Origin: a virus
Strand: one strand, 5' to 3'
DNA length: 64,000 nucleotides
IMG/VR virus record: IMGVR_UViG_3300032050_000024
Location: 62,001 to 126,000 of that record
Made by a program: the position numbers and the translations under genes. Under the pieces are notes generated by a model, which worked only from the letters and a program-made list of their open reading frames with translations, made no database searches and was not told the DNA's origin. Positions 1 through 64,000 of this stretch are shown piece after piece (within the stretch, counting starts at the first letter, position 1; the number at the start of each line of letters is the position of its first letter).

Positions 1-284
1 GAAATTGTTATTCCTGGAGTGACAATAAGACTATCTAATAGTTTGTCTAATACTATTCCTTCTTTAATGTAAGATGAATTAGTTAAAATATCTTCATCAT
101 ATGCTGTCATGTAACGCATTTCAATTTGTCCGCTTCGAAGTGGACTAGAACTTGGATATATCAATCCTAAACTAGGTAAATTAACAATTTCAGAAGGCAA
201 TGTTTTTCTTTGAGATTCTTCATATTGTTGTTTTGCAATATTAACGATGTCTTTGTTAGTTAAGCGTGTTGTTACTTGTGCCAT
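1..284 (-). CDS. Baseplate hub protein, gp26-like (partial)
   Basis: The gene starts at 284 and runs off the left edge, leaving 94 codons. The product begins MAQVTTRLTNKDIVNIAKQQ and continues with an LPSxGLIYP segment, then SGQIEMRYMTAYDEDILTN and a KLLDSLI segment. This pattern (short basic helix, LPSxGxxYP, MxYMTxxxEDIL) is that of the T4 gp26-type baseplate hub family, recognised by motif only. It is the last visible gene of the tail tube/sheath block. The start is preceded by AAAGGAA and, further up, by an ATATTTATA promoter motif, so it probably has its own late promoter. The family assignment is moderately sure; the missing C-terminus cannot be judged. Confidence 0.6.
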   Translation of the reverse strand, partial: MAQVTTRLTNKDIVNIAKQQYEESQRKTLPSEIVNLPSLGLIYPSSSPLRSGQIEMRYMTAYDEDILTNSSYIKEGIVLDKLLDSLIVTPGITI

Positions 285-308
285 AGATTCCTTTTATAAC
301 TTCTTTAT

Positions 309-316
309 TATAAATA
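309..316 (-). promoter_or_regulatory. Late-promoter-like motif upstream of the gp26-like gene
   Basis: Minus strand reads ACATATTTATAATAAAG about 25 nt before the start codon at 284. It lies just beyond the terminator at 328-353, so it can restart transcription after it. Same core as about twenty other sites in the window. Confidence 0.6.
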
Positions 317-327
317 TGTATAAACAT

Positions 328-353
328 GAAAAATGGGGGCATTTACCCCCATT
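328..353 (-). terminator. Rho-independent terminator after the tail tube gene
   Basis: Perfect 8-bp stem AATGGGGG/CCCCCATT (332-339 with 346-353), 6-nt loop, then TTTTTC on the minus strand. It lies 20 nt past the tail tube stop codon. Confidence 0.85.
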
Positions 354-372
354 AATTAATTAATTAAAATTT

Positions 373-897
373 TTAGAAACTTAAGAAAGCCCAATCGTAA
401 CGAAGTGTTAATTCAATGTTAACAACATCTTCAGTTGACCAATCTAAACTTCCGAAGTTTGCATCAACAATATAAGTTCCTTTTAAAATCCATTCTTGAA
501 TAACTTCGCCCAATGGTGAAAGTTGACGCAATTTAATTTCTTTTTTATAATATGATGAATAACCATCTCTACCTGTTGCAGATTCATGATGTAAACGAAT
601 CCATTCCATAACAGCTTGTGCTCCTGATGGAATAATTGCATCATAAAGTGTTATACTTATGTTATTCCAAACTGATTTGCCTTTAACATATCGCTGAACG
701 TTGATATGATCTAAAGTTACTTCTCCATTTGCAATACTTGGTTTAGCTGACGCTTTAATTAAATATGCAGGAATTCCTCCTATAGACATAATAAACTGAT
801 GTTGTTTAATTGGTTCCCACGAAAACGCATTATCATAAAATTCTGGTTGAATACCAACGTCTATAAGTCCTGGACTTACTTGATCCTTTAATGCCAT
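373..897 (-). CDS. gp19: Tail tube protein (T4 gp19 family)
   Basis: 174-residue protein, close to the 163 residues of T4 gp19, the subunit that stacks in hexameric rings to form the inner tube of the contractile tail. Family hallmarks visible are the N-terminal FYDNAFSWEPIKQHQFIM region with an early beta strand, the central GEVTLDHINVQRYVKGK segment, the WNNISITLYDAI strand, and a C-terminal strand ending LTLRYDWAFLSF. It lies directly downstream of the sheath gene, as expected for a sheath-tube pair. The start codon follows GAGGAA at good spacing. It has its own ATATTTATA motif at 920-927 and a strong terminator, so it is probably an abundant single-gene late transcript. Confidence 0.93.
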   Translation of the reverse strand: MALKDQVSPGLIDVGIQPEFYDNAFSWEPIKQHQFIMSIGGIPAYLIKASAKPSIANGEVTLDHINVQRYVKGKSVWNNISITLYDAIIPSGAQAVMEWIRLHHESATGRDGYSSYYKKEIKLRQLSPLGEVIQEWILKGTYIVDANFGSLDWSTEDVVNIELTLRYDWAFLSF

Positions 898-919
898 TTT
901 TTTTCCTCAATAATTTTAT

Positions 920-927
920 TATAAATA
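920..927 (-). promoter_or_regulatory. Late-promoter-like motif upstream of tail tube gene
   Basis: Minus strand reads CTTATATTTATAATAAAA about 25 nt before the tube start codon and just after the sheath terminator. Confidence 0.65.
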
Positions 928-936
928 TAAGAACAG

Positions 937-970
937 TAAAAAAAGGTAGAACTAAAATCCTACCTTTTTC
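937..970 (-). terminator. Terminator after tail sheath gene
   Basis: 10-bp perfect stem AAAAAGGTAG/CTACCTTTTT (940-949 with 960-969), 10-nt loop, followed by more T residues on the minus strand. It lies 15 nt past the sheath stop. Confidence 0.85.
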
Positions 971-984
971 TAAATCTTTTTTTA

Positions 985-3441
985 CTATTCTGGGAATGCT
1001 GCTCCCGTTGCTTGAATAGTGAAATCTAAAACGATAAATTCAGCCGTTCTAGTTGGTTGTAAAAATAATTGACCATTTAAAATTCCAGCGTCAATATCAG
1101 CAGATGTATTATTTGTATTATCCATTCTAACTTGGAATGCAGTTAAACCTCTTTCAGCTCTAACTTGTTCTAGATATGGATTAACAATTCCTAGGAATCT
1201 ATCTCTAATAGCTTGATCATTTGGTTCGAATACTAAGAAACGAGACACAGAAGCAATAAATTTCTTAACTGTGATTAATAAACGACGCACATTTACTCGA
1301 TTTAACGCAGATATATTAGATTGTAAAGTCTTTTGACCCCAAATCACAACTCCGCCAACAGGAAAGTTTGCAATAGGATTAATACGAGCTTGATACAAAT
1401 CATCTCTATCACTTTGAGATAAATTTTGATATGTTCCCGTTACGGTAGTTAAACCACCTCTATTTAAACCTGCCGGTGCATACCATGGCCTTGCAGTTTG
1501 ATCATTAAATGTTAATGCTCCTGGAATAACTACAGATGGTGGTACCCATGTTGGGATATTATTTGATGGATTATTGATTCTTACCCATGGCCAATATGTT
1601 GCAGTATAACTATTGTCAATTGGAGTAACTTGACTTATTACAGTTTCAATGCTATCTGTTAATACATTTGAATCCATTATATAAAATGTATCAAGTCTTG
1701 TTTGTGCACATAATGCTCTTGCTTCAGAAGAAACGGCAGAATGCAAACTATCAATAATACCTGGCGTTATTAACATGTTGATGTCATATTGATCTGTATT
1801 TCCTAATAATCCGAAAGCTTTTCGGTATGCAACTGTTCCTGTTGTACTTGTTCCGCTACAATCAAATCCAAATGTATTTGCCGAAGTAATATTTGCTCCA
1901 GAAAATTTAGGTAAATTAGGACGCGTTCCGTCAAAACCTCCTTGGAATGGTACAATAAATTTTCTAGTAGTTGATTTTATTTTAGTAAATTGATTAGATG
2001 TTAATGCAGATTCTAACGTTCCAGAATATACATTTCCTGCAGGAAAATTAGCAGCTGCTGGTTGAGAAATATCTCCTAAATAAAAATCTGAATTGCTTCC
2101 TGTTGATGACCCCGATGTTGGTATTGGAGCTAAATATGACATATTTGGAGCTAACGTAAAATCAAATCCATAATGTACTGCCGCATTATAAGTCGAATTT
2201 AACAACATATCTTGTTTGTATGTTGCAGGAGCTAAATTAATACTTCCAGAAACGTTTGGTATTGGAGAATTTAATGCACGGAAACCAAACGGAATCAATG
2301 TATTGCTAATTGTTCCAGATGATACCGCAGGATCAACTTCTACTCTAACATATTTAGATATGTTTGGATAATCTCCATTAACCACTAAACGGTTTTCTGA
2401 ATTAACTGTTTGATATCTGTTTCCAATTACTCTTTCGATGTATCTAGAAGATGCTGGATTCAAATTCACATTAGAAAATGATTCTACTATTTCAGGTTGC
2501 GAATCTGTATCATTTGATGTAAATGGTGAATTTGTAATATTAGTTTGATTTACTAAACGAACTGTTACTGTAAAAGTACTATATCCAGCTGGATCTGCTA
2601 CTTCAGAAGATGTTTTAATATTTGATATTGCAACTTTAATTTCATAATTTACATTAGTTCCATGTGATAACGTATGAAGTCTAAATAAATTCATTGCAAG
2701 TGAACCAACTTTTTGTGATGTAATCCATGGCGTAGTTGCAACTTTATAATCTTCAGAAAATTCATAAGTTGGAATTTTTTGCAAAGAAACTGAAACATTT
2801 CCTGGATTATTAAATAATGTTATTGCAGATCTATTTTCATACTGCGTATACACCGGATATGTTGTAGAATTAGGTGTTTTACCAAACAATGTGCCTACAT
2901 AATTATTAGCTAATATATTAATTGATGCTGATAAAGATGCTCCATTTGTAAATGTAGGTGTTACTCCATTAACATTTTGTGTAGTGAATGATCCAGATAC
3001 TTTAATTTCAAAAGAACCAGACTGATAATTATTAAGTACTGTATCTTCAAAATAATTAGTTGAAACTAAACTTCCGGAGCCTAAAACTGCAACAGTTGGA
3101 TGTAATACATGAGTTACATATTTTGCTGAGCCAGATTCTGCAACAATTGCTAATGCTCCATTAGATAATGAATATCCATCTTCATATAATAAACGTGTTA
3201 CTGTAATTGTTTGTCCACTACGTAAATATTCTTCAACTGTAAATGGTATATATGAATCGTTAGTATATGATCCAAATAAATTTTGAAATTCAGAAAATGT
3301 ACTTACTCGAGTTGGTACTAATGCCGGGCCTTTAACTGTAGGGCCTACGATTGCTCCTCCGATTGCATTTACTGCTTGAGAAACATTAGATTGATCAGTT
3401 TCTCTAGTAAATACACCTGGTGAGATTATTTGTTCTGCCAT
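985..3441 (-). CDS. gp18: Tail sheath protein (T4 gp18 family)
   Basis: 818-residue contractile sheath subunit (T4 gp18 has 659). The N-terminus MAEQIISPGVFTRETDQSNV is the canonical 'SPGVxxxExD' opening of phage sheath proteins; GGAIVGPTVKGPALVPTRV and FSEFQNLFGS follow, and the C-terminal domain carries GVVIWGQKTL, NVRRLLITVKKFI and FEPNDQAIRDRF, the conserved sheath core. The middle (about residues 130-500) is Ser/Thr/Asn-rich and probably a surface-exposed insertion. AAAGGAG lies 9 nt before the ATG, one of the strongest ribosome-binding sites in the window, which fits a major virion protein. Separate promoter and terminator flank it. Confidence 0.96.
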   Translation of the reverse strand: MAEQIISPGVFTRETDQSNVSQAVNAIGGAIVGPTVKGPALVPTRVSTFSEFQNLFGSYTNDSYIPFTVEEYLRSGQTITVTRLLYEDGYSLSNGALAIVAESGSAKYVTHVLHPTVAVLGSGSLVSTNYFEDTVLNNYQSGSFEIKVSGSFTTQNVNGVTPTFTNGASLSASINILANNYVGTLFGKTPNSTTYPVYTQYENRSAITLFNNPGNVSVSLQKIPTYEFSEDYKVATTPWITSQKVGSLAMNLFRLHTLSHGTNVNYEIKVAISNIKTSSEVADPAGYSTFTVTVRLVNQTNITNSPFTSNDTDSQPEIVESFSNVNLNPASSRYIERVIGNRYQTVNSENRLVVNGDYPNISKYVRVEVDPAVSSGTISNTLIPFGFRALNSPIPNVSGSINLAPATYKQDMLLNSTYNAAVHYGFDFTLAPNMSYLAPIPTSGSSTGSNSDFYLGDISQPAAANFPAGNVYSGTLESALTSNQFTKIKSTTRKFIVPFQGGFDGTRPNLPKFSGANITSANTFGFDCSGTSTTGTVAYRKAFGLLGNTDQYDINMLITPGIIDSLHSAVSSEARALCAQTRLDTFYIMDSNVLTDSIETVISQVTPIDNSYTATYWPWVRINNPSNNIPTWVPPSVVIPGALTFNDQTARPWYAPAGLNRGGLTTVTGTYQNLSQSDRDDLYQARINPIANFPVGGVVIWGQKTLQSNISALNRVNVRRLLITVKKFIASVSRFLVFEPNDQAIRDRFLGIVNPYLEQVRAERGLTAFQVRMDNTNNTSADIDAGILNGQLFLQPTRTAEFIVLDFTIQATGAAFPE

Positions 3442-3465
3442 TTTTTATTACTCCTTTGATTTTTT

Positions 3466-3479
3466 TATAAATAAATATG
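3466..3479 (-). promoter_or_regulatory. Late-promoter-like motif upstream of tail sheath gene
   Basis: Minus strand reads TCATATTTATTTATAAAAAAA, two overlapping copies of the TATTTAT core, about 25-35 nt before the sheath start and ahead of AAAGGAG. Confidence 0.65.
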
Positions 3480-3482
3480 ATA

Positions 3483-3764
3483 TTATTGAGTCAAACCTGA
3501 ATCAGGAGTAAACGTTCCATCAGCAATATTAATTTGGCCTTCTCCGTAACGTGCGCGCATTTTTTCAATTAATGCAGATTCGGCTTGTTGAAGCTGATCG
3601 AATTCTTGTATGTATTTTGCATGTTCTTGTTTTAGTTGTTCTAATTGCGTTTCTAAAACATGGGTTTCGATTGCAATATTTCCTAGAATATTAGTATTAC
3701 GTGCAAACGAATCGCGTATTGATTGTATTTCTTCTAAATGTTCTTTGTCCAGTTTACGAGTCAT
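3483..3764 (-). CDS. Small coiled-coil protein of unknown function
   Basis: 93 residues, strongly helical: residues 1-75 have heptad-like spacing (HLEEIQSIRDSFARN, HVLETQLEQLKQEHAKYIQE), ending with a short non-helical tail. No enzyme motif, signal peptide or membrane segment. It sits just upstream of the sheath gene and downstream of the fibre cluster, so a role in tail assembly is possible, for example as a chaperone or minor tail component; this is inferred from position only. AAGAAGGAAC precedes the start. I do not recognise a family. Confidence 0.75.
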   Translation of the reverse strand: MTRKLDKEHLEEIQSIRDSFARNTNILGNIAIETHVLETQLEQLKQEHAKYIQEFDQLQQAESALIEKMRARYGEGQINIADGTFTPDSGLTQ

Positions 3765-3811
3765 AACTTTGTTCCTTCTTTTGTTTTATTATATGAAAAT
3801 TATATTGCATT

Positions 3812-5050
3812 TCAAACCGTAAATGACGTTACTATTGCTGCAATTGAAGCAGAAGTTGCAGCATTAGACAATCGCTGTCCTATTGAGTTTGATGCCGTTA
3901 GGGAAGTAATTGCCATGTTCCATAAGTCTTCTGGTTTTGTTAAAGCTGATCCAGATGTGTTATCTACCGGTACTCCCCATGATACTGAATTTGGATGCGG
4001 AACTGCCATTGAACCGGTTAATTCATTTCCAGGGCCGTAAATTACACCTGCTCTAACATTGGATCCGGAAGGTACTCCGACGACTTGGTCAGGCGAGAAC
4101 AAAGTAATTGTATCGTTTGAGCTAGATACGCCAATCGTGTAACGTGTTGTTACATCATCATATAATCGTACGTTATAACAATATATTGCATTACGTGAAC
4201 CTGAATTGATTAATGGGCCTGAGAATACGTTGGTTGCTGTGGTTGAAGTTGAGGAAACTGCATTAGATGCAGTCGATGCTGCTATTTGTCCTATTACGTT
4301 TATAATACCTGCTGTACTTGAAGCAATTGCTCCCCACAATCTCGATGTTACATTTCCTGTTACATTTATCGTACCTATAGATGAATTTGCAATTGCGCTT
4401 GATACAAGTCCACCAAAGGAATTACTTGCAAGAACATTTCCTGTTACATTAATAACCCCAGTTCCAGAATTTAAAATTGTTTGTGAAGTGCCGGCACCAC
4501 CAGCACTACCCCCTGTTATATTACCCGTAATATTAATAGTACCATTTTGGATATTTGTTATTGCAGTATTACCAGATCCTGCACCTGCAGGAAGTATATT
4601 TCCTACTACATTAATGGTACCGGAGGATAAATTTGATATAGTAGATAATGTTGTATTCCCGGTGCCGTTTAATCCAGATACATCTCCTATTATATTAATA
4701 GTCCCATTCAATATATTATTTATACATCGTTCTTCATTACCACTATTTTGATTTAAAGCAGATGTTATTGTAATACTTTCAGTGTTATAATTTAATATAA
4801 GAATATTTGATGCAACTGTATTTCTAATTAAACTAGCTGATATATTATAATTTCCATATATTTCAATTCTACCTCCTGCTGCTGCACTTCCGGTTGCTGC
4901 TGTTCGTATACTAGTAACTGTAATGTTTTGATCTAACGTTACCGTTTGGTTATTTAAAAACACATCATCAGATGCAGTAGGAATAAGTGACCCAGACCAT
5001 ATTGCTGCGTTACTCCAATTACCTGATGCGATGGGCCATCTATTTGGCAT
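3812..5050 (-). CDS. Tail fibre/adhesin with G8-like N-terminus, paralog 4
   Basis: About 412 residues. The ATG at 5050 is preferred over an in-frame upstream start because it follows AAAGGAAAATAAT and begins just after the stop of the preceding gene. The N-terminus MPNRWPIASGNWSNAAIW, then PTASDDVFLNN and VTLDQNITV resemble G8-type domains (GNWSxxxxW, P-T/A-x-D-D-V, VTLD). The middle is a run of short 'INVTGNV/INITGNI' strands every 20-25 residues, typical of a right-handed beta-helix. The last 100 residues (VRAGVIYGPGNELTGSMAVP, GVPVDNTSGSALTKPEDLW) form a domain shared with the three genes upstream. Probably a tail-tip adhesin or fibre segment that varies host recognition. Confidence 0.8.
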   Translation of the reverse strand: MPNRWPIASGNWSNAAIWSGSLIPTASDDVFLNNQTVTLDQNITVTSIRTAATGSAAAGGRIEIYGNYNISASLIRNTVASNILILNYNTESITITSALNQNSGNEERCINNILNGTINIIGDVSGLNGTGNTTLSTISNLSSGTINVVGNILPAGAGSGNTAITNIQNGTINITGNITGGSAGGAGTSQTILNSGTGVINVTGNVLASNSFGGLVSSAIANSSIGTINVTGNVTSRLWGAIASSTAGIINVIGQIAASTASNAVSSTSTTATNVFSGPLINSGSRNAIYCYNVRLYDDVTTRYTIGVSSSNDTITLFSPDQVVGVPSGSNVRAGVIYGPGNELTGSMAVPHPNSVSWGVPVDNTSGSALTKPEDLWNMAITSLTASNSIGQRLSNAATSASIAAIVTSFTV

Positions 5051-5051
5051 A

Positions 5052-6365
5052 TTATTTTCCTTTAAAGGCAGCAATAGTTGCTGCTGTAGTTTGTACTGTT
5101 GCTATATTTTGTAAACGAGCTCCAATTGTATTGGAACCTGTTAAACTTGATACTGCATACGTTAAAATATCTTGTGGGGTCAATGTAGCAGAACCTGTTG
5201 TTTGATCTACTGGCACTCCATACCGTACAGAACTAGTTGAAGGTACTATCATTGAGCCAGAAAATTGATTCATTGCGCCGTATAAACTTCCACTTCTTAC
5301 ATTAGATGCGTCAGGTAATGTTACGGGATATGTTTGATCATACAATGTTATTGTTTTTGAAATATCATTTGATTCAAATGTATAATATGGTGTTGATCCT
5401 GATAGGATTTGTATTCTTGGAGAATATACTGCATTGGTTCCGTTTGCACTACAAATTAATGGTCCCGAAACTCGCACAGTTGCGGTTGTAGAAGTAGATG
5501 ATACACCTGGATATCCGTTTGATGCATATACAGGACCGATTACATTGATTGTTGATGCTACTGCAGATGAAATACCTACTGCGGTATATCCAGCAAAAAC
5601 ACTACCGGTTATGTTGATTGTTGCAGCTGATAACATGGTAATTGCAGCATTGTTATAACCTCGTAAGTTCCCATTGAAGTTTAATACTCCAGTATTTCCG
5701 TTAATGTTAACAGCCATGTTGTTAGTGCTAGTTCCGAGTATAATTAGATTTCCAGTTACATTAACTTGTGCAATTCCCGTTAACATTGTGATTGGAACAC
5801 CATTTGTAAATGTATATAAATCTCCAACTATACTTGCAGTGCCGGCAAAAATTGCAACACATGTTCCATTTGTATTTCCTATATCTCCATTTGTTCTTAA
5901 ATTTCCAAGTATGAATGCACTACCCGAAGTGACTAATATGCCATAATTTCCCGTAGATCCACCGGGTGCGACGCCGGAAGAAACGCTTCCTGTAACATAT
6001 ATGGTTCCTCCATTAGTAATACGAACACCATATCCATTAGTAACATCGCCGCCTTGTATACTAGAAGAAATATATACCGTATGTGAACCGGTTATAATTA
6101 AAGCAGCAGTTGCATTAGCTGATACAATTCCTGCAGTTGCTCTAGATGCAGTAATGTATATACCATTTGTTGAAATATAATTTCCTCCTGCTACTGCACT
6201 ACCTGATGCTCTATTACTAATACTAGAAACATTGATATTCTGATCTATAGTAACATTGAATCCATTAGCAAATACATCATCAGATGCGGTCGGAAATGTT
6301 GTTCCTCCATTCCATGTAGCTAAGCTACTCCAATTCCCTGATGCTACTGCGTATCTTACTGGCAT
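5052..6365 (-). CDS. Tail fibre/adhesin with G8-like N-terminus, paralog 3
   Basis: About 437 residues from the ATG at 6365, chosen because AAAAGGAAAATTATA precedes it and the upstream gene stops at 6367. Opens MPVRYAVASGNWSSLATWNG, then PTASDDVFANG and VTIDQNINV, the same G8-like block as its neighbours. The middle has about ten beta-helix-like rungs (INGNTGVLNFNGNL, ATINITGSVFAG, STINVIGPVYAS). The C-terminal block (VRSGSLYGAMNQFSGSMIVP, GVPVDQTTGSATLTPQD) is shared across the cluster, and the end (IGARLQNIATV) is helical. No catalytic motif is evident. The shared ends and variable rungs suggest a tandem duplication family with diversifying ligand-binding middles. Confidence 0.8.
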   Translation of the reverse strand: MPVRYAVASGNWSSLATWNGGTTFPTASDDVFANGFNVTIDQNINVSSISNRASGSAVAGGNYISTNGIYITASRATAGIVSANATAALIITGSHTVYISSSIQGGDVTNGYGVRITNGGTIYVTGSVSSGVAPGGSTGNYGILVTSGSAFILGNLRTNGDIGNTNGTCVAIFAGTASIVGDLYTFTNGVPITMLTGIAQVNVTGNLIILGTSTNNMAVNINGNTGVLNFNGNLRGYNNAAITMLSAATINITGSVFAGYTAVGISSAVASTINVIGPVYASNGYPGVSSTSTTATVRVSGPLICSANGTNAVYSPRIQILSGSTPYYTFESNDISKTITLYDQTYPVTLPDASNVRSGSLYGAMNQFSGSMIVPSTSSVRYGVPVDQTTGSATLTPQDILTYAVSSLTGSNTIGARLQNIATVQTTAATIAAFKGK

Positions 6366-6366
6366 A

Positions 6367-7734
6367 TTATAATTTTCCTTTTTCGGCAATTGCAACGGCT
6401 GTAGTTGCAACTGTTGATATGTTACGTAAACGTGCTCCTAAACTTCCCGTTACGGTTAAACTACTTGTTAATGCACTCCATGCATTTTGTGTGTTAAATG
6501 AAGCAGAACCTGTTGTATTGTCTACAGGTACTCCTTTAAGTACAGAACCGGTAGAAGGTATTGCTACTGTTCCTGTGAATTGGTTTGTATCTCCAAATAC
6601 CACACCTGATCTTACATTGGTTATAGCAGGGAAATTACCTGGCCAATTTTGTGTATATAGTGTTCTTTGTTCTGCATATGTTTCTGTGTCAAAAGTCCAT
6701 GTTGTAGTTGACCCGGATATGAGTTGTAGGTTTTGTGCAAATACTGCGTTACGATTATTGACGTTTAAGAATGGTCCTGTTGCTGAAAGAAAATGTGTAG
6801 TTGATGTAAATTGCACTCCCGGAAATACAGCAGAAGCAGATATAGGTCCTCTGATACTGGATGTACCTGCTGAAGTTGATGATATAGCACTTGCACCAGC
6901 AGCTGCAAATACACTTCCGGATATATTAACACTGCATGGATTTACGGTTAAGGATAATGCATTTGCTGTAGATAAAGCATATACACTTCCTGTTATTGTT
7001 ATTGTAGAAGTAGCAGTATTTGTTATCGCAGCATTACTACTTTTAGCAAAAACATTGCCTTTTACATCTAAGTTTACAACTGCTGGGGAAGAAATTGTTA
7101 TCCCTACACCATTAGAAGCTGCTTCGCCTGTAACATCACCTACGATATTAATATTTTTATTTGTATTAACAGCCATTGCCTGACTAGGTGCACCTCCGGT
7201 ATTTCTTAAAAAATTACCTCTGACGCTACCTGATATGTTTAAAGTGCCTCCGCTAATTGTACGAACAATTACCCCGGAATAAACAAATCCTGAAATGCTT
7301 CCTGTTATATTAATAATTCCATTATTTTCTATTGATACTGGGTAACTTACAAGAAATGGGGCAACTTCTAGATTTCCCACGATGTCAGATACTATATTTA
7401 CAGTATCACTTCCAGTTACAATAAGTACGGATGATGTGGTTGAATATGTTACAAAACCTCCATATACAGTTGTTGGGCCTAAATTTCCAGCACCTCCAGT
7501 TAACGGGACAGTGCAAGTAATTGTTCTACTCCCAGTTGTAATAAAACTACCACCTGCTGCTATAACTGGGGATGTAACTGGATGGTTTCTTAAAGTCCGA
7601 GCTGTTATGTCTTGATCTATAAAAACATTAAATCCGTTTGCCCATACATCATCAGATGCAGTAGGAATTATCGAACCACTCCATATTGCGGAGTTACTCC
7701 AATTACCAGAAGATATGGGCCATCTATTTGCCAT
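6367..7734 (-). CDS. Tail fibre/adhesin with G8-like N-terminus, paralog 2
   Basis: 455 residues. MANRWPISSGNWSNSAIWSG and PTASDDVWANGFNVFIDQDI match the N-terminal domain of the flanking paralogs. The body is beta-helix-like (INITGSISGFVYSG, LNISGSVRGNF, VNLDVKGNVFAK, ITITGSVYALS), and the C-terminal domain has VRSGVVFGDTNQFTGTVAIP and GVPVDNTTGSASFNTQNAW. Only two bases separate its stop from the next gene's start, so the four fibres are likely translated from one mRNA. No signal peptide. The product is an inferred virion surface protein. Confidence 0.8.
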   Translation of the reverse strand: MANRWPISSGNWSNSAIWSGSIIPTASDDVWANGFNVFIDQDITARTLRNHPVTSPVIAAGGSFITTGSRTITCTVPLTGGAGNLGPTTVYGGFVTYSTTSSVLIVTGSDTVNIVSDIVGNLEVAPFLVSYPVSIENNGIINITGSISGFVYSGVIVRTISGGTLNISGSVRGNFLRNTGGAPSQAMAVNTNKNINIVGDVTGEAASNGVGITISSPAVVNLDVKGNVFAKSSNAAITNTATSTITITGSVYALSTANALSLTVNPCSVNISGSVFAAAGASAISSTSAGTSSIRGPISASAVFPGVQFTSTTHFLSATGPFLNVNNRNAVFAQNLQLISGSTTTWTFDTETYAEQRTLYTQNWPGNFPAITNVRSGVVFGDTNQFTGTVAIPSTGSVLKGVPVDNTTGSASFNTQNAWSALTSSLTVTGSLGARLRNISTVATTAVAIAEKGKL

Positions 7735-7735
7735 A

Positions 7736-8926
7736 TTACACTTTAAATGATGATATGGTAGCTCCCGTTGTTTGTACAGTAGAAGCTCCGGTTAATAAAT
7801 TTCCTATACTACCCGAGGTAGTTATGTTTTGTGTTGCAACGTTAAACATATCTTGTGGGGTTAAAACGGCAGAACCTGTTGTATTGTCCGTTGCTACTCC
7901 TGCTTTTACTGTTGTTGGATCAGGCATTGCAAGTAAGCCAGTTAATCCAAAGTTATATGTTACACCTCGTCGTACATTGTTTTCGCGTGGTACTCCAGGT
8001 AATGTATTTGAAGTATATAATGTTTTTACGACACCTGCTGTTTCTGTATCGAAAGTCCATTGAGATGAAGTACTTAACATTTGTATACGATATGCATAAA
8101 CTGCATTCCATGAACCTGTGTTATAAAATGGACCAGTAAATAGGTTTGTTGCACTAGTACCTGTAGATTGGACTCCATTAGTTAATATACTCGATGAAAT
8201 TGTACCTGATATAATTAATATACTATTAGAAGATAATCCTACGGCTGAGCCTGTTCGTGCAAGGCAAGTTCCTTGTATGCTTAATGTTCCTAAACTAGTT
8301 TTATTTATCCCAAAAGATGCTGCATTTCTAGACCCAGTTACATTTCCAAGAACATATATATTATTAATAGAACCAATACTTTGTATTCCGTGACCCGATG
8401 TAACGGTAGTATCAGAATACACACTACCCGTTATATATATATTTCCATTTTCAGTTTGGTTTATTCCAAATGATTGAGCACCTGTTGGTCCAGCTACATT
8501 TCCAGAAACAATTAAATTACCTGTTGATGAATGTTGAATTCCATGGAATAAAGAACCATTACCTGCAGTAACATTTCCTATTATATTAATACTTGATGCA
8601 TCAGATAATGTTAATGCTCTAGTTTGTCCTCCAGTAACGTTTCCTACGATTGTAGCTGAATTTGATTGGGAAATTTGTGTTGTTGGATTAGTTGCAGCAC
8701 CACCGATTATATTAGCAGTAACCGTGATCCCATTATTCAAAATAAAAGTTCCAGCATTCACACCAACACCAGTACTTCTTAAACTAATTATTGTAACATT
8801 TTGATCTATTGTAACAGTTTGACCATTAGCATATACATCATCAGATGCAGTAGGTAATCCCAAGCCACCATTCCATATTGCTGAGTTGCTCCAATTGCCT
8901 GATGCTATTGCTGTTCTGTTTGGCAT
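7736..8926 (-). CDS. Tail fibre/adhesin with G8-like N-terminus, paralog 1
   Basis: 396 residues, the first translated and shortest of the four tandem paralogs. MPNRTAIASGNWSNSAIWNG, then PTASDDVYANGQTVTIDQNV, give the shared N-terminal block; the beta-helix-like middle contains INIIGNVTAGNG, NIYITGSVYSD and NIYVLGNVTGS rungs; the C-terminal block contains VRRGVTYNFGLTGLLAMPDP and GVATDNTTGSAVLTPQDMF. It starts immediately after the stop of the 96-residue gene upstream. The C-terminal '(V/L)A(M/I)P..V..GV..DNTTGSA.LTPQD' block is one I associate with phage tail-fibre-type proteins; the receptor is unknown. Confidence 0.8.
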   Translation of the reverse strand: MPNRTAIASGNWSNSAIWNGGLGLPTASDDVYANGQTVTIDQNVTIISLRSTGVGVNAGTFILNNGITVTANIIGGAATNPTTQISQSNSATIVGNVTGGQTRALTLSDASSINIIGNVTAGNGSLFHGIQHSSTGNLIVSGNVAGPTGAQSFGINQTENGNIYITGSVYSDTTVTSGHGIQSIGSINNIYVLGNVTGSRNAASFGINKTSLGTLSIQGTCLARTGSAVGLSSNSILIISGTISSSILTNGVQSTGTSATNLFTGPFYNTGSWNAVYAYRIQMLSTSSQWTFDTETAGVVKTLYTSNTLPGVPRENNVRRGVTYNFGLTGLLAMPDPTTVKAGVATDNTTGSAVLTPQDMFNVATQNITTSGSIGNLLTGASTVQTTGATISSFKV

Positions 8927-9217
8927 TTACAATCCTTTTTCTATTATAAATTGTTGAATAGTTCCAAGTATTTGATATGCTGCGTTTTCAGCTGGTATAT
9001 CTTCGGAGGCAAATACATCCAAATACACTACAGGACGATCATGTCCTTGTAAAACATCTGGTTTTCCTCCCTCTAATTCTCGATACGGTGTTAATCGCAT
9101 TGCAACACTTGCACCAACTTCCGTTTCCTTTACCAAAGGTGAAATTGATAGATTTACAGTGTAGTATGGGTATTCAACGCCATCTACTACAATTGGGTTA
9201 GCGGATTGAATTGGCAT
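8927..9217 (-). CDS. Small conserved protein in the fibre cluster, unknown
   Basis: 96 residues with mixed alpha/beta character: MPIQSANPIVVDGVEYPYYT, a SISPLVKETEVGASVAMRL strand pair, RPVVYLDVFA, and a C-terminal helix YQILGTIQQFIIEKGL. No catalytic or membrane motif. It lies between the giant fibre and the first G8-like fibre, touches the latter's start codon, and is preceded by an ATATTTATA motif with AAAGG only a few bases before the ATG. It is therefore the promoter-proximal gene of the G8-like fibre transcript. It could be a fibre chaperone or attachment subunit, inferred from position alone. Confidence 0.7.
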   Translation of the reverse strand: MPIQSANPIVVDGVEYPYYTVNLSISPLVKETEVGASVAMRLTPYRELEGGKPDVLQGHDRPVVYLDVFASEDIPAENAAYQILGTIQQFIIEKGL

Positions 9218-9229
9218 AACTTTCCTTTA

Positions 9230-12200
9230 TTATAAATATGTATATGAGTATCTATTGGTCCAAGCAGCACTTGCCGTTACTTGTGTCGTTGTATCTCCTG
9301 ATGCGGATATTGCTAATCGAGACAATGTCCATACTGTGGCAGATTCGGCAGAGCCTACCGGAGCATATCCCGTGTAAAGATAATTTACGTTTGGATCAAG
9401 TGATGATGTATAATCACTTCTGCGAATATATTCTGTTGCGCCTACACCTGTTAGGCCTGAACCATCTCCGACGAATGACCCGGTGAATGACCCTGTAACA
9501 GCTTCTGCTACAACACTTCCGGTGAATTCAGCTAAACCTATATTTCGGAACGTTGATGAACCAGACACTGTTAATGAACCTGATATAGTTACTACACCAT
9601 TACCTGCTACAAGCAAATTATGCAAATTAGCTGAATCTGCCCCATCGCCAATCACAAATGAACTTGATTGATGGACTGGAGCATTATATCGTCCTACTAC
9701 GGATTGATAATAACCATGTGTGATTGTGCCTAGGCCTGCTGCGTGTGAACCATAACCCAATGTAATTGTTGATTCTCCTTCAGCATGTGATGAGTTACCA
9801 ATTGTTTGATCTGCATAAGTTGGTTGTGATATTCCTTGTATTCCTACCAAATTTGGAGCTTGTGGGTCATATGTAGTATCAACTAGTGTTACTTCCGTTT
9901 CGCCGTTTCCGTTAATGCTAACACTAGCAACTTCATGTATTAGTACTGTGTATTGAGCAGCATCCTCAACGTAAATTACAGTACCCGGTGCAAACGTTGC
10001 AGATAAATCTCCATAATAACTTGCAAATGTTATGACTCCTGCAGCAATGTTAACTGTGCTATATGCATTATAACCACTCGTAGTACTGCCTCCTTCGGCG
10101 TGCGAATATTGACCAATTGATACAACACTAGCTCCTTCTGCGTGGGAAGCATATCCATATGCTGAACTTCCTTCTCCTTCGGCGTGTGAATAATCACCAA
10201 ATGCCGTTGTAGCTCCTTCAGCGTGTGAATATGGACCATATGTAGTACTAACTCCTTCTGCGTGTGAAGCTTCACCAATTGCACTTGCTGCAGATCCTTC
10301 TGCGTGAGCATATGTTCCGCCCAATTGATCAGCTACGTTTCCACTTTTATCTGCAATACCTGCAGCTGCTATCGTTGTTGAAGTATCATTTAAAAGTTGG
10401 AACACTGTATTGGTACCATTAAACATGCTACCAGTAACAATACCTTTTGTAATTCCATTACCAACAGCAGCAATATCTCCATACCATATTGTTGTACCAT
10501 CGACATATGTTGCAGTTAAATCACCTAGTGTGGCATCAATTTCTACAACGCCGGCGGTAATACTACATGAATATGCAGATATACCTGTTGTTGTTTGTGA
10601 GCCTTCTGCGTGTGAAGCTTCACCAATTGCAGTGGTAGCATCTCCTTGAGCATGTGACCATTCTCCTTTTACTATTACGCCTTTTCCATTTGCTAATGCT
10701 TCTATAGTTTTATTAAAAAATAAACTAGCACTACCTCCAAATGAACCACTATCATTAAATTGTATATAGCTATTAGAACCGCCTGGAGTTGGAGCCGGTG
10801 CCCATGATGCTGATACCGCAAAAGAGGCAGAATCGGAATATGATGCTGACGTAGCAAATGATGAACTAATTGCGCGGGACGCACTAGTTGCAAATGAAGC
10901 TGATATAGCATTTGATGCTGTTGTGTAAAGTGTACCGGTACCGCCAGCTACAGTATATGTTAACGGTTTTCCGGTATGAATAGCTATAGGTGCTGGGTTA
11001 TTTAATGACGTCGATGTATTTGACTCCACCATTGTCAATGCAAATGATCGCGTATCTAATCCGGATAATATTTGTATTGTAGATTTAGATGCTGTTGCAG
11101 CTTGTGATGCTGTAAGTGCAACACTTGCTGTTGTTTGTAATACACCAGTATTTCCATTAAATACCAATTCATTGCGTACCGCTAATGGCGATGGATTACG
11201 TGGTGATGTAAATGCGGGTGGTGAAAAGCTAGAAGATAATACTAATGCCAATGCATATGATTGTGTATCTCCTGCTCCAACTATATCTAATAGTGCAGCC
11301 GATGATGTTGCAGCAAATGATGAACTAACTGCTCGGGATGCTGAGGTTGCAAATGATGCTGATACTGCATTCAATACATAGCTAGCAGTTTGAGCGGTAA
11401 CTATGTAACTAGCAGTAGATGCAAAAGAAGCACTTGTAGCAGTAGAAGCATTTCCTGTTAAATCAGCGGTTAATGTTGATAAATTTTGCCATTTGCCAGA
11501 AGTATTATTGTATACTAATGGCTGTCCATTTAATGGTCCTGAAATAGATACATCTGATAAACCTGATAATGTTTGGGTTATTATGGAACCACCGCCGCCT
11601 GATCCTCCTACTTGTCTAAATAGTCCCCCAGGAACAATTGTAAAATCAGCAGGAGTAGTTAATACACCATTACCTCTAATTATTATTGCACCTAAATAAA
11701 TAGCATTAGCCGATGTGTTTGGTGCTTCGACAAACGATTCAATGTTAATATTAGCAATAGCGTCTGCTTCTGTTGAATATGATTGATTACCGTAATAGAC
11801 AACTATTGCTTTAATAACTGAGTTTGGAAACCAAAATACTCGTTGAATTGACCAGTCATTAGGTTGTACTGTTGTAAGAGTACCGTTATTTGAATATTGC
11901 CCCGGGTTGATTGTGGCGAATCCTGCACCCCCATTTGTATTGTATACCCAAGTAGAACCAGATTGATGATATCTGAAAATTTTGGATACGTTAGTTCCAT
12001 TATCAACAGTATAGTAAGGTTCATTCGGGTCTATAGCATAATTAGACCCGGGGGCATATGCTGTACCGCTAGCTACTATAAGACTACCAGTTGAAGAACC
12101 ACTAGGTGCTAAAGTATATCCAGATAACTTTAAAGGTCCAAATGCTCTATTAAATACATTTTGCTGTTGTTCAAAACCATATGCTACAGAAGGTTGTGTT

Positions 12201-13741
12201 TTAACACCATTAATTGTGGATTGGTTTTGAAAAAATACTCCACCTATATTAATTATGCTATCAAATTGACCGTTGCTAAACGGAGTACCTTGAGCAAAAA
12301 TGTTACCAGTTGTGTCAATACCAACAAAGGCTTGTTGATATGAAGCTGTCAATGGAGCAATACTTGCAGACAAATTCCCCCATTGTAAAAATTGTATTAC
12401 CGGAAACGGATCATTTGCTAAAGACGCATTCAAATTTACTATAATACCACTACCGCTTGAAATTCGATAAATGGTAGATGACGCCGTCGTAATTAAACCA
12501 CCATGTAAAAGTCCGGTATATAAGTTACCTTCTAACCAACGTAAGCGAGTTACGTTATTATATCCGGTGCTGTTTTGTGAAAAATATAAATCTTGGGTTG
12601 AACCAGAAACATAAATATAAGAAGCTGATACAGATGTATCTATGTTAGTATTTACAGGGTCAAATCTATGATAACCACTTTGTCTAATATCACCGTATAT
12701 TTGTATAGTTGGCGAAGGTGAACCTATAGGTGATGATCCTGAAATTGTTAGGCTTCCTGATAAGAGAGTATTACCTAGTAACGTGTTAGTACCAATTTGT
12801 GTAGTTGAACCTGATATGGTTAGCGACCCAGTTAACTGTACGTCTTGTCGTAATGGTAAAACATATGATGCTGTTAATGCAGATGTTGCAAATGATGCTG
12901 AGACTGATTGCAAAACATAACTTGCTGTCTGCGCTGTCGTTATAAATGACGCAGTTTGCGAGAAACTAGATGATACTGCATTTAAAACATAGCTAGCTGT
13001 TTGAGCTGTTTGAACATATGAAGCAGTTACTGCATTTGTTGCCCAAGACGCAGTCCCAAATAAAGATCCAGTTATACCATTATTTACAGTTAACGCGGTA
13101 TCAATAATAACGCCTGAGCTTGATATTATTAAAGTTGGATTTCCGTAATTAGCATTTGTATAGATATACAGTGGTTTATCAATTTCTGTACCTATACTTG
13201 CTTCACCGGTATTATCTACAAAACCAGCTAGTACCGATTGATTCGGATTGTATGTATCATTATATATGCCAAACGCCCATGGTTCAGCGTTAGCGCCATG
13301 TACTTGTAATATAGTATTGATTCCCGATCCGGATATTATTTGATTACCATAAAATGTATTAGATCCAGTTGTAGCTAATGAACCAGACTTTGAAACAAAC
13401 ACCGGATCATTTTCTAGATAATATGATGCAGTTCCAAATAATGAGCCAGTAATACTTCCTTGTACGCGCAATGACCCGGTAATTTCAACATCACTTTGTC
13501 GAGATATAGGATTCGATCCTGTCCATTTAGATGAAACAATTCCTGTTAATTGGGAACCATCGCCCTTGAATGACCCTGTAAATGACCCTGTGGTATATGA
13601 TGCGGTAAATGCATTGAATGATGCAGTTGTTAACAAAGAACCAGTGTCTAATCCCAACGTATACGATGCTGTAAGCGCGTAACTTGCTGATATTGGATAC
13701 AGTGATCCTGTTTGTAATTGACCTGGTTTAAACTGTCTCAT
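9230..13741 (-). CDS. Giant tail fibre with SHAEG (trimeric-adhesin-like) repeats
   Basis: About 1,503 residues. I prefer the ATG at 13741, which forms a TAATG overlap with the preceding stop and lies 9 nt after AAAGGGAG; an ATG at 13750 abuts that site. Residues 1-80 contain GSFTGSFKGDGSQLTGI, and nearly the same phrase recurs near the C-terminus (GSFTGSFVGDGSGLTGV). Two long regions are built of ASYVLNAVSASFATSA-type Ser/Ala/Thr repeats. Around 9,730-10,640 the protein carries about ten SHAEG/HAEG motifs spaced by roughly 14 residues, as in YadA-like/Hep_Hag trimeric head repeats. Most likely a long trimeric host-binding fibre. Confidence 0.85.
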   Translation of the reverse strand: MRQFKPGQLQTGSLYPISASYALTASYTLGLDTGSLLTTASFNAFTASYTTGSFTGSFKGDGSQLTGIVSSKWTGSNPISRQSDVEITGSLRVQGSITGSLFGTASYYLENDPVFVSKSGSLATTGSNTFYGNQIISGSGINTILQVHGANAEPWAFGIYNDTYNPNQSVLAGFVDNTGEASIGTEIDKPLYIYTNANYGNPTLIISSSGVIIDTALTVNNGITGSLFGTASWATNAVTASYVQTAQTASYVLNAVSSSFSQTASFITTAQTASYVLQSVSASFATSALTASYVLPLRQDVQLTGSLTISGSTTQIGTNTLLGNTLLSGSLTISGSSPIGSPSPTIQIYGDIRQSGYHRFDPVNTNIDTSVSASYIYVSGSTQDLYFSQNSTGYNNVTRLRWLEGNLYTGLLHGGLITTASSTIYRISSGSGIIVNLNASLANDPFPVIQFLQWGNLSASIAPLTASYQQAFVGIDTTGNIFAQGTPFSNGQFDSIINIGGVFFQNQSTINGVKTQPSVAYGFEQQQNVFNRAFGPLKLSGYTLAPSGSSTGSLIVASGTAYAPGSNYAIDPNEPYYTVDNGTNVSKIFRYHQSGSTWVYNTNGGAGFATINPGQYSNNGTLTTVQPNDWSIQRVFWFPNSVIKAIVVYYGNQSYSTEADAIANINIESFVEAPNTSANAIYLGAIIIRGNGVLTTPADFTIVPGGLFRQVGGSGGGGSIITQTLSGLSDVSISGPLNGQPLVYNNTSGKWQNLSTLTADLTGNASTATSASFASTASYIVTAQTASYVLNAVSASFATSASRAVSSSFAATSSAALLDIVGAGDTQSYALALVLSSSFSPPAFTSPRNPSPLAVRNELVFNGNTGVLQTTASVALTASQAATASKSTIQILSGLDTRSFALTMVESNTSTSLNNPAPIAIHTGKPLTYTVAGGTGTLYTTASNAISASFATSASRAISSSFATSASYSDSASFAVSASWAPAPTPGGSNSYIQFNDSGSFGGSASLFFNKTIEALANGKGVIVKGEWSHAQGDATTAIGEASHAEGSQTTTGISAYSCSITAGVVEIDATLGDLTATYVDGTTIWYGDIAAVGNGITKGIVTGSMFNGTNTVFQLLNDTSTTIAAAGIADKSGNVADQLGGTYAHAEGSAASAIGEASHAEGVSTTYGPYSHAEGATTAFGDYSHAEGEGSSAYGYASHAEGASVVSIGQYSHAEGGSTTSGYNAYSTVNIAAGVITFASYYGDLSATFAPGTVIYVEDAAQYTVLIHEVASVSINGNGETEVTLVDTTYDPQAPNLVGIQGISQPTYADQTIGNSSHAEGESTITLGYGSHAAGLGTITHGYYQSVVGRYNAPVHQSSSFVIGDGADSANLHNLLVAGNGVVTISGSLTVSGSSTFRNIGLAEFTGSVVAEAVTGSFTGSFVGDGSGLTGVGATEYIRRSDYTSSLDPNVNYLYTGYAPVGSAESATVWTLSRLAISASGDTTTQVTASAAWTNRYSYTYL
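9231..9238 (-). promoter_or_regulatory. Late-promoter-like motif for the G8-like fibre operon
   Basis: Minus strand reads ACATATTTATAATAAAGGAAAG, then TTATG. The motif, ribosome-binding site and start codon lie within 30 nt, overlapping the end of the giant fibre gene. Confidence 0.65.
10080..10340 (-). repeat. Tandem SHAEG-encoding repeats inside the giant fibre gene
   Basis: A repeated segment of about 42 nt containing 'CTTCGGCGTGTGAATA'-like sequence (plus strand) occurs about six times here, with further copies near 9,730-9,800 and 10,590-10,640. Each encodes an (S)HAEG turn. DNA-level similarity is high enough for slippage or recombination to change copy number. Confidence 0.8.
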
Positions 13742-14967
13742 TATTGCCATCTCCCTTTAATAATTACCGTGTCAGTAGGATCTATACCATATCCTAACAA
13801 GGCAGTATTAAACGTGATTGTTTGTGTTGTAACATCACTAGGAGTCCATGTATATATAGCTTTATCTATGTATTGCCCATTAATGTAAATATCAAATTCA
13901 TTTTTCGTAGCTACTGTTAAATTATTTGGATTAATTGCGGCAAATGCATTTACCGTTACCGTTGTTGAAGATGAGTATACAGCTTGTTTTTCTGTTAAAT
14001 TTATCAAATACGTCATTGTAGCAGCATTGATAGTTGTTGATGTTCCGCCTCCGGAAACAACTATAGAACCTCCAGAAATTACTTGACCGCTTTGTTGTAA
14101 AACTGCTTGTGGTATTTGTGTTGTAGAAAATATGTTTAAATTTCCTACATCTACTATAGTGTCAAATACTATTTTTTTGACAGAATACATTTTTTTAATT
14201 GTTTCTAATCTAACTTCCTGGCCAGATAATAAAGTTGCTTGTGTTGTAATAGGAATTGTTGATCGAACTAGACGATCTTCTCCTACTGTATTAACGGTCT
14301 CAAAACTTACAGATCCCAAAGAACATGCAAATTTATTTCCTTCATTTCCCCAAGCAAAACGATTATATGGTAAAATTTGGTCAATTAAATCATTTAATTG
14401 CGTAGTAAAATCACACCATATCATCATATCATATTCAATTGTAACATATTTAGGAATATCAATTACATAAAGTTCTTGAGATAATGCTGGTTGCGTATTT
14501 GGTATAGGAAAAAGTTCGTCTTCATAACGATTACGAGCATTATATCGGCGTCTATAAACTAATTGATTTTCAGATTGTGGCCAGTTAACATCTAATGTAC
14601 GATACGAGTCTCGTTCTTGTACGCTGTTTCGTTTTAGCATAATCATGGGAGATTGAAGTTTTCCTTTTTCATCTCGCATATAACCTAAACGTTGTACATT
14701 ATCCCATTTTTCACCGGCGGCAAATATTACAGGAACTGTTATAATTTCTTGATTTGCTGTTATTTGTGGTTGTATTTCATTTTCAATAAACCATTTAATT
14801 GCAAAATCTATATCATATAATGTTCGTTGCGGAGTTTTTAATACATCATCATCTCGGCGCGTTTGCATTCCTCGATCTAATAAACGATCACCATGTAAAC
14901 TTTCAACCCGATTTGGTTCAGGCTTATTTGTTCGTCTATCAATATTTTGTCTATTTAATCTAGGCAT
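13741..14967 (-). CDS. Virion structural protein, neck/tail region, unknown
   Basis: 408 residues from the ATG at 14967, preceded by TAAGGACG; a TTG one codon upstream is less likely. The N-terminal 60 residues are very basic and Asn/Arg-rich (PRLNRQNIDRRTNKPEPNR). A mixed alpha/beta core follows with VYRRRYNARNRYEDELFPIP, YVIDIPKYVTIEYDMMIWCD and QILPYNRFAWGNEGNKF, then a Ser/Gly linker (about residues 295-310) and a C-terminal beta domain (YINGQYIDKAIYTWTPSD). The gene sits between neck-type genes and the giant fibre. I recognise it only as a conserved type in T4-like phages of aquatic bacteria; position suggests a neck, tail-terminator or fibre-attachment role. Confidence 0.7.
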   Translation of the reverse strand: MPRLNRQNIDRRTNKPEPNRVESLHGDRLLDRGMQTRRDDDVLKTPQRTLYDIDFAIKWFIENEIQPQITANQEIITVPVIFAAGEKWDNVQRLGYMRDEKGKLQSPMIMLKRNSVQERDSYRTLDVNWPQSENQLVYRRRYNARNRYEDELFPIPNTQPALSQELYVIDIPKYVTIEYDMMIWCDFTTQLNDLIDQILPYNRFAWGNEGNKFACSLGSVSFETVNTVGEDRLVRSTIPITTQATLLSGQEVRLETIKKMYSVKKIVFDTIVDVGNLNIFSTTQIPQAVLQQSGQVISGGSIVVSGGGTSTTINAATMTYLINLTEKQAVYSSSTTVTVNAFAAINPNNLTVATKNEFDIYINGQYIDKAIYTWTPSDVTTQTITFNTALLGYGIDPTDTVIIKGRWQ

Positions 14968-14975
14968 CAACGTCC

Positions 14976-15485
14976 TTACATTGGTATTTTATTATCACCA
15001 CCACGTCTAATATCTTTAATTCCTTGTGGCGTTTGTGCTGTTACATGTGCATCACATACTATAGAAACACTATATCCATGGCTGTCTCCGTTTGGCCATG
15101 TGTCTGGATTTTTACCTGCGAAATATTGATTTGCATCTACATTATCAATTTCAAAGTATTCATTATCCCAAAGTATAATATCACCAGCTTGTGGGTATAA
15201 ATCTGCTCGTTCTAACAAATCACGTGATAATGCAAATTTAGCAGTACGATTATATGAATGTCCATAATCATCCATTACACTAGATTTTTCATCTTTTGTT
15301 ATAACACATGGCAAAAGTATAGAATCATAATATGTTTTTCTTTCTGCTTCGCCATAAATGTTTGAATGACTTAACTCAACATTTAATTTGAAAAATTCAA
15401 TTTCGGTATCGATAATTGCATTGATAAGTTCGGCATTAATAGAAGCTAAAAATTTAGCATCTCGCATTCCTCCAAAAAGTGCCAT
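14976..15485 (-). CDS. Probable neck/head-completion protein
   Basis: 169 residues. Contains DAKFLASINAELINAIIDTE, FFKLNVELSHSNIYGEAERK, ILLPCVITKDEKS, and a region with AGDIILWDNEYFEIDNVDAN and YSVSIVCDAHV, a small all-beta/alpha-beta structural protein. The 'GDIILWDNEYFEID' segment recalls head-tail joining proteins of T4-like phages, but I cannot assign it to gp13, gp14 or gp15. AAGGAGG lies 6 nt before the ATG, a near-perfect Shine-Dalgarno. Lies between the 407-residue and 408-residue structural genes in what is probably the neck operon. Confidence 0.65.
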   Translation of the reverse strand: MALFGGMRDAKFLASINAELINAIIDTEIEFFKLNVELSHSNIYGEAERKTYYDSILLPCVITKDEKSSVMDDYGHSYNRTAKFALSRDLLERADLYPQAGDIILWDNEYFEIDNVDANQYFAGKNPDTWPNGDSHGYSVSIVCDAHVTAQTPQGIKDIRRGGDNKIPM

Positions 15486-15496
15486 GATTGTCCTCC

Positions 15497-16720
15497 TTAT
15501 CCAACATAAATACGTAATGGTGCTTTTGATAACAATTCCATCATCTGAGTTGCTTCAGCATTTTGTCGTGTTAACATTTGCTCTTTTGTCATTTTTTCTA
15601 AAAATTCTCGAAGTTGTGTTATCAATTCACCTTTTTCGGTTTGTCCTTGTGAAACTAAATCAGAACCGTTAAGTGTTACTTCGCCATTGGGTATAGGTAC
15701 TGATGAATATTTATTACGTACATAACCTAACATTTCTTTTACAAGTGCAATACCATATCTCAATATCCAAGCACGCCCCATATCATTAATGCTACTGTAG
15801 GTTTGATAGGTATATGGTATATTTGATGCGTCACTTACAACACCGTTTAGAAGTGCTGTATTACCAAATAAAACAGCTTGTTTGTTTTTTTCTTCTTCAA
15901 ACAAGAATTCAAACCAAACTTGTCCGTAAAATGGAGTTGCAGCTGTACCTTGCGTTCCTGGTACGGGATAAATACGTATATCGTCGCCATGTATATCAAA
16001 AGAAAAATGTGACTTACGTATTTGATCGTTAAATTCAATTGCTTGTAATCGAAGTAAATCTGCGTGAATTGGCATCATCATGAAATTTACCGATGGAGAA
16101 AATCCACCAAAATCAAATGCATCCAATAAGCCTTGAGAACCTAAACCAGTACCAACATATGGATCAAAGTAACGAATAATTGCCGGTGGTGGATTATGTA
16201 ACACGCGTCGTATTTCAATTGAACTTGTATTACTTAAAGTTATTCCTAATGATGCAGATACTGCTTCTCTAATACTATACGTTTGTTTGCCATTAACTAC
16301 ATCAAATGAAGCAGAATACCATCTTACATTTCCTCCAGATTCGGCTTCAGTTCCATATGCTTTACTTAATTTAACAATATAAGATAATGAATTGCCAATT
16401 GGTCGACCCGTTAAACCTTGAGATCCTAAAAAATCAGAACCTGTTGGTAATCCCATGGTACTAACCAATGAATTAACAATATTAACTTGATTAACTTGAT
16501 TTGAATATTCAATTACTGATTGTTCAAAAGCTGTATAAAAATTTACATCTTGAAGTTCAACATCCATTATAGGATATCCTACAACTCGTGCTGCTGCTAC
16601 TGCAAATTTATCTGCATGGTCTTGGAACATTGGATCGGTGTCGAAATATCCAAATGGTGTTGAACCAGTAGTAAATGATGAGCTACCAGGCCATATTGGT
16701 TTATCTACACTATAATCCAT
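15497..16720 (-). CDS. Virion structural protein, neck gp13-like
   Basis: 407 residues. Segments include VVGYPIMDVELQDVNFYTAF, then a VIEYSNQVNQ helix, an NGKQTYSI strand, IEIRRVLHNPPPAIIRYFDP and IRIYPVPG. This layout (helical N-terminal third with 'aFEqsv.eYs..', then a beta-rich domain) is found in large neck/head-completion proteins of T4-like phages from aquatic hosts, usually equated with gp13. The assignment rests on recognition of pattern and on its place after PhoH and capsid genes. It starts after AAAAAGGAATTTCC, with an ATATTTATA motif at 16736-16743. Confidence 0.65.
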   Translation of the reverse strand: MDYSVDKPIWPGSSSFTTGSTPFGYFDTDPMFQDHADKFAVAAARVVGYPIMDVELQDVNFYTAFEQSVIEYSNQVNQVNIVNSLVSTMGLPTGSDFLGSQGLTGRPIGNSLSYIVKLSKAYGTEAESGGNVRWYSASFDVVNGKQTYSIREAVSASLGITLSNTSSIEIRRVLHNPPPAIIRYFDPYVGTGLGSQGLLDAFDFGGFSPSVNFMMMPIHADLLRLQAIEFNDQIRKSHFSFDIHGDDIRIYPVPGTQGTAATPFYGQVWFEFLFEEEKNKQAVLFGNTALLNGVVSDASNIPYTYQTYSSINDMGRAWILRYGIALVKEMLGYVRNKYSSVPIPNGEVTLNGSDLVSQGQTEKGELITQLREFLEKMTKEQMLTRQNAEATQMMELLSKAPLRIYVG

Positions 16721-16735
16721 GGAAATTCCTTTTTA

Positions 16736-16743
16736 TATAAATA
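16736..16743 (-). promoter_or_regulatory. Late-promoter-like motif upstream of neck operon
   Basis: Minus strand reads GATATTTATATAAAAAGG about 16 nt before the start codon at 16720. It follows the PhoH stop codon immediately. Confidence 0.6.
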
Positions 16744-17409
16744 TCAATATCTTTCATTTAAGAGTCGCAAAATTTCATCTAATGCTGCATGACGATGATT
16801 ATCTGTTAAAATAATTTCATTAACAAACTGAGACTTAGTTAGTTTTGGAACTTCGTGAACTGCTGAATCATTTGCAAATTTTAAATCTATTTGATATCTA
16901 TCTCCAGTTAATATCATGATGCTATCTTTACCTAATCTAGATAAAACCATTTGTAATTGTTGTTTAGTTAAGTTTTGAAACTCATCTACAATACAAATTG
17001 CATTATCAAAAGTTCTGCCTCGAAAATGTGCTAAAGAAACTAATTCAATGTTTTCTTCTTTTTCCATTTTGTCTAATATTTCCGGTTTATTATAAACTTT
17101 ACGCATATTGCTACGTAATGGAACTAGCCACGGATCCATTTTTTCTGCCAATGAACCGGGCAAAAATCCATTGTCTTCATTTGATACCGTAGGACGTGTT
17201 ATAATAATTTTATTGATTCTTCGTTTAAAAAACATATCCAATGCAATTTGAACTGCTAACAATGTTTTACCAGAACCGGCTTTTCCTAAAACAAAGTTAA
17301 ATGGCGTTTCTATTATTTTTGCCTTTGCTTCTTTTTGTTCTTCTGAAAGTGAAATTGAATATTTAATATCATTCTTAGGTGGAGTTTTTTCCTTATTTTG
17401 AGTAGCCAT
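16744..17409 (-). CDS. phoH: PhoH-like ATPase
   Basis: 221 residues. The P-loop GKAGSGKT lies at 42-49, Walker B with CIVDEFQN at 139-146, and the family segments TRPTVSNEDNGFLPG (71-85), MDPWLVPL and ILTGDRYQIDL follow. This is the PhoH NTPase fold, related to superfamily 1 helicases. PhoH-like genes are very common in phages of aquatic bacteria; the reaction beyond ATP binding/hydrolysis is unsettled. In family members the length is about 200-350 residues, so this is a minimal single-domain form with a short charged N-terminal tail. AAAGGAC precedes the start. It lies between capsid and neck genes rather than with replication genes. Confidence 0.93.
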   Translation of the reverse strand: MATQNKEKTPPKNDIKYSISLSEEQKEAKAKIIETPFNFVLGKAGSGKTLLAVQIALDMFFKRRINKIIITRPTVSNEDNGFLPGSLAEKMDPWLVPLRSNMRKVYNKPEILDKMEKEENIELVSLAHFRGRTFDNAICIVDEFQNLTKQQLQMVLSRLGKDSIMILTGDRYQIDLKFANDSAVHEVPKLTKSQFVNEIILTDNHRHAALDEILRLLNERY

Positions 17410-17424
17410 AACTTGTCCTTTTTT

Positions 17425-17700
17425 TTAATGTAATTTTGTAAGTGTCGATTCTTGTAGAGTCATGTCTTTAAGTGTTTCAATTTTACCTAAACACATTTTT
17501 CTAACTGCGTGAAATGATTCTCTAGGAGAATATGGAGTCATGATTTTTATTGTAACACGTTCTTTATCTGGTCCTAAATCTTGTTCAATATGAACCATTA
17601 AAACTAAACGTACTGCACGAATTCTGTCTAATACGTCAATTAATCGACCATCATAACGAATAATCGCTTCCATGGAATATTTGTTTCTTTCTACTGCCAT
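17425..17700 (-). CDS. Small protein of unknown function (ferredoxin-like fold possible)
   Basis: 91 residues: IIRYDGRLIDVLDRIRAVRL, then VLMVHIEQDLGPDKERVTI and MTPYSPRESFHAVRKMC. The order beta-alpha-beta-beta-alpha suggests a small ferredoxin-like fold; this is inference from hydrophobic pattern. No catalytic motif is apparent. It begins right after an AAATATTTATTATAAAG motif and is probably cotranscribed with phoH (16 nt apart). No close family recognised. Confidence 0.7.
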   Translation of the reverse strand: MAVERNKYSMEAIIRYDGRLIDVLDRIRAVRLVLMVHIEQDLGPDKERVTIKIMTPYSPRESFHAVRKMCLGKIETLKDMTLQESTLTKLH

Positions 17701-17708
17701 ATCTTTAT

Positions 17709-17718
17709 AATAAATATT
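17709..17718 (-). promoter_or_regulatory. Late-promoter-like motif upstream of the 91-residue gene and phoH
   Basis: Minus strand reads CAAATATTTATTATAAAG, ending a few bases before the start codon at 17700. It follows the capsid terminator, so it re-initiates transcription for the next operon. Confidence 0.55.
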
Positions 17719-17725
17719 TGAATAG

Positions 17726-17757
17726 TAAAAAAGGGATGACCGGAGCCACCCCTTTTC
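17726..17757 (-). terminator. Terminator after the major capsid gene
   Basis: Minus strand reads AAAAGGGGTG-gctccggt-CATCCCTTTTTT, a 7-bp stem with one G-U pair extended by A/T pairs, and a T run. It lies 50-80 nt past the capsid stop. Confidence 0.8.
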
Positions 17758-17806
17758 CTTAATTAGTTAAGTCTTTAAATCAATTAAAAATTAATTCAAT
17801 TAACTA

Positions 17807-19468
17807 TTAAAGAGTTTCTAATCCACGTACATATACTTTACCGTAGAACTCTGGACGAACCACTTTCTTAGCGTAACGTGTCATAACACCTTTACGTGGA
17901 GTGAAATTAACTGGATCGTATACCAATGGAGTCATGATAAGTGGAATATACGGACTAAATACAGCACCTGTTTCAAGGAATTGACTTCCTCTGAAGCCCA
18001 TAAGGATGATGTTTTCTTTCATGTATGGGTTTTTGTATACCGTATAACGATTATTGATTGCACCAATTTTTTGAACACCGGCAGCAAATTCTAATTTAGT
18101 ACCATCTGTGTCTGCAGCAAATCCCGGGATAGACTCAAGAATAGTTGCTACTGCAGGAGATGTAACTAAGAAATTAGCACCACCACGTAATGTTTTTTGG
18201 TGAATCTTGTTACTTACTTTTTGAAGTTTAGTACCAAGAGTCTGGAACCATCCGCCTTGAGTGTTATAGAATCCACCATTCGTAGCAGTTTGTGCTAAGA
18301 AATTAGTACCTGTCCAAATTTCATTGTTAATAGCTGACCAATACTCAGTTGTTGGAGCTGCTGCAATCAACATATCAAGGATTTCAAGATCGATTTCCAT
18401 TGATACATACTCAGAAAGCATTGAAGTCAATTCAGCTTCAGCATCAATTGAGTGATAAGCGTTCAAATCTTGAGCAAACTCAGGTGTCCAAACTGCTTTC
18501 AACTTACGTGTTTTAGCAACGATTGGCTCTGATTGAAGCTCTAGGTTCAATTCTGGGATGTCAATATCTGTACCATCATCGATACCTGTATTAGCACCTG
18601 ATCCTTTAAATGGATTAGTATCTTCAAAATCACCTCTTGTAATATCAGTTGGTTGTTTGCTATATGTTACTGTATAATTAGCAGTACCATTTAAGTTTGC
18701 AGACGCTGAAACTACAAATTCAATTTTACCAGTTGACGCATTAAATTTAGTAAATGCAGGAACATTCATTGCAGTGGTTAAATTTGAACCAGATGCTAAT
18801 GTAAATGATCTAACTGCAGTTAAATCTGCGCTTGTTAATGAACCAGTTGATACATAAACAACTGAATATCCTGTTAATGCATTTGTATATGCAGAATCAA
18901 AATTAACTGAACCTGAACCTGCAGATGCAGCTGAAGCAGTTGTTGCAGCAACGCCAGTCGCAGTTGCATCATTAATTGAATACCCGAAACGACCTGCGCC
19001 ATAAAGACCTCCTGTTGGATCGCCAGTTGTATTAGTTACACCGAATAATGAATCATCAGATTCAGGTGAACCAAATGGATGCCCGTTAGTAGATACTGGA
19101 TCTGCTTGATCTGAAGTAAATCCTGGCTGAGCTGTACCATATTTAAAGTCTAAGTAAAATACTAGACCTGATGGCAAGTTCATTGGTTGTACTGATACAA
19201 ATTCTTTTGCAGCAAATTCAGCAAAGATACGACGTACCAATGGAAGTGCTACACCAGCCCACTCTTCAGATCCTTCTGCTGTACCTGTTTGTGAAGCTTC
19301 TTTTACTAATTGCCTTGCTTGGTTTTCAAGCAATTGAGCCATACCTGCTCTTTCTGTCTCATTTCTAAGACCTTCTAAAAGTCCTGTTCTTTCCCACTTT
19401 GCAACGGTTGCAACTGATGCAGCACGTTGAGAAGCGTCTGGACTTTGTAATAATGAATTTAAACTCAT
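17807..19468 (-). CDS. gp23: Major capsid protein (T4 gp23 family)
   Basis: 553 residues (T4 gp23 has 521). N-terminus MSLNSLLQSPDASQRAASVA and a helical pro-region with WERTGLLEGLRN, LLENQARQLVKEA; then the family block VALPLVRRIFAEFAAKEFVS and VQPMNLPSGLVFYLDFKYGT. Later landmarks are ARTKLKAVWTPEFAQDL-like sequence, ELTSMLSEYVSMEIDLEIL and GVMTRYAKKVVRPEFYGKVY near the end, all typical of the HK97-fold T4-type capsid. L-x-E sites in the first 65 residues could be where the gp21 protease removes the pro-region. AAAGGAG lies 8 nt before the ATG. An insertion rich in Ala/Ser/Gly/Thr (about residues 160-260) may be surface exposed. Confidence 0.95.
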   Translation of the reverse strand: MSLNSLLQSPDASQRAASVATVAKWERTGLLEGLRNETERAGMAQLLENQARQLVKEASQTGTAEGSEEWAGVALPLVRRIFAEFAAKEFVSVQPMNLPSGLVFYLDFKYGTAQPGFTSDQADPVSTNGHPFGSPESDDSLFGVTNTTGDPTGGLYGAGRFGYSINDATATGVAATTASAASAGSGSVNFDSAYTNALTGYSVVYVSTGSLTSADLTAVRSFTLASGSNLTTAMNVPAFTKFNASTGKIEFVVSASANLNGTANYTVTYSKQPTDITRGDFEDTNPFKGSGANTGIDDGTDIDIPELNLELQSEPIVAKTRKLKAVWTPEFAQDLNAYHSIDAEAELTSMLSEYVSMEIDLEILDMLIAAAPTTEYWSAINNEIWTGTNFLAQTATNGGFYNTQGGWFQTLGTKLQKVSNKIHQKTLRGGANFLVTSPAVATILESIPGFAADTDGTKLEFAAGVQKIGAINNRYTVYKNPYMKENIILMGFRGSQFLETGAVFSPYIPLIMTPLVYDPVNFTPRKGVMTRYAKKVVRPEFYGKVYVRGLETL

Positions 19469-19501
19469 CGTTTGTTCTCCTTTGTTTTTTTGTTTTTTAA
19501 A

Positions 19502-20563
19502 TTAAATTAATCCTGCCAATTTTTTCCAACGATTTGCCATTTCAAATCCTTCAGATAAAATTTGCGTTGTTTGTTGTGATGGGGCAGTGGTTCTATGTGG
19601 ACGAGATGCGGCTGATTCTTTAACCATTCTTCTTTTTTGAGTTGGTTTATTAAAGCTTTCAGCTAATGTAGCAAATACTAATTTTGCTTCTCGTGTTGAA
19701 ACTGCTCTATCAAAGTTTTCAATAACTTTCATTTTTTGACTTTCGTTCAATTCAAAGTTACGGAACAACTTGTTTGTATAAAGAAGTTTTGCATTAAGAA
19801 GATTAACTTCATTAATAACTGACTTAAGATACTTAACAGTTTTGTATGCTTCTTTAAGTTGTTGGTCTTGCTGGGCAACTGTAGCTTCTAATTCTTCATT
19901 TTCTTTAGCTAATAGTTCCGGATCTTGTTCAGTAGGCTCCGTTGCCATTTCTTCTTCGCGAAGGATTGCTTCAATGATTGAGTCAATTGATTCATTTGTA
20001 TAATCATACTCAGCATCCATTTCCATTCCTTCTGGAAGTTCTTCATCATACCCTTCCATAGCAGGTTCTGTAGTTGGTTCAGTCATTGGTTCATCCATAG
20101 ACGGTTCTGTTTCTTCTAATTCTCTAAGAATTTCTTCTAGATTTAGATCATCTTCTTCTGCACCCGCTTCCATTTCTTCATCACCCATTTCCATTTCTTC
20201 TGCACCCGCTTCCATTTCTTCATCGCCACCTAACATACCTGTTAAGTCATAATCTCCGTCATCATTAAAATCTAATCCGACGTTTACTGAAGTAGGGAAA
20301 TCTTCCATTCCAGCTTCTGCACCTGCTTCCATTCCAGCTTCTGCACCTGCTTCCATTCCAGCTTCTGCACCTGCTTCCATTCCAGCTTCTGCATCCATGT
20401 CCATTTCTTCATCTTCAATTTCTGCAATCAATTTCGAGTGAAGCATACTTTCTAAACGTGGAGCGAAAGCTTCTTGTAATGCAATTTTTGCGTTTGCTAA
20501 TGCTGTTTCTTTAACTGCTTTAGCATCAGCGATTGCTTGTTTTAGCAAATCTGATTTTGCCAT
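19502..20563 (-). CDS. Prohead core scaffold protein, gp22-like
   Basis: 353 residues, very acidic. Helical N-terminus (MAKSDLLKQAIADAKAVKET), an acidic repeat region of EAGAEAGM units (about residues 55-90), more Glu/Asp/Met-rich sequence to about residue 210, then a coiled coil (LAKENEELEATVAQQDQQL) and a basic C-terminal tail with RMVKESAASRPHRTT. Position immediately upstream of the capsid gene, acidity and a helical C-terminal half fit the T4 gp22 scaffold, which forms the prohead core and is degraded by gp21. Several L-x-E sites are available. AAGGAG lies 7 nt before the ATG. Confidence 0.8.
   Translation of the reverse strand: MAKSDLLKQAIADAKAVKETALANAKIALQEAFAPRLESMLHSKLIAEIEDEEMDMDAEAGMEAGAEAGMEAGAEAGMEAGAEAGMEDFPTSVNVGLDFNDDGDYDLTGMLGGDEEMEAGAEEMEMGDEEMEAGAEEDDLNLEEILRELEETEPSMDEPMTEPTTEPAMEGYDEELPEGMEMDAEYDYTNESIDSIIEAILREEEMATEPTEQDPELLAKENEELEATVAQQDQQLKEAYKTVKYLKSVINEVNLLNAKLLYTNKLFRNFELNESQKMKVIENFDRAVSTREAKLVFATLAESFNKPTQKRRMVKESAASRPHRTTAPSQQTTQILSEGFEMANRWKKLAGLI
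20307..20394 (-). repeat. 24-nt tandem repeat in scaffold gene
   Basis: Unit ATTCCAGCTTCTGCACCTGC plus TTCC (plus strand) occurs three full times (20307, 20331, 20355) and once in part (20379). It encodes GMEAGAEA. Near-perfect identity implies recent slippage expansion. Confidence 0.9.
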
Positions 20564-20701
20564 ACTAGTTCTCCTTAAATTTTGTTTTTTGGAAATAAGA
20601 TTATTTGTAAATCTTAATAAGAATAAATATTGTTATATTAACGCTATATAAAGAAAGAATAGCGTATTCTACAATAAATATAACAATGATTGAAAAAACA
20701 G
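20564..20701 (-). promoter_or_regulatory. Scaffold/capsid promoter region with two late-promoter-like motifs and a hairpin
   Basis: Noncoding leader upstream of the scaffold gene. Reading the minus strand it holds TTATATTTATTGTAG (about 20674-20686), then an inverted repeat ACGCTAT/ATAGCGT (20641-20647 with 20659-20665), then ACAATATTTATTCTTATTAAG (about 20613-20630), and finally AAGGAG before the start. Two promoter motifs and a leader hairpin suggest high or layered expression of scaffold and capsid. Confidence 0.55.
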
Positions 20702-20734
20702 TAAAAAAGTCCTAACTTTTTATAGTTAAGACTT
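20702..20734 (-). terminator. Terminator after the bS21 gene
   Basis: Minus strand stem AAGTCTTAAC/GTTAGGACTT (10 bp with one T-G wobble), 8-nt loop, then TTTTTT. It separates the prohead-core operon from scaffold/capsid. Confidence 0.75.
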
Positions 20735-20754
20735 AAAATTTCTTAAAAATTTAT

Positions 20755-21000
20755 TTAATCTCTATGTAAATCTTTTATTTTTTGAATATAACGAGCGTCA
20801 ATTAATTGTTTTCTACGTTTAACACATGGCTTAGTAAAAGTTTTATTATCTTTAATTTTTTCTAAAACTCCAGAGGATTTTACTTTTCTTTTAAAAATTT
20901 TCATTGCTTGTGCAAAATCTTCTCGTGTTGATCCTACTACATTTACGGCCGTAGCGTGGCCTGGTACAATTGCTTTGTGTTGTTTCTGTTTTTTACTCAT
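20755..21000 (-). CDS. rpsU: Phage-encoded ribosomal protein bS21
   Basis: 81 residues. After a 22-residue basic N-terminal extension come VVGSTREDFAQAMKIFKRKV, KSSGVLEKIKDNKTFTKPCV and KRRKQLIDARYIQKI: the bS21 pattern of an acidic helix with 'A(L/M)(K/R)xFKRKxxxSG(V/K)L', 'xxY/FxKPxxxRKxxxxxA', and a basic helix. bS21 binds the 30S platform close to the anti-Shine-Dalgarno end of 16S rRNA. Virus-encoded bS21 is known from aquatic phages. No Shine-Dalgarno precedes this gene, unlike the scaffold, capsid and protease genes around it. It is the last gene of the portal-to-protease series and just upstream of scaffold/capsid. Confidence 0.88.
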   Translation of the reverse strand: MSKKQKQHKAIVPGHATAVNVVGSTREDFAQAMKIFKRKVKSSGVLEKIKDNKTFTKPCVKRRKQLIDARYIQKIKDLHRD

Positions 21001-21010
21001 ATATAAATTA

Positions 21011-21514
21011 TTAAATTTTTCTTATTGTACGTTTTATAGGAGCTGGTGCTGCAGTTTGTTCACCTCTTACTTTGAACTTAAATGCTGATAATTCTAAACG
21101 CTGTGCAAAATAGCCTTGAATTCGTTGTGCATCTTTTTCTGGATCTTCTCCTAATCTAAAATAAAAATAACCATTTTTTCCATTTTTAGATATAGTTCTT
21201 TTAATTATAGTAAAACCTTTTTTTTCAGCCCATGCTTTGATGTCATCAGAAACTTCTTGTGCTTGCGCTGGATCTTTAATAGCATATACTACGCCACCTT
21301 GATATTCGTCAATTCCGTTAATCAATTTGGCTTCATCAACAATTTCTTCATCAATTGTTTTGTTAATTGCAGTTCTGCGTTTTTTTAAGTATTTATCCGT
21401 TTTATCCGTTTTGCCATCGTTATTAATATCAGAATCTTCTTTACCAACAGCATCCATTTTTGATTCTGCTAATCCAAAAAATTCTCGATATAATTTTTTA
21501 AGCGTATTCATCAT
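21011..21514 (-). CDS. Prohead-region protein with EF-hand-like loop, unknown
   Basis: 167 residues. N-terminus MMNTLKKLYREFFGLAESKM resembles the short amphipathic leaders of head-core proteins. DSDINNDGKTDKTDKYLKKR (about residues 28-47) is a D-x-N-x-D-G-x-x-D calcium-loop-like motif. The C-terminal half is a small alpha/beta domain (GGVVYAIKDPAQAQEVSDDI, GFTIIKRTIS, GYFYFRLG). No enzyme motif. It lies between protease-region genes and bS21 and is likely part of the prohead core, inferred from position. AAAGGTAAGT precedes the ATG. Confidence 0.7.
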   Translation of the reverse strand: MMNTLKKLYREFFGLAESKMDAVGKEDSDINNDGKTDKTDKYLKKRRTAINKTIDEEIVDEAKLINGIDEYQGGVVYAIKDPAQAQEVSDDIKAWAEKKGFTIIKRTISKNGKNGYFYFRLGEDPEKDAQRIQGYFAQRLELSAFKFKVRGEQTAAPAPIKRTIRKI

Positions 21515-21554
21515 ACTTACCTTTATTATAATAAATTAATTTATAATGTCCAAA

Positions 21555-21962
21555 TTAACGAACATCATAATATTTACTTAACCCTTCCCTAATATCTTCA
21601 CACGCAGCTTCCATTCTACGTTCGTTAATCATTACTTCATTAGCACATTTTTGCATTTCAGCCATGGCTTTATTTACATATTCTAAGTGTCGTTTAGCAG
21701 ATACTTTTTCTACTACATCATCATCAGACTCAGTAATCATTCTTCCTGCAGTTTCGACTATTTTAGAAATTTGTTCAACAGCCATTTTTAGTCGTTCGCC
21801 ACGTGCACGCAATGTTTCAGTCATTGCAGAAAACGAATTTAATCCTTCTGCAAACGCTCGTTTTTCTTCAAGAGATAATGGTTGCGGTTGTTCTCCAAAT
21901 ACCGTTTCTTTTTGTTGTTTTTCGTATAATAAATCTCGTAATGTTTGTAATTTGCTTTTCAT
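21555..21962 (-). CDS. Helical prohead-core candidate
   Basis: 135 residues, almost wholly helical: MKSKLQTLRDLLYEKQQKET, LSLEEKRAFAEGLNSF, then ALxARGERLKMAVEQISKIV-type heptads and NKAMAEMQKCANEVMINERR. Lies 3 nt after the prohead protease gene and is preceded by AGGATATAA. In T4 the genes around gp21 (67, 68, 22) encode small head-core proteins; this could be a counterpart, but no sequence signature proves it. Confidence 0.65.
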   Translation of the reverse strand: MKSKLQTLRDLLYEKQQKETVFGEQPQPLSLEEKRAFAEGLNSFSAMTETLRARGERLKMAVEQISKIVETAGRMITESDDDVVEKVSAKRHLEYVNKAMAEMQKCANEVMINERRMEAACEDIREGLSKYYDVR

Positions 21963-21965
21963 TTT

Positions 21966-22595
21966 TTATATCCTACATTTTCCATCTTCACATAATATTG
22001 ATGTAATGATGCTGTTTACGTTAGCGTATTTATTTATTGTTATATTTTTATTTGTTGATTCATTCATCTTTGTAGGCCGCATAAAAGCTCCATGTGTTGA
22101 AGGATTTGAAACGAAGTCCCAACAAATTAATTCAAAATCTTCTTGTACTTCTACTACGCCTTCATTACGTAATTCTTTAACAGAACCTAATCCTCTACTA
22201 GATATACCTAATGTAATACCAGCTTTAAAAAGTGATTTTAAAATATTACCTGACGGGGTATCTAAAATTTGAACAGCTCCGCATAAATCATCACCTTTCC
22301 ACCATATTTTTAAAACATTATGTGAAACGTTATTCAAGTTAACAACAGATGATTCTGGATGATCTAATTCTCCTAATGCTCTATGTTGATCAATATATTC
22401 TTTTTGATATCGATTACATTCTCGTTCTAAAATACGTTTAGGATATACTCTTCCATTTTGATTTTTTGCACCTGCTCTTTGTAAAACTCCTTGCACAACA
22501 AAACCGCCAGGTATTCCATATGCAGCACCAGATTGTTCATTTAATGAACCTACGGGTTTGAATGGCATATATTCTACTATTAACGCTTTTGACAT
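21966..22595 (-). CDS. gp21: Prohead core protease (T4 gp21 family)
   Basis: 209 residues (T4 gp21 has 212). Serine protease of the herpesvirus-assemblin-like fold. Family motifs: GVLQRAGAKNQNGRVYPKRI (36-55), RALGELDHPESS with likely catalytic His79, and GITLGISSRGLGSV with the catalytic Ser at 132 or 133; ELICWDFVSNPSTHGAFM closes the domain. It matures the prohead by cleaving scaffold, capsid and packaged internal proteins after L-x-E or I-x-E in T4. TTAGGAG precedes the start. Placed directly after the 244-residue gene, one base between them. Its presence matters for interpreting the leader-bearing array at 57-64 kb. Confidence 0.92.
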   Translation of the reverse strand: MSKALIVEYMPFKPVGSLNEQSGAAYGIPGGFVVQGVLQRAGAKNQNGRVYPKRILERECNRYQKEYIDQHRALGELDHPESSVVNLNNVSHNVLKIWWKGDDLCGAVQILDTPSGNILKSLFKAGITLGISSRGLGSVKELRNEGVVEVQEDFELICWDFVSNPSTHGAFMRPTKMNESTNKNITINKYANVNSIITSILCEDGKCRI

Positions 22596-22596
22596 A

Positions 22597-23331
22597 TTAT
22601 TCTCCTAATGCTCTTACTCGTTCTGAAATTTTTATTAATCGTTCTGAAATTTTTGTTAATGCAGTATTTACAGATTTTCCATAGCCGTCTCGAGCCATTC
22701 CAGATTCTGTTTTTAATCTTGCTGTATTTGAAACTAGTTCTTCAACTTGGCGTAAACGTTTAGCTACTTCTTTAATAGTATGTTTTATTTTTGATTCTGG
22801 AGTTATTTTTGGATCACCAGTAGCAAATTGTTTATATGACTCTATAAGTTGTTCGTATTTTGATTCCATCATTTCATGAACTTGATTTCTTTTTTTAATT
22901 CCAGACCAATCATATTCTACATCAAAATCTTCATGCATATCTGCAGATCTATCATCAAATTTTTTATATTTTTTTGCAAATGGAACAGATGGATATTGAT
23001 ATTTTGCATGTTGCCATTTAGCATCATCAGAATATGCAAATTTATCCATATATTCTTCTTGATCTGATTCAGGCCGTTGTGATTGTCCAGGTTTATATGT
23101 TGCCGGGGTTCGAACAGATTCGTGAACTCGTTCATAACCTAAAACTTCAACGGTATCATCATCTGCCGGAGAGAATGCATTTGGGGTCATATATGCACCT
23201 GCACCTCCTGAAGTAGAAATTTCATCCAATTCTTCTTCTGTTAATTCATTATTAGCAATACGATTAACAATATCATCAGTTTTATCGATAGCTTCAAATG
23301 CTTCTTCTATTTGTTGTAAGAATGTTTTCAT
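22597..23331 (-). CDS. Helical head-region protein, unknown
   Basis: 244 residues. Opens MKTFLQQIEEAFEAIDKTDD, similar in style to head-core targeting leaders, then NELTEEELDEISTSGGAGAY with MTPNAFSP, a segment I associate with phage head-region proteins of this type. The middle is charged and Tyr-rich (AKYQYPSVPFAKKYKKF). The C-terminal 90 residues are a coiled coil (EVAKRLRQVEELVSNTARLK). Overlaps the upstream gene by 4 nt (ATGA) and precedes the protease. Function unassigned; a core or portal-associated role is plausible. Confidence 0.7.
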   Translation of the reverse strand: MKTFLQQIEEAFEAIDKTDDIVNRIANNELTEEELDEISTSGGAGAYMTPNAFSPADDDTVEVLGYERVHESVRTPATYKPGQSQRPESDQEEYMDKFAYSDDAKWQHAKYQYPSVPFAKKYKKFDDRSADMHEDFDVEYDWSGIKKRNQVHEMMESKYEQLIESYKQFATGDPKITPESKIKHTIKEVAKRLRQVEELVSNTARLKTESGMARDGYGKSVNTALTKISERLIKISERVRALGE

Positions 23332-24182
23332 TTGTGTATCTCATTTAATTCATCAACCAAATCCATATATCTCATTAGGTTTAATATATGAGATTCTTTT
23401 AATCGTTTAATTGTTTCTACATTGCAAAGCATTTCTGAAAGTTTTTCTACTTTAATTTTTACAACTTTATCTGTAATATGTTTTGACTGTTCAAAAAGTT
23501 GTTTTTTAATTGTAGGTATAACTTTTTGAACATAATTACGTAATGCTTCAGTATCGTTAACATGCGTAATATATTTGTTTAATAGTTGTTTTTGAGATTC
23601 AGACAATATTTCTGAATATGTACTATTAAATTTATCAACAAGTAATTTATATGTTAATAAACGAACATCTTTTGGTTGTTTAGAAAATGTTTCTAGTATT
23701 GGATCTTTTGGTTGAGTTTGTTTTGACTTTGGCATTGCATGTTCTAATAAAACTGATTTACATTGCATTAATTGTTTTGGATTATCAGTTTCTTCATATT
23801 CAAATAACATGTAAATTGAAGCTAATTCTTTATAGTTATTTATATGAATTTTAGACATATTTTCAAAAACAAAGTTTTCAGAAATTTCTTTAACTAAGTT
23901 ATATTTTTGTCTATTTAAAACAGTTCGATTCAATTTTTTATGCGTATCTTTAACCGTACGAATAAAATCTAAAGCTCGAGCTTCTGTTTTATGTTGTTCT
24001 TTTATTAATGCATTATACAATTGTAATTCTTTAGATAATTCAGTATTTTTACCAAAATATTTTTTTATAATGTCTATAGTTGTAGATTTATCTGAAGTTA
24101 ATGTTTCTGAAGTTAGTTTACGTACTAACATTTCAAACAATATGCCGGTGTTTTTGTATTTTGAATGTTTTAATTTTTTCAT
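23328..24182 (-). CDS. Helical protein downstream of portal, unknown
   Basis: 284 residues from the ATG at 24182; an in-frame TTG two codons earlier is less likely. Begins MKKLKHSKYKNTGILFEMLV and is all-helical, Lys/Leu-rich throughout (ELQLYNALIKEQHKTEARAL, EILSESQKQLLNKYITHVND). 'KYKNTGILFEMLVRKLT' is a recognisable opening of a conserved protein found next to portal genes of T4-like aquatic phages, function unknown. Lies between portal and the 244-residue gene, overlapping the latter by 4 nt. Possibly a scaffold or portal-vertex factor. Confidence 0.7.
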   Translation of the reverse strand: MKKLKHSKYKNTGILFEMLVRKLTSETLTSDKSTTIDIIKKYFGKNTELSKELQLYNALIKEQHKTEARALDFIRTVKDTHKKLNRTVLNRQKYNLVKEISENFVFENMSKIHINNYKELASIYMLFEYEETDNPKQLMQCKSVLLEHAMPKSKQTQPKDPILETFSKQPKDVRLLTYKLLVDKFNSTYSEILSESQKQLLNKYITHVNDTEALRNYVQKVIPTIKKQLFEQSKHITDKVVKIKVEKLSEMLCNVETIKRLKESHILNLMRYMDLVDELNEIHK

Positions 24183-24202
24183 ATCCAATATGATATTTTT
24201 AA

Positions 24203-24211
24203 AATAAATAT
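24203..24211 (-). promoter_or_regulatory. Late-promoter-like motif downstream of portal
   Basis: Minus strand reads ACATATTTATTTTAAAAATATC, about 20-30 nt before the start at 24182, beginning right at the portal stop codon. Confidence 0.5.
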
Positions 24212-24212
24212 G

Positions 24213-26051
24213 TTACAAAATATTATTCTCATCTAATAAAGTCCCCGTATCAATATCGGTTTCTTTATTAGGTGTAATTGATTCTAATATTATTTTAGAT
24301 GATTTATCAAATTTTGTATTTTTTTGCATAGTTTTTAAAACATTCTCTTGAGCTAAATCTAATTTTCTTTCTCGAGAAGGATTCGGTAAAAATGCAGATT
24401 TTTGATTTTCAGAATCAAAATCTTGATCAATTTGTTTTTTACCTGTAGGATCCCATCCGAATGCATTTTTATGTTGTCCAAATTTGATGCCTTCTTTTGG
24501 ACGACCTCCTTTATCTTTTTCTTCAACTTCATTAGAACTCATATGCATTGAAGCTAAGTCGTGTGGAGTACCATATGACACACCGGTAATTGCTGGATCA
24601 TTTCCTTCTTGTTCAAGTTGGTTTTGTCGGAATCTTAATTTTAAATCTTCAATAACATTGTTACGTTCTTGCAACCATTGATCTTCTGACATATTAAATA
24701 TAAATTCATATATGTATTTGTCGGAAACTAATTTACTATCTTTCATTGCAGTTGCTAATGTCATTTTTTCAGTCATTAATGCAACTTTTTGTTGGTCATA
24801 TACAATTGATGGTGCCGTTAATTCTAATTCAAATCCAACTAAGTCTGCACCATCATAACCTTGTGCATATAAATGTATAATTGCAATTTTATGAAGTTCT
24901 GAAACAACTATTTTTTGTATTCGTTCAATTGTTCTAGCAAAACGAATATCCATGGATGCTAATGTAGTTTTTCCTTCAACAGCTTCAGCATATCCTAAAA
25001 ATGGTTTAGGAATTTTAAGTGCAGCCATCATTTTGTCTTTAACGTAATTGATGTCATCAATTCCTGTAAAAGTCATACCTGGTAGGGTATCAATTGATGT
25101 TTGTGAACTACCACCTCGTACTGGTAAATAATAATCTTCCAACATGTTGTTGAGATTAAATTTTAAATTGTAATTACCAGTTTGTTGATCAACGTGAGGA
25201 ATTTTTTTCATTTTATTGATAACTTGTTCCATGAAAGTATCTACTTCATTAGGCGGAATATTACCAATATCAATTTTAAAAATACGTTTTTCTGGAGCTC
25301 GCATTATTCTGTGAATAAGCATTGCATCTTCAAGCATTGTTAATTTTTGAAATTCTTTACGTCCTCCTTCTAACATTGATTTACCATATGGTAAAAAGTT
25401 TGCATCAGATAACATGCGAAAATGTGCAACTTCAAAAACATCATACATTAAATTAGGACTTGAAGCATGTCGAAATTTAATTTTATATTCACCAGTTTCT
25501 TCATCAAATTCTTCCCAACGTTCTACTTCATAACTAGAAAAAGGGCGTGCATTAATTACTCCTAATTCTTCTGCAATATCTAATTTTAAAAAGAAATCTC
25601 CATATTTAGTTAAATTTCTAATCCATGGCCAAAGGTTAAATTCGATATTTAGAACATCATAAAATAAATTATAAAGTATTTTTTGTATGTTTGAATTTCC
25701 AGCTTTAATAGTTAAAATATCTCCAAATTGATCTGCAAGAGTTGATTCATCTGCATAAATATCTAATGCTGCACTAATAATAGGATCTTTATCCATCATT
25801 TCATAGTCAGTATATAACTGCATACGATTTTGATGCATATAATAGTTAGAATCATATCCACCCATTCCTCCTACGCGATGGCGATTAGAACCATGTAAAC
25901 GTGTATATCTATCAGCAACTTTTGTTTGATTTAGATTACCAAAAGATTGTAAACGGTTTGTGTCTACTACTTTAAGACGATCTTTACCATATGCACGTAC
26001 AATTACATTGGTAGCAAATAAATTCTGTAGTCGTTTTCTTAATGATGCCAT
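24213..26051 (-). CDS. gp20: Portal vertex protein (T4 gp20 family)
   Basis: 612 residues (T4 gp20 has 524). Typical portal features: YTDYEMMDKDPIISAALDIY near residue 80, DESTLADQFGDILTI, IEFNLWPWIRNLTKYGDFFL (wing/crown region), MLEDYYLPVRGGSSQTSIDT followed by LPG and a DDINYVKDKMMAALKIPKPF helix, and ARTIERIQKIVVSELHKIAI in the stem/clip area. Twelve copies form the DNA entry ring and dock the terminase. The C-terminal 100 residues are charged and low-complexity (NEVEEKDKGGRPKEGIKFGQ). No Shine-Dalgarno is visible (ATTAAAAAAATATG), a contrast with the capsid gene. Confidence 0.94.
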   Translation of the reverse strand: MASLRKRLQNLFATNVIVRAYGKDRLKVVDTNRLQSFGNLNQTKVADRYTRLHGSNRHRVGGMGGYDSNYYMHQNRMQLYTDYEMMDKDPIISAALDIYADESTLADQFGDILTIKAGNSNIQKILYNLFYDVLNIEFNLWPWIRNLTKYGDFFLKLDIAEELGVINARPFSSYEVERWEEFDEETGEYKIKFRHASSPNLMYDVFEVAHFRMLSDANFLPYGKSMLEGGRKEFQKLTMLEDAMLIHRIMRAPEKRIFKIDIGNIPPNEVDTFMEQVINKMKKIPHVDQQTGNYNLKFNLNNMLEDYYLPVRGGSSQTSIDTLPGMTFTGIDDINYVKDKMMAALKIPKPFLGYAEAVEGKTTLASMDIRFARTIERIQKIVVSELHKIAIIHLYAQGYDGADLVGFELELTAPSIVYDQQKVALMTEKMTLATAMKDSKLVSDKYIYEFIFNMSEDQWLQERNNVIEDLKLRFRQNQLEQEGNDPAITGVSYGTPHDLASMHMSSNEVEEKDKGGRPKEGIKFGQHKNAFGWDPTGKKQIDQDFDSENQKSAFLPNPSRERKLDLAQENVLKTMQKNTKFDKSSKIILESITPNKETDIDTGTLLDENNIL

Positions 26052-26061
26052 ATTTTTTTAA

Positions 26062-26069
26062 TATAAATA
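26062..26069 (-). promoter_or_regulatory. Late-promoter-like motif upstream of portal
   Basis: Minus strand reads AGTTATATTTATATTAAAAAAATATG, motif about 10-18 nt from the portal start codon. Confidence 0.6.
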
Positions 26070-26094
26070 TAACTAATTAAAGAACCAAGCTGTT

Positions 26095-27672
26095 TTATAA
26101 CAACCAAGTTAAATTTTCATCAGTTTGTCCATTATTCCACGACCAACCTGTGTCTTGTCGACGCTGTGTATTAGTATATATAACTGGATCTGTTTTAGTA
26201 AAATGTGAAAGAGCTCGCTTATTTAATTCAATTCCATGTTGACGTAATTTAAGTGATGTATCACGAAGCCAAAGACCAATACAAAAAGACATAACAAGAT
26301 CATCATTATATCCTTGTTGTGCTTGAGCTTTTCCGTTTAACCAAACAAATACAAATAATTCTTGTATTAATCGTTTTGATCTAATTACAGGTGTTCGTTC
26401 TCGCATATACATTTCGAGTGCTGAAATCATTAATGGACGAGTACGAGATGTTGTTGATACTCCAGGAACCATTTGTGACTTATCTTTTGTATCATAACCT
26501 TTTTTAAGTTGAATATCTATATCAACATAGCCATCGTCTTTGTATGTATAGAATAAATTTTCATAATTTCTGTCAAGTGCCGGTTGTATTGCAGCCCAAC
26601 CTATATTTGCATTTTCGATTGCTAGAAGTGCGTTGTTCCATTCAGTTGCAACCGTTACAAGCATATTACCAAAATCTTTAGGAGGAAGTTTACCTTTATA
26701 TTCTGCAACTTGTTTAACATCTTGTACATCAATAACATGAAATGTTGACCAGTCGCCCCCGTCTCCTCGTGCAACGTCAGCTACTACTATATAATCTCGT
26801 TCATAGTTAGGATATTCCCAAATCCAATATGCATTATCAAAACCTCGTCGTTCTATAGGTTCTGTGCATTTTTGTTCATATTCTAATAATATAGCGCCAT
26901 CTACTACAGTATGTCCTGATGAAATAAAATCACAATCACATTCTTGTGCCGCTCCACGTTCTCCTAAAAGTTGAGTTTGTTGATCGCGCCAATCTTGATC
27001 TCGTTCTGGGTGTACGGTCCAATGTAGTTTAATTGTATGAAATCCATTTATTTCTTGTTCGGCGTCTGACCATACTGAATGAAACCAATTACCGACACCA
27101 TTAGGTGTTGATAATACTATTGCGCCACCACCCGTTGATAGTGTTGCTTGTGATGCTATCCATATTTCTTCAATATTTCGTATAAATGCTGCTTCATCTA
27201 TAATAAGCAATGACAATGCTTCTGAACGTGCACCGGTGGTTGCAGATGATACTGCTTTTATTTGTGAACCATTCTTAAATTTAAGAGATAATTTATTGTC
27301 AGCTTCAATTGTTCCTTTCAACCAACTAGGTAAATTGTCGTGCATCACACGTACTTTTGTTACTAAGTTTTTAGCAACTTCTTGTGTTGTTGCAATAACA
27401 AGTACATTAAAATCCTGTTTAAACAACATACTCCAAAGAGCAAATCCAGCAGAAAGTGTTGATATACCTAACTGACGTGACTTAAGTATTACGTTATAAC
27501 GATGATCTCGTAATTCAGTTAATGTATCTTCTTGAAATGGAAATAAATTAAATTTTATTTTTCCTTTTTTAGGATGTTGTATATAACAATATTGCCTCAT
27601 AAAAAACACAGGATCTTTAGCACACATTGCATATTGTTGCTGAATAATCTGTTTTATGTTGGGTTGAGACAT
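26095..27672 (-). CDS. gp17: Terminase large subunit (T4 gp17 family)
   Basis: 525 residues (T4 gp17 has 610). ATPase: the Q-like motif FPFQEDTLTEL (44-54), Walker A SRQLGIST (65-72), Walker B LLIIDEAAF (155-163) with the catalytic Glu160, and coupling motif LSTPNG (187-192). Nuclease: RNase H-like fold with VVADVARGDGGDWSTF (296-311; acids D299, D307), AIENANIGW (E353) and a late NDDLVMSFCIGLW segment giving a further acid. It packages DNA through the portal and makes the headful cut. No small terminase subunit was recognised in the window. Two bases separate it from the spanin-like gene downstream. Confidence 0.95.
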   Translation of the reverse strand: MSQPNIKQIIQQQYAMCAKDPVFFMRQYCYIQHPKKGKIKFNLFPFQEDTLTELRDHRYNVILKSRQLGISTLSAGFALWSMLFKQDFNVLVIATTQEVAKNLVTKVRVMHDNLPSWLKGTIEADNKLSLKFKNGSQIKAVSSATTGARSEALSLLIIDEAAFIRNIEEIWIASQATLSTGGGAIVLSTPNGVGNWFHSVWSDAEQEINGFHTIKLHWTVHPERDQDWRDQQTQLLGERGAAQECDCDFISSGHTVVDGAILLEYEQKCTEPIERRGFDNAYWIWEYPNYERDYIVVADVARGDGGDWSTFHVIDVQDVKQVAEYKGKLPPKDFGNMLVTVATEWNNALLAIENANIGWAAIQPALDRNYENLFYTYKDDGYVDIDIQLKKGYDTKDKSQMVPGVSTTSRTRPLMISALEMYMRERTPVIRSKRLIQELFVFVWLNGKAQAQQGYNDDLVMSFCIGLWLRDTSLKLRQHGIELNKRALSHFTKTDPVIYTNTQRRQDTGWSWNNGQTDENLTWLL

Positions 27673-27673
27673 A

Positions 27674-28054
27674 TTATTTTAATATTTCATTTATCAATAT
27701 TCCAGAACCTAGTGTAGTAAAAATACCTAATCCAAACCAAAGATTTTTACTGTCATACCATTTAGGTTGTAAACGTTTTTCTCGTTGTACATATAAATCT
27801 ATATTTTTTTGTAGCAATGCAACTTGTTGTTTTTGCAATTCAATTTGTATGGAATCTAAATAAATTATAGATTGTTGTTTTTTAATAATACGTTGTTGCT
27901 TTTCAATTATTTCCGTATTTTTATCATCTACTGCCCATAATGAATCAATAGTTGTTGATATGTCTAGTAATTCTTGTTCTGTAAAACACGTATCAGGAAT
28001 AGTTTGAGTAAAACTAAATACAGGAAATAATAATATAACTAGTAAACGCTTCAT
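27674..28054 (+). other. Strand note: see minus-strand spanin-like gene
   Basis: No plus-strand gene is supported here; the coding feature at this position is on the minus strand and is listed separately. Confidence 0.05.
27674..28054 (-). CDS. Exported coiled-coil protein, outer spanin-like candidate
   Basis: 126 residues. A signal sequence MKRLLVILLFPVFSFTQ with a Bacteroidota-style 'TQ' end, then IPDTCFTEQELLDISTTIDS, a coiled coil (IIEKQQRIIKKQQSIIYLDS, IELQKQQVALLQKN) and a hydrophobic C-terminal segment (LWFGLGIFTTLGSGILINEI). Cys23 is not in a standard lipobox, so it is not a textbook o-spanin; the C-terminal hydrophobic stretch also allows a unimolecular spanin-like topology. It overlaps the membrane coiled-coil gene upstream by 4 nt. 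The pair resembles Rz/Rz1 lysis partners in topology; no endolysin or holin was recognised nearby. Confidence 0.6.
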   Translation of the reverse strand: MKRLLVILLFPVFSFTQTIPDTCFTEQELLDISTTIDSLWAVDDKNTEIIEKQQRIIKKQQSIIYLDSIQIELQKQQVALLQKNIDLYVQREKRLQPKWYDSKNLWFGLGIFTTLGSGILINEILK

Positions 28055-28386
28055 TTCTTTTTTCTTTTATTTGTTTTATTCAAAATATTTTGTTTAGCTT
28101 GTTTTGTAGATTTAGGTTTTTCTATAACAACATCATCTTTTTTTGTAATTATTGAATCAACTTCATCAATTAAATCTTGAACTTCTTGTTTTGCTTTATC
28201 TCTTTGATCTTCAATTACATCAACTTTTCCAGAAATTACGTCAACTTGTTGTTTGTTATCATCAATTTTTTTGTCTGCTTTATCATTTTGTTTGTCATCT
28301 ACTTTCTTTTTAACTGCAACAGCAATTCCAAAAAATGCTAATACGGCTCCTACTATGATTGCCCAATATTTTTTAATTGTTTTCAT
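28051..28386 (-). CDS. Membrane-anchored coiled-coil protein, inner spanin-like candidate
   Basis: 111 residues from the ATG at 28386, chosen because GGAG lies 6 nt before it; an ATG at 28398 has no such site. One N-terminal membrane segment (YWAIIVGAVLAFFGIAVAV), then a Lys/Asp-rich coiled coil (DDKQNDKADKKIDDNKQQVD, VEDQRDKAKQEV-like heptads), and a basic tail ending NKRKKK. Topology N-in/C-out matches inner-membrane spanins (Rz) that span the periplasm. Overlaps both neighbours. Function is inferred from topology and pairing only. Confidence 0.6.
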   Translation of the reverse strand: MKTIKKYWAIIVGAVLAFFGIAVAVKKKVDDKQNDKADKKIDDNKQQVDVISGKVDVIEDQRDKAKQEVQDLIDEVDSIITKKDDVVIEKPKSTKQAKQNILNKTNKRKKK

Positions 28387-29023
28387 CGTTTTCTCCATTT
28401 AATCGTTTTAAAAATCTTTCTTTAAATTCTTCAAATCCTTTTTGTACTTTTTCTTCAAACTCCTCCGGAGTCATCTGAGCAGCCCAAGTTTCAGTTTCGC
28501 CATCTGCATTTGTTACAAATTTAGATGCTTGTGTATATGTTTGTTTGAGCATTTCAACATCTTTTTCTGCTTGACGTAACCACGCTTCTGCATTTTGTCG
28601 GACTCTAGTTTTTTCATATTCTTCATATGTTCCTGCTTTGCGCATTTCATGTTCCCATTCAACCGTACAATCAAAACACATACCATTTAGTTTACGCATT
28701 TTTTCATCAATTGATTTTGGATTAAAACATGTACATGAATCTTTACGGCAATTAGGAAATGATCGTATTTCATCTCGTATTTCTTGAAACACTTCTGAAT
28801 TTTTGGTTTTACGAATTCGGAATCCATCTTTTTGTTCAATAACCCAGATCATTCCAGATGAATCTGTTTCTTCCCAAACGTCTCCAATTTCGTGTCGTTC
28901 TGATTTTTTTGCCTGTTCTTTAGCATCAGAAAATCCTACCGACTTTTTTGTTTGAAACTTATGTGTGCCATCAATCATTTGTTGAATGGCTTTGATGTTT
29001 TGTAACTTGTTAGATTTTGACAT
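28373..29023 (-). CDS. Protein with cysteine cluster, unknown
   Basis: 216 residues. N-terminal third has HEIGDVWEETDSSGMIWVIE and GFRIRKTKNSEVFQEI; a Cys cluster follows (C92, C97, C99, C116, C119: NCRKDSCTCF and MCFDC), able to bind zinc; the C-terminal half is a charged helix (WLRQAEKDVEMLKQTYTQAS) ending with an acidic segment. Seen by eye as a type conserved near terminase in T4-like aquatic phages. Could be a nucleic-acid binding or terminase accessory protein; no direct evidence. Confidence 0.65.
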   Translation of the reverse strand: MSKSNKLQNIKAIQQMIDGTHKFQTKKSVGFSDAKEQAKKSERHEIGDVWEETDSSGMIWVIEQKDGFRIRKTKNSEVFQEIRDEIRSFPNCRKDSCTCFNPKSIDEKMRKLNGMCFDCTVEWEHEMRKAGTYEEYEKTRVRQNAEAWLRQAEKDVEMLKQTYTQASKFVTNADGETETWAAQMTPEEFEEKVQKGFEEFKERFLKRLNGENDENN

Positions 29024-29026
29024 ATA

Positions 29027-29887
29027 TTATTTATTATTTGAACTTGATCCTAATTTAGATAATTTCTTATTAGATGTAATTTTGAACATTTTCCAAATAT
29101 TTGCTTGATCTTCAACTTCGGCATCTTTTAAAGAAATATTTAAAACTTTGATAATTGATTTTAATTTTGCAATATTTCCTTCTTGTTTTTTAAGATATTG
29201 TACAAATCGATCTATATCTAAAGCTTCTTTTGTTTCTGGTGAAACTTGTTTTTCTGCTGCAGCATCAGGTGCTGGAGTTTCGCCGGCCGGCGGTGGTGTA
29301 GTTGAAGCCGGCGGCGTTTCAGCTGATGCATCTGGGGCTGCAGGTTCTGCTGGTTCTGGTGCATCAGTTTCTGGAGTGGGAGCTGCAGGTTCTGCTGGTT
29401 CTGGAGTTGTAGGCTCTGCCGGTTCTGGAGTTGTAGGCTCTGCCGGTTCTGGGGCGTCATCTTTTTTTTCTTGTTCTAGTAAAACTTTAACAATTTTTCT
29501 ACGAACATATTCTCTAACTAAACGTTCTCTTTGTTCTCTAGTTAAATTTTCTATTTTATCTTTGATAACTCCAGATATTTCTTTTTCTTCTGCATCTTGT
29601 CGTTTCTTTAAACGTTTTGCGGCAGTTTTTGGTTCCCATTCTCCATTTTCTAAATCATCATATAAACGATCATCAGCATTGTATTTTACATCATACTTAC
29701 CATCATCTTGCATCATTTTATCTGTTTTACGCAAAACATTAAGTTGTTTATCTCCAGTAGATTTAGGATTCAAACCGCCTTTTTTATCATCATGAGTATA
29801 TGATTTAAGGTCTTTACGAGGGGTTGGTTTTTGTGATTTTTCTAAATCTTTTGGTGCTTTGTATTTGCTCTTATGTTTTTCAGCCAT
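29027..29887 (-). CDS. Charged protein with PEPAEPT linker, unknown
   Basis: 286 residues. Lys-rich N-terminus (MAEKHKSKYKAPKDLEKSQK), helical middle (LTREQRERLVREYVRRKIVK), a 70-residue Pro/Glu/Ala/Thr linker with PEPAEPTT repeats (about residues 145-215), and a C-terminal helical domain (FVQYLKKQEGNIAKLKSIIK, ANIWKMFKITSNKKLSKLG). A two-domain protein with a stiff extended linker. The linker DNA is much richer in G+C than the surroundings. ATAGGACAAGTA precedes the ATG. No function assigned. Confidence 0.65.
   Translation of the reverse strand: MAEKHKSKYKAPKDLEKSQKPTPRKDLKSYTHDDKKGGLNPKSTGDKQLNVLRKTDKMMQDDGKYDVKYNADDRLYDDLENGEWEPKTAAKRLKKRQDAEEKEISGVIKDKIENLTREQRERLVREYVRRKIVKVLLEQEKKDDAPEPAEPTTPEPAEPTTPEPAEPAAPTPETDAPEPAEPAAPDASAETPPASTTPPPAGETPAPDAAAEKQVSPETKEALDIDRFVQYLKKQEGNIAKLKSIIKVLNISLKDAEVEDQANIWKMFKITSNKKLSKLGSSSNNK
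29340..29460 (-). repeat. Repeat encoding PEPAEPT units
   Basis: Near-identical 24-nt units, plus strand GTTGTAGGCTCTGCCGGTTC type, occur in tandem with degenerate flanking copies. G+C content here is far above the window average. Confidence 0.8.
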
Positions 29888-29906
29888 TACTTGTCCTATT
29901 TTTTCA

Positions 29907-29920
29907 TATAAATATAAATA
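29907..29920 (-). promoter_or_regulatory. Double late-promoter-like motif upstream of 286-residue gene
   Basis: Minus strand reads TGATATTTATATTTATATGA, two overlapping TATTTATA cores (29913-29920 and 29907-29914), about 20-30 nt before the start at 29887. Confidence 0.65.
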
Positions 29921-31945
29921 TCACCGTGCGTACTTTAATACCCCTAGTATTTGATTAACTGGTGCAAATGCTCCTGTGAGCTTGTATGTATTGCCCCCAT
30001 ATACAAATACTACGCCTTCAGATGGTACAATTGCTTCAAATCCGCCTAACCGTTGTATACGTTTTAATTCATGTTCTAGCTTTTTAATGCTATTAATATC
30101 TTGGGTTGTTTCTAATTCTCTAATTAGATCAGCTAAATCTTTTTTCAATTCCTGTACAGATTGTGATGGATTAGCTGCTAAGAAATTTTCTGCATTACGT
30201 AATACAACTGCACCTAACCGTAGAAATATGCTTTCAAATGGTTCCATGTTTTGTTTGTAATACGTTTTAAAATCTTTTTTATCAAATTCAGTTACCCATG
30301 CAGAAAATTCTGGATTTGTGATTTGTTTTTTAAGTGCGGCAATGTTTGCGGATTTGTCAAAAAATGCCCATCGATTGATTAATGCTGTTAATATTTCAGC
30401 CGGGATGTCATATCCTAAGCCTTGTGCTTTTTCTCGTATTACATCTCCCCACCACGCTTTATGATAGTCAGAAACTAGATCCGTATCTTTCAATTTATAT
30501 CTAGAACGTAATTGATCTACTTCATTAAAAAATGCAGCTTGTTGATCTTCAAAGTCTGCTAATCTACCAATTTTGATTCGTTGCGGCGGAATAAATGAAA
30601 ATGTTTTTTGTAAGTGTGCATTTGCATCTTGAATAATTCCTTGCAAGGCTCCTCCTCCAGTTAAGTCTGTTTGCATGGTATTACCTGCTTCATCATATTC
30701 AACTAGATTGTGAAATTGTAATACTGCAACATCATATGAAATTACATTTTTAGTTGCAGGATAAATAATTTCCATGTTAGCAAATACTCGTCCATTTTTA
30801 AAAATACCATTTAATACGTTCGGATCTACGCGATTAAATGCTTCTGCTAAATCTTCTGCTGCGTTGCCGAATGCATCTGATATAGGACCTCTACCTCCAA
30901 ACTTGTCCTGTATTTCTTGTACTGACATTGGATTGATTACAGTACCTTTATTTCTAGCAAATCCAATTTGTCCGTTTTTATATGTTACTTGAATATTTTG
31001 ACCATCAGTTTTTTCAGTTACTGCCGATTCAATGTCTAAATAACCTCCTAATGCTCTAGAAATAATTTCTTTAACATCGCCGAATGAAAGTGCATGATCA
31101 TCATAAGGATGAGCCATATGTCCTGCTGCCCCACCTTCTTTTATTATTTGAATTGCTTCTGTTAATGGAACTCCAAATATAGTTTTGTCAAAATCTTTAA
31201 AATCATATACAAATGGTTTTGCAATGTTTGAATCTAAAAATTTTCTTAATTTTTTAATTTTTGCATCGTGTTTTGCTGCAGTTTTAGGATCCATATATCC
31301 TTCAACTACTTTGTTAACTTCTGATACTAATTGTTTAGCCCACCATTCTTTTGAAAATAATGATTCTTGCAGTCCTGTTAATATTTGCCAAACATTTTTA
31401 ACTTCAGAATCATTTTGTGCGGGATATGATGCTCGAAATGTTGCATAATCATTATTAGCAATTGCTGCCCGTACGGTTGATGCTGATATTGGTTCTCCGT
31501 TTTTATATAGTAATGGATCAATATCTAAATTTAATTCTGTTGCATCAACTCCTGCAGGAATTGTACGTCCGGAGCGATCTCCTACGGTTTTATATTTATC
31601 TACATTTGGAACAAAGTCTTTTGCTCGTACGTAATCATCTCCTTTTGTTGATGCTGCCATAGCATATCGTCCCGTTGCATCTTGCGGCAATGCAAATAAA
31701 TATTCATACGCTGCCATAATAGGAGAATTAAATTGAGTAGGTTGAATTTCAATGTTCGGATTGCGATTAATTAAATTGAATATTTCAATTGTTTTTTCTC
31801 TAGTAATACCGTCTCGATCTTTTGGGCCAATTAAAAGAATTACCTTATCTGTATCAGGATGCTGTGCATAACGTTCAGCTAATGCTAAATGAGCTCCTGT
31901 TAATGGTTTAAATCCTCCTGGAAATAATGTTATTATTTTGTTCAT
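29921..31945 (-). CDS. Two-domain protein: HxGH-type nucleotidyltransferase fused to ligase-like adenylyltransferase
   Basis: 674 residues. Domain 1 (1-165): FPGGFKPLTGAHLALAERY (8-26) is a variant of the HxGH loop, and EPISASTVRAA (151-161) is the matching 'ISxSxxR' motif of cytidylyl/adenylyltransferases such as NadD/NMNAT. Domain 2 (about 275-660): GHMAHPYDDHALSFGDVKEI, then the covalent-nucleotidylation motif EKTDGQN (K312), FARNKG (R331), motif III-like FANMEIIYP (E392), motif IV-like EGVVF (E643) and motif V-like YKLTG (K655), the order of polynucleotide ligases. A helical insertion separates motifs III and IV. Predicted roles: nucleotide-cofactor synthesis plus nucleic-acid ligation or capping; substrates unknown. 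Confidence 0.8.
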   Translation of the reverse strand: MNKIITLFPGGFKPLTGAHLALAERYAQHPDTDKVILLIGPKDRDGITREKTIEIFNLINRNPNIEIQPTQFNSPIMAAYEYLFALPQDATGRYAMAASTKGDDYVRAKDFVPNVDKYKTVGDRSGRTIPAGVDATELNLDIDPLLYKNGEPISASTVRAAIANNDYATFRASYPAQNDSEVKNVWQILTGLQESLFSKEWWAKQLVSEVNKVVEGYMDPKTAAKHDAKIKKLRKFLDSNIAKPFVYDFKDFDKTIFGVPLTEAIQIIKEGGAAGHMAHPYDDHALSFGDVKEIISRALGGYLDIESAVTEKTDGQNIQVTYKNGQIGFARNKGTVINPMSVQEIQDKFGGRGPISDAFGNAAEDLAEAFNRVDPNVLNGIFKNGRVFANMEIIYPATKNVISYDVAVLQFHNLVEYDEAGNTMQTDLTGGGALQGIIQDANAHLQKTFSFIPPQRIKIGRLADFEDQQAAFFNEVDQLRSRYKLKDTDLVSDYHKAWWGDVIREKAQGLGYDIPAEILTALINRWAFFDKSANIAALKKQITNPEFSAWVTEFDKKDFKTYYKQNMEPFESIFLRLGAVVLRNAENFLAANPSQSVQELKKDLADLIRELETTQDINSIKKLEHELKRIQRLGGFEAIVPSEGVVFVYGGNTYKLTGAFAPVNQILGVLKYAR

Positions 31946-31960
31946 GTGATTTATGTTTTA

Positions 31961-31968
31961 TATAAATA
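31961..31968 (-). promoter_or_regulatory. Late-promoter-like motif upstream of nucleotidyltransferase/ligase-like gene
   Basis: Minus strand reads TTTAAATATTTATATAAAAC, 16-24 nt before the start at 31945. Confidence 0.6.
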
Positions 31969-31981
31969 TTTAAACTATTAT

Positions 31982-34690
31982 TTATTCTCGTATTGGTCCA
32001 ATTGGTAATGGATTTACTACTGATCCTGCAGACCTGCTTGTACGATATACAAAACTTTTTAATTTAAGTACATCACCGGTATTAGGAGAAGTTGTACGTT
32101 CTACAATCATATATATTCTGACATAATAACCTTGAAAATTTTCAAATGTATTAATAAATGCACCTGAAGTAACTTGAACATTACGAGCGCCGCCTTCGGT
32201 GAAAGTAGAGTTTATTGGAGTAATTTGAACTATACTAGAAATTGGCTCTGGAGTACTCCATGAATCATATCCGGTGGTAGTTCCAATACTTCCAGTATAA
32301 CTAGCAGATTGAATGTACCATTTTGCTTGTATAGTTCCACCGGTGCTTGCAGCAGGCGTAAATTCATACATAAAAGAAGATTGTAATCTAGTTTCGCCTG
32401 GCAAAATAAATGTTTCAAATATTGATGCAGTTTGTGGCGATGTTTGTAAATTAACACCGGTGATATTTATTTCATCTCTATTAAAATAAACAACTCGGCC
32501 GATATTTAATCCATCTGCATATTCATTATTTGAATCAAATAAAACATTTCCAGCTGGTCCTAATGTTACAATTGAAGATGCAGTTACATCTCCGTTTGCA
32601 TTCAAGTAAAATCCACTTGATGAAATTTCTAACAATCCGTTACTGCCACTAATATATGTTCCATTCGGATTTCCAAAAAAGAAATTATCTGTTGCAACAT
32701 AAATTTCATTATCAGTTGTTGAATATCTAAAATAGCTACTAGTATTAAGATAAAGTTCTAATCCAACACCAGAGTATGGATTTCCATATTTTGTTAAAGA
32801 GCCACTAAGTGCAGATCCGCTCCATAGTAAAAATCCAGGAAATCCAGCATCAAAACCATCATATCCTAATGATCTAACAAAACCACTGTTTTTATATCCG
32901 GATATTGCAACTCCTGATTCTAAAGAATCTGCAACATACAATGAACCAGTAAGCATTGAATAATCACCATCAATATAACGATTTCCTCCTTGCCATGATT
33001 TATCATAAAGATATGACGTTTGTTTACTTTTTACTCCAGCAACATTGTAATATTCTACTTTGAATGAAATTTGGTTATTTGCTTTATGTGGTGTATTAAT
33101 AAGTGAACGTATTCTAGTATAGTTAGGAGAATATCCGGCATCATTATCTGTTGTAGTTCTAACATCTGCAAATTGCCATTGACCTGATTCTATTACAAAA
33201 AGCAATGAGGCTGCTCCGTCGGCATCAGTTTCAAAATTAAATACTACATCATCAAAACGTTGTGAATCGCTTGTTACTTCTAACTCCCCAATGCGTTTAC
33301 CTATGATTCTAGGTAATTCTTGATTAAAATAATCTGTAGTATCAAATGCAAATGCAGAACCAGAAACATATACTAATACTCTAGGATTAAGTCCTGTTGA
33401 ATCACGTGTTCCTAATGCATCTATTGTTACTTTATATGCAGACTGCGAAATAAATACGCCGGCATAAGCAGGTTTAGTTTCTACAACATGTACTGCATTA
33501 CGTGCTGAAATATCCGTTGCACTTGTTACAGACATTGCATTGTTAAGCGATGCGGTAGTCCAAGTAAGAGTTGGTGCAGTGCTTGCAGTTTTACCTAGAT
33601 ATGTATATGCATCCCAATATGTATTGATAATGCTTTGTGATGTAAATGCGCCAATACTTTGATCTGGAAACAATGATGCTGTGTTTGAAACAAATATTTC
33701 TGTTTCTTCTAATTCAACATCATTAACCAATTCCCATGTTCCAACTGTACCTTTATTGTTAGTATAAACTTTTATTCGCGAAATATCTCCAGTATCTGGA
33801 TCTAATCCTTTTACTTGAACTAATGCAAATGATTGAGAGTTTTCTGTTGCAACATATGTTGGAGATGCTTCATATGTTAATGAAAATGCCGAATATGCAA
33901 AATTTGTATATGTATGTGGAAATATGCTTTGGCTACTATAAACTGTATATTCTTGATCTAACAATGCTGTTGTGCTAGATAATATTTTTTTTATCGTACT
34001 TGTGTAAGGTGAAGCTGCCACCGCGTAATTAGGAGTAGGAGTAGGATTTGTCGGTGTTGCTATAGTTATAGTACCAGTTGACATATCCGAAGTAAATAAA
34101 CCTCCGGTAATTTCAACTGCAGGTGTTCCATTAAGAGAAAAATATCTTACTTGACCCGTTGTATATGTTGGAAATTGTTGACTACCTGAATACGTTCTAT
34201 CAAGTTGTACACCTACTTGTTCTGATATTTCTAAAGCTGGTATTTTTGAAAATATAATTTCAGAATCATTTGATACATTTGGATTAACTGGGACATTTCT
34301 TGTCCAACGTAAATTTGGTCGACCTTGCCATTCTTGTGGCACTGCAACACCATTAATGGTTTGTGCTTCTGCTACAAGTGTTATGATACAATCACCTGGT
34401 GAAGTTTCAGAATAAATGTAAATTGCAATTACACGCGATTTATCTTCATCAATATAATCAACAACTTCAGAATATATCGGATCGCCGTTATAATCAAGTA
34501 CTTCAATATTTAATACACCTCCAACGCGTAAATTAGTAGGATGACCTCGAAGTTTAAATAAATTTTTACCCGCAGTTAATCTTGTTGGAAATTCAGTTAT
34601 TTGAAAATAGTCCGGTGATGTTAATGAAGAGTCTTCAAAATAAACCGGAATGAATTCTAAACCTTTGTAAACTGTTTCTTTGCGTTTCAT
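31982..34690 (-). CDS. Large tail/fibre structural protein
   Basis: 902 residues, beta-rich, no membrane segments. The N-terminal 150 residues (FIPVYFEDSSLTSPDYFQIT, TRLTAGKNLFKLRGHPTNLR, VGGVLNIEVLDYNGDPIYSE) look like an attachment domain; the middle has repeated Ser/Thr/Tyr-rich beta domains; the segment NGLLEISSSGFYLNANGDVT resembles collar or knob domains of fibre proteins; the C-terminal 120 residues form another beta domain. Probably a baseplate-proximal fibre or tail tip protein. Located among enzymes, apart from the main fibre cluster, with its own promoter motif. No Shine-Dalgarno is evident. Confidence 0.7.
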   Translation of the reverse strand: MKRKETVYKGLEFIPVYFEDSSLTSPDYFQITEFPTRLTAGKNLFKLRGHPTNLRVGGVLNIEVLDYNGDPIYSEVVDYIDEDKSRVIAIYIYSETSPGDCIITLVAEAQTINGVAVPQEWQGRPNLRWTRNVPVNPNVSNDSEIIFSKIPALEISEQVGVQLDRTYSGSQQFPTYTTGQVRYFSLNGTPAVEITGGLFTSDMSTGTITIATPTNPTPTPNYAVAASPYTSTIKKILSSTTALLDQEYTVYSSQSIFPHTYTNFAYSAFSLTYEASPTYVATENSQSFALVQVKGLDPDTGDISRIKVYTNNKGTVGTWELVNDVELEETEIFVSNTASLFPDQSIGAFTSQSIINTYWDAYTYLGKTASTAPTLTWTTASLNNAMSVTSATDISARNAVHVVETKPAYAGVFISQSAYKVTIDALGTRDSTGLNPRVLVYVSGSAFAFDTTDYFNQELPRIIGKRIGELEVTSDSQRFDDVVFNFETDADGAASLLFVIESGQWQFADVRTTTDNDAGYSPNYTRIRSLINTPHKANNQISFKVEYYNVAGVKSKQTSYLYDKSWQGGNRYIDGDYSMLTGSLYVADSLESGVAISGYKNSGFVRSLGYDGFDAGFPGFLLWSGSALSGSLTKYGNPYSGVGLELYLNTSSYFRYSTTDNEIYVATDNFFFGNPNGTYISGSNGLLEISSSGFYLNANGDVTASSIVTLGPAGNVLFDSNNEYADGLNIGRVVYFNRDEINITGVNLQTSPQTASIFETFILPGETRLQSSFMYEFTPAASTGGTIQAKWYIQSASYTGSIGTTTGYDSWSTPEPISSIVQITPINSTFTEGGARNVQVTSGAFINTFENFQGYYVRIYMIVERTTSPNTGDVLKLKSFVYRTSRSAGSVVNPLPIGPIRE

Positions 34691-34708
34691 TACATGAAAT
34701 TTCTTTCA

Positions 34709-34716
34709 TATAAATA
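34709..34716 (-). promoter_or_regulatory. Late-promoter-like motif upstream of 902-residue tail gene
   Basis: Minus strand reads AACTAATATTTATATGAAAG, 19-26 nt before the start at 34690. Confidence 0.6.
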
Positions 34717-37700
34717 TTAGTTACACATAATCTGGCTGAAACCGTTTGTCTTGTTAACTTCAATCAATCTATCAACCATATCTCGCATAGAATCAACATG
34801 AGATATAATAATTGAAAAATCAAACTTAGTACGAAAATAATCAAACAGATTTACTACAGAAGAAATATGATCTGCATCTAAAGAACCCCAGCCTTCGTCA
34901 ATTGCAATAAAATTAGGACGAGGAAGAGCTGATACATTTATAAGTGCTATGCGAATTGCTAATGATGAAATAAAACGTTCCATTCCGCTTGTTAATTCTA
35001 ATGGCCAAAAATTATCTTCATCATAAATAATATATCCATTAATATTTTTACCATCCGTATTCAATACCATATTAAATTCAACTATTTGATTGAGTACGTT
35101 GTTTATTTCTGCTTCAATTTTTGGAAGAGCTTTTGTAACTAATTCATATGGAATACCATCTCTTTTAACTGCATCTAAATAATATTCATATGCTTTGTAT
35201 TCCGTTTCCAATTGTTTGTATTTTTCTAACTGTTGTAATGCAGTTGATTTGTTTGTTTTTGCTACTTCAATTGCACCATGTTGATTTTTAATATCATTTT
35301 GAATTATTTTTATTTTTTCAGATATATCAAATATTTGAGTTTTACATGTTTGAATATCCGAATCAATTATTACATTATGATTAATAGCTGTTTCATTTTT
35401 TCTGAATAATTCCTGACGTTCTACAACTGTTTCTAATTCAGATTCACGGGTTTGCAAATCACTTTCTAATATTTGAAGTTGAAGTTCATTTCGCTCTGCA
35501 ATTATTTTTTTAGTTGCAATATTATTTTTAAGTTTGTTATATTGCTCAGTTAATTCAAATACAGGTTTTAATGTTTCTAATTCTAAATTTAATTCATGTA
35601 TTTGTTGATTTATATTTTCTAATAACAATTTATCTGTATCAATTGTATTTTGTGCTTCGATTGCATTTTGTACAAAAACGTTAGATGTACAGTATTTGCA
35701 TTCCGGATCATATTCATGTGTTGCAAGGTGATCAATTTTTTCTTGTTTGCCATTTACGATTTCCTTTTGTTGTCTGTATTTTTGTAAAAGTATATTGACT
35801 GAATGTTCTTTTGAAGAATATTGTTTTGTTTTTTCATTGATATCTTCAATATCAAATTGTTTTAATTGTTGTTTTAATGTATCTATTTCTGCTAGTAATA
35901 TTTCTAAATCTTGTTCTGCAGTTTCAATATCCGTTTGAATTGATTCAACATGTTGTATTAAATCATTTTCTTGTTGTTTCAATTCATTAATATCTGGGCC
36001 ATCATACGTAGTAGGTTGTTTAGTTTCAATTAAAGAAACAATTGCCTCTTGCAAAGTATTACGTTGATCTTGCAATTTATCTTCTTGTTCTTCTAGTTGT
36101 GCAATATTATCTTGGTTTGCTGTAATAATTTCATCAGCTTGAACAATTATTTCAGCAAAATCCGTTTTCTTGTAATCTTTTAATCGACCAGCTGTTTCTT
36201 TTATTTCATCTGCAGAAAGTTGATAAAGTTGTTCAAATACTGTAATATCTAAAAATTGTGAAAGTAAATCTTTACGTTCTTTTTGTGATTTTTCAATAAA
36301 ATTATTATTGTCTGCTTGAAGTGAAAATGCAGTTAAAATAAAATCATCATACGTACCTAGGTAACGACGTATATTTTTATTTGTATCACTTCGTTCTTCT
36401 CCGTTTAAATTTTCTGAATCAGTATAAAAATCTACATCTACTTTTACGTGTGTTTCTTTCTTTTTATTTTGCGTTCCGCGTCTTTCAATTGTATACACAG
36501 TACCATTCATTTCAAAACGAAATACACCTCGGAACCATGTTTTTTTGTTGTTTAAAACTTCATTTGCTTTGCCTGTTTTACTACATTTATCAAAAATGGT
36601 ATAAGTAATTGCATCAAGCAAACTAGATTTTCCTGAGGTATTTGCAGCAAATAATCCACATACATCTGCTAAGTTTTCAAAGTTTAAAACATTGCCTTCT
36701 CCATATGAAAACATGTTATCAAACTCAAAAGAAATAGGATGCCATGTTACATGACGGATTGATTCTACTGCTGGTAATTTTGAATTTATTGTTCGATTGA
36801 TGTGTCTGATTGCATCAACTTCTTGTGCTGTTGCTTGAGGAAAATGATTGTCAATATAATCAGAAAGAAGTACATTTTGATATTCAACATCTCGAACGTT
36901 TCCGATAGCTAACGGTGTTGAAGAATTGCTTTGATTGTTTGCAATAGTTCGTTGAATAGTAATGTCTTGCACATCATATTTTTTACGAATAGTTGCAATA
37001 AGTTTTTTCATATCTGCAGCACTCGTTTCATTAAATTTAATACGAATCCTAGGTTTGACAGGCATACGATGTGGGTGTGCTACAATTTGATTTTTATCAA
37101 TTTCAATTGTTACATATCCATAATCATTATCAATTTGAGCAAACTTCGCACTACATGTTGCAACGTCCCAAACAAGTATTCCATGATCTAATGCTTCTCC
37201 ATGATTTTGTTGAATAAGTGAACCTGGATATGCAATTGTTCCATATGCATCTAAAAATTGTGCCGGTTTATGAATATCACCTAACAATGTAATGTCATGT
37301 CCTGCAAATAAATCTGTTGTTACATGTTCATTTGATATTTGATAACCAATATCAGTTTTAGCAGTATTAACAGCACCATGGTGCAATGCAATTTTATATG
37401 TAGCATCAAATTGATCAGCACGTACATAATCTGCAGGTGTCTTATCAACAGCCATATGATTCCAAACACAACCACCTAATTCAAAAAGTCCATTGTCTTT
37501 TACAAAATGAATATTTGGATTTTGTATAACATCTAGTACCGGACTTACTGCATCAACACGGTGCATATTGTTAAGATTCATGTCATGGTTACCTAGAATA
37601 ACAATGGTAGGTATTTTAAAACCATTAAAGAAATCAACTAGCATTTGTACTAGTTCTGGAGACATATCTAATTTGCTATGCACAATATCTCCAGTAACAA

Positions 37701-37863
37701 CTGCTACACTATTTCCAGTGCAATGTGTTTCTATGTAATTAAATAAATTTTCGAATACTTGTCGATATTCTCTATGTCTTTTTAAAGTACGAATATGTAC
37801 GTCTGAAATGTGAAATATTTTGTCAATCATTTCAATTCCAGTATCAATGCGTTTTATGTCCAT
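34717..37863 (-). CDS. gp47/gp46: Single-chain Mre11-Rad50 (gp47-gp46) recombination nuclease
   Basis: 1,048 residues. The N-terminal 300 residues are a calcineurin-type phosphoesterase: FHISDVHIR (17-25), VVTGDIVHSK, VILGNHDMN, LHHGAV and LLGDIHKP give the five metal-binding motifs of Mre11/SbcD/gp47. Residues about 380-1,048 are a Rad50/SbcC/gp46 ATPase: P-loop FAANTSGKSSLLDAI, long coiled coils, a zinc hook PECKYCTSN (about 720), ABC signature LTSGMERFISSLAIRI and Walker B NFIAIDEGWGSLD. The two are separate genes in T4 (47 and 46). The complex resects double-strand ends for recombination-dependent replication. It overlaps the primase gene by 10 nt. Confidence 0.93.
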   Translation of the reverse strand: MDIKRIDTGIEMIDKIFHISDVHIRTLKRHREYRQVFENLFNYIETHCTGNSVAVVTGDIVHSKLDMSPELVQMLVDFFNGFKIPTIVILGNHDMNLNNMHRVDAVSPVLDVIQNPNIHFVKDNGLFELGGCVWNHMAVDKTPADYVRADQFDATYKIALHHGAVNTAKTDIGYQISNEHVTTDLFAGHDITLLGDIHKPAQFLDAYGTIAYPGSLIQQNHGEALDHGILVWDVATCSAKFAQIDNDYGYVTIEIDKNQIVAHPHRMPVKPRIRIKFNETSAADMKKLIATIRKKYDVQDITIQRTIANNQSNSSTPLAIGNVRDVEYQNVLLSDYIDNHFPQATAQEVDAIRHINRTINSKLPAVESIRHVTWHPISFEFDNMFSYGEGNVLNFENLADVCGLFAANTSGKSSLLDAITYTIFDKCSKTGKANEVLNNKKTWFRGVFRFEMNGTVYTIERRGTQNKKKETHVKVDVDFYTDSENLNGEERSDTNKNIRRYLGTYDDFILTAFSLQADNNNFIEKSQKERKDLLSQFLDITVFEQLYQLSADEIKETAGRLKDYKKTDFAEIIVQADEIITANQDNIAQLEEQEDKLQDQRNTLQEAIVSLIETKQPTTYDGPDINELKQQENDLIQHVESIQTDIETAEQDLEILLAEIDTLKQQLKQFDIEDINEKTKQYSSKEHSVNILLQKYRQQKEIVNGKQEKIDHLATHEYDPECKYCTSNVFVQNAIEAQNTIDTDKLLLENINQQIHELNLELETLKPVFELTEQYNKLKNNIATKKIIAERNELQLQILESDLQTRESELETVVERQELFRKNETAINHNVIIDSDIQTCKTQIFDISEKIKIIQNDIKNQHGAIEVAKTNKSTALQQLEKYKQLETEYKAYEYYLDAVKRDGIPYELVTKALPKIEAEINNVLNQIVEFNMVLNTDGKNINGYIIYDEDNFWPLELTSGMERFISSLAIRIALINVSALPRPNFIAIDEGWGSLDADHISSVVNLFDYFRTKFDFSIIISHVDSMRDMVDRLIEVNKTNGFSQIMCN

Positions 37864-38798
37864 ATCATTCCCATTCTTAACTCCATCACACGTTCAAATG
37901 TTAATAAGTCAGTATTTTCTATAATTTCTGTAATTTTTTCAAATCCTAATTCTGATGCATCTTGATCTTGCAATTCAACAAAGTAAACATTTAAGCCTTC
38001 TGCCATGAAACGTTCTGCAATTGTTAGTGCATTTTTCAAAGCATCTGCATCTAAACAAATATAAATGTTTCGTACTCGTTCTTCGATAATTTTCTTTTGC
38101 AACGCCGGTTGTATAATTTTTCCAAATAAAGGTATTGCATTGCGTTTAACTGCAATTGCATCAAATGAACCTTCACAAAGTATAATGGGTTGTGACCAAT
38201 TGATAGTCATTTCAAAACCAATTATGTCTTTTGATATTTTAGGATTTTTATGTTTTTGTTTGTCGGCTTTGTAAAATGCTCGACTTACAAAATAATTTAG
38301 TTGTCCGTCGCGATCATAACTTGGAATAATTATCTTGCCAGAATATTCTCCTGTTTCACAATATCCGATTCTGTATTTCAAAATATCAAACACCGTTATA
38401 CCTCGTTGTGTTAAGTAATGAATTGCATTGCGATAATCAGGTGTTGATTTTTTTATCCAAAGTGGTGCATATTCTGCCGGAAGTTGAATTGTTTGATTTG
38501 TTTTTGTTTCTTTAGGATCAACTCTATATTTTGCTGATTCAATTATGCGATTAAGTTGTTCAAAACGCTCTTTAGGTAAATTTAATTGCTTAAATAAAGT
38601 TTGAATGCTTTTACCTTTCTTATCACTAATCCAACAGTGCCATGTATAGTTACCATGTTCATCAGGCGTAGACCGTATTTCTAATTTAGGTTTGTAGTGT
38701 GATTGAAACGGTGAGAAAAATGAAATATTACCTCCGGAAGTCGGCTTACCTTTACCTAAAACAGATTCTAATAATTGAAGTAACTTTAAATTCTTCAT
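37854..38798 (-). CDS. DNA primase (TOPRIM, T4 gp61/DnaG-like) with degenerate zinc ribbon
   Basis: 314 residues (T4 gp61 has 342). The C-terminal TOPRIM domain has PIILCEGSFDAIA (E209) and YICLDADA (D250, D252), with GKIIIPSYDRDGQLNYFVSR (154-173) before it, as in bacterial-type primases. The N-terminal domain aligns with a zinc ribbon (ISFFSPFQSHYKPKLEI ... YTWHCWISDKKGKSI) but only C55 of the usual four ligands remains: the others are S29, Q32/S33 and S58. It primes lagging-strand synthesis. Cotranscribed with the nuclease fusion. No replicative helicase was seen in the window. Confidence 0.88.
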   Translation of the reverse strand: MKNLKLLQLLESVLGKGKPTSGGNISFFSPFQSHYKPKLEIRSTPDEHGNYTWHCWISDKKGKSIQTLFKQLNLPKERFEQLNRIIESAKYRVDPKETKTNQTIQLPAEYAPLWIKKSTPDYRNAIHYLTQRGITVFDILKYRIGYCETGEYSGKIIIPSYDRDGQLNYFVSRAFYKADKQKHKNPKISKDIIGFEMTINWSQPIILCEGSFDAIAVKRNAIPLFGKIIQPALQKKIIEERVRNIYICLDADALKNALTIAERFMAEGLNVYFVELQDQDASELGFEKITEIIENTDLLTFERVMELRMGMIWT

Positions 38799-38989
38799 AT
38801 ACTTTATAATAAAGAATTACTGTAAGGAATCCAATGAATATTAATTATTATTATAATATTAATTAGATACATACATTAACATTACTGATCTAATGATTTC
38901 ATTACATTAACATTACATTCAATCTATTAATTAAATAATTTCATTAATTATCATGAATATATTATTTTTTATTGTAAAATCAAACCAAT
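38799..38989. other. AT-rich noncoding gap with direct repeats
   Basis: 191 nt, almost only A/T apart from scattered C on the plus strand. Contains the phrase ACATTAACATTAC twice (about 38873 and 38904) with intervening CATTAC copies, and several TTAATTATT-type palindromes. It carries no open reading frame of note. Minus strand near 38799-38820 reads TCTTTATTATAAAG, a possible primase promoter. An origin or regulatory function is possible but unproven. Confidence 0.4.
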
Positions 38990-39469
38990 TTAAAAAAACT
39001 TTTTTACTTCACGCGGACTTTCACCGGATTTTACACATTCTGCTAACCATTCTGCAGGTATATCTTTTTTTGCAACATGAGTTATTCCTAGTTTTAATGC
39101 AAATTCAGCATATGTAGTTTTGCTTGTTTTTGACAAACGTTGATTAGGATTTTGAAATACCATTCGAATGTCAATACCAGGATTTGATTGTAGCACATGT
39201 TTCATTTTAGTACGATCTGCTGTAGTCCATCGTCCTTTTGTTTCAACAAACATTAAATGTCCATTACGTTTAGTAAATACGAAGTCAGGTGTATATTTTG
39301 CTTTACGTTCCGGTACTATATAATTTACGGTTTCTGTTTCATATTTCAAATCATATTCAGTAGTTTTTATCCATTCTGCTACTGTATGTTCTAAACCTGA
39401 TTTATAACCATATTTAAGTGCAGCTGCTCGTTTAGAATTCCCTGCACTATGAAAGTGATTTTTTTTCAT
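38990..39469 (-). CDS. Endonuclease I, T7 gp3-like Holliday-junction resolvase
   Basis: 159 residues from the ATG at 39469; a TTG at 39490 would add 7 residues and overlap the upstream gene. T7 endonuclease I pattern: YKSGLEHTVAEWI (E27), AKYTPDFVF (D62), MFVETKGRW (E76, K78), then DIRMVFQNPNQRLSKTSKTT and YAEFALKLGI, and IPAEWL near the C-terminus. This is the PDDEXK nuclease that cuts branched DNA. T4 itself uses the unrelated endonuclease VII (gp49) for the same job, debranching before packaging. Placed downstream of the kinase-like gene and upstream of primase. Confidence 0.9.
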   Translation of the reverse strand: MKKNHFHSAGNSKRAAALKYGYKSGLEHTVAEWIKTTEYDLKYETETVNYIVPERKAKYTPDFVFTKRNGHLMFVETKGRWTTADRTKMKHVLQSNPGIDIRMVFQNPNQRLSKTSKTTYAEFALKLGITHVAKKDIPAEWLAECVKSGESPREVKKFF

Positions 39470-39479
39470 AACATTTTTT

Positions 39480-40025
39480 TTACCAATCAACTAATACCAT
39501 TTTTCCGTTCCACATCATCATGTTATCGGAACTAAAATCTAAATCTAAATCAAATTCTTCAATTCCAATTTTTTGTATATCTCGCTGTAATGCACGTATA
39601 AAATTAACTAATTTAGTATTAGTATTACGAGCACCATCTGCATCTAAAAAATCAAATATTGAAACTTCTCCGCCTTCGCGTCGTGCATAATCTCCGTAAC
39701 GTTTCATGAATTCATCAATCATTTGTCTGTCAGAATCTAGCAGTATATCTGCATTTGCTACTATAAACATATGTTCACGTTCATTTACGTAATATACAGG
39801 AATAAATGTAGTAAATTCAGACCAACGACCTACAATAATTTTAGCTACTTCAAATTCATCTCGTTCTGTAGTAACTTTAAATACTTTATCTTCTCCATCT
39901 ATTTCATATACACGAGCATTATCTCCGCTTCCTATAAAACGGAATTGTTTATTTCGTATTTTATCCAATAATCGATTAATTTCTTTTTCAGATAATTCTC
40001 GTAAAAGTTTCTTTAAACGTATCAT
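39480..40025 (-). CDS. Small protein-kinase-fold protein
   Basis: 181 residues. FRFIGSGDNARVYEIDGEDK (28-47) is a glycine-rich loop with the following VFKVT lysine (K50); FDLDLDFSSDNMMMWNGKMV (158-177) has the D-x5-7-N arrangement of the catalytic loop of kinase/aminoglycoside-phosphotransferase folds (D161 or D163, N168), and LVDW at the very end takes the place of the metal-binding 'DFG/IDW' Asp (D180). The chain stops right there, so the C-lobe is minimal. N-terminal MIRLKKLLRELSEKE resembles head-targeting leaders. It could phosphorylate host proteins or be a pseudokinase. Overlaps the lectin-like gene by 4 nt. Confidence 0.72.
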   Translation of the reverse strand: MIRLKKLLRELSEKEINRLLDKIRNKQFRFIGSGDNARVYEIDGEDKVFKVTTERDEFEVAKIIVGRWSEFTTFIPVYYVNEREHMFIVANADILLDSDRQMIDEFMKRYGDYARREGGEVSIFDFLDADGARNTNTKLVNFIRALQRDIQKIGIEEFDLDLDFSSDNMMMWNGKMVLVDW

Positions 40026-41650
40026 GATATATTCTTATCTAAATCTATTCTTATTAAAAAATTCATATCAACATCCGTACGTTTTCTTACAGGCTGTGCT
40101 AATTTACCTATTGCTAATAATTGGCCGGCATTATTATACAATCCAACTGTTGTTATGTAAGGAGCAAAGGCACTACTAGTAGCAAATGTTTTAAAAGTTT
40201 TGTCATCATCTATTGTTAATGATAAATTTGATGAAATATTAAAATCTCCAGAATCGATTTTTGCTACAACGCCTAATTCATGAATAGTTTTAGTACTACG
40301 ATATGACGCTGTATATGGTAAATTTAATATGTTATTAAAACGGTAATCAGATGTAGAAATTACAGCTAAGCCTTGTTTTGAAAAAACGTTTCCTACGTGA
40401 TTAGTTTGCATAAACGAACCGCCCTCTGTTCTATCTGCTAAATAACCAATTTCTGCAGAAGTTAATGACTTATTAAATATACGTATTTCATCTAATTGTC
40501 CATTCATATGTGAACTAGATTCCCAACCGCCAATATATAACGGATCTAGATTATCAATTCTTGCCGAAGCTGTAAATGGAGAATTTGTATCAATCAATAA
40601 GTTATTAGTAATAGAATTATCTAAATTACCATCTATCCAAATTTCCATTGTACTACCAGATTTTTGACATACTACATGCGTATGATTTAAAGCATCAACT
40701 GTAATAGTAGATGTTACATATGATTTAAACGTAGTGCTACCAGCAATAGTAAAAACCAATTGATTAGTTGTATCAACTTCAATTTTAAATGGGTATTGCG
40801 GAGTAATTGAACTAGATGCTTTAGCTATAACTAAATCATAATCACTACCAGTATTATTTGCATAAATCCAAAATGAAATTGCATAATCATGATTACGATT
40901 ATAATATCCCGGCAATTCAGTTTTTATATAACTATTACCATCAAATTGTGCTAATAAACCCACTGATTGTGTCGTCCCGGTTAATGTTTTAACACCTGGT
41001 TGATACATTACTCCTGCAGATTGATATTTAATTCTAGTAGTATCAAAATATTCATTAAAACCTTCATACCATTTTACGTCAGAAACTATAGATGCAGTAT
41101 TAAAAGATGCATCATATAAATTTCCGTAACGATCTGATTTAATATATAAAGGTATTGTTGTAGAATATGAAGCAGTACCATATGAAGAAGATCCATATAC
41201 ACTTCCGGAATAATAACTTGCAGTCATCGTAAATGATGCCGGTTTAATTCCTTCTCCGATACGTATTTGCGGAAATGATAATATTGAAGCTGATTGATAT
41301 AAATACTTTTTAGTGCGAGTTAAATCAGTTGGACCAAATGTATTTGCTGGCTGTGTTTTGTATTTATAATAAGAATGATTAACAGAAAAATATGTTATAG
41401 TTTGTAAAGAGCCATCAATGTTTGTTAAATCATTATATGTTAATGTAGTTCCCAATGCCGGCAATACATTAATATCTGAATATATTGCGTGTAAAGGTAA
41501 AGCACTAGAAGTTTCACTTCCAGATATCGCAGTCCAAGACTTATATGTTTGAAATGGAGTAACTTTTACATCAGATGAATCAATCTTTTTAAAGACTGTT
41601 GGATATACTCCCGTATACGTATCTTGTTCTTGTATTTTTGATTCTGCCAT
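40022..41650 (-). CDS. Tail protein with LamG/concanavalin-like domain
   Basis: 542 residues from the ATG at 41650 (MAESKIQEQDTYTG); a start 8 codons earlier lies within the terminator hairpin. Residues about 235-400 form a LamG-type lectin domain: DYAISFWIYANNTGSDYDLV, HVVCQKSGSTMEIWIDGN, and DPLYIGGWESSSHMNGQLDE-IRIFN, the typical 'I.G.LDEIRIFN' ending. The C-terminal 45 residues (YITTVGLYNNAGQLLAIGKL) are shared with the next structural gene downstream in this window (41708-42970). Probably a glycan-binding baseplate or tail surface protein. Confidence 0.78.
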   Translation of the reverse strand: MAESKIQEQDTYTGVYPTVFKKIDSSDVKVTPFQTYKSWTAISGSETSSALPLHAIYSDINVLPALGTTLTYNDLTNIDGSLQTITYFSVNHSYYKYKTQPANTFGPTDLTRTKKYLYQSASILSFPQIRIGEGIKPASFTMTASYYSGSVYGSSSYGTASYSTTIPLYIKSDRYGNLYDASFNTASIVSDVKWYEGFNEYFDTTRIKYQSAGVMYQPGVKTLTGTTQSVGLLAQFDGNSYIKTELPGYYNRNHDYAISFWIYANNTGSDYDLVIAKASSSITPQYPFKIEVDTTNQLVFTIAGSTTFKSYVTSTITVDALNHTHVVCQKSGSTMEIWIDGNLDNSITNNLLIDTNSPFTASARIDNLDPLYIGGWESSSHMNGQLDEIRIFNKSLTSAEIGYLADRTEGGSFMQTNHVGNVFSKQGLAVISTSDYRFNNILNLPYTASYRSTKTIHELGVVAKIDSGDFNISSNLSLTIDDDKTFKTFATSSAFAPYITTVGLYNNAGQLLAIGKLAQPVRKRTDVDMNFLIRIDLDKNIS

Positions 41651-41656
41651 GATTAG

Positions 41657-41688
41657 TAAAAACCCGTTATACATATAAATATAACGGG
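41657..41688 (-). terminator. Terminator hairpin that contains a late-promoter-like motif
   Basis: 9-bp perfect stem CCCGTTATA/TATAACGGG (41663-41671 with 41680-41688), 8-nt loop, then TTTTTA on the minus strand. The loop and inner stem contain TATTTATA (41674-41681), the promoter motif for the lectin-like gene. Confidence 0.75.
41674..41681 (-). promoter_or_regulatory. Late-promoter-like motif upstream of lectin-like tail gene
   Basis: Minus strand reads GTTATATTTATATGTATAAC, 24-31 nt before the start codon at 41650, inside the terminator hairpin. Confidence 0.6.
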
Positions 41689-41707
41689 CTCAAATTACTG
41701 TTAATTT

Positions 41708-42970
41708 TTAATAATCTAATTTAACTCTAATCAATGCTTCTCGTTGGAATGATTTCAATAATGGTTTAGAAAGTTTTGCAACTGCTAATAATTCTTGTGA
41801 ATCATTATATAAACCAACCGTTGTAATATATGTTTTAGGATCTCCAATAAATGTTGATTGTGCTACTTGTCCAACACTTCCTGTAACATATGAAGGATTA
41901 TTAGAAAAGTTATATTCTGCATTTTTAACACGCACAAAATAATGTGTACTTGTTACTTTTTCTGAATTACGTGCTAAGAAACCATAATTATCACTTGTTG
42001 CAGGATTTGTAAAATATGATGAACCTGATATTGAATGGAACAATACAAAATGATTATTTCCTTCTGAACTAGAACCAGTATTAGTTGCAAATCCTAATTG
42101 TTGATCTAACATTTTTCCATCTAGTATTAAAGTACCATAATCTGGATATGCTAATCCATAATAAACTGGTGCTGTTGAATTAAATACCCCACTATTAATA
42201 GATCCAGAAACTATATTATAAACTTTTCCAGAGTCGCCAATTGTAGCAGATGATATTGAAGAATCATCAATCAATGATATAATATTACTACCAGTTGCAA
42301 CAGAACCTGTTGCATTAGTAGCTCTAGATGAAATTGATATTAATGGTAATTCCCAATTTCCAGCATCTAATCGCTCTTTTAAACGATTACGTTTGAAATT
42401 AACTACATAAATATAATCAGTACTACCGGATCCGGCTGTTGTAAAACGAGTATCAGTTGGAGATAAAAGCAATTGTCGATATTGTGAATAAATTGCTTTA
42501 CTTGGAGAATCATTAAGTTGTCCTTGAGAGTCAGATCCACTTCCTAATGCATGACCAAATGCTAATGAAAATTGAACAGCAGAACCTGTTGCTGTAGTAG
42601 CTTTATGATATACATCAACATAATAACGACGTTGCGATGTAGTTTGCGTTGAAGATGTAAAAAATGTTTCTAAACTTGCTACATTATCAGACCATAATCC
42701 TGCAGTAACCGTTTCTATTTGATTAGAAATGACATCATTTACTGTATCAAATTTTGTATATGTTCTACCATTACGAGCTAATATTTGTGTTTGTTGCATT
42801 TCTGCAACCATTTGGTTTGCAAGTTGTTGAGCTAATTGTTGTACTTGATCTGTAATAGCAGACGTTGCATTTACAGCTACTCCTACATCACGCGGCGTTG
42901 TAGTTTGATTTGTAGCAATTCGTGGAACACCTCCATGGCGTGGTTGAGATTTTAAATTCATATAATTCAT
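41708..42970 (-). CDS. Baseplate/tail structural protein
   Basis: 420 residues. N-terminal low-complexity region (MNLKSQPRHGGVPRIATNQT), a helix (VQQLAQQLANQMVAEMQQTQ), then a beta-rich body with SQRRYYVDVYHKA, IYSQYRQLLLSPTD and YIYVVNFKRNRLKERLDAGN, and a C-terminal module YITTVGLYNDSQELLAVAKL plus SKPLLKSF and ALIRVKLDY that matches the end of the lectin-like protein. This 'TVGLYN..ELLAVAKLS.P' module is typical of structural proteins encoded next to baseplate wedges in T4-like aquatic phages. The exact T4 counterpart is unknown. The 216-residue gene ends 12 nt upstream. Confidence 0.75.
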   Translation of the reverse strand: MNYMNLKSQPRHGGVPRIATNQTTTPRDVGVAVNATSAITDQVQQLAQQLANQMVAEMQQTQILARNGRTYTKFDTVNDVISNQIETVTAGLWSDNVASLETFFTSSTQTTSQRRYYVDVYHKATTATGSAVQFSLAFGHALGSGSDSQGQLNDSPSKAIYSQYRQLLLSPTDTRFTTAGSGSTDYIYVVNFKRNRLKERLDAGNWELPLISISSRATNATGSVATGSNIISLIDDSSISSATIGDSGKVYNIVSGSINSGVFNSTAPVYYGLAYPDYGTLILDGKMLDQQLGFATNTGSSSEGNNHFVLFHSISGSSYFTNPATSDNYGFLARNSEKVTSTHYFVRVKNAEYNFSNNPSYVTGSVGQVAQSTFIGDPKTYITTVGLYNDSQELLAVAKLSKPLLKSFQREALIRVKLDY

Positions 42971-42982
42971 TTTTTTAACCTA

Positions 42983-43633
42983 TTATATAGTTGCAGTTGT
43001 TGCTTTTTTAACAGTTAATGTAATAGTTACACTACCGCCCGTTTCATTACCGATTACGGTAATAGTTGCAGTTTTGTCTTCAATCATTTGTGTTTTAGCA
43101 ACAATACGGAATTCAAATCCAGCAACTGCAACACTTTGTGCATCTTCATTATCTCCAATAAATCTAGGCGTAGTTGGAAGAGTTGAATTTTGTAACGCTC
43201 TCGTTACTTGAATATCACAAACTGTTGAATCTGATAATATTGCTGTATATCCTAGATTAGCATTTCCTCCTTGGAAATTGCTTGTATTAGGAGCAATAAT
43301 TGAAGAATCTCCAGGTGCTGCTAATGTAATTGCAGTGTTACCAACAGTTACAACTGGTATATTAGTTGTTTGTTTTGGCAATGTAATTAATTTGTATTTT
43401 AATGCTTGAGTTTCATCTGGAATTGCTTCTGTGATAGGCATATTTTCTATAATAGTACCATAATATTCAGTTCCAAGTGGATGATCTGGATTCCATAATG
43501 TGTAATCAATTTCATCATCTCCTAAAGCAAACTGTGTAATTTTAAATGCATTGCCACCTTTTGCTAGTAATTCTCGACCTTTTAATGTTAAGATTGCGTC
43601 GATCGTAACGCTAGAATTATCTAAGTATCCCAT
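42983..43633 (-). CDS. Baseplate-associated structural protein
   Basis: 216 residues. MGYLDNSSVTIDAILTLKGR, then ELLAKGGNAFKITQFALGDD and EIDYTLWNPDHPLGTEYYG is a very recognisable N-terminus ('LTxKGRELLA...FxIxKFALGDDEIDY') of a conserved T4-like phage virion protein; residues 140-216 form an Ig-like beta domain ending TITVIGNETGGSVTITLTVK. The function in the virion is unassigned to my knowledge. An ATATTTATA motif and AAGGTTAAAACATT precede its start, so it heads a two-gene transcript with the 420-residue protein. Confidence 0.75.
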   Translation of the reverse strand: MGYLDNSSVTIDAILTLKGRELLAKGGNAFKITQFALGDDEIDYTLWNPDHPLGTEYYGTIIENMPITEAIPDETQALKYKLITLPKQTTNIPVVTVGNTAITLAAPGDSSIIAPNTSNFQGGNANLGYTAILSDSTVCDIQVTRALQNSTLPTTPRFIGDNEDAQSVAVAGFEFRIVAKTQMIEDKTATITVIGNETGGSVTITLTVKKATTATI

Positions 43634-43653
43634 AATGTTTTAACCTTATTTCA

Positions 43654-43661
43654 TATAAATA
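43654..43661 (-). promoter_or_regulatory. Late-promoter-like motif upstream of 216-residue structural gene
   Basis: Minus strand reads GACATATATTTATATGAAATAAGG, 21-28 nt before the start codon at 43633. Confidence 0.6.
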
Positions 43662-43676
43662 TATGTCGTATAAAAT

Positions 43677-46600
43677 TTATACCAAAACAAAACTTCCTTG
43701 TTCTCCATTGTTTTGATATATCAATTGATTCGGATTTGCTGTTCTCCATTCTACTACCGGACCACCATCAATGGTTTGTGTTGATGCAATATTAAATCCT
43801 GGAGATGTAAGTTTTGCGCCCGAATAACGATGATTTTCTATACCGGTAGGTAAATAATCTTGAATTTCTTGTAATATATAACCGGATTTAGTTATATATG
43901 TTGGAATGTCGACACCTATATTATTTATCGTATTAATTTGATAAAATACTAAATTAATATTATCAACTCCATTTGTAACTATAACACGTTGATTAATAAA
44001 TTCATTTATCTCATCAGATGTTGCAATTCTAGTTAAAGTACACTTTGTACTTAAAGATCCAACGGCAGTAACTTCATAAAGTCCATTACTAATATATTCA
44101 TGCGGTCCATCTGCGGTTGTAGTTGAAATATGGCCATCCTTAATTAAAACATATGCACCCGAAAACAAGCTTGTTCCATCAATTGAATTTCCTGCACCAT
44201 TAACATTTTTTCGTAAAAATGCCCCAACTCCATCTACTCCATTATTATATGTAAAATTAACTAATGGGTCAACAGTAGCTAAATCTATAATAAATTCCGT
44301 ATACGTTTTTCCAGGAATACGATTTGTTTTAAATTCTGACAATATGCTACTCGTAATTGCAGGACATACCCCTTCACTTCTCCAATAAGGAGTAGATGCA
44401 GTAATATAGGTACTTCCAGATTTAATTAAATATTCATATGAATATGTTGTACCATCATATTTTTCAGATTGAGATGCTGTTAAATACATTTGCCATTGAT
44501 CATCATCTTGTGCTGATATATTTAATATATCTCCATCTACAGAGCCTAAATATTGTAAATAATCTCCACTAGCAGTTGGATGAGTTTCTTCAATTATTGC
44601 ATAATAAGTAGAATCAAATCGTTTAATTTTAGGAAGTATAATATCTTTACTTCGCTCTAACACATTTGGTTGAATTAATATACCAGTAAGTTTATCAGCA
44701 CGTGCTGGCAATAATTGTTCCAATTGTTTAAAGAATGATAAATCAAACAAGGTAAATATTTTAATATATGCATTTATATCATTTCTTTCTGCATATTTTT
44801 TCCAATATCCTTGTGCTGCTTGTATCAATCTAGGATAATCTTTTGCTTCCGTTTCTCCCGGATCTCCAATATATTGATCTAAATCCGTAAAACCTAGTTG
44901 AGCAATGATATCTTCATCAATCATTGTTTGTGGAGAAAAATATACTCCTAATTTTTTACTGTCTAATGGAGCTCGATCAAACTGACTTCGTTCTGCTCTA
45001 GTTTTAACATCTAAATTTCCAACTAATTCATTTGATTCAATTCGTATTTTATTATCATCATATGTGCCAGCACCTAATGATATTGCATCATAATAATATG
45101 TTTCTTCAATTGAATCATATGGTGTATTTACGGACCAGCCCGTAAATGAAGCAGATATACTTGATGAAACCGGTTGAACTCCAGGCAAACTACCCGTTAA
45201 TGAATGATCTATTTTTTGCGTAAGCGGTAATCTAAATAACAATTCATCATATGCATCTACATTACCATTATAAGCTGCCGGCGCTTTAACATGATTATCA
45301 AATGCAGAATCTTGCAAACTAGAAGACCATAATCGTAATTCTTGAAGTTGACCAACAAATCTGCTACCGCCAGTTGCACCTCCCAATGTAATAGTTCCAG
45401 GTGAAGAAAAAGAAGCAGTTGCAGATGCAGAAACTGCAGCAACAATTTTACCATATTTAGATTTTTTAGTAATTAAATCTAAATTAGTTCCATTTGTTCT
45501 TAGTACTGTTGTAAGCCATTCATCATTGTATATTTCAATTGCAGCGGAACTAGTACCATTAATTTGCATAGTACCTTTATTACCGCTAGTAAAATCGATT
45601 GTTACTGCGTTTGAACCTATTGTAAACAAGTTCATTGTATTAGGTATAAATGGATTTGCTACAATATCATCTGTTCGGAAACGCAGTTCAACTGCATTAA
45701 TAGGTGTATTATAATTTACTGTAACTGTACCTGCAGCACTGCCGCTTAAATCTAATGCATAATCAAAATTTAATTTTTCATATACAGGAGCTCTTTCTAA
45801 TCTAGGGCCTCCATATTCATTGATTGATATCATTGATTGAGGAATACCATAACATGATAATAATGCTTGAACACTACGTTTTGTACCTTTAGATTTTAAA
45901 AGAAGTGGTAAATTATTAACAATACGCCTCCATATTGCATATGTTCTATCTTTTGCCGAAAGCGATGTTCCATTAACAGAATTAGACCCAGTAGTAGGGA
46001 TTCCTGATTCATCTGTCCCTAATACATATGACCATAATTCTTGTTGTTGATTGCCATCAATTAAATTCCATCCAAATTGTTTAGCAACTGAATATAACAA
46101 CTCATTAGGCATACCAAGTTTAGGATTTTCTTCTCTTGTTAATGTTTGAGACATATGATTAATATATGTATATAAAATATCATAATGATGTCCTAACATG
46201 TTAGCAAATGTAATAATCGATGCATTTGATTCGTTAGTTCGTATAAATTCTGGAATCGTATATGCTAAAGATTTTACATTTAATGAATCATATAAAGATG
46301 CAGAATCAAAAACATTGTTATACCAAGTTGTAAATTGACTACTAGTTATTGAATATAAAGTATATGGTATTGTTAAATTAGATTTAGGGACTGGTTGAAT
46401 ATAACTACCTGTTACGGTATTTATATTAGATGTAACTGCTGGGATTTCATATGTAGTTATTTTCGAAGAAGATTCATAATATAAATATTTTTCAAATTCA
46501 TCAAATCCGCTAATTAAATTAGTTTTTTGTTGCTCAAAATCAATCTGATTAGTTGTTGCAACTGATCCAGATACTTGAGATATAACAAGACTTTGAGATG

Positions 46601-47588
46601 TATAATATTCAATTAATTCTAATTTATATTTAAAATTTTCTAAACGTTCTGTGGCTGAACTATAAAAAATAAAATTATTAAAATCAGAATAATCAATATT
46701 TAATTTAACACCTGATAAACTACCAGAAAAATATGCATCAACAATTTGTTGAGATGTTTGTGTTGATGATCCTAGCAAATCCGTCCATGTTTTAAATCCA
46801 GTTTCAGAAGAAATATTAGTTATAGATGTTGCTTGCCAATTTGGATTTGCTAAACGATTAAATTGTCGTTCTGGAGTTGAAGTTGAAATTGAAACGCGAT
46901 CAATAAATGTATCTTTTTGTTCTTCAACTATCCAACATTTGAAATTTATATCAATATTTGCAGACAGTGGTTCATCTAATTTGACGTATAAATATTCTCC
47001 AATTACAACGCTGTTAACAAATAAAACACAATTGTTTCTACTAAAATTTAGTAAATAATTTTTATAATACGTATCGTTTGTTTGTTTAACGTTTTGTGCA
47101 TATGATGTAATTTGCGTTAAAAATTGTGGATTATCTGCATCAATTGCACGTAATCTTATTTCTGTGCGATCTGAAGAAATTTCGTCAATTCTTAAATGTT
47201 GTAATTCATAACTACCAATTAAATTTTTAAAGAAATTAACAGCAATTCTAAATGTTCCAGCTGTTAATTTTAAATTATCAAATTCTTTATAAATATCAAT
47301 TGCTATAGGCTGTACCGGAAATTTAATTAATTCATTAGTTTGTTTATTGCGATATTCCGGAATTTTAGTTTGTAATTGTACACGATGATTGCCAGTAATC
47401 CAAGTATCTCCAGCATATACATGTAATTCAACACGTTGATCATCTGTTTGTTTGTTTATTTCAGTATTAAAATAAATTACATCATCATCGAAACTAACAA
47501 ATTCAGTTTTACTTCTAGAAAGTCGTTCTGCAGATAATGAACCAGACGCTGTTTGTATTTGATTGATATTTTTATATTGCGTTAACAT
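43677..47588 (-). CDS. Very large baseplate/tail protein with LamG-like domain
   Basis: 1,303 residues. The N-terminal region (SRSKTEFVSFDDDVIYFNTE, VELHVYAGDTWITGNHRVQL) is beta-rich. A helical central region (IPEFIRTNESNASIITFANM, YDILYTYINHMSQTLTREEN, RIVNNLPLLLKSKGTKRSVQ) with 'LKSKGT..S...LL..YGIP' recalls wedge proteins that hold phage arms. Residues about 610-770 look like a LamG/concanavalin fold (VELRFRTDDI, GTMQINGTSSAAIEIYNDEW, GSRFVGQLQELRLWSSSLQD). The C-terminal 500 residues include LGVYFSPQTMIDEDIIAQLG. Its place after gp6- and gp25-like genes fits a gp7-like or gp10-like wedge role, not proven. Confidence 0.75.
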   Translation of the reverse strand: MLTQYKNINQIQTASGSLSAERLSRSKTEFVSFDDDVIYFNTEINKQTDDQRVELHVYAGDTWITGNHRVQLQTKIPEYRNKQTNELIKFPVQPIAIDIYKEFDNLKLTAGTFRIAVNFFKNLIGSYELQHLRIDEISSDRTEIRLRAIDADNPQFLTQITSYAQNVKQTNDTYYKNYLLNFSRNNCVLFVNSVVIGEYLYVKLDEPLSANIDINFKCWIVEEQKDTFIDRVSISTSTPERQFNRLANPNWQATSITNISSETGFKTWTDLLGSSTQTSQQIVDAYFSGSLSGVKLNIDYSDFNNFIFYSSATERLENFKYKLELIEYYTSQSLVISQVSGSVATTNQIDFEQQKTNLISGFDEFEKYLYYESSSKITTYEIPAVTSNINTVTGSYIQPVPKSNLTIPYTLYSITSSQFTTWYNNVFDSASLYDSLNVKSLAYTIPEFIRTNESNASIITFANMLGHHYDILYTYINHMSQTLTREENPKLGMPNELLYSVAKQFGWNLIDGNQQQELWSYVLGTDESGIPTTGSNSVNGTSLSAKDRTYAIWRRIVNNLPLLLKSKGTKRSVQALLSCYGIPQSMISINEYGGPRLERAPVYEKLNFDYALDLSGSAAGTVTVNYNTPINAVELRFRTDDIVANPFIPNTMNLFTIGSNAVTIDFTSGNKGTMQINGTSSAAIEIYNDEWLTTVLRTNGTNLDLITKKSKYGKIVAAVSASATASFSSPGTITLGGATGGSRFVGQLQELRLWSSSLQDSAFDNHVKAPAAYNGNVDAYDELLFRLPLTQKIDHSLTGSLPGVQPVSSSISASFTGWSVNTPYDSIEETYYYDAISLGAGTYDDNKIRIESNELVGNLDVKTRAERSQFDRAPLDSKKLGVYFSPQTMIDEDIIAQLGFTDLDQYIGDPGETEAKDYPRLIQAAQGYWKKYAERNDINAYIKIFTLFDLSFFKQLEQLLPARADKLTGILIQPNVLERSKDIILPKIKRFDSTYYAIIEETHPTASGDYLQYLGSVDGDILNISAQDDDQWQMYLTASQSEKYDGTTYSYEYLIKSGSTYITASTPYWRSEGVCPAITSSILSEFKTNRIPGKTYTEFIIDLATVDPLVNFTYNNGVDGVGAFLRKNVNGAGNSIDGTSLFSGAYVLIKDGHISTTTADGPHEYISNGLYEVTAVGSLSTKCTLTRIATSDEINEFINQRVIVTNGVDNINLVFYQINTINNIGVDIPTYITKSGYILQEIQDYLPTGIENHRYSGAKLTSPGFNIASTQTIDGGPVVEWRTANPNQLIYQNNGEQGSFVLV

Positions 47589-48485
47589 TTATATTTCTTC
47601 ATTCCATTCATTTACATTCTTACTAGCATCTGTTATTGACCAATATGATTGTATAGCACTAATAGTATGATCTGATTGTGCAGCTTTAGCTCCTATACTA
47701 AAATAATCTCCAATATTAAATTCTGAATTCAATATTGTTATGTCAATAGTTAAGTTTTGTCGTTCATTATCGCCAGCATCTAATTTTTTTATATAACCAT
47801 AACCATCATTATTTTCATTGTTAGGTAGTTGATTTAATAATGTTTTATAATTAGTTACATTTGCAAACGTTTTAAATTCTCGATTTAATCCCGTTGTTGG
47901 CGAATTTTTAATTATACTAAAATATGCAACTCCAAATAATTCTTCACCTTGATAAACATGTTGTATGTTAAATCTAAAACGAAGATCTTTTCCTGAATTT
48001 TTAATTTCTTTAGTTATTTGATATGTATTTACAGCTTTTTGCGAAACTCCATCTTCAACAAAATCCATTAAAATTCCAGAATATGCAGTACCAATTATTA
48101 TTTCTCGATTTTCAGTAGGACGATATCTAGCATAAATAATATCTTGTTCTTGTTCTTCAACTAATGTATCTAATTCCGGTAATGTTAAATCGACTTCAAC
48201 ATCTGGAGAATCGATAACGCGCGTTGTTGCCGGAAATTTAAAATATTGAAATCTAGTATCTAAAACTTTTAAAACTGAATTTAGATTGATTTTAGTTGCA
48301 ACTGGTTCAATAATAAGCAATGGATTTGTTCCGGAATTCGTTTCTATAGAAATATTTCCTGCATCATCGCGAGGTATAATGTTTATATCATTTGAAGTTA
48401 CGGTTAGTTTACCTTGATACTTCAAAGCCTGTTGTATCTTAATTGGATCTAATAATCGTTCTACATTTATTCTCGATAACGCCAT
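47589..48485 (-). CDS. Baseplate wedge-region structural protein, unknown
   Basis: 298 residues, mixed alpha/beta. MALSRINVERLLDPIKIQQA, LTVTSNDINIIPRDDAGNIS, a central EEQEQDIIYARYRPTENREI segment, and a C-terminal YFSIGAKAAQSDHTISAIQS domain. No enzyme motif. It abuts the 1,303-residue gene and overlaps the 378-residue gene by one base (TAATG), so all three are translationally coupled. Probably a wedge component; no T4 counterpart could be named from the sequence. Confidence 0.68.
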   Translation of the reverse strand: MALSRINVERLLDPIKIQQALKYQGKLTVTSNDINIIPRDDAGNISIETNSGTNPLLIIEPVATKINLNSVLKVLDTRFQYFKFPATTRVIDSPDVEVDLTLPELDTLVEEQEQDIIYARYRPTENREIIIGTAYSGILMDFVEDGVSQKAVNTYQITKEIKNSGKDLRFRFNIQHVYQGEELFGVAYFSIIKNSPTTGLNREFKTFANVTNYKTLLNQLPNNENNDGYGYIKKLDAGDNERQNLTIDITILNSEFNIGDYFSIGAKAAQSDHTISAIQSYWSITDASKNVNEWNEEI

Positions 48486-49621
48486 TATCTAACTACTTTA
48501 AAATATACATCGTCGTCTATATACTGTTCCGTAAATCCATCTTTAATTTTGAATTGTAAACGATAATATCGTTCTGGCATAAAACCATTCATATCAATGT
48601 AGATGAAATTACTAGTATTATCACAACTTACTTTAGTATAAATATCATCGTACGGAATTATGGTCTCATCTGTAGCAGCATCAAGTACTGTATAATATGT
48701 AGTAGCCGGTAATCGTTTTACAGTTTGCGTTGGAAATAAATTTGTAGGTGATTTTTGTGGATATTTATCACGCGTATATATTCGCATTTTAATAATTTCT
48801 GTATCTTTATATTCAGGTTTTAATTTAGTATATACTGTGTAAGATTCTAAATTTGTAGCAGATAGTGAAGATGAATATGCAGTATCATCCCATTGCATAA
48901 TTAGTTTAGGAATATATATAGTATGAGTTTCTTTACTAAAAAATTGTATATATCCGGTGATTGTAGAATCTAATTCATCTGCATCTGAAAATTTTAGAAT
49001 AAAACCGTTATTATCAATCGATTGACTGTTACTTCCACTGATCCATTTTAATATCGAGTCAGATACGTTTAATATTAAATCAGTTGTTTGATATGAAAAA
49101 TCATATGAACTAGAAAATGATGTACTTCCTGTACTATACAACCAACTTCCGCCGGCACCTGATCCTGAAACACGTATTCCAGATGAACCTCCTAATTCTA
49201 TTAATTGCGAACTAGAAATCCAAAGCGATCCGGACTGCGAATCTAGTGACCACGATGTTAATGGTTTTGCCCACTGTACGCCGTCAGATATTATAGGATT
49301 TGATGATAAATAACCCGTACCATTAATCCACGGCTGTGCAACTAGTTTAGATTCTAAAGTAAATTGCGCCGGAAGATTTTTTGCAAAACATGTATATAAT
49401 TGTAATGTAAATTTACATGAATTTACATTTATACCATATCTTGAAACAACATCAGTAATTTCAGATGTATCAAATTTAATTAATACTCGCGATTTTTGTA
49501 ACGTTTCTCCATCTGTGCCTAAACGTTTTCCAATTTCTAAAATTTCATCTAAACCAGTATTTGTAGTTTCTACACTTTCAAAAACAGTAGCATCAGCTTC
49601 AGGATAAAATATTCTAAACAT
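48485..49621 (-). CDS. Baseplate structural protein with DNRLRE-like domain
   Basis: 378 residues. The N-terminal 200 residues (FRIFYPEADATVFESVETTN, ILEIGKRLG, SRVLIKFDTSEI, then FTLQLYTCFAKNLPAQFTLE and LVAQPWINGTGYL) follow the plan of DNRLRE/carbohydrate-binding-like beta sandwiches found in surface proteins ('ADAxV.es...N.G....L.vg......rsLi.FDls.i'). The C-terminal 130 residues (IKMRIYTRDKYPQKSP, YYRLQFKIKDGFTEQYIDDD) form a second beta domain. Likely a wedge-attached, possibly glycan-contacting baseplate protein. First gene of a coupled trio after the gp6-like gene. Confidence 0.7.
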   Translation of the reverse strand: MFRIFYPEADATVFESVETTNTGLDEILEIGKRLGTDGETLQKSRVLIKFDTSEITDVVSRYGINVNSCKFTLQLYTCFAKNLPAQFTLESKLVAQPWINGTGYLSSNPIISDGVQWAKPLTSWSLDSQSGSLWISSSQLIELGGSSGIRVSGSGAGGSWLYSTGSTSFSSSYDFSYQTTDLILNVSDSILKWISGSNSQSIDNNGFILKFSDADELDSTITGYIQFFSKETHTIYIPKLIMQWDDTAYSSSLSATNLESYTVYTKLKPEYKDTEIIKMRIYTRDKYPQKSPTNLFPTQTVKRLPATTYYTVLDAATDETIIPYDDIYTKVSCDNTSNFIYIDMNGFMPERYYRLQFKIKDGFTEQYIDDDVYFKVVR

Positions 49622-49634
49622 ACTATACTTTTAG

Positions 49635-49642
49635 TATAAATA
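49635..49642 (-). promoter_or_regulatory. Late-promoter-like motif downstream of gp6-like gene
   Basis: Minus strand reads GCGTATATTTATACTAAAAG, 14-21 nt before the start at 49621 and directly after the hairpin at 49643-49676. Confidence 0.6.
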
Positions 49643-49676
49643 TACGCGGATTAATAACTTACTACTCGTCCGCGTA
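49643..49676 (-). other. Hairpin spanning the gp6-like stop codon
   Basis: 8-bp perfect inverted repeat TACGCGGA/TCCGCGTA (49643-49650 with 49669-49676), 18-nt loop containing the last codons and stop of the gp6-like gene. No T run follows, so it is not a classical terminator; it abuts the promoter motif. Confidence 0.55.
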
Positions 49677-51531
49677 TGTCTTGATTAGGAAAACGCAATT
49701 CAAATATGCTAGGATCTAATGAAGGATAAACTACTCCGTTACGAGTTGCAGTTTGTAAATCATATATATTTCCAGAATAACCAAAATCAGTATCATATAA
49801 ATTTAACAATTTAACTCCTACAACACTTTGTACACCTTTAATATTAGCTAATGTTGTAGTAATATCTGATTTAATTATTGGTTGATTTATTTGCCATCTA
49901 GCAATATCAAAAAACGTTTGTATTTCATTAACACATTTCAATAAAATTTCATTGCTATTATAATTAGGAAGCACTGAAATTTCAAAATCTATACCTATAT
50001 TAATAATAAATGCATCTTTAATATTAATAGCATCCGTTAAAATGCGATAATATCCTAAATACGTTTTTAAATTTTCTTTTATTGCTTGATTAAGTTGAGT
50101 TAATTGTTTAGATTCGTTATATCCTAATACATACATGTTCATTGCCAATGGATTCGCAATACGATTTTGTTCATATGATTCCTGAGAAATTTGATCATCT
50201 GGCACGATATATGCTTTTGCAATACTACCAAAACGAGCAGGCATCGAATATGCTCGTATAATATAATCTTCTCTAGTTACTAATCTGTTTTGCGTTGCAA
50301 ATGATGCTAATGCATTATTTTTTATATCAAGTGTAGTATCACTAGACTTACCACCAGAAGCAGGTATTGGATTGTTAACTGCTACTGTGTTTTTTACAAA
50401 ATTTAATAATCCTGTGTTTACTGCCGAATTAATGTCATTATGATAATCAATGCTACTAATAGTTGTAAGTACATTGGCTACTACATTATCTGCAAGTCCA
50501 TTTGCAATTGCATATGTTACGGTTAATGTTGTATTAGCAGGAGCTTGTCCATATGTTCTAGTATAAAGAAAATTAGATGGATCTATATCAACATCAACAG
50601 ATCTACGTATATTTACTAAACCATTCCCAACATTGTCAGGGTTTGGTAATACTTCTTCGTCATTATTATCTGATATGCCAGAACCAAATTGTAATTCTAA
50701 TTTATTATCTGCACGTAATTTTGTAATAAAACGTTTAGCTGTTTTACGTAGTTTTAATAAATCTGGTGCAGATGAACGATATGCAGATAATTCTGGATCA
50801 TTTTCTACTAAATTTGGTACTGATTCGAATATTGTATCTTGTGCTAAATATGGAACTTCATACCAATTATCACCATCCGATTCTTCTACAGAAACAATTT
50901 CTACAATGTTAGTATCATTTAAAACTATTTTATCATATGGAACAGGTGTTGCAAATGTAAATGATTGTGTACGCAATTCTCCGGATATTGCTTTTATTTT
51001 TTTCTTAAGAAGATAATAAGTTGGTAATTTTGTAGCAGAATCAACTTCATATATCGTTACTTCGGTTGGATCAAACGAAGATGAAAACATAAAGTTAATT
51101 GAATCTAAAGTTCTAAATGATGCTTGTCCATTTGTTTGTTTTACAACCATACCAGGTTTAATTGTTAATGCATAATTAAAATCAGGACGTACATTAACAC
51201 CAGTGCCAATTGCTGGCACTAAATGATAAACATCTAATTCTACAGTAGCAGGAACAATATTATTTGGTTTATATCCTAAAGATCTAGCAATATCGTATAT
51301 ATTTTCTCGTTCAGATGCATATTGTAAAAATGATTCTTTTAAATTAGTATCCGCATGAAAACTAAGAACATCTCCAACATACGCTGCCATTTCAATGAAT
51401 AAACTACCTGGAGACGCCGTATCAAAATCAGTATAAGTATTAGGAAAATATTGTTTTGCAAAATCTATTAAATTAGCTTTAAATTGACTAAAATCTTTAG
51501 ATAGATATGATATGTCTTTTTTTGTTTCCAT
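49651..51531 (-). CDS. gp6: Baseplate wedge protein (T4 gp6 family)
   Basis: 626 residues (T4 gp6 has 660). N-terminal METKKDISYLSKDFSQFKAN, then FPNTYTDFDTASPGSLFIEM and AAYVGDVLSFHADTNLKESF is the signature opening of gp6/baseplate J-like proteins ('Y...D....r...L.....yp..y.d....spg..l.e..A...D.l.y..d....E'). Later TRTYGQAPANTTLTVTYAIA and LVTREDYIIRAYSMPARFGS are typical of the J-like core. gp6 dimers link neighbouring wedges into the ring and transmit the contraction signal. It follows the gp25-like gene by 5 nt. Confidence 0.92.
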   Translation of the reverse strand: METKKDISYLSKDFSQFKANLIDFAKQYFPNTYTDFDTASPGSLFIEMAAYVGDVLSFHADTNLKESFLQYASERENIYDIARSLGYKPNNIVPATVELDVYHLVPAIGTGVNVRPDFNYALTIKPGMVVKQTNGQASFRTLDSINFMFSSSFDPTEVTIYEVDSATKLPTYYLLKKKIKAISGELRTQSFTFATPVPYDKIVLNDTNIVEIVSVEESDGDNWYEVPYLAQDTIFESVPNLVENDPELSAYRSSAPDLLKLRKTAKRFITKLRADNKLELQFGSGISDNNDEEVLPNPDNVGNGLVNIRRSVDVDIDPSNFLYTRTYGQAPANTTLTVTYAIANGLADNVVANVLTTISSIDYHNDINSAVNTGLLNFVKNTVAVNNPIPASGGKSSDTTLDIKNNALASFATQNRLVTREDYIIRAYSMPARFGSIAKAYIVPDDQISQESYEQNRIANPLAMNMYVLGYNESKQLTQLNQAIKENLKTYLGYYRILTDAINIKDAFIINIGIDFEISVLPNYNSNEILLKCVNEIQTFFDIARWQINQPIIKSDITTTLANIKGVQSVVGVKLLNLYDTDFGYSGNIYDLQTATRNGVVYPSLDPSIFELRFPNQDIRGRVVSY

Positions 51532-51536
51532 AGCGT

Positions 51537-51986
51537 TTAAGGATTAGTTGTTATGTTTCCATTGTTAACATTAATTCCGATAGTTTGAGTAGTACCGGTT
51601 ACATCATCTATAGAAAATACTATTTCAATTTCTATTTCATTTTCTAAATCCGGATTATCTTCGTTAGTAGTTATAATGATATCTAATATATTAATATACG
51701 GTAACCAGTATTGAATTGGAGCTGTTATTAAAATTCGTATTTGATCTTTTAAAATATTCAAATTTGGTTGAAATAATATTGTCAACAAATCACATCCGAA
51801 TGTTGGCAATCCAAAACGTTCACCAACTCTAGTTAAAAGCAAATTTTTTAAATTTTGTAAAGCTTGTTCTCTGTCAGTTGTAATAGACAAAAATAGTTGA
51901 TCTTGTGTAAAATCTACACCTACTCCTAATGGAGTATTATCAACACCTGTTTGTGTAAAATTATTATCTACTAATACATATGGCAT
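51537..51986 (-). CDS. gp25: Baseplate wedge protein (gp25/GPW family)
   Basis: 149 residues (T4 gp25 has 132). QLFLSITTDREQALQNLKNL, LLLTRVGERFGLPTFGCDLL and LFQPN, then an IRILITAPIQYWLPYINILD segment and I-E-I-E-I-V-F-S-I strands correspond to the gp25/GPW fold ('l.t.pGer......G..l...lFe'). The E-R-F/P and 'GCDLL' positions match the core that clamps gp6 and sheath base. Immediately precedes gp6 as in many contractile systems. Confidence 0.92.
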   Translation of the reverse strand: MPYVLVDNNFTQTGVDNTPLGVGVDFTQDQLFLSITTDREQALQNLKNLLLTRVGERFGLPTFGCDLLTILFQPNLNILKDQIRILITAPIQYWLPYINILDIIITTNEDNPDLENEIEIEIVFSIDDVTGTTQTIGINVNNGNITTNP

Positions 51987-51988
51987 TT

Positions 51989-52474
51989 TTATCTACCTTT
52001 CTTTTTATCTATTGCTTTCATTAAAGCAGAATAATCACGAGTCATTGCTTTTGCAATAACTGGATCTACTTCAAACGTTTTTCCAGTTTCTGGATCATTC
52101 ATTACTTGTGGTGCAGCGGGCTGTTGTCCTTTTCGCAACATTCCAAATCCTGCAGCATCTGCAGATGTAAATGATAAATCTTGATAGTTTTCATTCATCA
52201 TTTCAGAAAAACTAGAAATCGATGGTGATGCTTCTTTAAGTGATGTTGTTTCATTTAAAATATCAGCAAATCCAGTTCTTTGAAATTGTACTTTGTTTTT
52301 AACTGGCGGTTCTGTTATTGGTTTAGAAACAGTACGTTGTTTTCCAATATTCGATGTAGACTTCATTTCTGTAATAGTAGATTGTAACCCTTCGCGAAGA
52401 ATTTCAGTTAATTCTTCTTTAATAACATCACGTACGGCTATTTTTAGTGCTTTTATTAATGTTTTTGAATCCAT
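51989..52474 (-). CDS. Small baseplate-operon protein, unknown
   Basis: 161 residues. Helical N-terminus (LIKALKIAVRDVIKEELTEI), a disordered Ser/Thr/Pro/Lys middle, and a conserved-looking C-terminus VDPVIAKAMTRDYSALMKAI-DKKKGR. No catalytic motif. Starts the transcript of gp25- and gp6-like genes behind an ATATTTATT motif. May be a chaperone or minor baseplate component; function unassigned. Confidence 0.68.
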   Translation of the reverse strand: MDSKTLIKALKIAVRDVIKEELTEILREGLQSTITEMKSTSNIGKQRTVSKPITEPPVKNKVQFQRTGFADILNETTSLKEASPSISSFSEMMNENYQDLSFTSADAAGFGMLRKGQQPAAPQVMNDPETGKTFEVDPVIAKAMTRDYSALMKAIDKKKGR

Positions 52475-52487
52475 ATGATAACTTTAT

Positions 52488-52498
52488 TAATAAATATA
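52488..52498 (-). promoter_or_regulatory. Late-promoter-like motif upstream of gp25/gp6 transcript
   Basis: Minus strand reads TTTTATATTTATTAATAAAG, 15-25 nt before the start at 52474. Confidence 0.55.
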
Positions 52499-52515
52499 AA
52501 AGAATGTAAAATTGA

Positions 52516-53334
52516 TTAAATATCTATACCATTACCCCAACCTAAATTAGTTTTAGGGCCATAAATTTTTTGATTAATAGTATCTATATAATAATCATCA
52601 ATATCTCCAGTATCAATAGATGGTGCTATATTACCATTTAAAATTTTACTAGGAGCTTCTTTAAGATTTTGTAATATATTGAGTTGTTGTTCTAACAAAT
52701 TATCAATAATATCGATTCTATTTTGTATATCGTCATCAGAAACATTTAATTCTGTATAAAAACGTGTAGGTGCAATTGCATCATAATTTATATTTCTATT
52801 AAGTTCATCTAACTCATTAGAAATATCTATAGTAACTACAAATGTTTCAGTATTACAAATTGATGTTAATTTATCTAATCCTACTGCTAATGTTTTATTA
52901 ATCATATCTAAACGAATATTAATAGTAGATATTAATCCTTGCAAAGAATTAGTAGATGACTTTGCATTAGTTCCTAAATTATCAAAAGTATTTATTAATT
53001 CAGTTACAGGCCCCATTGAAACTCCAGGAACAGCTGGAATCGCTAATTGTATAGATTTTAATGTAGTTGCAACGGTTGAAATTGTAGTTATAACAGGTGT
53101 AATGTTATTAATTGAGTTAAGGCCTTGTTTAATTGAAGTAATTGAATCGTATATTTTTTGTAATTCTTGTTTTAGTTGTTTTATTTGCGGATCTGAACAT
53201 TTTACTTTGGAATTAAGCTGCATAATTTGATCTGTAAATTTAGATGCATTTTTTGAAAGTTGTTCAGATTGTTTCATTAACAACGGAATTATTCGTTGAA
53301 TCAAATTTGACGGTATTGTTGCTCCTATTGCCAT
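52516..53334 (-). CDS. Helical baseplate/hub-region protein, unknown
   Basis: 272 residues. Helical N-terminal two thirds (LIQRIIPLLMKQSEQLSKNA, IKQLKQELQKIYDSITSIKQ) with a hydrophobic Thr/Ile/Val-rich stretch (NNITPVITTISTVATTLKSI) like those in tape-measure proteins; a C-terminal mixed region ends PKTNLGWGNGIDI. Too short for a tape measure of a T4-length tail. Overlaps the spike-like gene by one base (TAATG). A hub or tail-initiator role is suggested by the neighbours only. Confidence 0.66.
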   Translation of the reverse strand: MAIGATIPSNLIQRIIPLLMKQSEQLSKNASKFTDQIMQLNSKVKCSDPQIKQLKQELQKIYDSITSIKQGLNSINNITPVITTISTVATTLKSIQLAIPAVPGVSMGPVTELINTFDNLGTNAKSSTNSLQGLISTINIRLDMINKTLAVGLDKLTSICNTETFVVTIDISNELDELNRNINYDAIAPTRFYTELNVSDDDIQNRIDIIDNLLEQQLNILQNLKEAPSKILNGNIAPSIDTGDIDDYYIDTINQKIYGPKTNLGWGNGIDI

Positions 53335-54356
53335 TATGCTTTGTATTTATCAACCATTACGTTGTAATTTTTAATTCGTTTTAACAATAAAGATGCATCT
53401 GCTAAACCTTGATAAATAGGTGTTGAAATTTTACCACCAGCGTCAACAAATCCTATATTACACACATCGATTAATTTTTGTAAAAGTTCGACAACTGCTT
53501 CAGTATGTAATAACGGTTCTTTATTTTTCGAAGAACCTAAATAAATTTTAGGAGAATTAATTTCAATACCTGTTTGTGAATCTAGTATAATATGATCTGA
53601 TTTTGATTTTAATGTAATACGATCTGCTGTACCAATTAATTGTGATTTTGAATACTCTGAAGGTGATATTGCTTGATATAATTCATTATTCAACGTAAAA
53701 TTAGGAAGTTGTTGTGTAGATGTTAAATAAATAGATGCCGGATCGGTTTGTATGTCTTCAACATCGAATGATTTATCTGTTTTTGGTTTTTGTCCGTTTG
53801 AAATTATAATGATCGGATCACCTACGATATCACCTTTCCAATTTGGACGTAACATATTTCCAGAATAGTTTGCAGTGCTACCTAAACGTATTGTATTGCC
53901 CCAACGCCCTTGATAAATCATATCACCTTGATACGGTTGTAAAGATGATACTGATTTTAAAAATTCAGATTTAGGTAAAATATTTTCTATGTCATTTGTT
54001 GTTATAGCATCTCGATATGATATTCCTGGAACTATATTAGTATTGATATCTGATTGTATAGAGTATGGTTGAAAATAATACCATTGAATCCCGGTGTTTG
54101 TTAAAGTTGTTTCTTGATTATATGCTCTAAATATCAAAACATGTTCTCCTAGTAATGGAATTTGAACATTGTTTATATTAAAAGGTCGAGCTGTACGTAT
54201 ATCTCGTTTTCTAGTAAATCGATTAACAGTTTGAACTTGTATAGAAAACAATTGACTTGAATTACCATTTCTAGTGTCATTTGGTTCAATGTATTCTAAT
54301 GTTCCATTGATTCCAATAACTTCTGCTAATTCAAATTTAACTAGACCATCATTCAT
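53334..54356 (-). CDS. Baseplate hub/spike protein (gp5/VgrG-like)
   Basis: 340 residues. The N-terminal region (VKFELAEVIGINGTLEYIEP) contains an OB-fold-like set of strands with NINNVQIPLLGEHVLIFRAY; the centre has PYQGDMIYQGRWGNTIRLGS, the 'G....qGRfG..IrlGs' signature of phage spike/puncturing proteins; then DRITLKSKSDHIILDSQTGI and EINSPKIYLGSS, a short beta-helix stem as in gp5 C-terminal domains. No lysozyme domain is present, unlike T4 gp5. The C-terminal 60 residues are helical. Likely the membrane-puncturing spike or its hub adaptor. ATGA overlap with the gene upstream. Confidence 0.8.
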   Translation of the reverse strand: MNDGLVKFELAEVIGINGTLEYIEPNDTRNGNSSQLFSIQVQTVNRFTRKRDIRTARPFNINNVQIPLLGEHVLIFRAYNQETTLTNTGIQWYYFQPYSIQSDINTNIVPGISYRDAITTNDIENILPKSEFLKSVSSLQPYQGDMIYQGRWGNTIRLGSTANYSGNMLRPNWKGDIVGDPIIIISNGQKPKTDKSFDVEDIQTDPASIYLTSTQQLPNFTLNNELYQAISPSEYSKSQLIGTADRITLKSKSDHIILDSQTGIEINSPKIYLGSSKNKEPLLHTEAVVELLQKLIDVCNIGFVDAGGKISTPIYQGLADASLLLKRIKNYNVMVDKYKA

Positions 54357-54796
54357 GAATCAGTACCTTCTTGCATTTTATTTCTTGCATCTTGTATTCG
54401 TCGTTCAATGTGTTGTTGTTTAGAATCCATGGACCGTAAATCTTCAATTTCATCATTTAATTCTGTTTCTAATGTTGATTCTGCTATTTTAAGTAATTGC
54501 TGTTTTTCTTCATCCGATAATAACGAATCTGCGCCAGCAATTGTTTGCTTAGTAGAAATATATCGCTGAACGATAGCAGTTAATTTTACAAGATGATCAT
54601 CATTTTTAACGGCAACGTCTAAGTATTCTTTAATCAATGGAACTATGATTGTTGCATCTGATGCATTTCGTATCAAAGGTTGTAATTGGGCAATGAGTTG
54701 AGTAATTTGTCGATCTTTCTTTTTGCTGTTATGATAGACATCAGACATTAAATCTGCAAATGTAGTACCCTTAAATAGTTCTTCGTTTTTATCCAT
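54353..54796 (-). CDS. Helical protein preceding the spike gene, unknown
   Basis: 147 residues, all-helical: LMSDVYHNSKKKDRQITQLI, LIKEYLDVAVKNDDHLVKLT, LLSDEEKQQLLKIAESTLET, and a C-terminal Glu/Arg-rich coiled coil ending EGTDS. First gene of the hub transcript, with an ATATTTATTTTTATAT motif upstream. Could be a chaperone or assembly factor; no family recognised. Confidence 0.66.
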   Translation of the reverse strand: MDKNEELFKGTTFADLMSDVYHNSKKKDRQITQLIAQLQPLIRNASDATIIVPLIKEYLDVAVKNDDHLVKLTAIVQRYISTKQTIAGADSLLSDEEKQQLLKIAESTLETELNDEIEDLRSMDSKQQHIERRIQDARNKMQEGTDS

Positions 54797-54815
54797 TTTA
54801 TAACATTTATATAAA

Positions 54816-54824
54816 AATAAATAT
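54816..54824 (-). promoter_or_regulatory. Late-promoter-like motif upstream of hub operon
   Basis: Minus strand reads TTTTAATATTTATTTTTATAT, 20-30 nt before the start at 54796, at the end of the sigma-like gene. Confidence 0.55.
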
Positions 54825-55525
54825 TAAAACGGCAATTTTATGAAATCTGATTGTTCGTATTGTTTAAATTTAGTTTCGTAAAGATGTTTCAATGTTTTAA
54901 TAACCCGGGTGATATTAGTAGTTTCTAATCCCGTACGTTCGCGTATAAAGATATATAATGCTTTTTTATTAAAATCTTCGATATTTTCTCGAGTTTCAAA
55001 AATATGAAGTATTGAATCGGCAACATGTATATCTACTGAAGTATTAAATATTGAATTCAAATTTTCATAACAATATTCAATATATGCATCCATAAAATAA
55101 CGCAATGTTTCTTGCATTTCATCATTATGAATTTCAGCCATAATGTTGCGTTGTTCATCAACATTAATGGTTTCGGTATCTTGTTTTAATTTAGCATAAC
55201 CTTTTTGATTTTCAGCAATAAGATAATTAAAAGAAGTACGCGTATAATACGAATATGCTTTTCCTGCTTCAGGATTAAATTTATCTAATCGAGCTGTTAA
55301 AAATGTAACTAAATCAGTTTGCAAATCATGAAATGATGAATCAATATAATCAGGCTTCATTTTATTAATTAGATTTTCTGCTAATTTCATGAAAGCTGGA
55401 TAAATGAAACGACGATATATTTTTTCACGTGTTACACTGCTATCTGATTTATTATAACCTACAATTGCTAGTTCGGTTATTTTAGTGAAGTAATTATTAC
55501 TTTTCTTCTTCGCTCTCTTCGCCAT
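54824..55525 (-). CDS. gp55: Late-transcription sigma factor, gp55-like
   Basis: 233 residues from the ATG at 55525, which follows AAAAAGGAATTTG; an upstream TTG lacks a site. DSSFHDLQTDLVTFLTARLD, then KFNPEAGKAYSYYTRTSFNY and LIAENQKGYAKLKQ is the region-2 pattern of gp55-type sigma factors ('dl...m...l..rl.kFdp..g.a.ayf......n.......k.k....'). The C-terminal part (IEDFNKKALYIFIRERTGLE-TTNITRVIKTLKHLY) may be a region-4-like helix bundle. In T4 gp55 binds the sliding clamp-activated polymerase and reads the TATAAATA late promoter. Probably reads the ATATTTATA motifs reported here. Its start overlaps the membrane gene by 29 nt. Confidence 0.85.
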   Translation of the reverse strand: MAKRAKKKSNNYFTKITELAIVGYNKSDSSVTREKIYRRFIYPAFMKLAENLINKMKPDYIDSSFHDLQTDLVTFLTARLDKFNPEAGKAYSYYTRTSFNYLIAENQKGYAKLKQDTETINVDEQRNIMAEIHNDEMQETLRYFMDAYIEYCYENLNSIFNTSVDIHVADSILHIFETRENIEDFNKKALYIFIRERTGLETTNITRVIKTLKHLYETKFKQYEQSDFIKLPF

Positions 55526-55796
55526 CAAATTCCTTTTTAAGATTATCAATTACTTCTTTCAATAAAGAAAACGTTGTTCCTGCTTCATCATCTTTTTCAA
55601 AAGCACCAATTCGGTCAAGTTCTTTCATTTTAGCATACGCTTCTAAAATTTTAGAATACATATACATATTAGATGCTTCTATAGATTCATGATAATCATC
55701 ACTATCTGCTAATAATCCAGCTAAAACATAAGCTCGGAATCCAAAGTATCCTGCAGCAAATACAAGTACAATGTTTGAAATTATTAATGGAATCAT
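55497..55796 (-). CDS. Small membrane-anchored protein, unknown
   Basis: 99 residues. One N-terminal membrane segment (IPLIISNIVLVFAAGYFGFR), then a cytoplasmic or periplasmic helical region (YMYSKILEAYAKMKELDRIG) and an acidic end (FDGEESEEEK). Overlaps the HD gene by 4 nt (ATGA) and the sigma gene by 29 nt, so it is translationally coupled to both. Similar small membrane proteins lie next to gp55-like genes in other T4-like aquatic phages as I recall; the role is unknown. Confidence 0.68.
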   Translation of the reverse strand: MIPLIISNIVLVFAAGYFGFRAYVLAGLLADSDDYHESIEASNMYMYSKILEAYAKMKELDRIGAFEKDDEAGTTFSLLKEVIDNLKKEFDGEESEEEK

Positions 55797-56563
55797 TGGA
55801 ACGCCTTAAATATATCATTTAATGATTGTTCAACTTGTGGATTATTTTCTGCTAAGTTTTTCAATCCATTACTTTTTTGTGTTTTGCTTTTTTCTGCAAC
55901 CGGAGCTGGAGATACATTTTTTCCATTTCTCCAACGCTCATACTCAATTTGAGCTGCCATATGATCTGCATGATGCAAAACAATTGGAAGATTTGTTTTT
56001 AATTTAGCTTGTGCTGAACGGGCAACATAATACGGTTTATTTGCATCATCATACATTCCATCATGAATCTTGATTGCTTGATATTCATTCCAAGACATTT
56101 TAACATCATACTCTTGTAGCAACCAAATTGATAAATCTGGAACCATTGTAAATGGAATGTTTTCATTGTGCTTGTACATCTTATTTTGATTCTTGCGATG
56201 CCAATCCGATGTTTCAACTTGGTAAACTTCATTGCCTTCACCTGGAAATCCTACTTTACCTAAATCATGATGCATTGCTGCAAATAACAATTCTTCTTCA
56301 GTATATCCAGACATATCAGCACCCATTACAGTCCATGTAGTATGCAAAGTTAACGCACAATCCATTACACGAAGTACGTGATCTACATAACCTCCGGCAA
56401 ATGCATTATGAAAATGTGCAATAGAAGACGCTGGCATAAATACCATACGATCTTCGAATGCATCATACATTCGATTCAATGCATCTTTACGGGTAGGGAA
56501 GAACTGATCAACTAAATTGCGATATCTTTCCCAATTTGATTTTATTTTTTCTGCTTCTAACAT
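55793..56563 (-). CDS. HD-domain phosphohydrolase
   Basis: 256 residues. HD-superfamily metal ligands: GGYVDHVLRVMD (H62), AAMHHDLGKVG (H99-D100) and LHHADHMAA (D200, with H197-H198 and H201 adjacent); further His residues at HNENIP and KIHDGMY lie between. YTEEELLFAAMHHDLGKVGF is a classic HD block. A C-terminal 45-residue tail is charged and probably flexible. HD enzymes act on nucleotides, cyclic nucleotides or (p)ppGpp; substrate cannot be read from sequence. The gene sits in the operon leading to the gp55-like factor. Confidence 0.85.
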   Translation of the reverse strand: MLEAEKIKSNWERYRNLVDQFFPTRKDALNRMYDAFEDRMVFMPASSIAHFHNAFAGGYVDHVLRVMDCALTLHTTWTVMGADMSGYTEEELLFAAMHHDLGKVGFPGEGNEVYQVETSDWHRKNQNKMYKHNENIPFTMVPDLSIWLLQEYDVKMSWNEYQAIKIHDGMYDDANKPYYVARSAQAKLKTNLPIVLHHADHMAAQIEYERWRNGKNVSPAPVAEKSKTQKSNGLKNLAENNPQVEQSLNDIFKAFQ

Positions 56564-56579
56564 AACTTATTATAACGAT

Positions 56580-56747
56580 TTATTTTCGTAATTCCAAAGT
56601 TTGTCCATTGACTAACTTGGATGTACATGTACTACACGTAACTGCTGTAACTTTTTCATCAACTCGTTGGCAAATGTTTTCGCAATATTTACATTGCATT
56701 TTTTTAAAACCTTTCGGAGCTGGAGAACTTTTTATGGATTTTCTCAT
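56580..56747 (-). CDS. 55-residue zinc-ribbon protein
   Basis: Short gene: MRKSIKSSPAPKGFKKMQ, then CKYCENICQ and TCSTCTSKLVNGQT, ending ELRK. Two CxxC pairs (CKYC and CSTC, 16 residues between pairs) make a four-cysteine zinc ribbon after a basic tail. It starts in an ATGA overlap with the gene upstream and is followed by the HD gene 17 nt later. Coding is supported by the overlap, the Cys pattern and the lack of stop codons. It may bind DNA, RNA or a protein partner. Confidence 0.75.
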   Translation of the reverse strand: MRKSIKSSPAPKGFKKMQCKYCENICQRVDEKVTAVTCSTCTSKLVNGQTLELRK

Positions 56748-56923
56748 TCTCTATCTACGTAATATTTTGCGGAATCTAATTTTTTAATTGCTGTTGCTAA
56801 ATTGTTAAGAGCAGATGCTTTGTCAATTTTTCCTTCTTGCAACATTTTTCCTGTGTTTCTGATAATTTCTCGAGCATCTTCAATGTCATCGGTAACTTTT
56901 GCTTTGTAACGGTACTGTGCCAT
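56744..56923 (-). CDS. 59-residue helical protein heading the HD/gp55 operon
   Basis: Short gene: MAQYRYKAKVTDDIEDAREI, then IRNTGKMLQEGKIDKASALN and NLATAIKKLDSAKYYVDRE. Two helices with amphipathic spacing, no motif recognised. AAAAAGGAAAAGTT precedes the ATG, and an ATATTTATA motif lies at 56947-56954, so this is the first gene of the transcript. Overlaps the zinc-ribbon gene by 4 nt. Confidence 0.72.
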   Translation of the reverse strand: MAQYRYKAKVTDDIEDAREIIRNTGKMLQEGKIDKASALNNLATAIKKLDSAKYYVDRE

Positions 56924-56946
56924 AACTTTTCCTTTTTATTATTTAA

Positions 56947-56954
56947 TATAAATA
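56947..56954 (-). promoter_or_regulatory. Late-promoter-like motif, minus strand, of the divergent region
   Basis: Minus strand reads AATAATATTTATATTAAATA, 24-31 nt before the start at 56923. About 35 nt from the plus-strand motif at 56989. Confidence 0.6.
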
Positions 56955-56988
56955 TTATTACGCGTAAATCAAAGATTTTTTTTACTTG

Positions 56989-56996
56989 ATATTTAT
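56989..56996 (+). promoter_or_regulatory. Late-promoter-like motif, plus strand, for the leader-array
   Basis: Plus strand reads TTTTTTTTACTTGATATTTA, then TTACATATAAAAAGG, 27-34 nt before the start at 57023. The same poly-T plus ACTT prefix precedes the motifs at 59029 and 61832. Confidence 0.65.
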
Positions 56997-57022
56997 TACA
57001 TATAAAAAGGATACAATAATAC

Positions 57023-57757
57023 ATGAAAAATATTTTAGCAGAAAACATGTTAAGATTTGGTACTAAAAATTTATCTGAACAGACAAAATTAATTTTAACA
57101 GAAGACATATCAGAATTTAATAATGTAACAAACGCAATACAAACATCATTAGATAATTTTAATACTTCAGCAGAAACTGCATATGGAAAAGGAAATGTAT
57201 GGGTATTAAAACAAACATCAAAACATTTTCCGCGGACAGACTATCAAACATTTTATTGGATAATTTATATAACTAACCCAAAAACTGGTAGTACTGCAAG
57301 CCATAGTCATGTAGGACATTCGACCCCGAACACATTTGGTAAATTTTGGATCTTAAGACCAGGCCATGAAGATGCGAAAGAAAGACTGATTTATAAAAAA
57401 ATATTTCAAATGAATAAATCAACTACTGGACATGCTGACGCAACGCAGTTATTTGACGTATGTGAATATGATGCTAATAGTGGAAAAGCTCCAACATGGG
57501 CAGATACTAATGCAGCATTAAGTAATCTAGCTACCGGTTTCGATACATTAGCAAAAGACGCACTCGATTATACGACTGATAAACATGGCAATAAACTTAA
57601 ACCATGGGATAAAACACCGATGCTTAACACTAGCAAAGCATTGACTGAGTTTGGTCCAAATCTTGTTCAAAATATTAAAGAAGTATTTAATTCACTAAAA
57701 CTAGCTCCAACTACTCTAGAAGGTAAAAAATCATGGAAAGGAATGAAAACAGTATAA
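57023..57757 (+). CDS. Leader-array protein 1 (MKNILAEN family, body A)
   Basis: 244 residues. The leader MKNILAENMLRFGTKNLSEQ (1-20) followed by TKLILTEDISEF is almost identical, in protein and DNA, to the next gene. The body starts at about residue 40, with YGKGNVWVLKQTSKHFPRTD, FYWIIYITNP and a C-terminal IKEVFNSLKLAPTTLEG-KKSWKGMKTV. L-x-E sites in the leader: LAE, LSE, LTE. No signal peptide, membrane segment or catalytic motif. I infer a head-targeting leader on an internal protein; the body fold is unknown. First plus-strand gene after the long minus block. Confidence 0.8.
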   Translation: MKNILAENMLRFGTKNLSEQTKLILTEDISEFNNVTNAIQTSLDNFNTSAETAYGKGNVWVLKQTSKHFPRTDYQTFYWIIYITNPKTGSTASHSHVGHSTPNTFGKFWILRPGHEDAKERLIYKKIFQMNKSTTGHADATQLFDVCEYDANSGKAPTWADTNAALSNLATGFDTLAKDALDYTTDKHGNKLKPWDKTPMLNTSKALTEFGPNLVQNIKEVFNSLKLAPTTLEGKKSWKGMKTV

Positions 57758-57774
57758 ATAAAAAAAAGAACAAC

Positions 57775-58434
57775 ATGAAAAATATTTTAGCAGAAAACAT
57801 GATTCGATTCGGAACCAAAAATTTATCCGAACAGACAAAATTAATTTTAACAGAAGACATATCAGAATTTAAGAATGTAACAAACGCAATACAGCCGTTG
57901 TTGGATACTTTTAATAAAGAGTGTCCATGGACACTTACAGTTACCCCAACTATCGATTCATGGAATGATACTCAAGGAAATGCTCAAACAATGTTCTATT
58001 GGGAGATTGATTTTAATAATACTGCAGTCGGAAAAACACCGGTGAATTTTTGCAAATTATCAGTTATTAGGAATGGAATTGAAAAAGATATGGGAAATGC
58101 AGTTATAAATAAACGTTTTGAAATTAATTCAAAAGGAATTGATGGGAAATATGATCAAACGGTATGTAGATATATGGCTAATTCTAATGAAGCACCAAAA
58201 TGGAATGATACTATTACATCTAAAGCAATTGAAAATATGACAATTAGTTTTCGAACTTCAGCCGGTGATTCAAAACGTGGAGTTGATCAAGATCAATTGA
58301 GAAAATCAGCCGATGCAGTAGCAAATAATGGAGCTACATTAATTTTAGGTTTAAAAGAAGTATTTAATTCAGTTAAAATTTCCCCAACTATAGAACCGTT
58401 TAAATCAAAATGGAAAGGAATGAAAACAGTATAA
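57775..58434 (+). CDS. Leader-array protein 2 (MKNILAEN family, body A)
   Basis: 219 residues from the ATG at 57775; an in-frame upstream ATG overlaps the previous gene's end and would bury the leader. Leader MKNILAENMIRFGTKNLSEQ and LILTEDISEFKNVTNAIQ match gene 1 closely, then the bodies diverge (CPWTLTVTPTIDSWNDTQGN, FYWEIDFNN) and converge again at LKEVFNSVKISPTI...SKWKGMKTV. A tandem duplicate of gene 1 with a fast-diverging middle. Followed by a strong terminator. No known domain. Confidence 0.8.
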   Translation: MKNILAENMIRFGTKNLSEQTKLILTEDISEFKNVTNAIQPLLDTFNKECPWTLTVTPTIDSWNDTQGNAQTMFYWEIDFNNTAVGKTPVNFCKLSVIRNGIEKDMGNAVINKRFEINSKGIDGKYDQTVCRYMANSNEAPKWNDTITSKAIENMTISFRTSAGDSKRGVDQDQLRKSADAVANNGATLILGLKEVFNSVKISPTIEPFKSKWKGMKTV

Positions 58435-58450
58435 AAAATATTTTATAGTA

Positions 58451-58478
58451 AAATAGGGAGCATAACGCTCCCTTTTAT
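58451..58478. terminator. Bidirectional terminator
   Basis: 7-bp stem AGGGAGC/GCTCCCT (58455-58461 with 58467-58473) flanked by A and T runs, lying between the convergent stops at 58434 and 58488. Confidence 0.85.
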
Positions 58479-58487
58479 TATGTTTTA

Positions 58488-58943
58488 TTATTCTAAAATT
58501 TCATATCTAACTAATGTAGTTGTATCATCTAACGGATTATAAAAATATACCATTGGATGAAATGAATTATTCAAAGAAAATTTAAAAGTCTTTGTAATTA
58601 TGGGCAGATAATGACCATTTACCCATTCATAATGATTAAAATCAAATGTTATAGAATTTCCAACATGTTTACGATTTAGCATATTTTCTTGTGAGCCAAA
58701 GAAATCATTTTCATCATATGTTATTATGTAACCTAAATATTCATTGTCAGGATCATAATTTACAACAACAGTTTGTTTGTAATCTTTTTGAATGGTATTG
58801 AAACTGTTTGAAATTACATCATTGAATTTTTTTAAGCCTCGAGCTTGGTATGATGTATAGCTTATGATGTTGAATTGTTGGATGGTTTGTGCAAATCCGG
58901 TGATATTAATTGCTAATACAATTATTAAAAATAAACGTTTCAT
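58488..58943 (-). CDS. Secreted protein 1, unknown
   Basis: 151 residues from the ATG at 58943, which begins a signal peptide MKRLFLIIVLAINITGFAQ with a Bacteroidota-style FAQ end; a longer in-frame start upstream would destroy it. Mature part is beta-rich (VVVNYDPDNEYLGYIITYDE, SITFDFNHYEWVNGHYLPI, TTTLVRYEIL). No Cys lipobox, no enzyme motif. Transcribed away from the leader gene at 59059; its upstream sequence is repeated at the other secreted gene (61745). May act in the host envelope. Confidence 0.78.
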   Translation of the reverse strand: MKRLFLIIVLAINITGFAQTIQQFNIISYTSYQARGLKKFNDVISNSFNTIQKDYKQTVVVNYDPDNEYLGYIITYDENDFFGSQENMLNRKHVGNSITFDFNHYEWVNGHYLPIITKTFKFSLNNSFHPMVYFYNPLDDTTTLVRYEILE

Positions 58944-58945
58944 TT

Positions 58946-58988
58946 TCTTATTATTTAATTGGTTAATTATATTAGTATTATATGAAAA
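58946..58988 (-). repeat. 43-bp leader repeat, copy 1
   Basis: Identical to 61748-61790. Minus strand reads TTTTCATATAATACTAATAT, then AATTAACCAATTAAATAATA-AGA, directly before a signal-peptide start codon. Contains TATAAT-like boxes, so it may be a host-type promoter plus untranslated leader. Confidence 0.85.
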
Positions 58989-59010
58989 ATAACTCATATT
59001 TCAAAATCAT

Positions 59011-59036
59011 AGTATTTTTTTTTACTTAATATTTAT
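59011..59036 (+). promoter_or_regulatory. Late-promoter-like motif with poly-T prefix, repeat copy 1
   Basis: 26 nt (agta, nine T, actta, atatttat) identical to 61814-61839. Motif ATATTTAT at 59029-59036 is 23-30 nt before the start at 59059, followed by AAAAAGG. Confidence 0.7.
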
Positions 59037-59058
59037 GATTATAAAAAGGTAAATATAT

Positions 59059-60657
59059 ATGAACAATATGTCAAATTTTGAAAAAATTTTAGCAGAAAAT
59101 ATGTTACGGTTTGGACCAAAAAATTTAACCGTAGAAAATCAATTCAATTTGCATCGATTAGTAGAAGCAAAAAAGACAATTCCGGAATTAGTAACAGAAG
59201 CTAACGAAAAATGGAAATCAATAGCTAGTTCGTATCCTATTTGGAATCCAATGATGGAATGGTTTACTAAACATCCAAATTTGAAAAATACTAGGCTTTC
59301 TTTAGAAATATTAACTGGTAATGTAAAATCTGTTGAAAATATAGAATCTTTAAAAACTGCAAGAAAAGCTGAACTAGATAAATTAGGCGAATTTTTAAAA
59401 ACTATTACCGTAGATGATCCTAAAAAAACATTGTTGCAAAACATTTATAATTTTGTTAATTCAATGTTAACAGCTGGTATAACAACGGCCGCAGAAAACA
59501 CCTTCGAAGGTGTTCCAATGGATACAGATTCATATAATGCAATAGATTTAAAAAAGTTAACTACAGTATACAATGATATTAAAACGTATTTTAAAACTTC
59601 TGGAAAAGGATCTTTTGAATTAACAGAACAAGAACTATCTCGTTTATTAAATAATTTAACTGCAAAGGTTCAAGAATATATTGCAGATAAAGCATGGTTT
59701 AAAAATAAATCATTTGAAAAAGCTGTTAAACAAGCTGATTATCTTCATATAAAGGAAGGTAAACAAACAATTACATCTTCAGAATTTAAAAAAGAAAAAG
59801 AAGGTACTCCGAATCAAGTATATATAGAAAGATTAATACAATATCCTGCACCCGATGCTCCAAATCGAACAAATTTGGCTTCGAATTTTATGCGAGATGA
59901 CATATCCGGGCCATCCCAGATTGCAGTAAAAACAATTACAAATCAATTGCAATCAATTAAAGATGAAATTACAGCATTAAAAAAAGAACCAGGAAAATCA
60001 AGTGTCAAAATAGCATACATACAAATTGGAGCATATGCACAAACCAGTACCGTTAGAACCAAATTTGGAGATAAATCAGGTCAATTCCGACGTAGTAATA
60101 ACATAGCTTTAGCAAAAAAACGAGGTGATGATATTATTGAATTTGGTGAAACTAAAGTTAAAGAAATATTTAATACCGAATTAATATCAAAAACTAATCC
60201 TATTACAAACCCAAATGTAGGGCCAGAATGGGAATCTGTCGGCGGGACGTTTGCTGATGGTTCGCCGGTTACTATTGAAAATTATGGAATAATGTTCCAA
60301 GCTGCATATAAAAAAGACCCCACGTTAACCCCAAGAAAATTTTACATTCAAAGATTTAATAAAAATAATGAAAGACAAGGTTCAATTGAAATGGAATATC
60401 AAAAAGTTTTTGGGCCGATGCGAATGTCGATGTTAATAATTAAAATTGGTTTAGTTTACAACGAAATTTCACAAAGTCCAGGAGAAGAATTTGATTTCGT
60501 TTCAGCATACTCAAATAATTTTTCAGCTACTATAGGATGGTATAAATTTAAAATTAAAATTAATATGCCTAGATGGAAAATTTTTAAAAAGGCACCCCCA
60601 CGTAAAGTTTTTACACCTAATTGGTCTGGTCCGAATGAATGTCCGATTTTTTCATAA
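59059..60657 (+). CDS. Large leader-bearing protein (MKNILAEN-like leader, unique body)
   Basis: 532 residues. The leader FEKILAENMLRFGPKNL (8-24) is a variant of the array leader with a 7-residue N-terminal extension. The body is helical to about residue 240 (LVTEANEKWKSIASSYPIWN, LKTARKAELDKLGEFLKTIT, LNNLTAKVQEYIADKAWFKN), then beta/alpha with IAYIQIGAYAQTSTVRTKFG and RRSNNIALAKKRGDDIIEFG, faintly reminiscent of OmpA-type 'N..LA..RA..V...L' but unproven, and a basic C-terminal (WYKFKIKINMPRWKIFKKAP). No signal peptide. Possibly a packaged protein carrying a different effector. Confidence 0.75.
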   Translation: MNNMSNFEKILAENMLRFGPKNLTVENQFNLHRLVEAKKTIPELVTEANEKWKSIASSYPIWNPMMEWFTKHPNLKNTRLSLEILTGNVKSVENIESLKTARKAELDKLGEFLKTITVDDPKKTLLQNIYNFVNSMLTAGITTAAENTFEGVPMDTDSYNAIDLKKLTTVYNDIKTYFKTSGKGSFELTEQELSRLLNNLTAKVQEYIADKAWFKNKSFEKAVKQADYLHIKEGKQTITSSEFKKEKEGTPNQVYIERLIQYPAPDAPNRTNLASNFMRDDISGPSQIAVKTITNQLQSIKDEITALKKEPGKSSVKIAYIQIGAYAQTSTVRTKFGDKSGQFRRSNNIALAKKRGDDIIEFGETKVKEIFNTELISKTNPITNPNVGPEWESVGGTFADGSPVTIENYGIMFQAAYKKDPTLTPRKFYIQRFNKNNERQGSIEMEYQKVFGPMRMSMLIIKIGLVYNEISQSPGEEFDFVSAYSNNFSATIGWYKFKIKINMPRWKIFKKAPPRKVFTPNWSGPNECPIFS

Positions 60658-60674
60658 AAAAATAATTAATAAAA

Positions 60675-60699
60675 AAAAGGGGGTTAATGCCCCCTTTTC
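60675..60699. terminator. Bidirectional terminator
   Basis: Stem AAAAGGGGG/CCCCCTTTT, loop TTAATG, between convergent stops at 60657 and 60719. Confidence 0.85.
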
Positions 60700-60718
60700 T
60701 TACAAAAAATAAGAATTA

Positions 60719-61237
60719 TTAATCTACAACCATTATAGCAATTAATTTATAATCATTACCATCAAAATGTGTTGTAATACCTAAACCAATTTTAGTTACA
60801 TCGACTTTAGACATATTTTTTTTATGACCTGCAGAATTAATCCAATTGGTTACTATTTCTTCTGGTATCGTTTTAAAAAGTTGGCCGTCTAATGCCCAAA
60901 TCCATGAATTAACTGCATGAGTATAATAAATATTTTCAGCTTCAATTCCATTCTTTTGTATATCAGAGTGTTTAATTTCAAAATTCATACAATTATATGA
61001 AACATTTTTAGCATATATATTTAATATAGAATCAGTTTGTAATTGATTTAGATTATTTTTAATTCGAAATTTATTTATTTCTTTGATTGTTTCAAAAGAC
61101 AAACTATCAAAATCGATATTATTATAAATTTTGATAGATGAATTTATTAACATTTTCATTTGCATATCTTCATCAACTACTTGAGAAAATATTGAAAATG
61201 ATGTTATTATCGATGTGATTAAAAATAAACGTTTCAT
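60719..61237 (-). CDS. Secreted CAP-domain protein
   Basis: 172 residues from the ATG at 61237, which gives the signal peptide MKRLFLITSIITSFSIFSQ. The mature part fits the CAP/SCP (YkwD-like) superfamily: EINKFRIKNNLNQLQTDSIL ('iN..R......l..d..L...A'), YAKNVSYNCMNFEIKHSD, EAENIYY, IVTNWINSAGHKKNMSK ('W..S.gH..n...'), VTKIGLGITTHFDGNDYKLI. CAP proteins occur in bacterial envelopes and spores; enzymatic activity is not established. An envelope-modifying or superinfection role is possible. It begins 8 nt after the upstream secreted gene ends. Confidence 0.83.
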   Translation of the reverse strand: MKRLFLITSIITSFSIFSQVVDEDMQMKMLINSSIKIYNNIDFDSLSFETIKEINKFRIKNNLNQLQTDSILNIYAKNVSYNCMNFEIKHSDIQKNGIEAENIYYTHAVNSWIWALDGQLFKTIPEEIVTNWINSAGHKKNMSKVDVTKIGLGITTHFDGNDYKLIAIMVVD

Positions 61238-61244
61238 TTTTTTA

Positions 61245-61745
61245 TTATTTAATTGTAACATAATCACTCACTTTTCCTCTGCATAAATCAACTGGTTCAT
61301 CATTGATAAAAATATCCCAACACCACCAATAAATAAACTTAGGTTGTTTCTTATGCATTGGATTTTTTCTCATATCTAAAACTAAATAACAATCAATCAT
61401 TTGACCTTCATGATGAGCATACATGGCATCTCTTTTTTCGGTAACGGTAATAGTATAAATGCTATCTTTAAATGCAATCTTTTTGATAGGCAAAGTATCA
61501 TAAGGCAAATTATTTTTAATTCTAAAAACCTTTTTTGCTTTTTTATCTATAACTAAACGAAGATCGATTGGATCATATATTTGCTGATATGGAAGTAAAT
61601 TTGTATTCTTAATCATGTTGTGGACTGAATCTTTGCCATATACAGAAAACATACTTACTTGAGACAATGTAACTTCAATTACATTTTGTGCGTTGCCGAT
61701 AACGCTGATTGCTAATAATGCAATACCTAATACTAACTTTTTCAT
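61245..61745 (-). CDS. Secreted protein 2, unknown
   Basis: 166 residues. Signal peptide MKKLVLGIALLAISVIGNAQ. The mature part is beta-rich with charged strands: PIDLRLVIDKKAKKVFRIKN, AFKDSIYTITVTEKRDAMYA, FIYWWCWDIFINDEPVDLCR and a short end GKVSDYVTIK; two Cys near the C-terminus and one at DCYLV. No family recognised. Shares its 43-bp upstream leader with secreted protein 1. Forms a two-gene unit with the CAP gene. Confidence 0.78.
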   Translation of the reverse strand: MKKLVLGIALLAISVIGNAQNVIEVTLSQVSMFSVYGKDSVHNMIKNTNLLPYQQIYDPIDLRLVIDKKAKKVFRIKNNLPYDTLPIKKIAFKDSIYTITVTEKRDAMYAHHEGQMIDCYLVLDMRKNPMHKKQPKFIYWWCWDIFINDEPVDLCRGKVSDYVTIK

Positions 61746-61747
61746 TC

Positions 61748-61790
61748 TCTTATTATTTAATTGGTTAATTATATTAGTATTATATGAAAA
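61748..61790 (-). repeat. 43-bp leader repeat, copy 2
   Basis: Identical to 58946-58988; see that entry. Lies just before the secreted protein 2 start codon. Confidence 0.85.
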
Positions 61791-61813
61791 TTACATCAAT
61801 AATCCAAATCATT

Positions 61814-61839
61814 AGTATTTTTTTTTACTTAATATTTAT
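61814..61839 (+). promoter_or_regulatory. Late-promoter-like motif with poly-T prefix, repeat copy 2
   Basis: Identical to 59011-59036. Motif ATATTTATA at 61832-61840 lies 18-26 nt before the start at 61858, followed by ATATAAAAGG. Confidence 0.7.
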
Positions 61840-61857
61840 ACATATAAAAGGTAACGT

Positions 61858-62499
61858 ATGATTAAATTAAAATCTTTATTGTTAGAACAAGATGAAAACT
61901 ATTGGAATAATGTAAAAGAAACAATAAATAGTAAAGATGGATCATCATATAAACAAGTAACTAAAGAGTATCCGTCTGTACCATTGTTAGATCCAAAAAC
62001 AGGTAAACAATTTGCATATGCTGGCGATGCTGTAGCTGGAAAACTAGAATGGGAACCGTTATATATCGGAGCTTGGTTGAATATAAGTTACGCTCCAAAA
62101 GGTAATAAAGGAAAAACATTTAATGAATCTAATTTTTTTATGTATAATTTAGCATTTTTTCTTGCTACCAAGCCTGGAATTACTTATTCAACAATGAATT
62201 CAGCTCGAGGTGTTGAAATATTTTACATAAACTGTCGACGATTGGGTACTGGAAAATTTGAAGCAAATATGAAATTAAAAACATATAAACCTAATGCATT
62301 ATTATATTTAATTTCAAATAAAGATGATACTAATAAAGATACATATATACAAGGAAATGATCTTATAACGCCAAATGGGTTCTTATCAAATCCTAGTGGT
62401 TATGCGGCTTCATTAGTTTCAACAATTAATACTGAAATTGCAAAGGCTGGGTTTCCGCAATTACCAAATGCATTCCAACAAGGTTTAGTAACGGTTTAA
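61858..62499 (+). CDS. Leader-array protein, short-leader form (body B)
   Basis: 213 residues. Starts MIKLKSLLLEQDENYWNNVK: the leader is cut to nine residues plus an L-L-E site, which aligns with the end of the long leaders (LILQEQNDEYW in the next gene). The body (YPSVPLLDPKTGKQFAYAGD, LEWEPLYIGAWLNISYAPKG) and C-terminus (INTEIAKAGFPQLPNAFQQG-LVTV) are homologous to the next two genes. No catalytic motif. It heads the second leader-array transcript behind the repeated promoter block. Confidence 0.78.
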   Translation: MIKLKSLLLEQDENYWNNVKETINSKDGSSYKQVTKEYPSVPLLDPKTGKQFAYAGDAVAGKLEWEPLYIGAWLNISYAPKGNKGKTFNESNFFMYNLAFFLATKPGITYSTMNSARGVEIFYINCRRLGTGKFEANMKLKTYKPNALLYLISNKDDTNKDTYIQGNDLITPNGFLSNPSGYAASLVSTINTEIAKAGFPQLPNAFQQGLVTV

Positions 62500-62514
62500 T
62501 AAAAAGATATAAAA

Positions 62515-63201
62515 ATGAAAAATATTTTAGCAGAAAATATGATTCGATTTGGAACTAAAAATTTATCTGAATCAGCAAAATTGATATTGCAAGAACAAAA
62601 TGATGAATATTGGGCAAATGTTCCACTTTGGGATCCAAAAAGTAAAACAAAACGTAAATATATAGATTATCCTGTTCAACAATTAAAAGATCCAGAAACG
62701 GGATTAACATTAGCATTAAATGATTCTACAGGGCAAAAAAGTAATATGTTATCTATTAGTGCTAGATTACATTTGAATTATAATGAATCTGTAGATTATG
62801 CAATTGATGCTAGTAAATTACTAACTTCTAAATTTAGTTATTATGCAGAATTTTATTTGCAATCAGATGCAGCTACAACGCCGGCTTTAATATCATCTGT
62901 AAATGGCGGGTTACTAAAATCTGGTAAATTTTTCTCATATCCAATGACATACGTAAAAGATTGGATAGCAACAACTAAATCTGAGCCAGTATATCCTGCT
63001 AAAGATTCAAATGATACAACATATCTAGGTAAACGATCGAACGATATATATAATAGACTTGGTAATTTTATAAAATATAGATTACTTCCAGATTATACTA
63101 AATATACAACATTAAATGATATTGTAACAAAAATGAATACAGAATTAGCTGCTGCAGGTTATCAAGAATTTACAAAACTATCAAACGAATCACCTAAATA
63201 A
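62515..63201 (+). CDS. Leader-array protein (MKNILAEN family, body B)
   Basis: 228 residues. Leader MKNILAENMIRFGTKNLSES, then AKLILQEQNDEYWANVPLWD. Body: VQQLKDPETGLTLALNDSTG, LSISARLHLNYNESVDYAID, GKFFSYPMTYVKDWI, and IVTKMNTELAAAGYQEFTKL. It shares the 'LKDP.TG', 'sg.fs' and 'MNTELA.AGY' landmarks with the neighbouring genes, although overall identity is low. L-x-E sites: LAE, LSE, LQE. Spacer TAATAAAAAGATATAAAA before the ATG recurs before the last gene. Confidence 0.78.
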   Translation: MKNILAENMIRFGTKNLSESAKLILQEQNDEYWANVPLWDPKSKTKRKYIDYPVQQLKDPETGLTLALNDSTGQKSNMLSISARLHLNYNESVDYAIDASKLLTSKFSYYAEFYLQSDAATTPALISSVNGGLLKSGKFFSYPMTYVKDWIATTKSEPVYPAKDSNDTTYLGKRSNDIYNRLGNFIKYRLLPDYTKYTTLNDIVTKMNTELAAAGYQEFTKLSNESPK

Positions 63202-63212
63202 AAGATATAAAA

Positions 63213-63902
63213 ATGAAAAATATTTTAGCAGAAAACATGATTCGATTCGGAACCAAAAATTTGTCTAAATCAGTAAAATTGATATTGCAAGAACAAGATA
63301 ATAATGCATGGAAGCCATATGTAAAATATGGAAATGCCGATGATGGTTCGACTGGTACTTTTGAATATAGAAAAGTATATACGGATACGTTAAAAGATGC
63401 ATCAGGTAAAGAATATTTTTATATTGGTCAGCCAAATAACAAAGTAACATTACGAGCCGAAGTAGTTGGACGTTATGTACAATCTGGCCCATATGCCGAT
63501 AATAATCCTAATCTTAAACCAACAGACAAAAAATATGATTTTTCATATAATATAAAATTAATATTACAGCCAGCAACCCAAAAATCAATTGATCCGGTAG
63601 CTGTATATAATATAATAGGAACTAATTTAGCTAATGGTAAATTTCAAATTAATACTACTTATAATCAAACAATAGCAGATTGGTTTTCAAAACTTGGTAA
63701 TGCTGCATGGGAATCTAATTTAAAAAGTATGCATGTAGCTAGTACCGAACCTAGAACAAGCATACAAGGTTTCTTTAGTAGCACTTTTTCAAAAAGCCCA
63801 GGTACATACTTTGCTCCATGGCAAACAATTAGCACCGAATTAGCTAAACTAGGATATCCGGAGGTTCCAAGTGTATTACAGCAAGGTGCAGTAACGGTTT
63901 AA
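63213..63902 (+). CDS. Leader-array protein (MKNILAEN family, body B)
   Basis: 229 residues. Leader MKNILAENMIRFGTKNLSKS (LSE site replaced by LSK), then VKLILQEQDNNAWKPYVKYG. Body has VYTDTLKDASGKEYFYIGQP, VTLRAEVVGRYVQSGPYADN, YNIKLILQPATQKSI and NGKFQINTTYNQTIADWFSK; the C-terminus ISTELAKLGYPEVPSVLQQG-AVTV matches the short-leader protein. No signal peptide or enzyme motif. Tandem duplicate with a divergent middle. Confidence 0.78.
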   Translation: MKNILAENMIRFGTKNLSKSVKLILQEQDNNAWKPYVKYGNADDGSTGTFEYRKVYTDTLKDASGKEYFYIGQPNNKVTLRAEVVGRYVQSGPYADNNPNLKPTDKKYDFSYNIKLILQPATQKSIDPVAVYNIIGTNLANGKFQINTTYNQTIADWFSKLGNAAWESNLKSMHVASTEPRTSIQGFFSSTFSKSPGTYFAPWQTISTELAKLGYPEVPSVLQQGAVTV

Positions 63903-63917
63903 TAAAAAGATATAAAA

Positions 63918-64000
63918 ATGAAAAATATTTTAGCAGAAAACATGATTCGATTTGGAACTAAAAATTTATCCGAATCGGCAAAATTAATTTTAACGGAGCA
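63918..64000 (+). CDS. Leader-array protein (partial, body off the edge)
   Basis: 27 codons to the right edge: MKNILAENMIRFGTKNLSES followed by AKLILTE. The first part is like the body-B genes (LSESAKL), while LILTE is like genes 1 and 2, so it looks like a mosaic leader. It shows that the array continues past the window. Confidence 0.75.
   Translation, partial: MKNILAENMIRFGTKNLSESAKLILTE

What the first reader, a model, noticed from the sequence alone, without database searches (positions are those of the whole stretch)
57023..57142. The leader may be a capsid-targeting and gp21-cleavage signal
In T4, internal proteins (IPI-III, Alt) carry short N-terminal targeting sequences that send them into the prohead core and are removed by gp21 after L-x-E or I-x-E. 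The leader here has three such sites (LAE, LSE, LTE or LQE) in about 30 residues, lacks a signal peptide, and the same phage encodes a gp21-type protease at 21966-22595. If so, the array encodes proteins packaged with DNA and injected into the next host, which would be a large cargo set for a Bacteroidota phage.
Basis: inference. Interest (0 to 1): 0.9.

Follow-up and report, generated by a model that had tools for sequence, protein, structure and literature searches.

The report
Shared leader for packaging phage proteins
A family of uncultured lake phages puts the same removable 'address label' on the front of many unrelated proteins, a label that carries the cutting sites of the phage's own head protease, so these proteins are probably loaded into the virus head and may enter the next host cell together with the DNA, as in phage T4 but with a different label and more cargo.

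Summary
The leader MKNILAENMLRFGTKNLSEQTKLILTE (window 57023-57103) heads 6 proteins of this phage and about 93 distinct proteins in related viral contigs, on about 50 unrelated cargo types. A downstream (L/I)xE site ends the leader in 44 of 50 cargo types (shuffled mean 15.2, maximum 27 of 2000). Control motifs such as ExL, LxD, LxxE and AxE show no enrichment, nor does LxE further downstream. The phage encodes a gp21-type S77 protease. A 10-residue form (MIRLKxLLxE; hydrophobic residues at 4, 7, 8 and E at 10) heads 7 more proteins here. It is in the same register as the T4 capsid-targeting sequence; the same rule applied to T4 finds IPII, IPIII and gp24. Homologous cargoes carry either the short or the long leader, joined at the predicted cut LxE|Q. 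Hence I judge capsid targeting plus prohead-protease removal very likely. Packaging follows from that; injection is inferred. No proteomics were available. This is a new, longer, multi-site variant of the T4 strategy, not a new principle. Cargo functions are mostly unknown.

The parts
57023..57103 (+). Long leader of the 57023-57757 ORF, 27 residues MKNILAENMLRFGTKNLSEQTKLILTE; predicted cuts after E7, E19, E27
57023..57757 (+). Leader-bearing cargo gene, 244 aa, family A, no known domain
57775..57855 (+). Long leader of the second family A gene (start at 57775, not at the upstream ATG 57733)
57775..58434 (+). Leader-bearing cargo gene, 219 aa, family A; homologous to 57023 beyond the leader (SW 266 vs shuffle max 48)
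59068..59166 (+). Variant long leader MSNFEKILAENMLRFGPKNLTVENQFNLHRLVE (33 residues; E at 10 and 33)
59068..60657 (+). Leader-bearing cargo, 529 aa, with 8 relatives in other phage contigs; C-terminal half resembles an OmpA-like fold (weak)
61858..61887 (+). Short 10-residue leader MIKLKSLLLE, T4 CTS register
61858..62499 (+). Family B cargo with the short leader; cargo homologous to 63213, 62515 and 63918, which carry the long leader
62515..62595 (+). Long leader MKNILAENMIRFGTKNLSESAKLILQE
62515..63201 (+). Family B cargo gene, 228 aa
63213..63293 (+). Long leader MKNILAENMIRFGTKNLSKSVKLILQE (second site lost: LSK)
63213..63902 (+). Family B cargo gene, 229 aa
63918..64000 (+). Leader and start of a further leader-bearing gene (record G000 125918-126541, 207 aa)
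39480..40025 (-). Short-leader protein MIRLKKLLRE, 181 aa; M1, I2, L8, E10 invariant among the 6 aligned relatives; kinase-like G-x-GDN-x-RVYEI motif seen by eye only
21966..22595 (-). gp21-type prohead protease (Peptidase_S77); its own N-terminus also carries IVE/LNE sites
17807..19468 (-). Major capsid protein (phrog_138, E=4e-68); predicted processing at QLVKE|(A/S), kept in relatives
19502..20563 (-). Scaffold-like prohead core protein; LQE|A site kept 45/45, IIE|(A/S) 44/45, LxE|A 45/45, LSE|G 45/45
22597..23331 (-). Protein next to the protease, N-terminus MKTFLQQIEE|A, CTS-like, site kept in 31/54 relatives

Best explanation
The leader is a capsid-targeting propeptide. Late in infection the conserved first part (LAENMLRFGxKN) docks each leader-bearing protein onto the prohead scaffold core. 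The phage's S77 (gp21-type) protease then cuts after (L/I)xE, at one or more of two or three sites. This clips the leader into small peptides and leaves the mature cargo free inside the head when DNA is packaged. Cargo leaves with the DNA at infection. The leader is modular: cargo turns over fast behind it, and short and long leaders are exchanged exactly at the cut site. Shown by sequence: leader, sites, protease, modularity, selection on the peptide rather than the DNA. Inferred: docking, cleavage, packaging, injection.
For: Leader on about 50 unrelated cargo types in related phage contigs. (L/I)xE in the leader tail 44/50 vs 15.2 shuffled, z 9.2; with a following Q/A/S/G/T/D/N 40/50 vs 7.0, z 13.8; eleven control motifs not enriched; no enrichment at +22 to +78. 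Core motif sought without asking for LxE: 21/21 preceded by LxE, while P2 varies A/S/Q. 9 of 10 leader-bearing records also hold Peptidase_S77, and the tenth may be partial. T4-register short leaders: 49/979 N-termini at the right register vs 0-11 at any other shift, 7-13 per genome in this genome and four relatives vs about 0.3 shuffled. The same rule finds IPII, IPIII and gp24 in T4 and none in crAss001 or FCL-2. Leader swap at LxE|Q between 61858 and 63213, cargo SW 140 vs shuffle max 72. Scaffold and MCP sites suggest a (L/I/V)xE consensus for this protease. T4 precedent: CTS of 10 residues, residues 4 and 7 target, 8 and 10 process (PMC9026906); T-even internal proteins share only the CTS (PMC3012670).
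Against: No virion proteome or cleavage data were found for these phages. P1' after the last site is mostly Q (20/44), whereas MCP and scaffold sites have mainly A/S/G; however, one relative's scaffold has LQE|Q (G002). A few leader proteins lack the third site (e.g. L055). The 57023 leader itself is out of the T4 10-residue register (E at 7) and shows no credible match in 50,697 phage records. Some short-leader proteins are lysozymes, which could be lysis enzymes rather than cargo.
Confidence: 0.83

Rival explanations
1. The leader does target and is cleaved, but the proteins are structural prohead-core components (size or scaffold helpers like T4 gp67/gp68) that stay in the head or are degraded, and are not effectors delivered to the host.
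For: T4 core proteins are also gp21 substrates (PMC9026906). Leader copies occur on two recurring large families (clusters 0 and 1, 400-700 aa).
Against: Cargo turnover is extreme: 50 clusters in 93 proteins and almost no relatives for families A and B, unlike conserved core proteins such as the scaffold.
Confidence: 0.15
2. The leader is a docking peptide for another assembly step (tail, baseplate or a host factor), and the LxE motifs are side effects of an amphipathic helix.
For: AF2 suggests helices at residues 4-12 and 19-32, at low confidence. Some short-leader proteins are tail-lysozyme-like.
Against: Reverse and near-miss motifs (ExL, LxD, LxK, LxxE, LxxxE) are not enriched, only (L/I)xE. 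Leaders swap exactly at the site.
Confidence: 0.07
3. The leader is conserved as DNA: a duplication or gene-conversion tract, or a translation-initiation element, without a role for the peptide.
For: Copies in one genome are nearly identical over the first 27 bases.
Against: Across phages the amino acids hold while codons vary: the invariant Arg uses AGA, CGA, CGT, CGG, AGG and CGC, and Gly uses all four codons.
Confidence: 0.02
4. The leader is a secretion or lipoprotein signal.
For: Secreted-type genes lie between the array genes on the other strand.
Against: No hydrophobic core: max hydropathy 1.84 vs 2.41-3.74 for signal-peptide-like neighbours; no Cys in the leader.
Confidence: 0.01

Closest known systems
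T4 internal proteins IPII/IPIII and their capsid-targeting sequence (CTS), processed by gp21
   Same: N-terminal removable leader, (L/I)xE sites of an S77 protease of the same phage, shared by otherwise unrelated proteins; the short form here has the same 10-residue register
   Different: No sequence relation to MKTYQEFIAE found; the array leader is 26-34 residues with 2-3 sites; more cargo genes per genome; other phage lineage
T4 IPI leader MKTFKEFTSTTTPVSTITE|A
   Same: A longer leader with an IxE|A site (sequence; cleavage point from general knowledge)
   Different: One site at residue 19 only, and not shared among cargoes
T4 gp24 and Alt N-termini (MAKINELLRE, MELITELFDE)
   Same: 10-residue leaders fitting the 4-7-8-10 rule
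   Different: Single genes, not a multi-gene cargo array
SPN3US/phiKZ ejection proteins with N-terminal propeptides
   Same: Paralogues with an identical leader holding more than one candidate protease site (gp53/gp54, PMC5694885)
   Different: Protease motif AxE/SxE; giant-phage lineage; paralogous cargo
Flavobacterium phage immuto (NC_055915)
   Same: MCP 54.7% identical, S77 protease, short leaders, and two further two-site leader families on unrelated proteins
   Different: Lacks the ENMLRFG leader

Membership tests
T4-type capsid-targeting sequence / internal head protein system | Phage encodes a gp21-type S77 prohead protease | tested here: met
   PF03420 E=8e-34, window 21966-22595; 9 of 10 leader-bearing records have it
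T4-type capsid-targeting sequence / internal head protein system | N-terminal leader with (L/I)xE cleavage motif, more than chance | tested here: met
   44/50 vs 15.2 shuffled, motif-specific
T4-type capsid-targeting sequence / internal head protein system | One leader shared by unrelated cargoes | tested here: met
   50 cargo clusters; leader exchange at the cut site
T4-type capsid-targeting sequence / internal head protein system | 10-residue register, hydrophobic at 4, 7, 8 and E at 10: short leaders and 59068 in this genome | tested here: met
   7 genes here, 49/979 across six genomes vs 0-11 at other shifts; T4 positive control; 59068 by reading MSNFEKILAE
T4-type capsid-targeting sequence / internal head protein system | 10-residue register in the 57023 leader itself (MKNILAE) | tested here: not met
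   E at residue 7; three residues shorter than MIKLKNILAE in relatives
T4-type capsid-targeting sequence / internal head protein system | Sequence homology of the leader to T4 CTS | tested here: not met
   tblastn of the leader against 50,697 phage records: no relevant match; a 10-residue peptide gives this test little power
T4-type capsid-targeting sequence / internal head protein system | Protein present and cleaved in the virion | not testable with these tools
   needs virion mass spectrometry
T4-type capsid-targeting sequence / internal head protein system | Cargo ejected into the host with DNA | not testable with these tools
   needs infection experiment

The most novel reading that the evidence does not exclude
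T4-like phages of Bacteroidota and neighbours use a general addressing system with several unrelated leader classes (MIRLKxLLxE; LAENMLRFGxKNLSE...LxE; ILSExFxRMQKLAGIITE; FLVENKLTxNSxxLKE). All are built around prohead-protease sites and load a dozen or more fast-changing proteins per phage, including lysozymes and OmpA-like proteins, into the head for delivery to the next host.
Probability: 0.45. Interest if true: 0.85.

Novelty: new variant of a known kind. Interest (0 to 1): 0.7.

Why it matters
If true, the leader is a sequence tag that lets anyone read the packaged-and-delivered protein set of uncultured T4-like phages straight from DNA. It turns about a dozen otherwise featureless hypothetical genes per genome into candidate host-takeover or anti-defence proteins, as IPI is in T4. 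It also gives a second, unrelated solution for capsid targeting, useful for finding what on the scaffold reads the tag.

Tried and rejected
AF2 of family B cargo (63213) gave pLDDT 43.5 and was not used. PDB profile search of the kinase-like short-leader family and of cluster 0 found nothing credible. Pfam and PHROGs gave nothing for the array cargoes. The leader pattern in 84,980 bacterial and archaeal genomes gave 57 matches, none of them a real N-terminal leader, so no host link came from it. No paper on capsid targeting in metagenomes, and none printing these leader letters, was found in the held library. My first cargo clustering was spoilt by the leader itself and was redone with the leader removed. 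A loose short-leader rule had false positives such as ribonucleotide reductase and was replaced by the strict register rule, which still lets through a few (an acetolactate-synthase-like and an RNase-H-like protein, both judged by eye). The Alt-like ADP-ribosyltransferase reading of G000 44098 was only an impression by eye and found no support in Pfam or PHROGs.

Full report
What is there. The window is bases 62001-126000 of a 130,639-base viral record. From 57023 to past its end lies a group of plus-strand genes that share an N-terminal leader, MKN-ILAEN-M(L/I)-RFG-TKN-LSE-...-ILTE or ILQE. Six genes have it: 57023, 57775, 59068 (variant), 62515, 63213 and 63918, the last running past the window. 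A seventh gene in the group, 61858, has a 10-residue leader MIKLKSLLLE instead.

The protease. The ORF at 21966-22595 is a gp21-type protease (PF03420 E=8e-34; phrog_207 E=2e-55). Around it lie a T4-type major capsid protein (phrog_138, E=4e-68), a portal (phrog_213, E=3e-59) and a scaffold-like acidic protein. In relatives the MCP keeps QLVKE|(A/S) at what appears to be the place of T4 gp23 processing, and Flavobacterium phage immuto has QIVSE|A. The scaffold keeps LQE|A (45/45), IIE|(A/S) (44/45), LxE|A (45/45) and LSE|G (45/45), while other LxE triplets in it are not kept. The likely consensus is therefore (L/I/V)xE followed by a small residue. This is inference from conservation, not from cleavage data.

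The leader elsewhere. A DNA pattern for AENMxRFG gave 85 stretches in 2.9 million viral contigs, and about 93 distinct full leader proteins after reading the frames. After removal of the leader they fall into 50 clusters by blastp: one leader, many cargoes. Ten long records tested carry two to five leader ORFs each, and nine of the ten also carry the S77 protease; the tenth is about 100 kb and may be partial. None of 57 matches in 84,980 bacterial and archaeal genomes is an N-terminal leader.

Is the cleavage motif more than chance? The pattern used to find the leaders fixed the first site, so the test was made on the tail of the leader, residues +4 to +22 after KN, with one protein per cargo cluster. 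(L/I)xE occurs in 44 of 50, against 15.2 in shuffles of the same residues (maximum 27 of 2000). At +22 to +40, +40 to +58 and +60 to +78 there is no enrichment. In the same tail Ex(L/I), (L/I)xD, xK, xN, xQ, (L/I)E, (L/I)xxE, (L/I)xxxE, (V/M/F)xE, AxE and SxE are all near or below chance, while (L/I)xE followed by Q, A, S, G, T, D or N is 40/50 against 7.0. A generic amphipathic helix would not do this. For the first site, an unbiased search for the core (N-M-x-R-F-x-x-K-N) without asking for LxE, in loci not found by the leader pattern, gave 21 proteins, all with LxE directly before it and with P2 varying A/S/Q. Codons vary freely under invariant residues (Arg by all six codons), so selection is on the peptide.

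Leader and cargo join at the cut. The short-leader protein 61858 and the long-leader proteins 62515, 63213 and 63918 have homologous cargo (for 61858 against 63213, Smith-Waterman 140 against a shuffled maximum of 72). Their alignment starts at LLLE|QDENYW, ILQE|QNDEYW and ILTE|QDQEYW. Two different leaders are thus attached to one cargo family at the predicted scissile bond.

The short leader and T4. In T4 the CTS is the first ten residues of IPIII; residues 4 and 7 act in targeting and 8 and 10 in processing (PMC9026906). I turned this into a rule (hydrophobic at 4, 7 and 8, E at 10) and scanned all N-termini of this genome, four relatives and immuto: 49 of 979 fit at the right register, against 0 to 11 at every other shift; per genome 7 to 13 in this genome and the four relatives (4 in immuto) against about 0.3 by shuffling. 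The same rule applied to T4 gives IPIII, IPII and gp24, all known gp21 substrates, and gives nothing in crAss001 or FCL-2. In this genome it marks seven genes, including window 39480-40025 and 61858. Relatives join both forms in one leader, e.g. MIKLKNILAE|NMRRFGTKNLSE, so the array leader reads as a CTS-like start plus an extension with one or two more sites.

Cargo. Most cargo has no known domain. The 59068 protein with eight relatives gives a usable AF2 model (pLDDT 73.6); its best PDB match is the OmpA-like domain of RmpM (probability 0.96, E 0.037), which is suggestive only. Short-leader genes include lysozymes of two different families, PF18013 here and PF00959 in relatives, some with LysM. 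They might be packaged enzymes or lysis enzymes; I cannot tell which.

Other leaders. Immuto lacks the array leader but has two further leader families on unrelated proteins, MKKQILSEQFKRMQKLAGIITE and FLVENKLTxNSxxLKE, again with two LxE sites each. The first is common in viral contigs: 27 N-terminal cases on 27 unrelated cargoes, 25 with a site just after LAGI (11 expected) and 19 with one before RMQ (6.9 expected). This suggests a general design.

How it works. Best supported: the leader docks the protein on the prohead core, the S77 protease clips it after (L/I)xE, and the mature cargo is left in the head with the DNA and leaves with it. Leader, sites, protease and modularity are shown from sequence; docking, cleavage, packaging and ejection are inferred from T4. 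I give 0.83 to targeting plus cleavage, and about 0.6 to delivery into the host.

Novelty. The principle is that of T-even phages, whose internal proteins are diverse and share only the CTS (PMC3012670). New are the unrelated, longer, multi-site leader, its spread over many cargoes in a lineage with no reported internal proteins that I could find, and leader exchange at the cut. I therefore call it a new variant of a known kind. The host is probably Bacteroidota (nearest isolates include Flavobacterium phage immuto, but also Microcystis phage Mel-JY01), which is not shown.

Noticed in passing
L285, L296, L311 and others (viral contigs); L012:1675 and L014:15061 (immuto): A second, unrelated N-terminal leader family, ILSExFxRMQKLAGIITE, on 27 unrelated cargoes, also built around two (L/I)xE sites.
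   Followed up: partly
L012:7631, L012:8632, L013:43806 (immuto): A third leader family, FLVENKLTxNSxxLKE, shared by three proteins whose remainders hardly align.
   Followed up: partly
window 58488-58997, 60719-61267, 61245-61745 (minus strand): Signal-peptide-like genes interleaved with the leader array on the opposite strand; 60719-61267 is a CAP-domain protein (PF00188, E=4e-9).
   Followed up: partly
window 3812-8926 (minus strand): Four tandem paralogues beginning like MANRWPISSGNWSNSAIWSG, 396-455 aa, perhaps virion surface or fibre proteins.
   Followed up: no
G000 8208-9038, L187:7942-8826, L188:14467-15246: Lysozymes of two different Pfam families (PF18013 and PF00959) carry the same MIxLKxLLxE leader in related genomes, as if the enzyme was replaced behind a kept leader.
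   Followed up: partly
window 57733-58434: Mechanical ORF calling starts this gene at 57733, overlapping the previous gene; the leader places the likely true start at 57775.
   Followed up: yes
L206:1296-2024 and window 39480-40025: Short-leader proteins with a kinase-like glycine-rich motif by eye; no profile support.
   Followed up: partly
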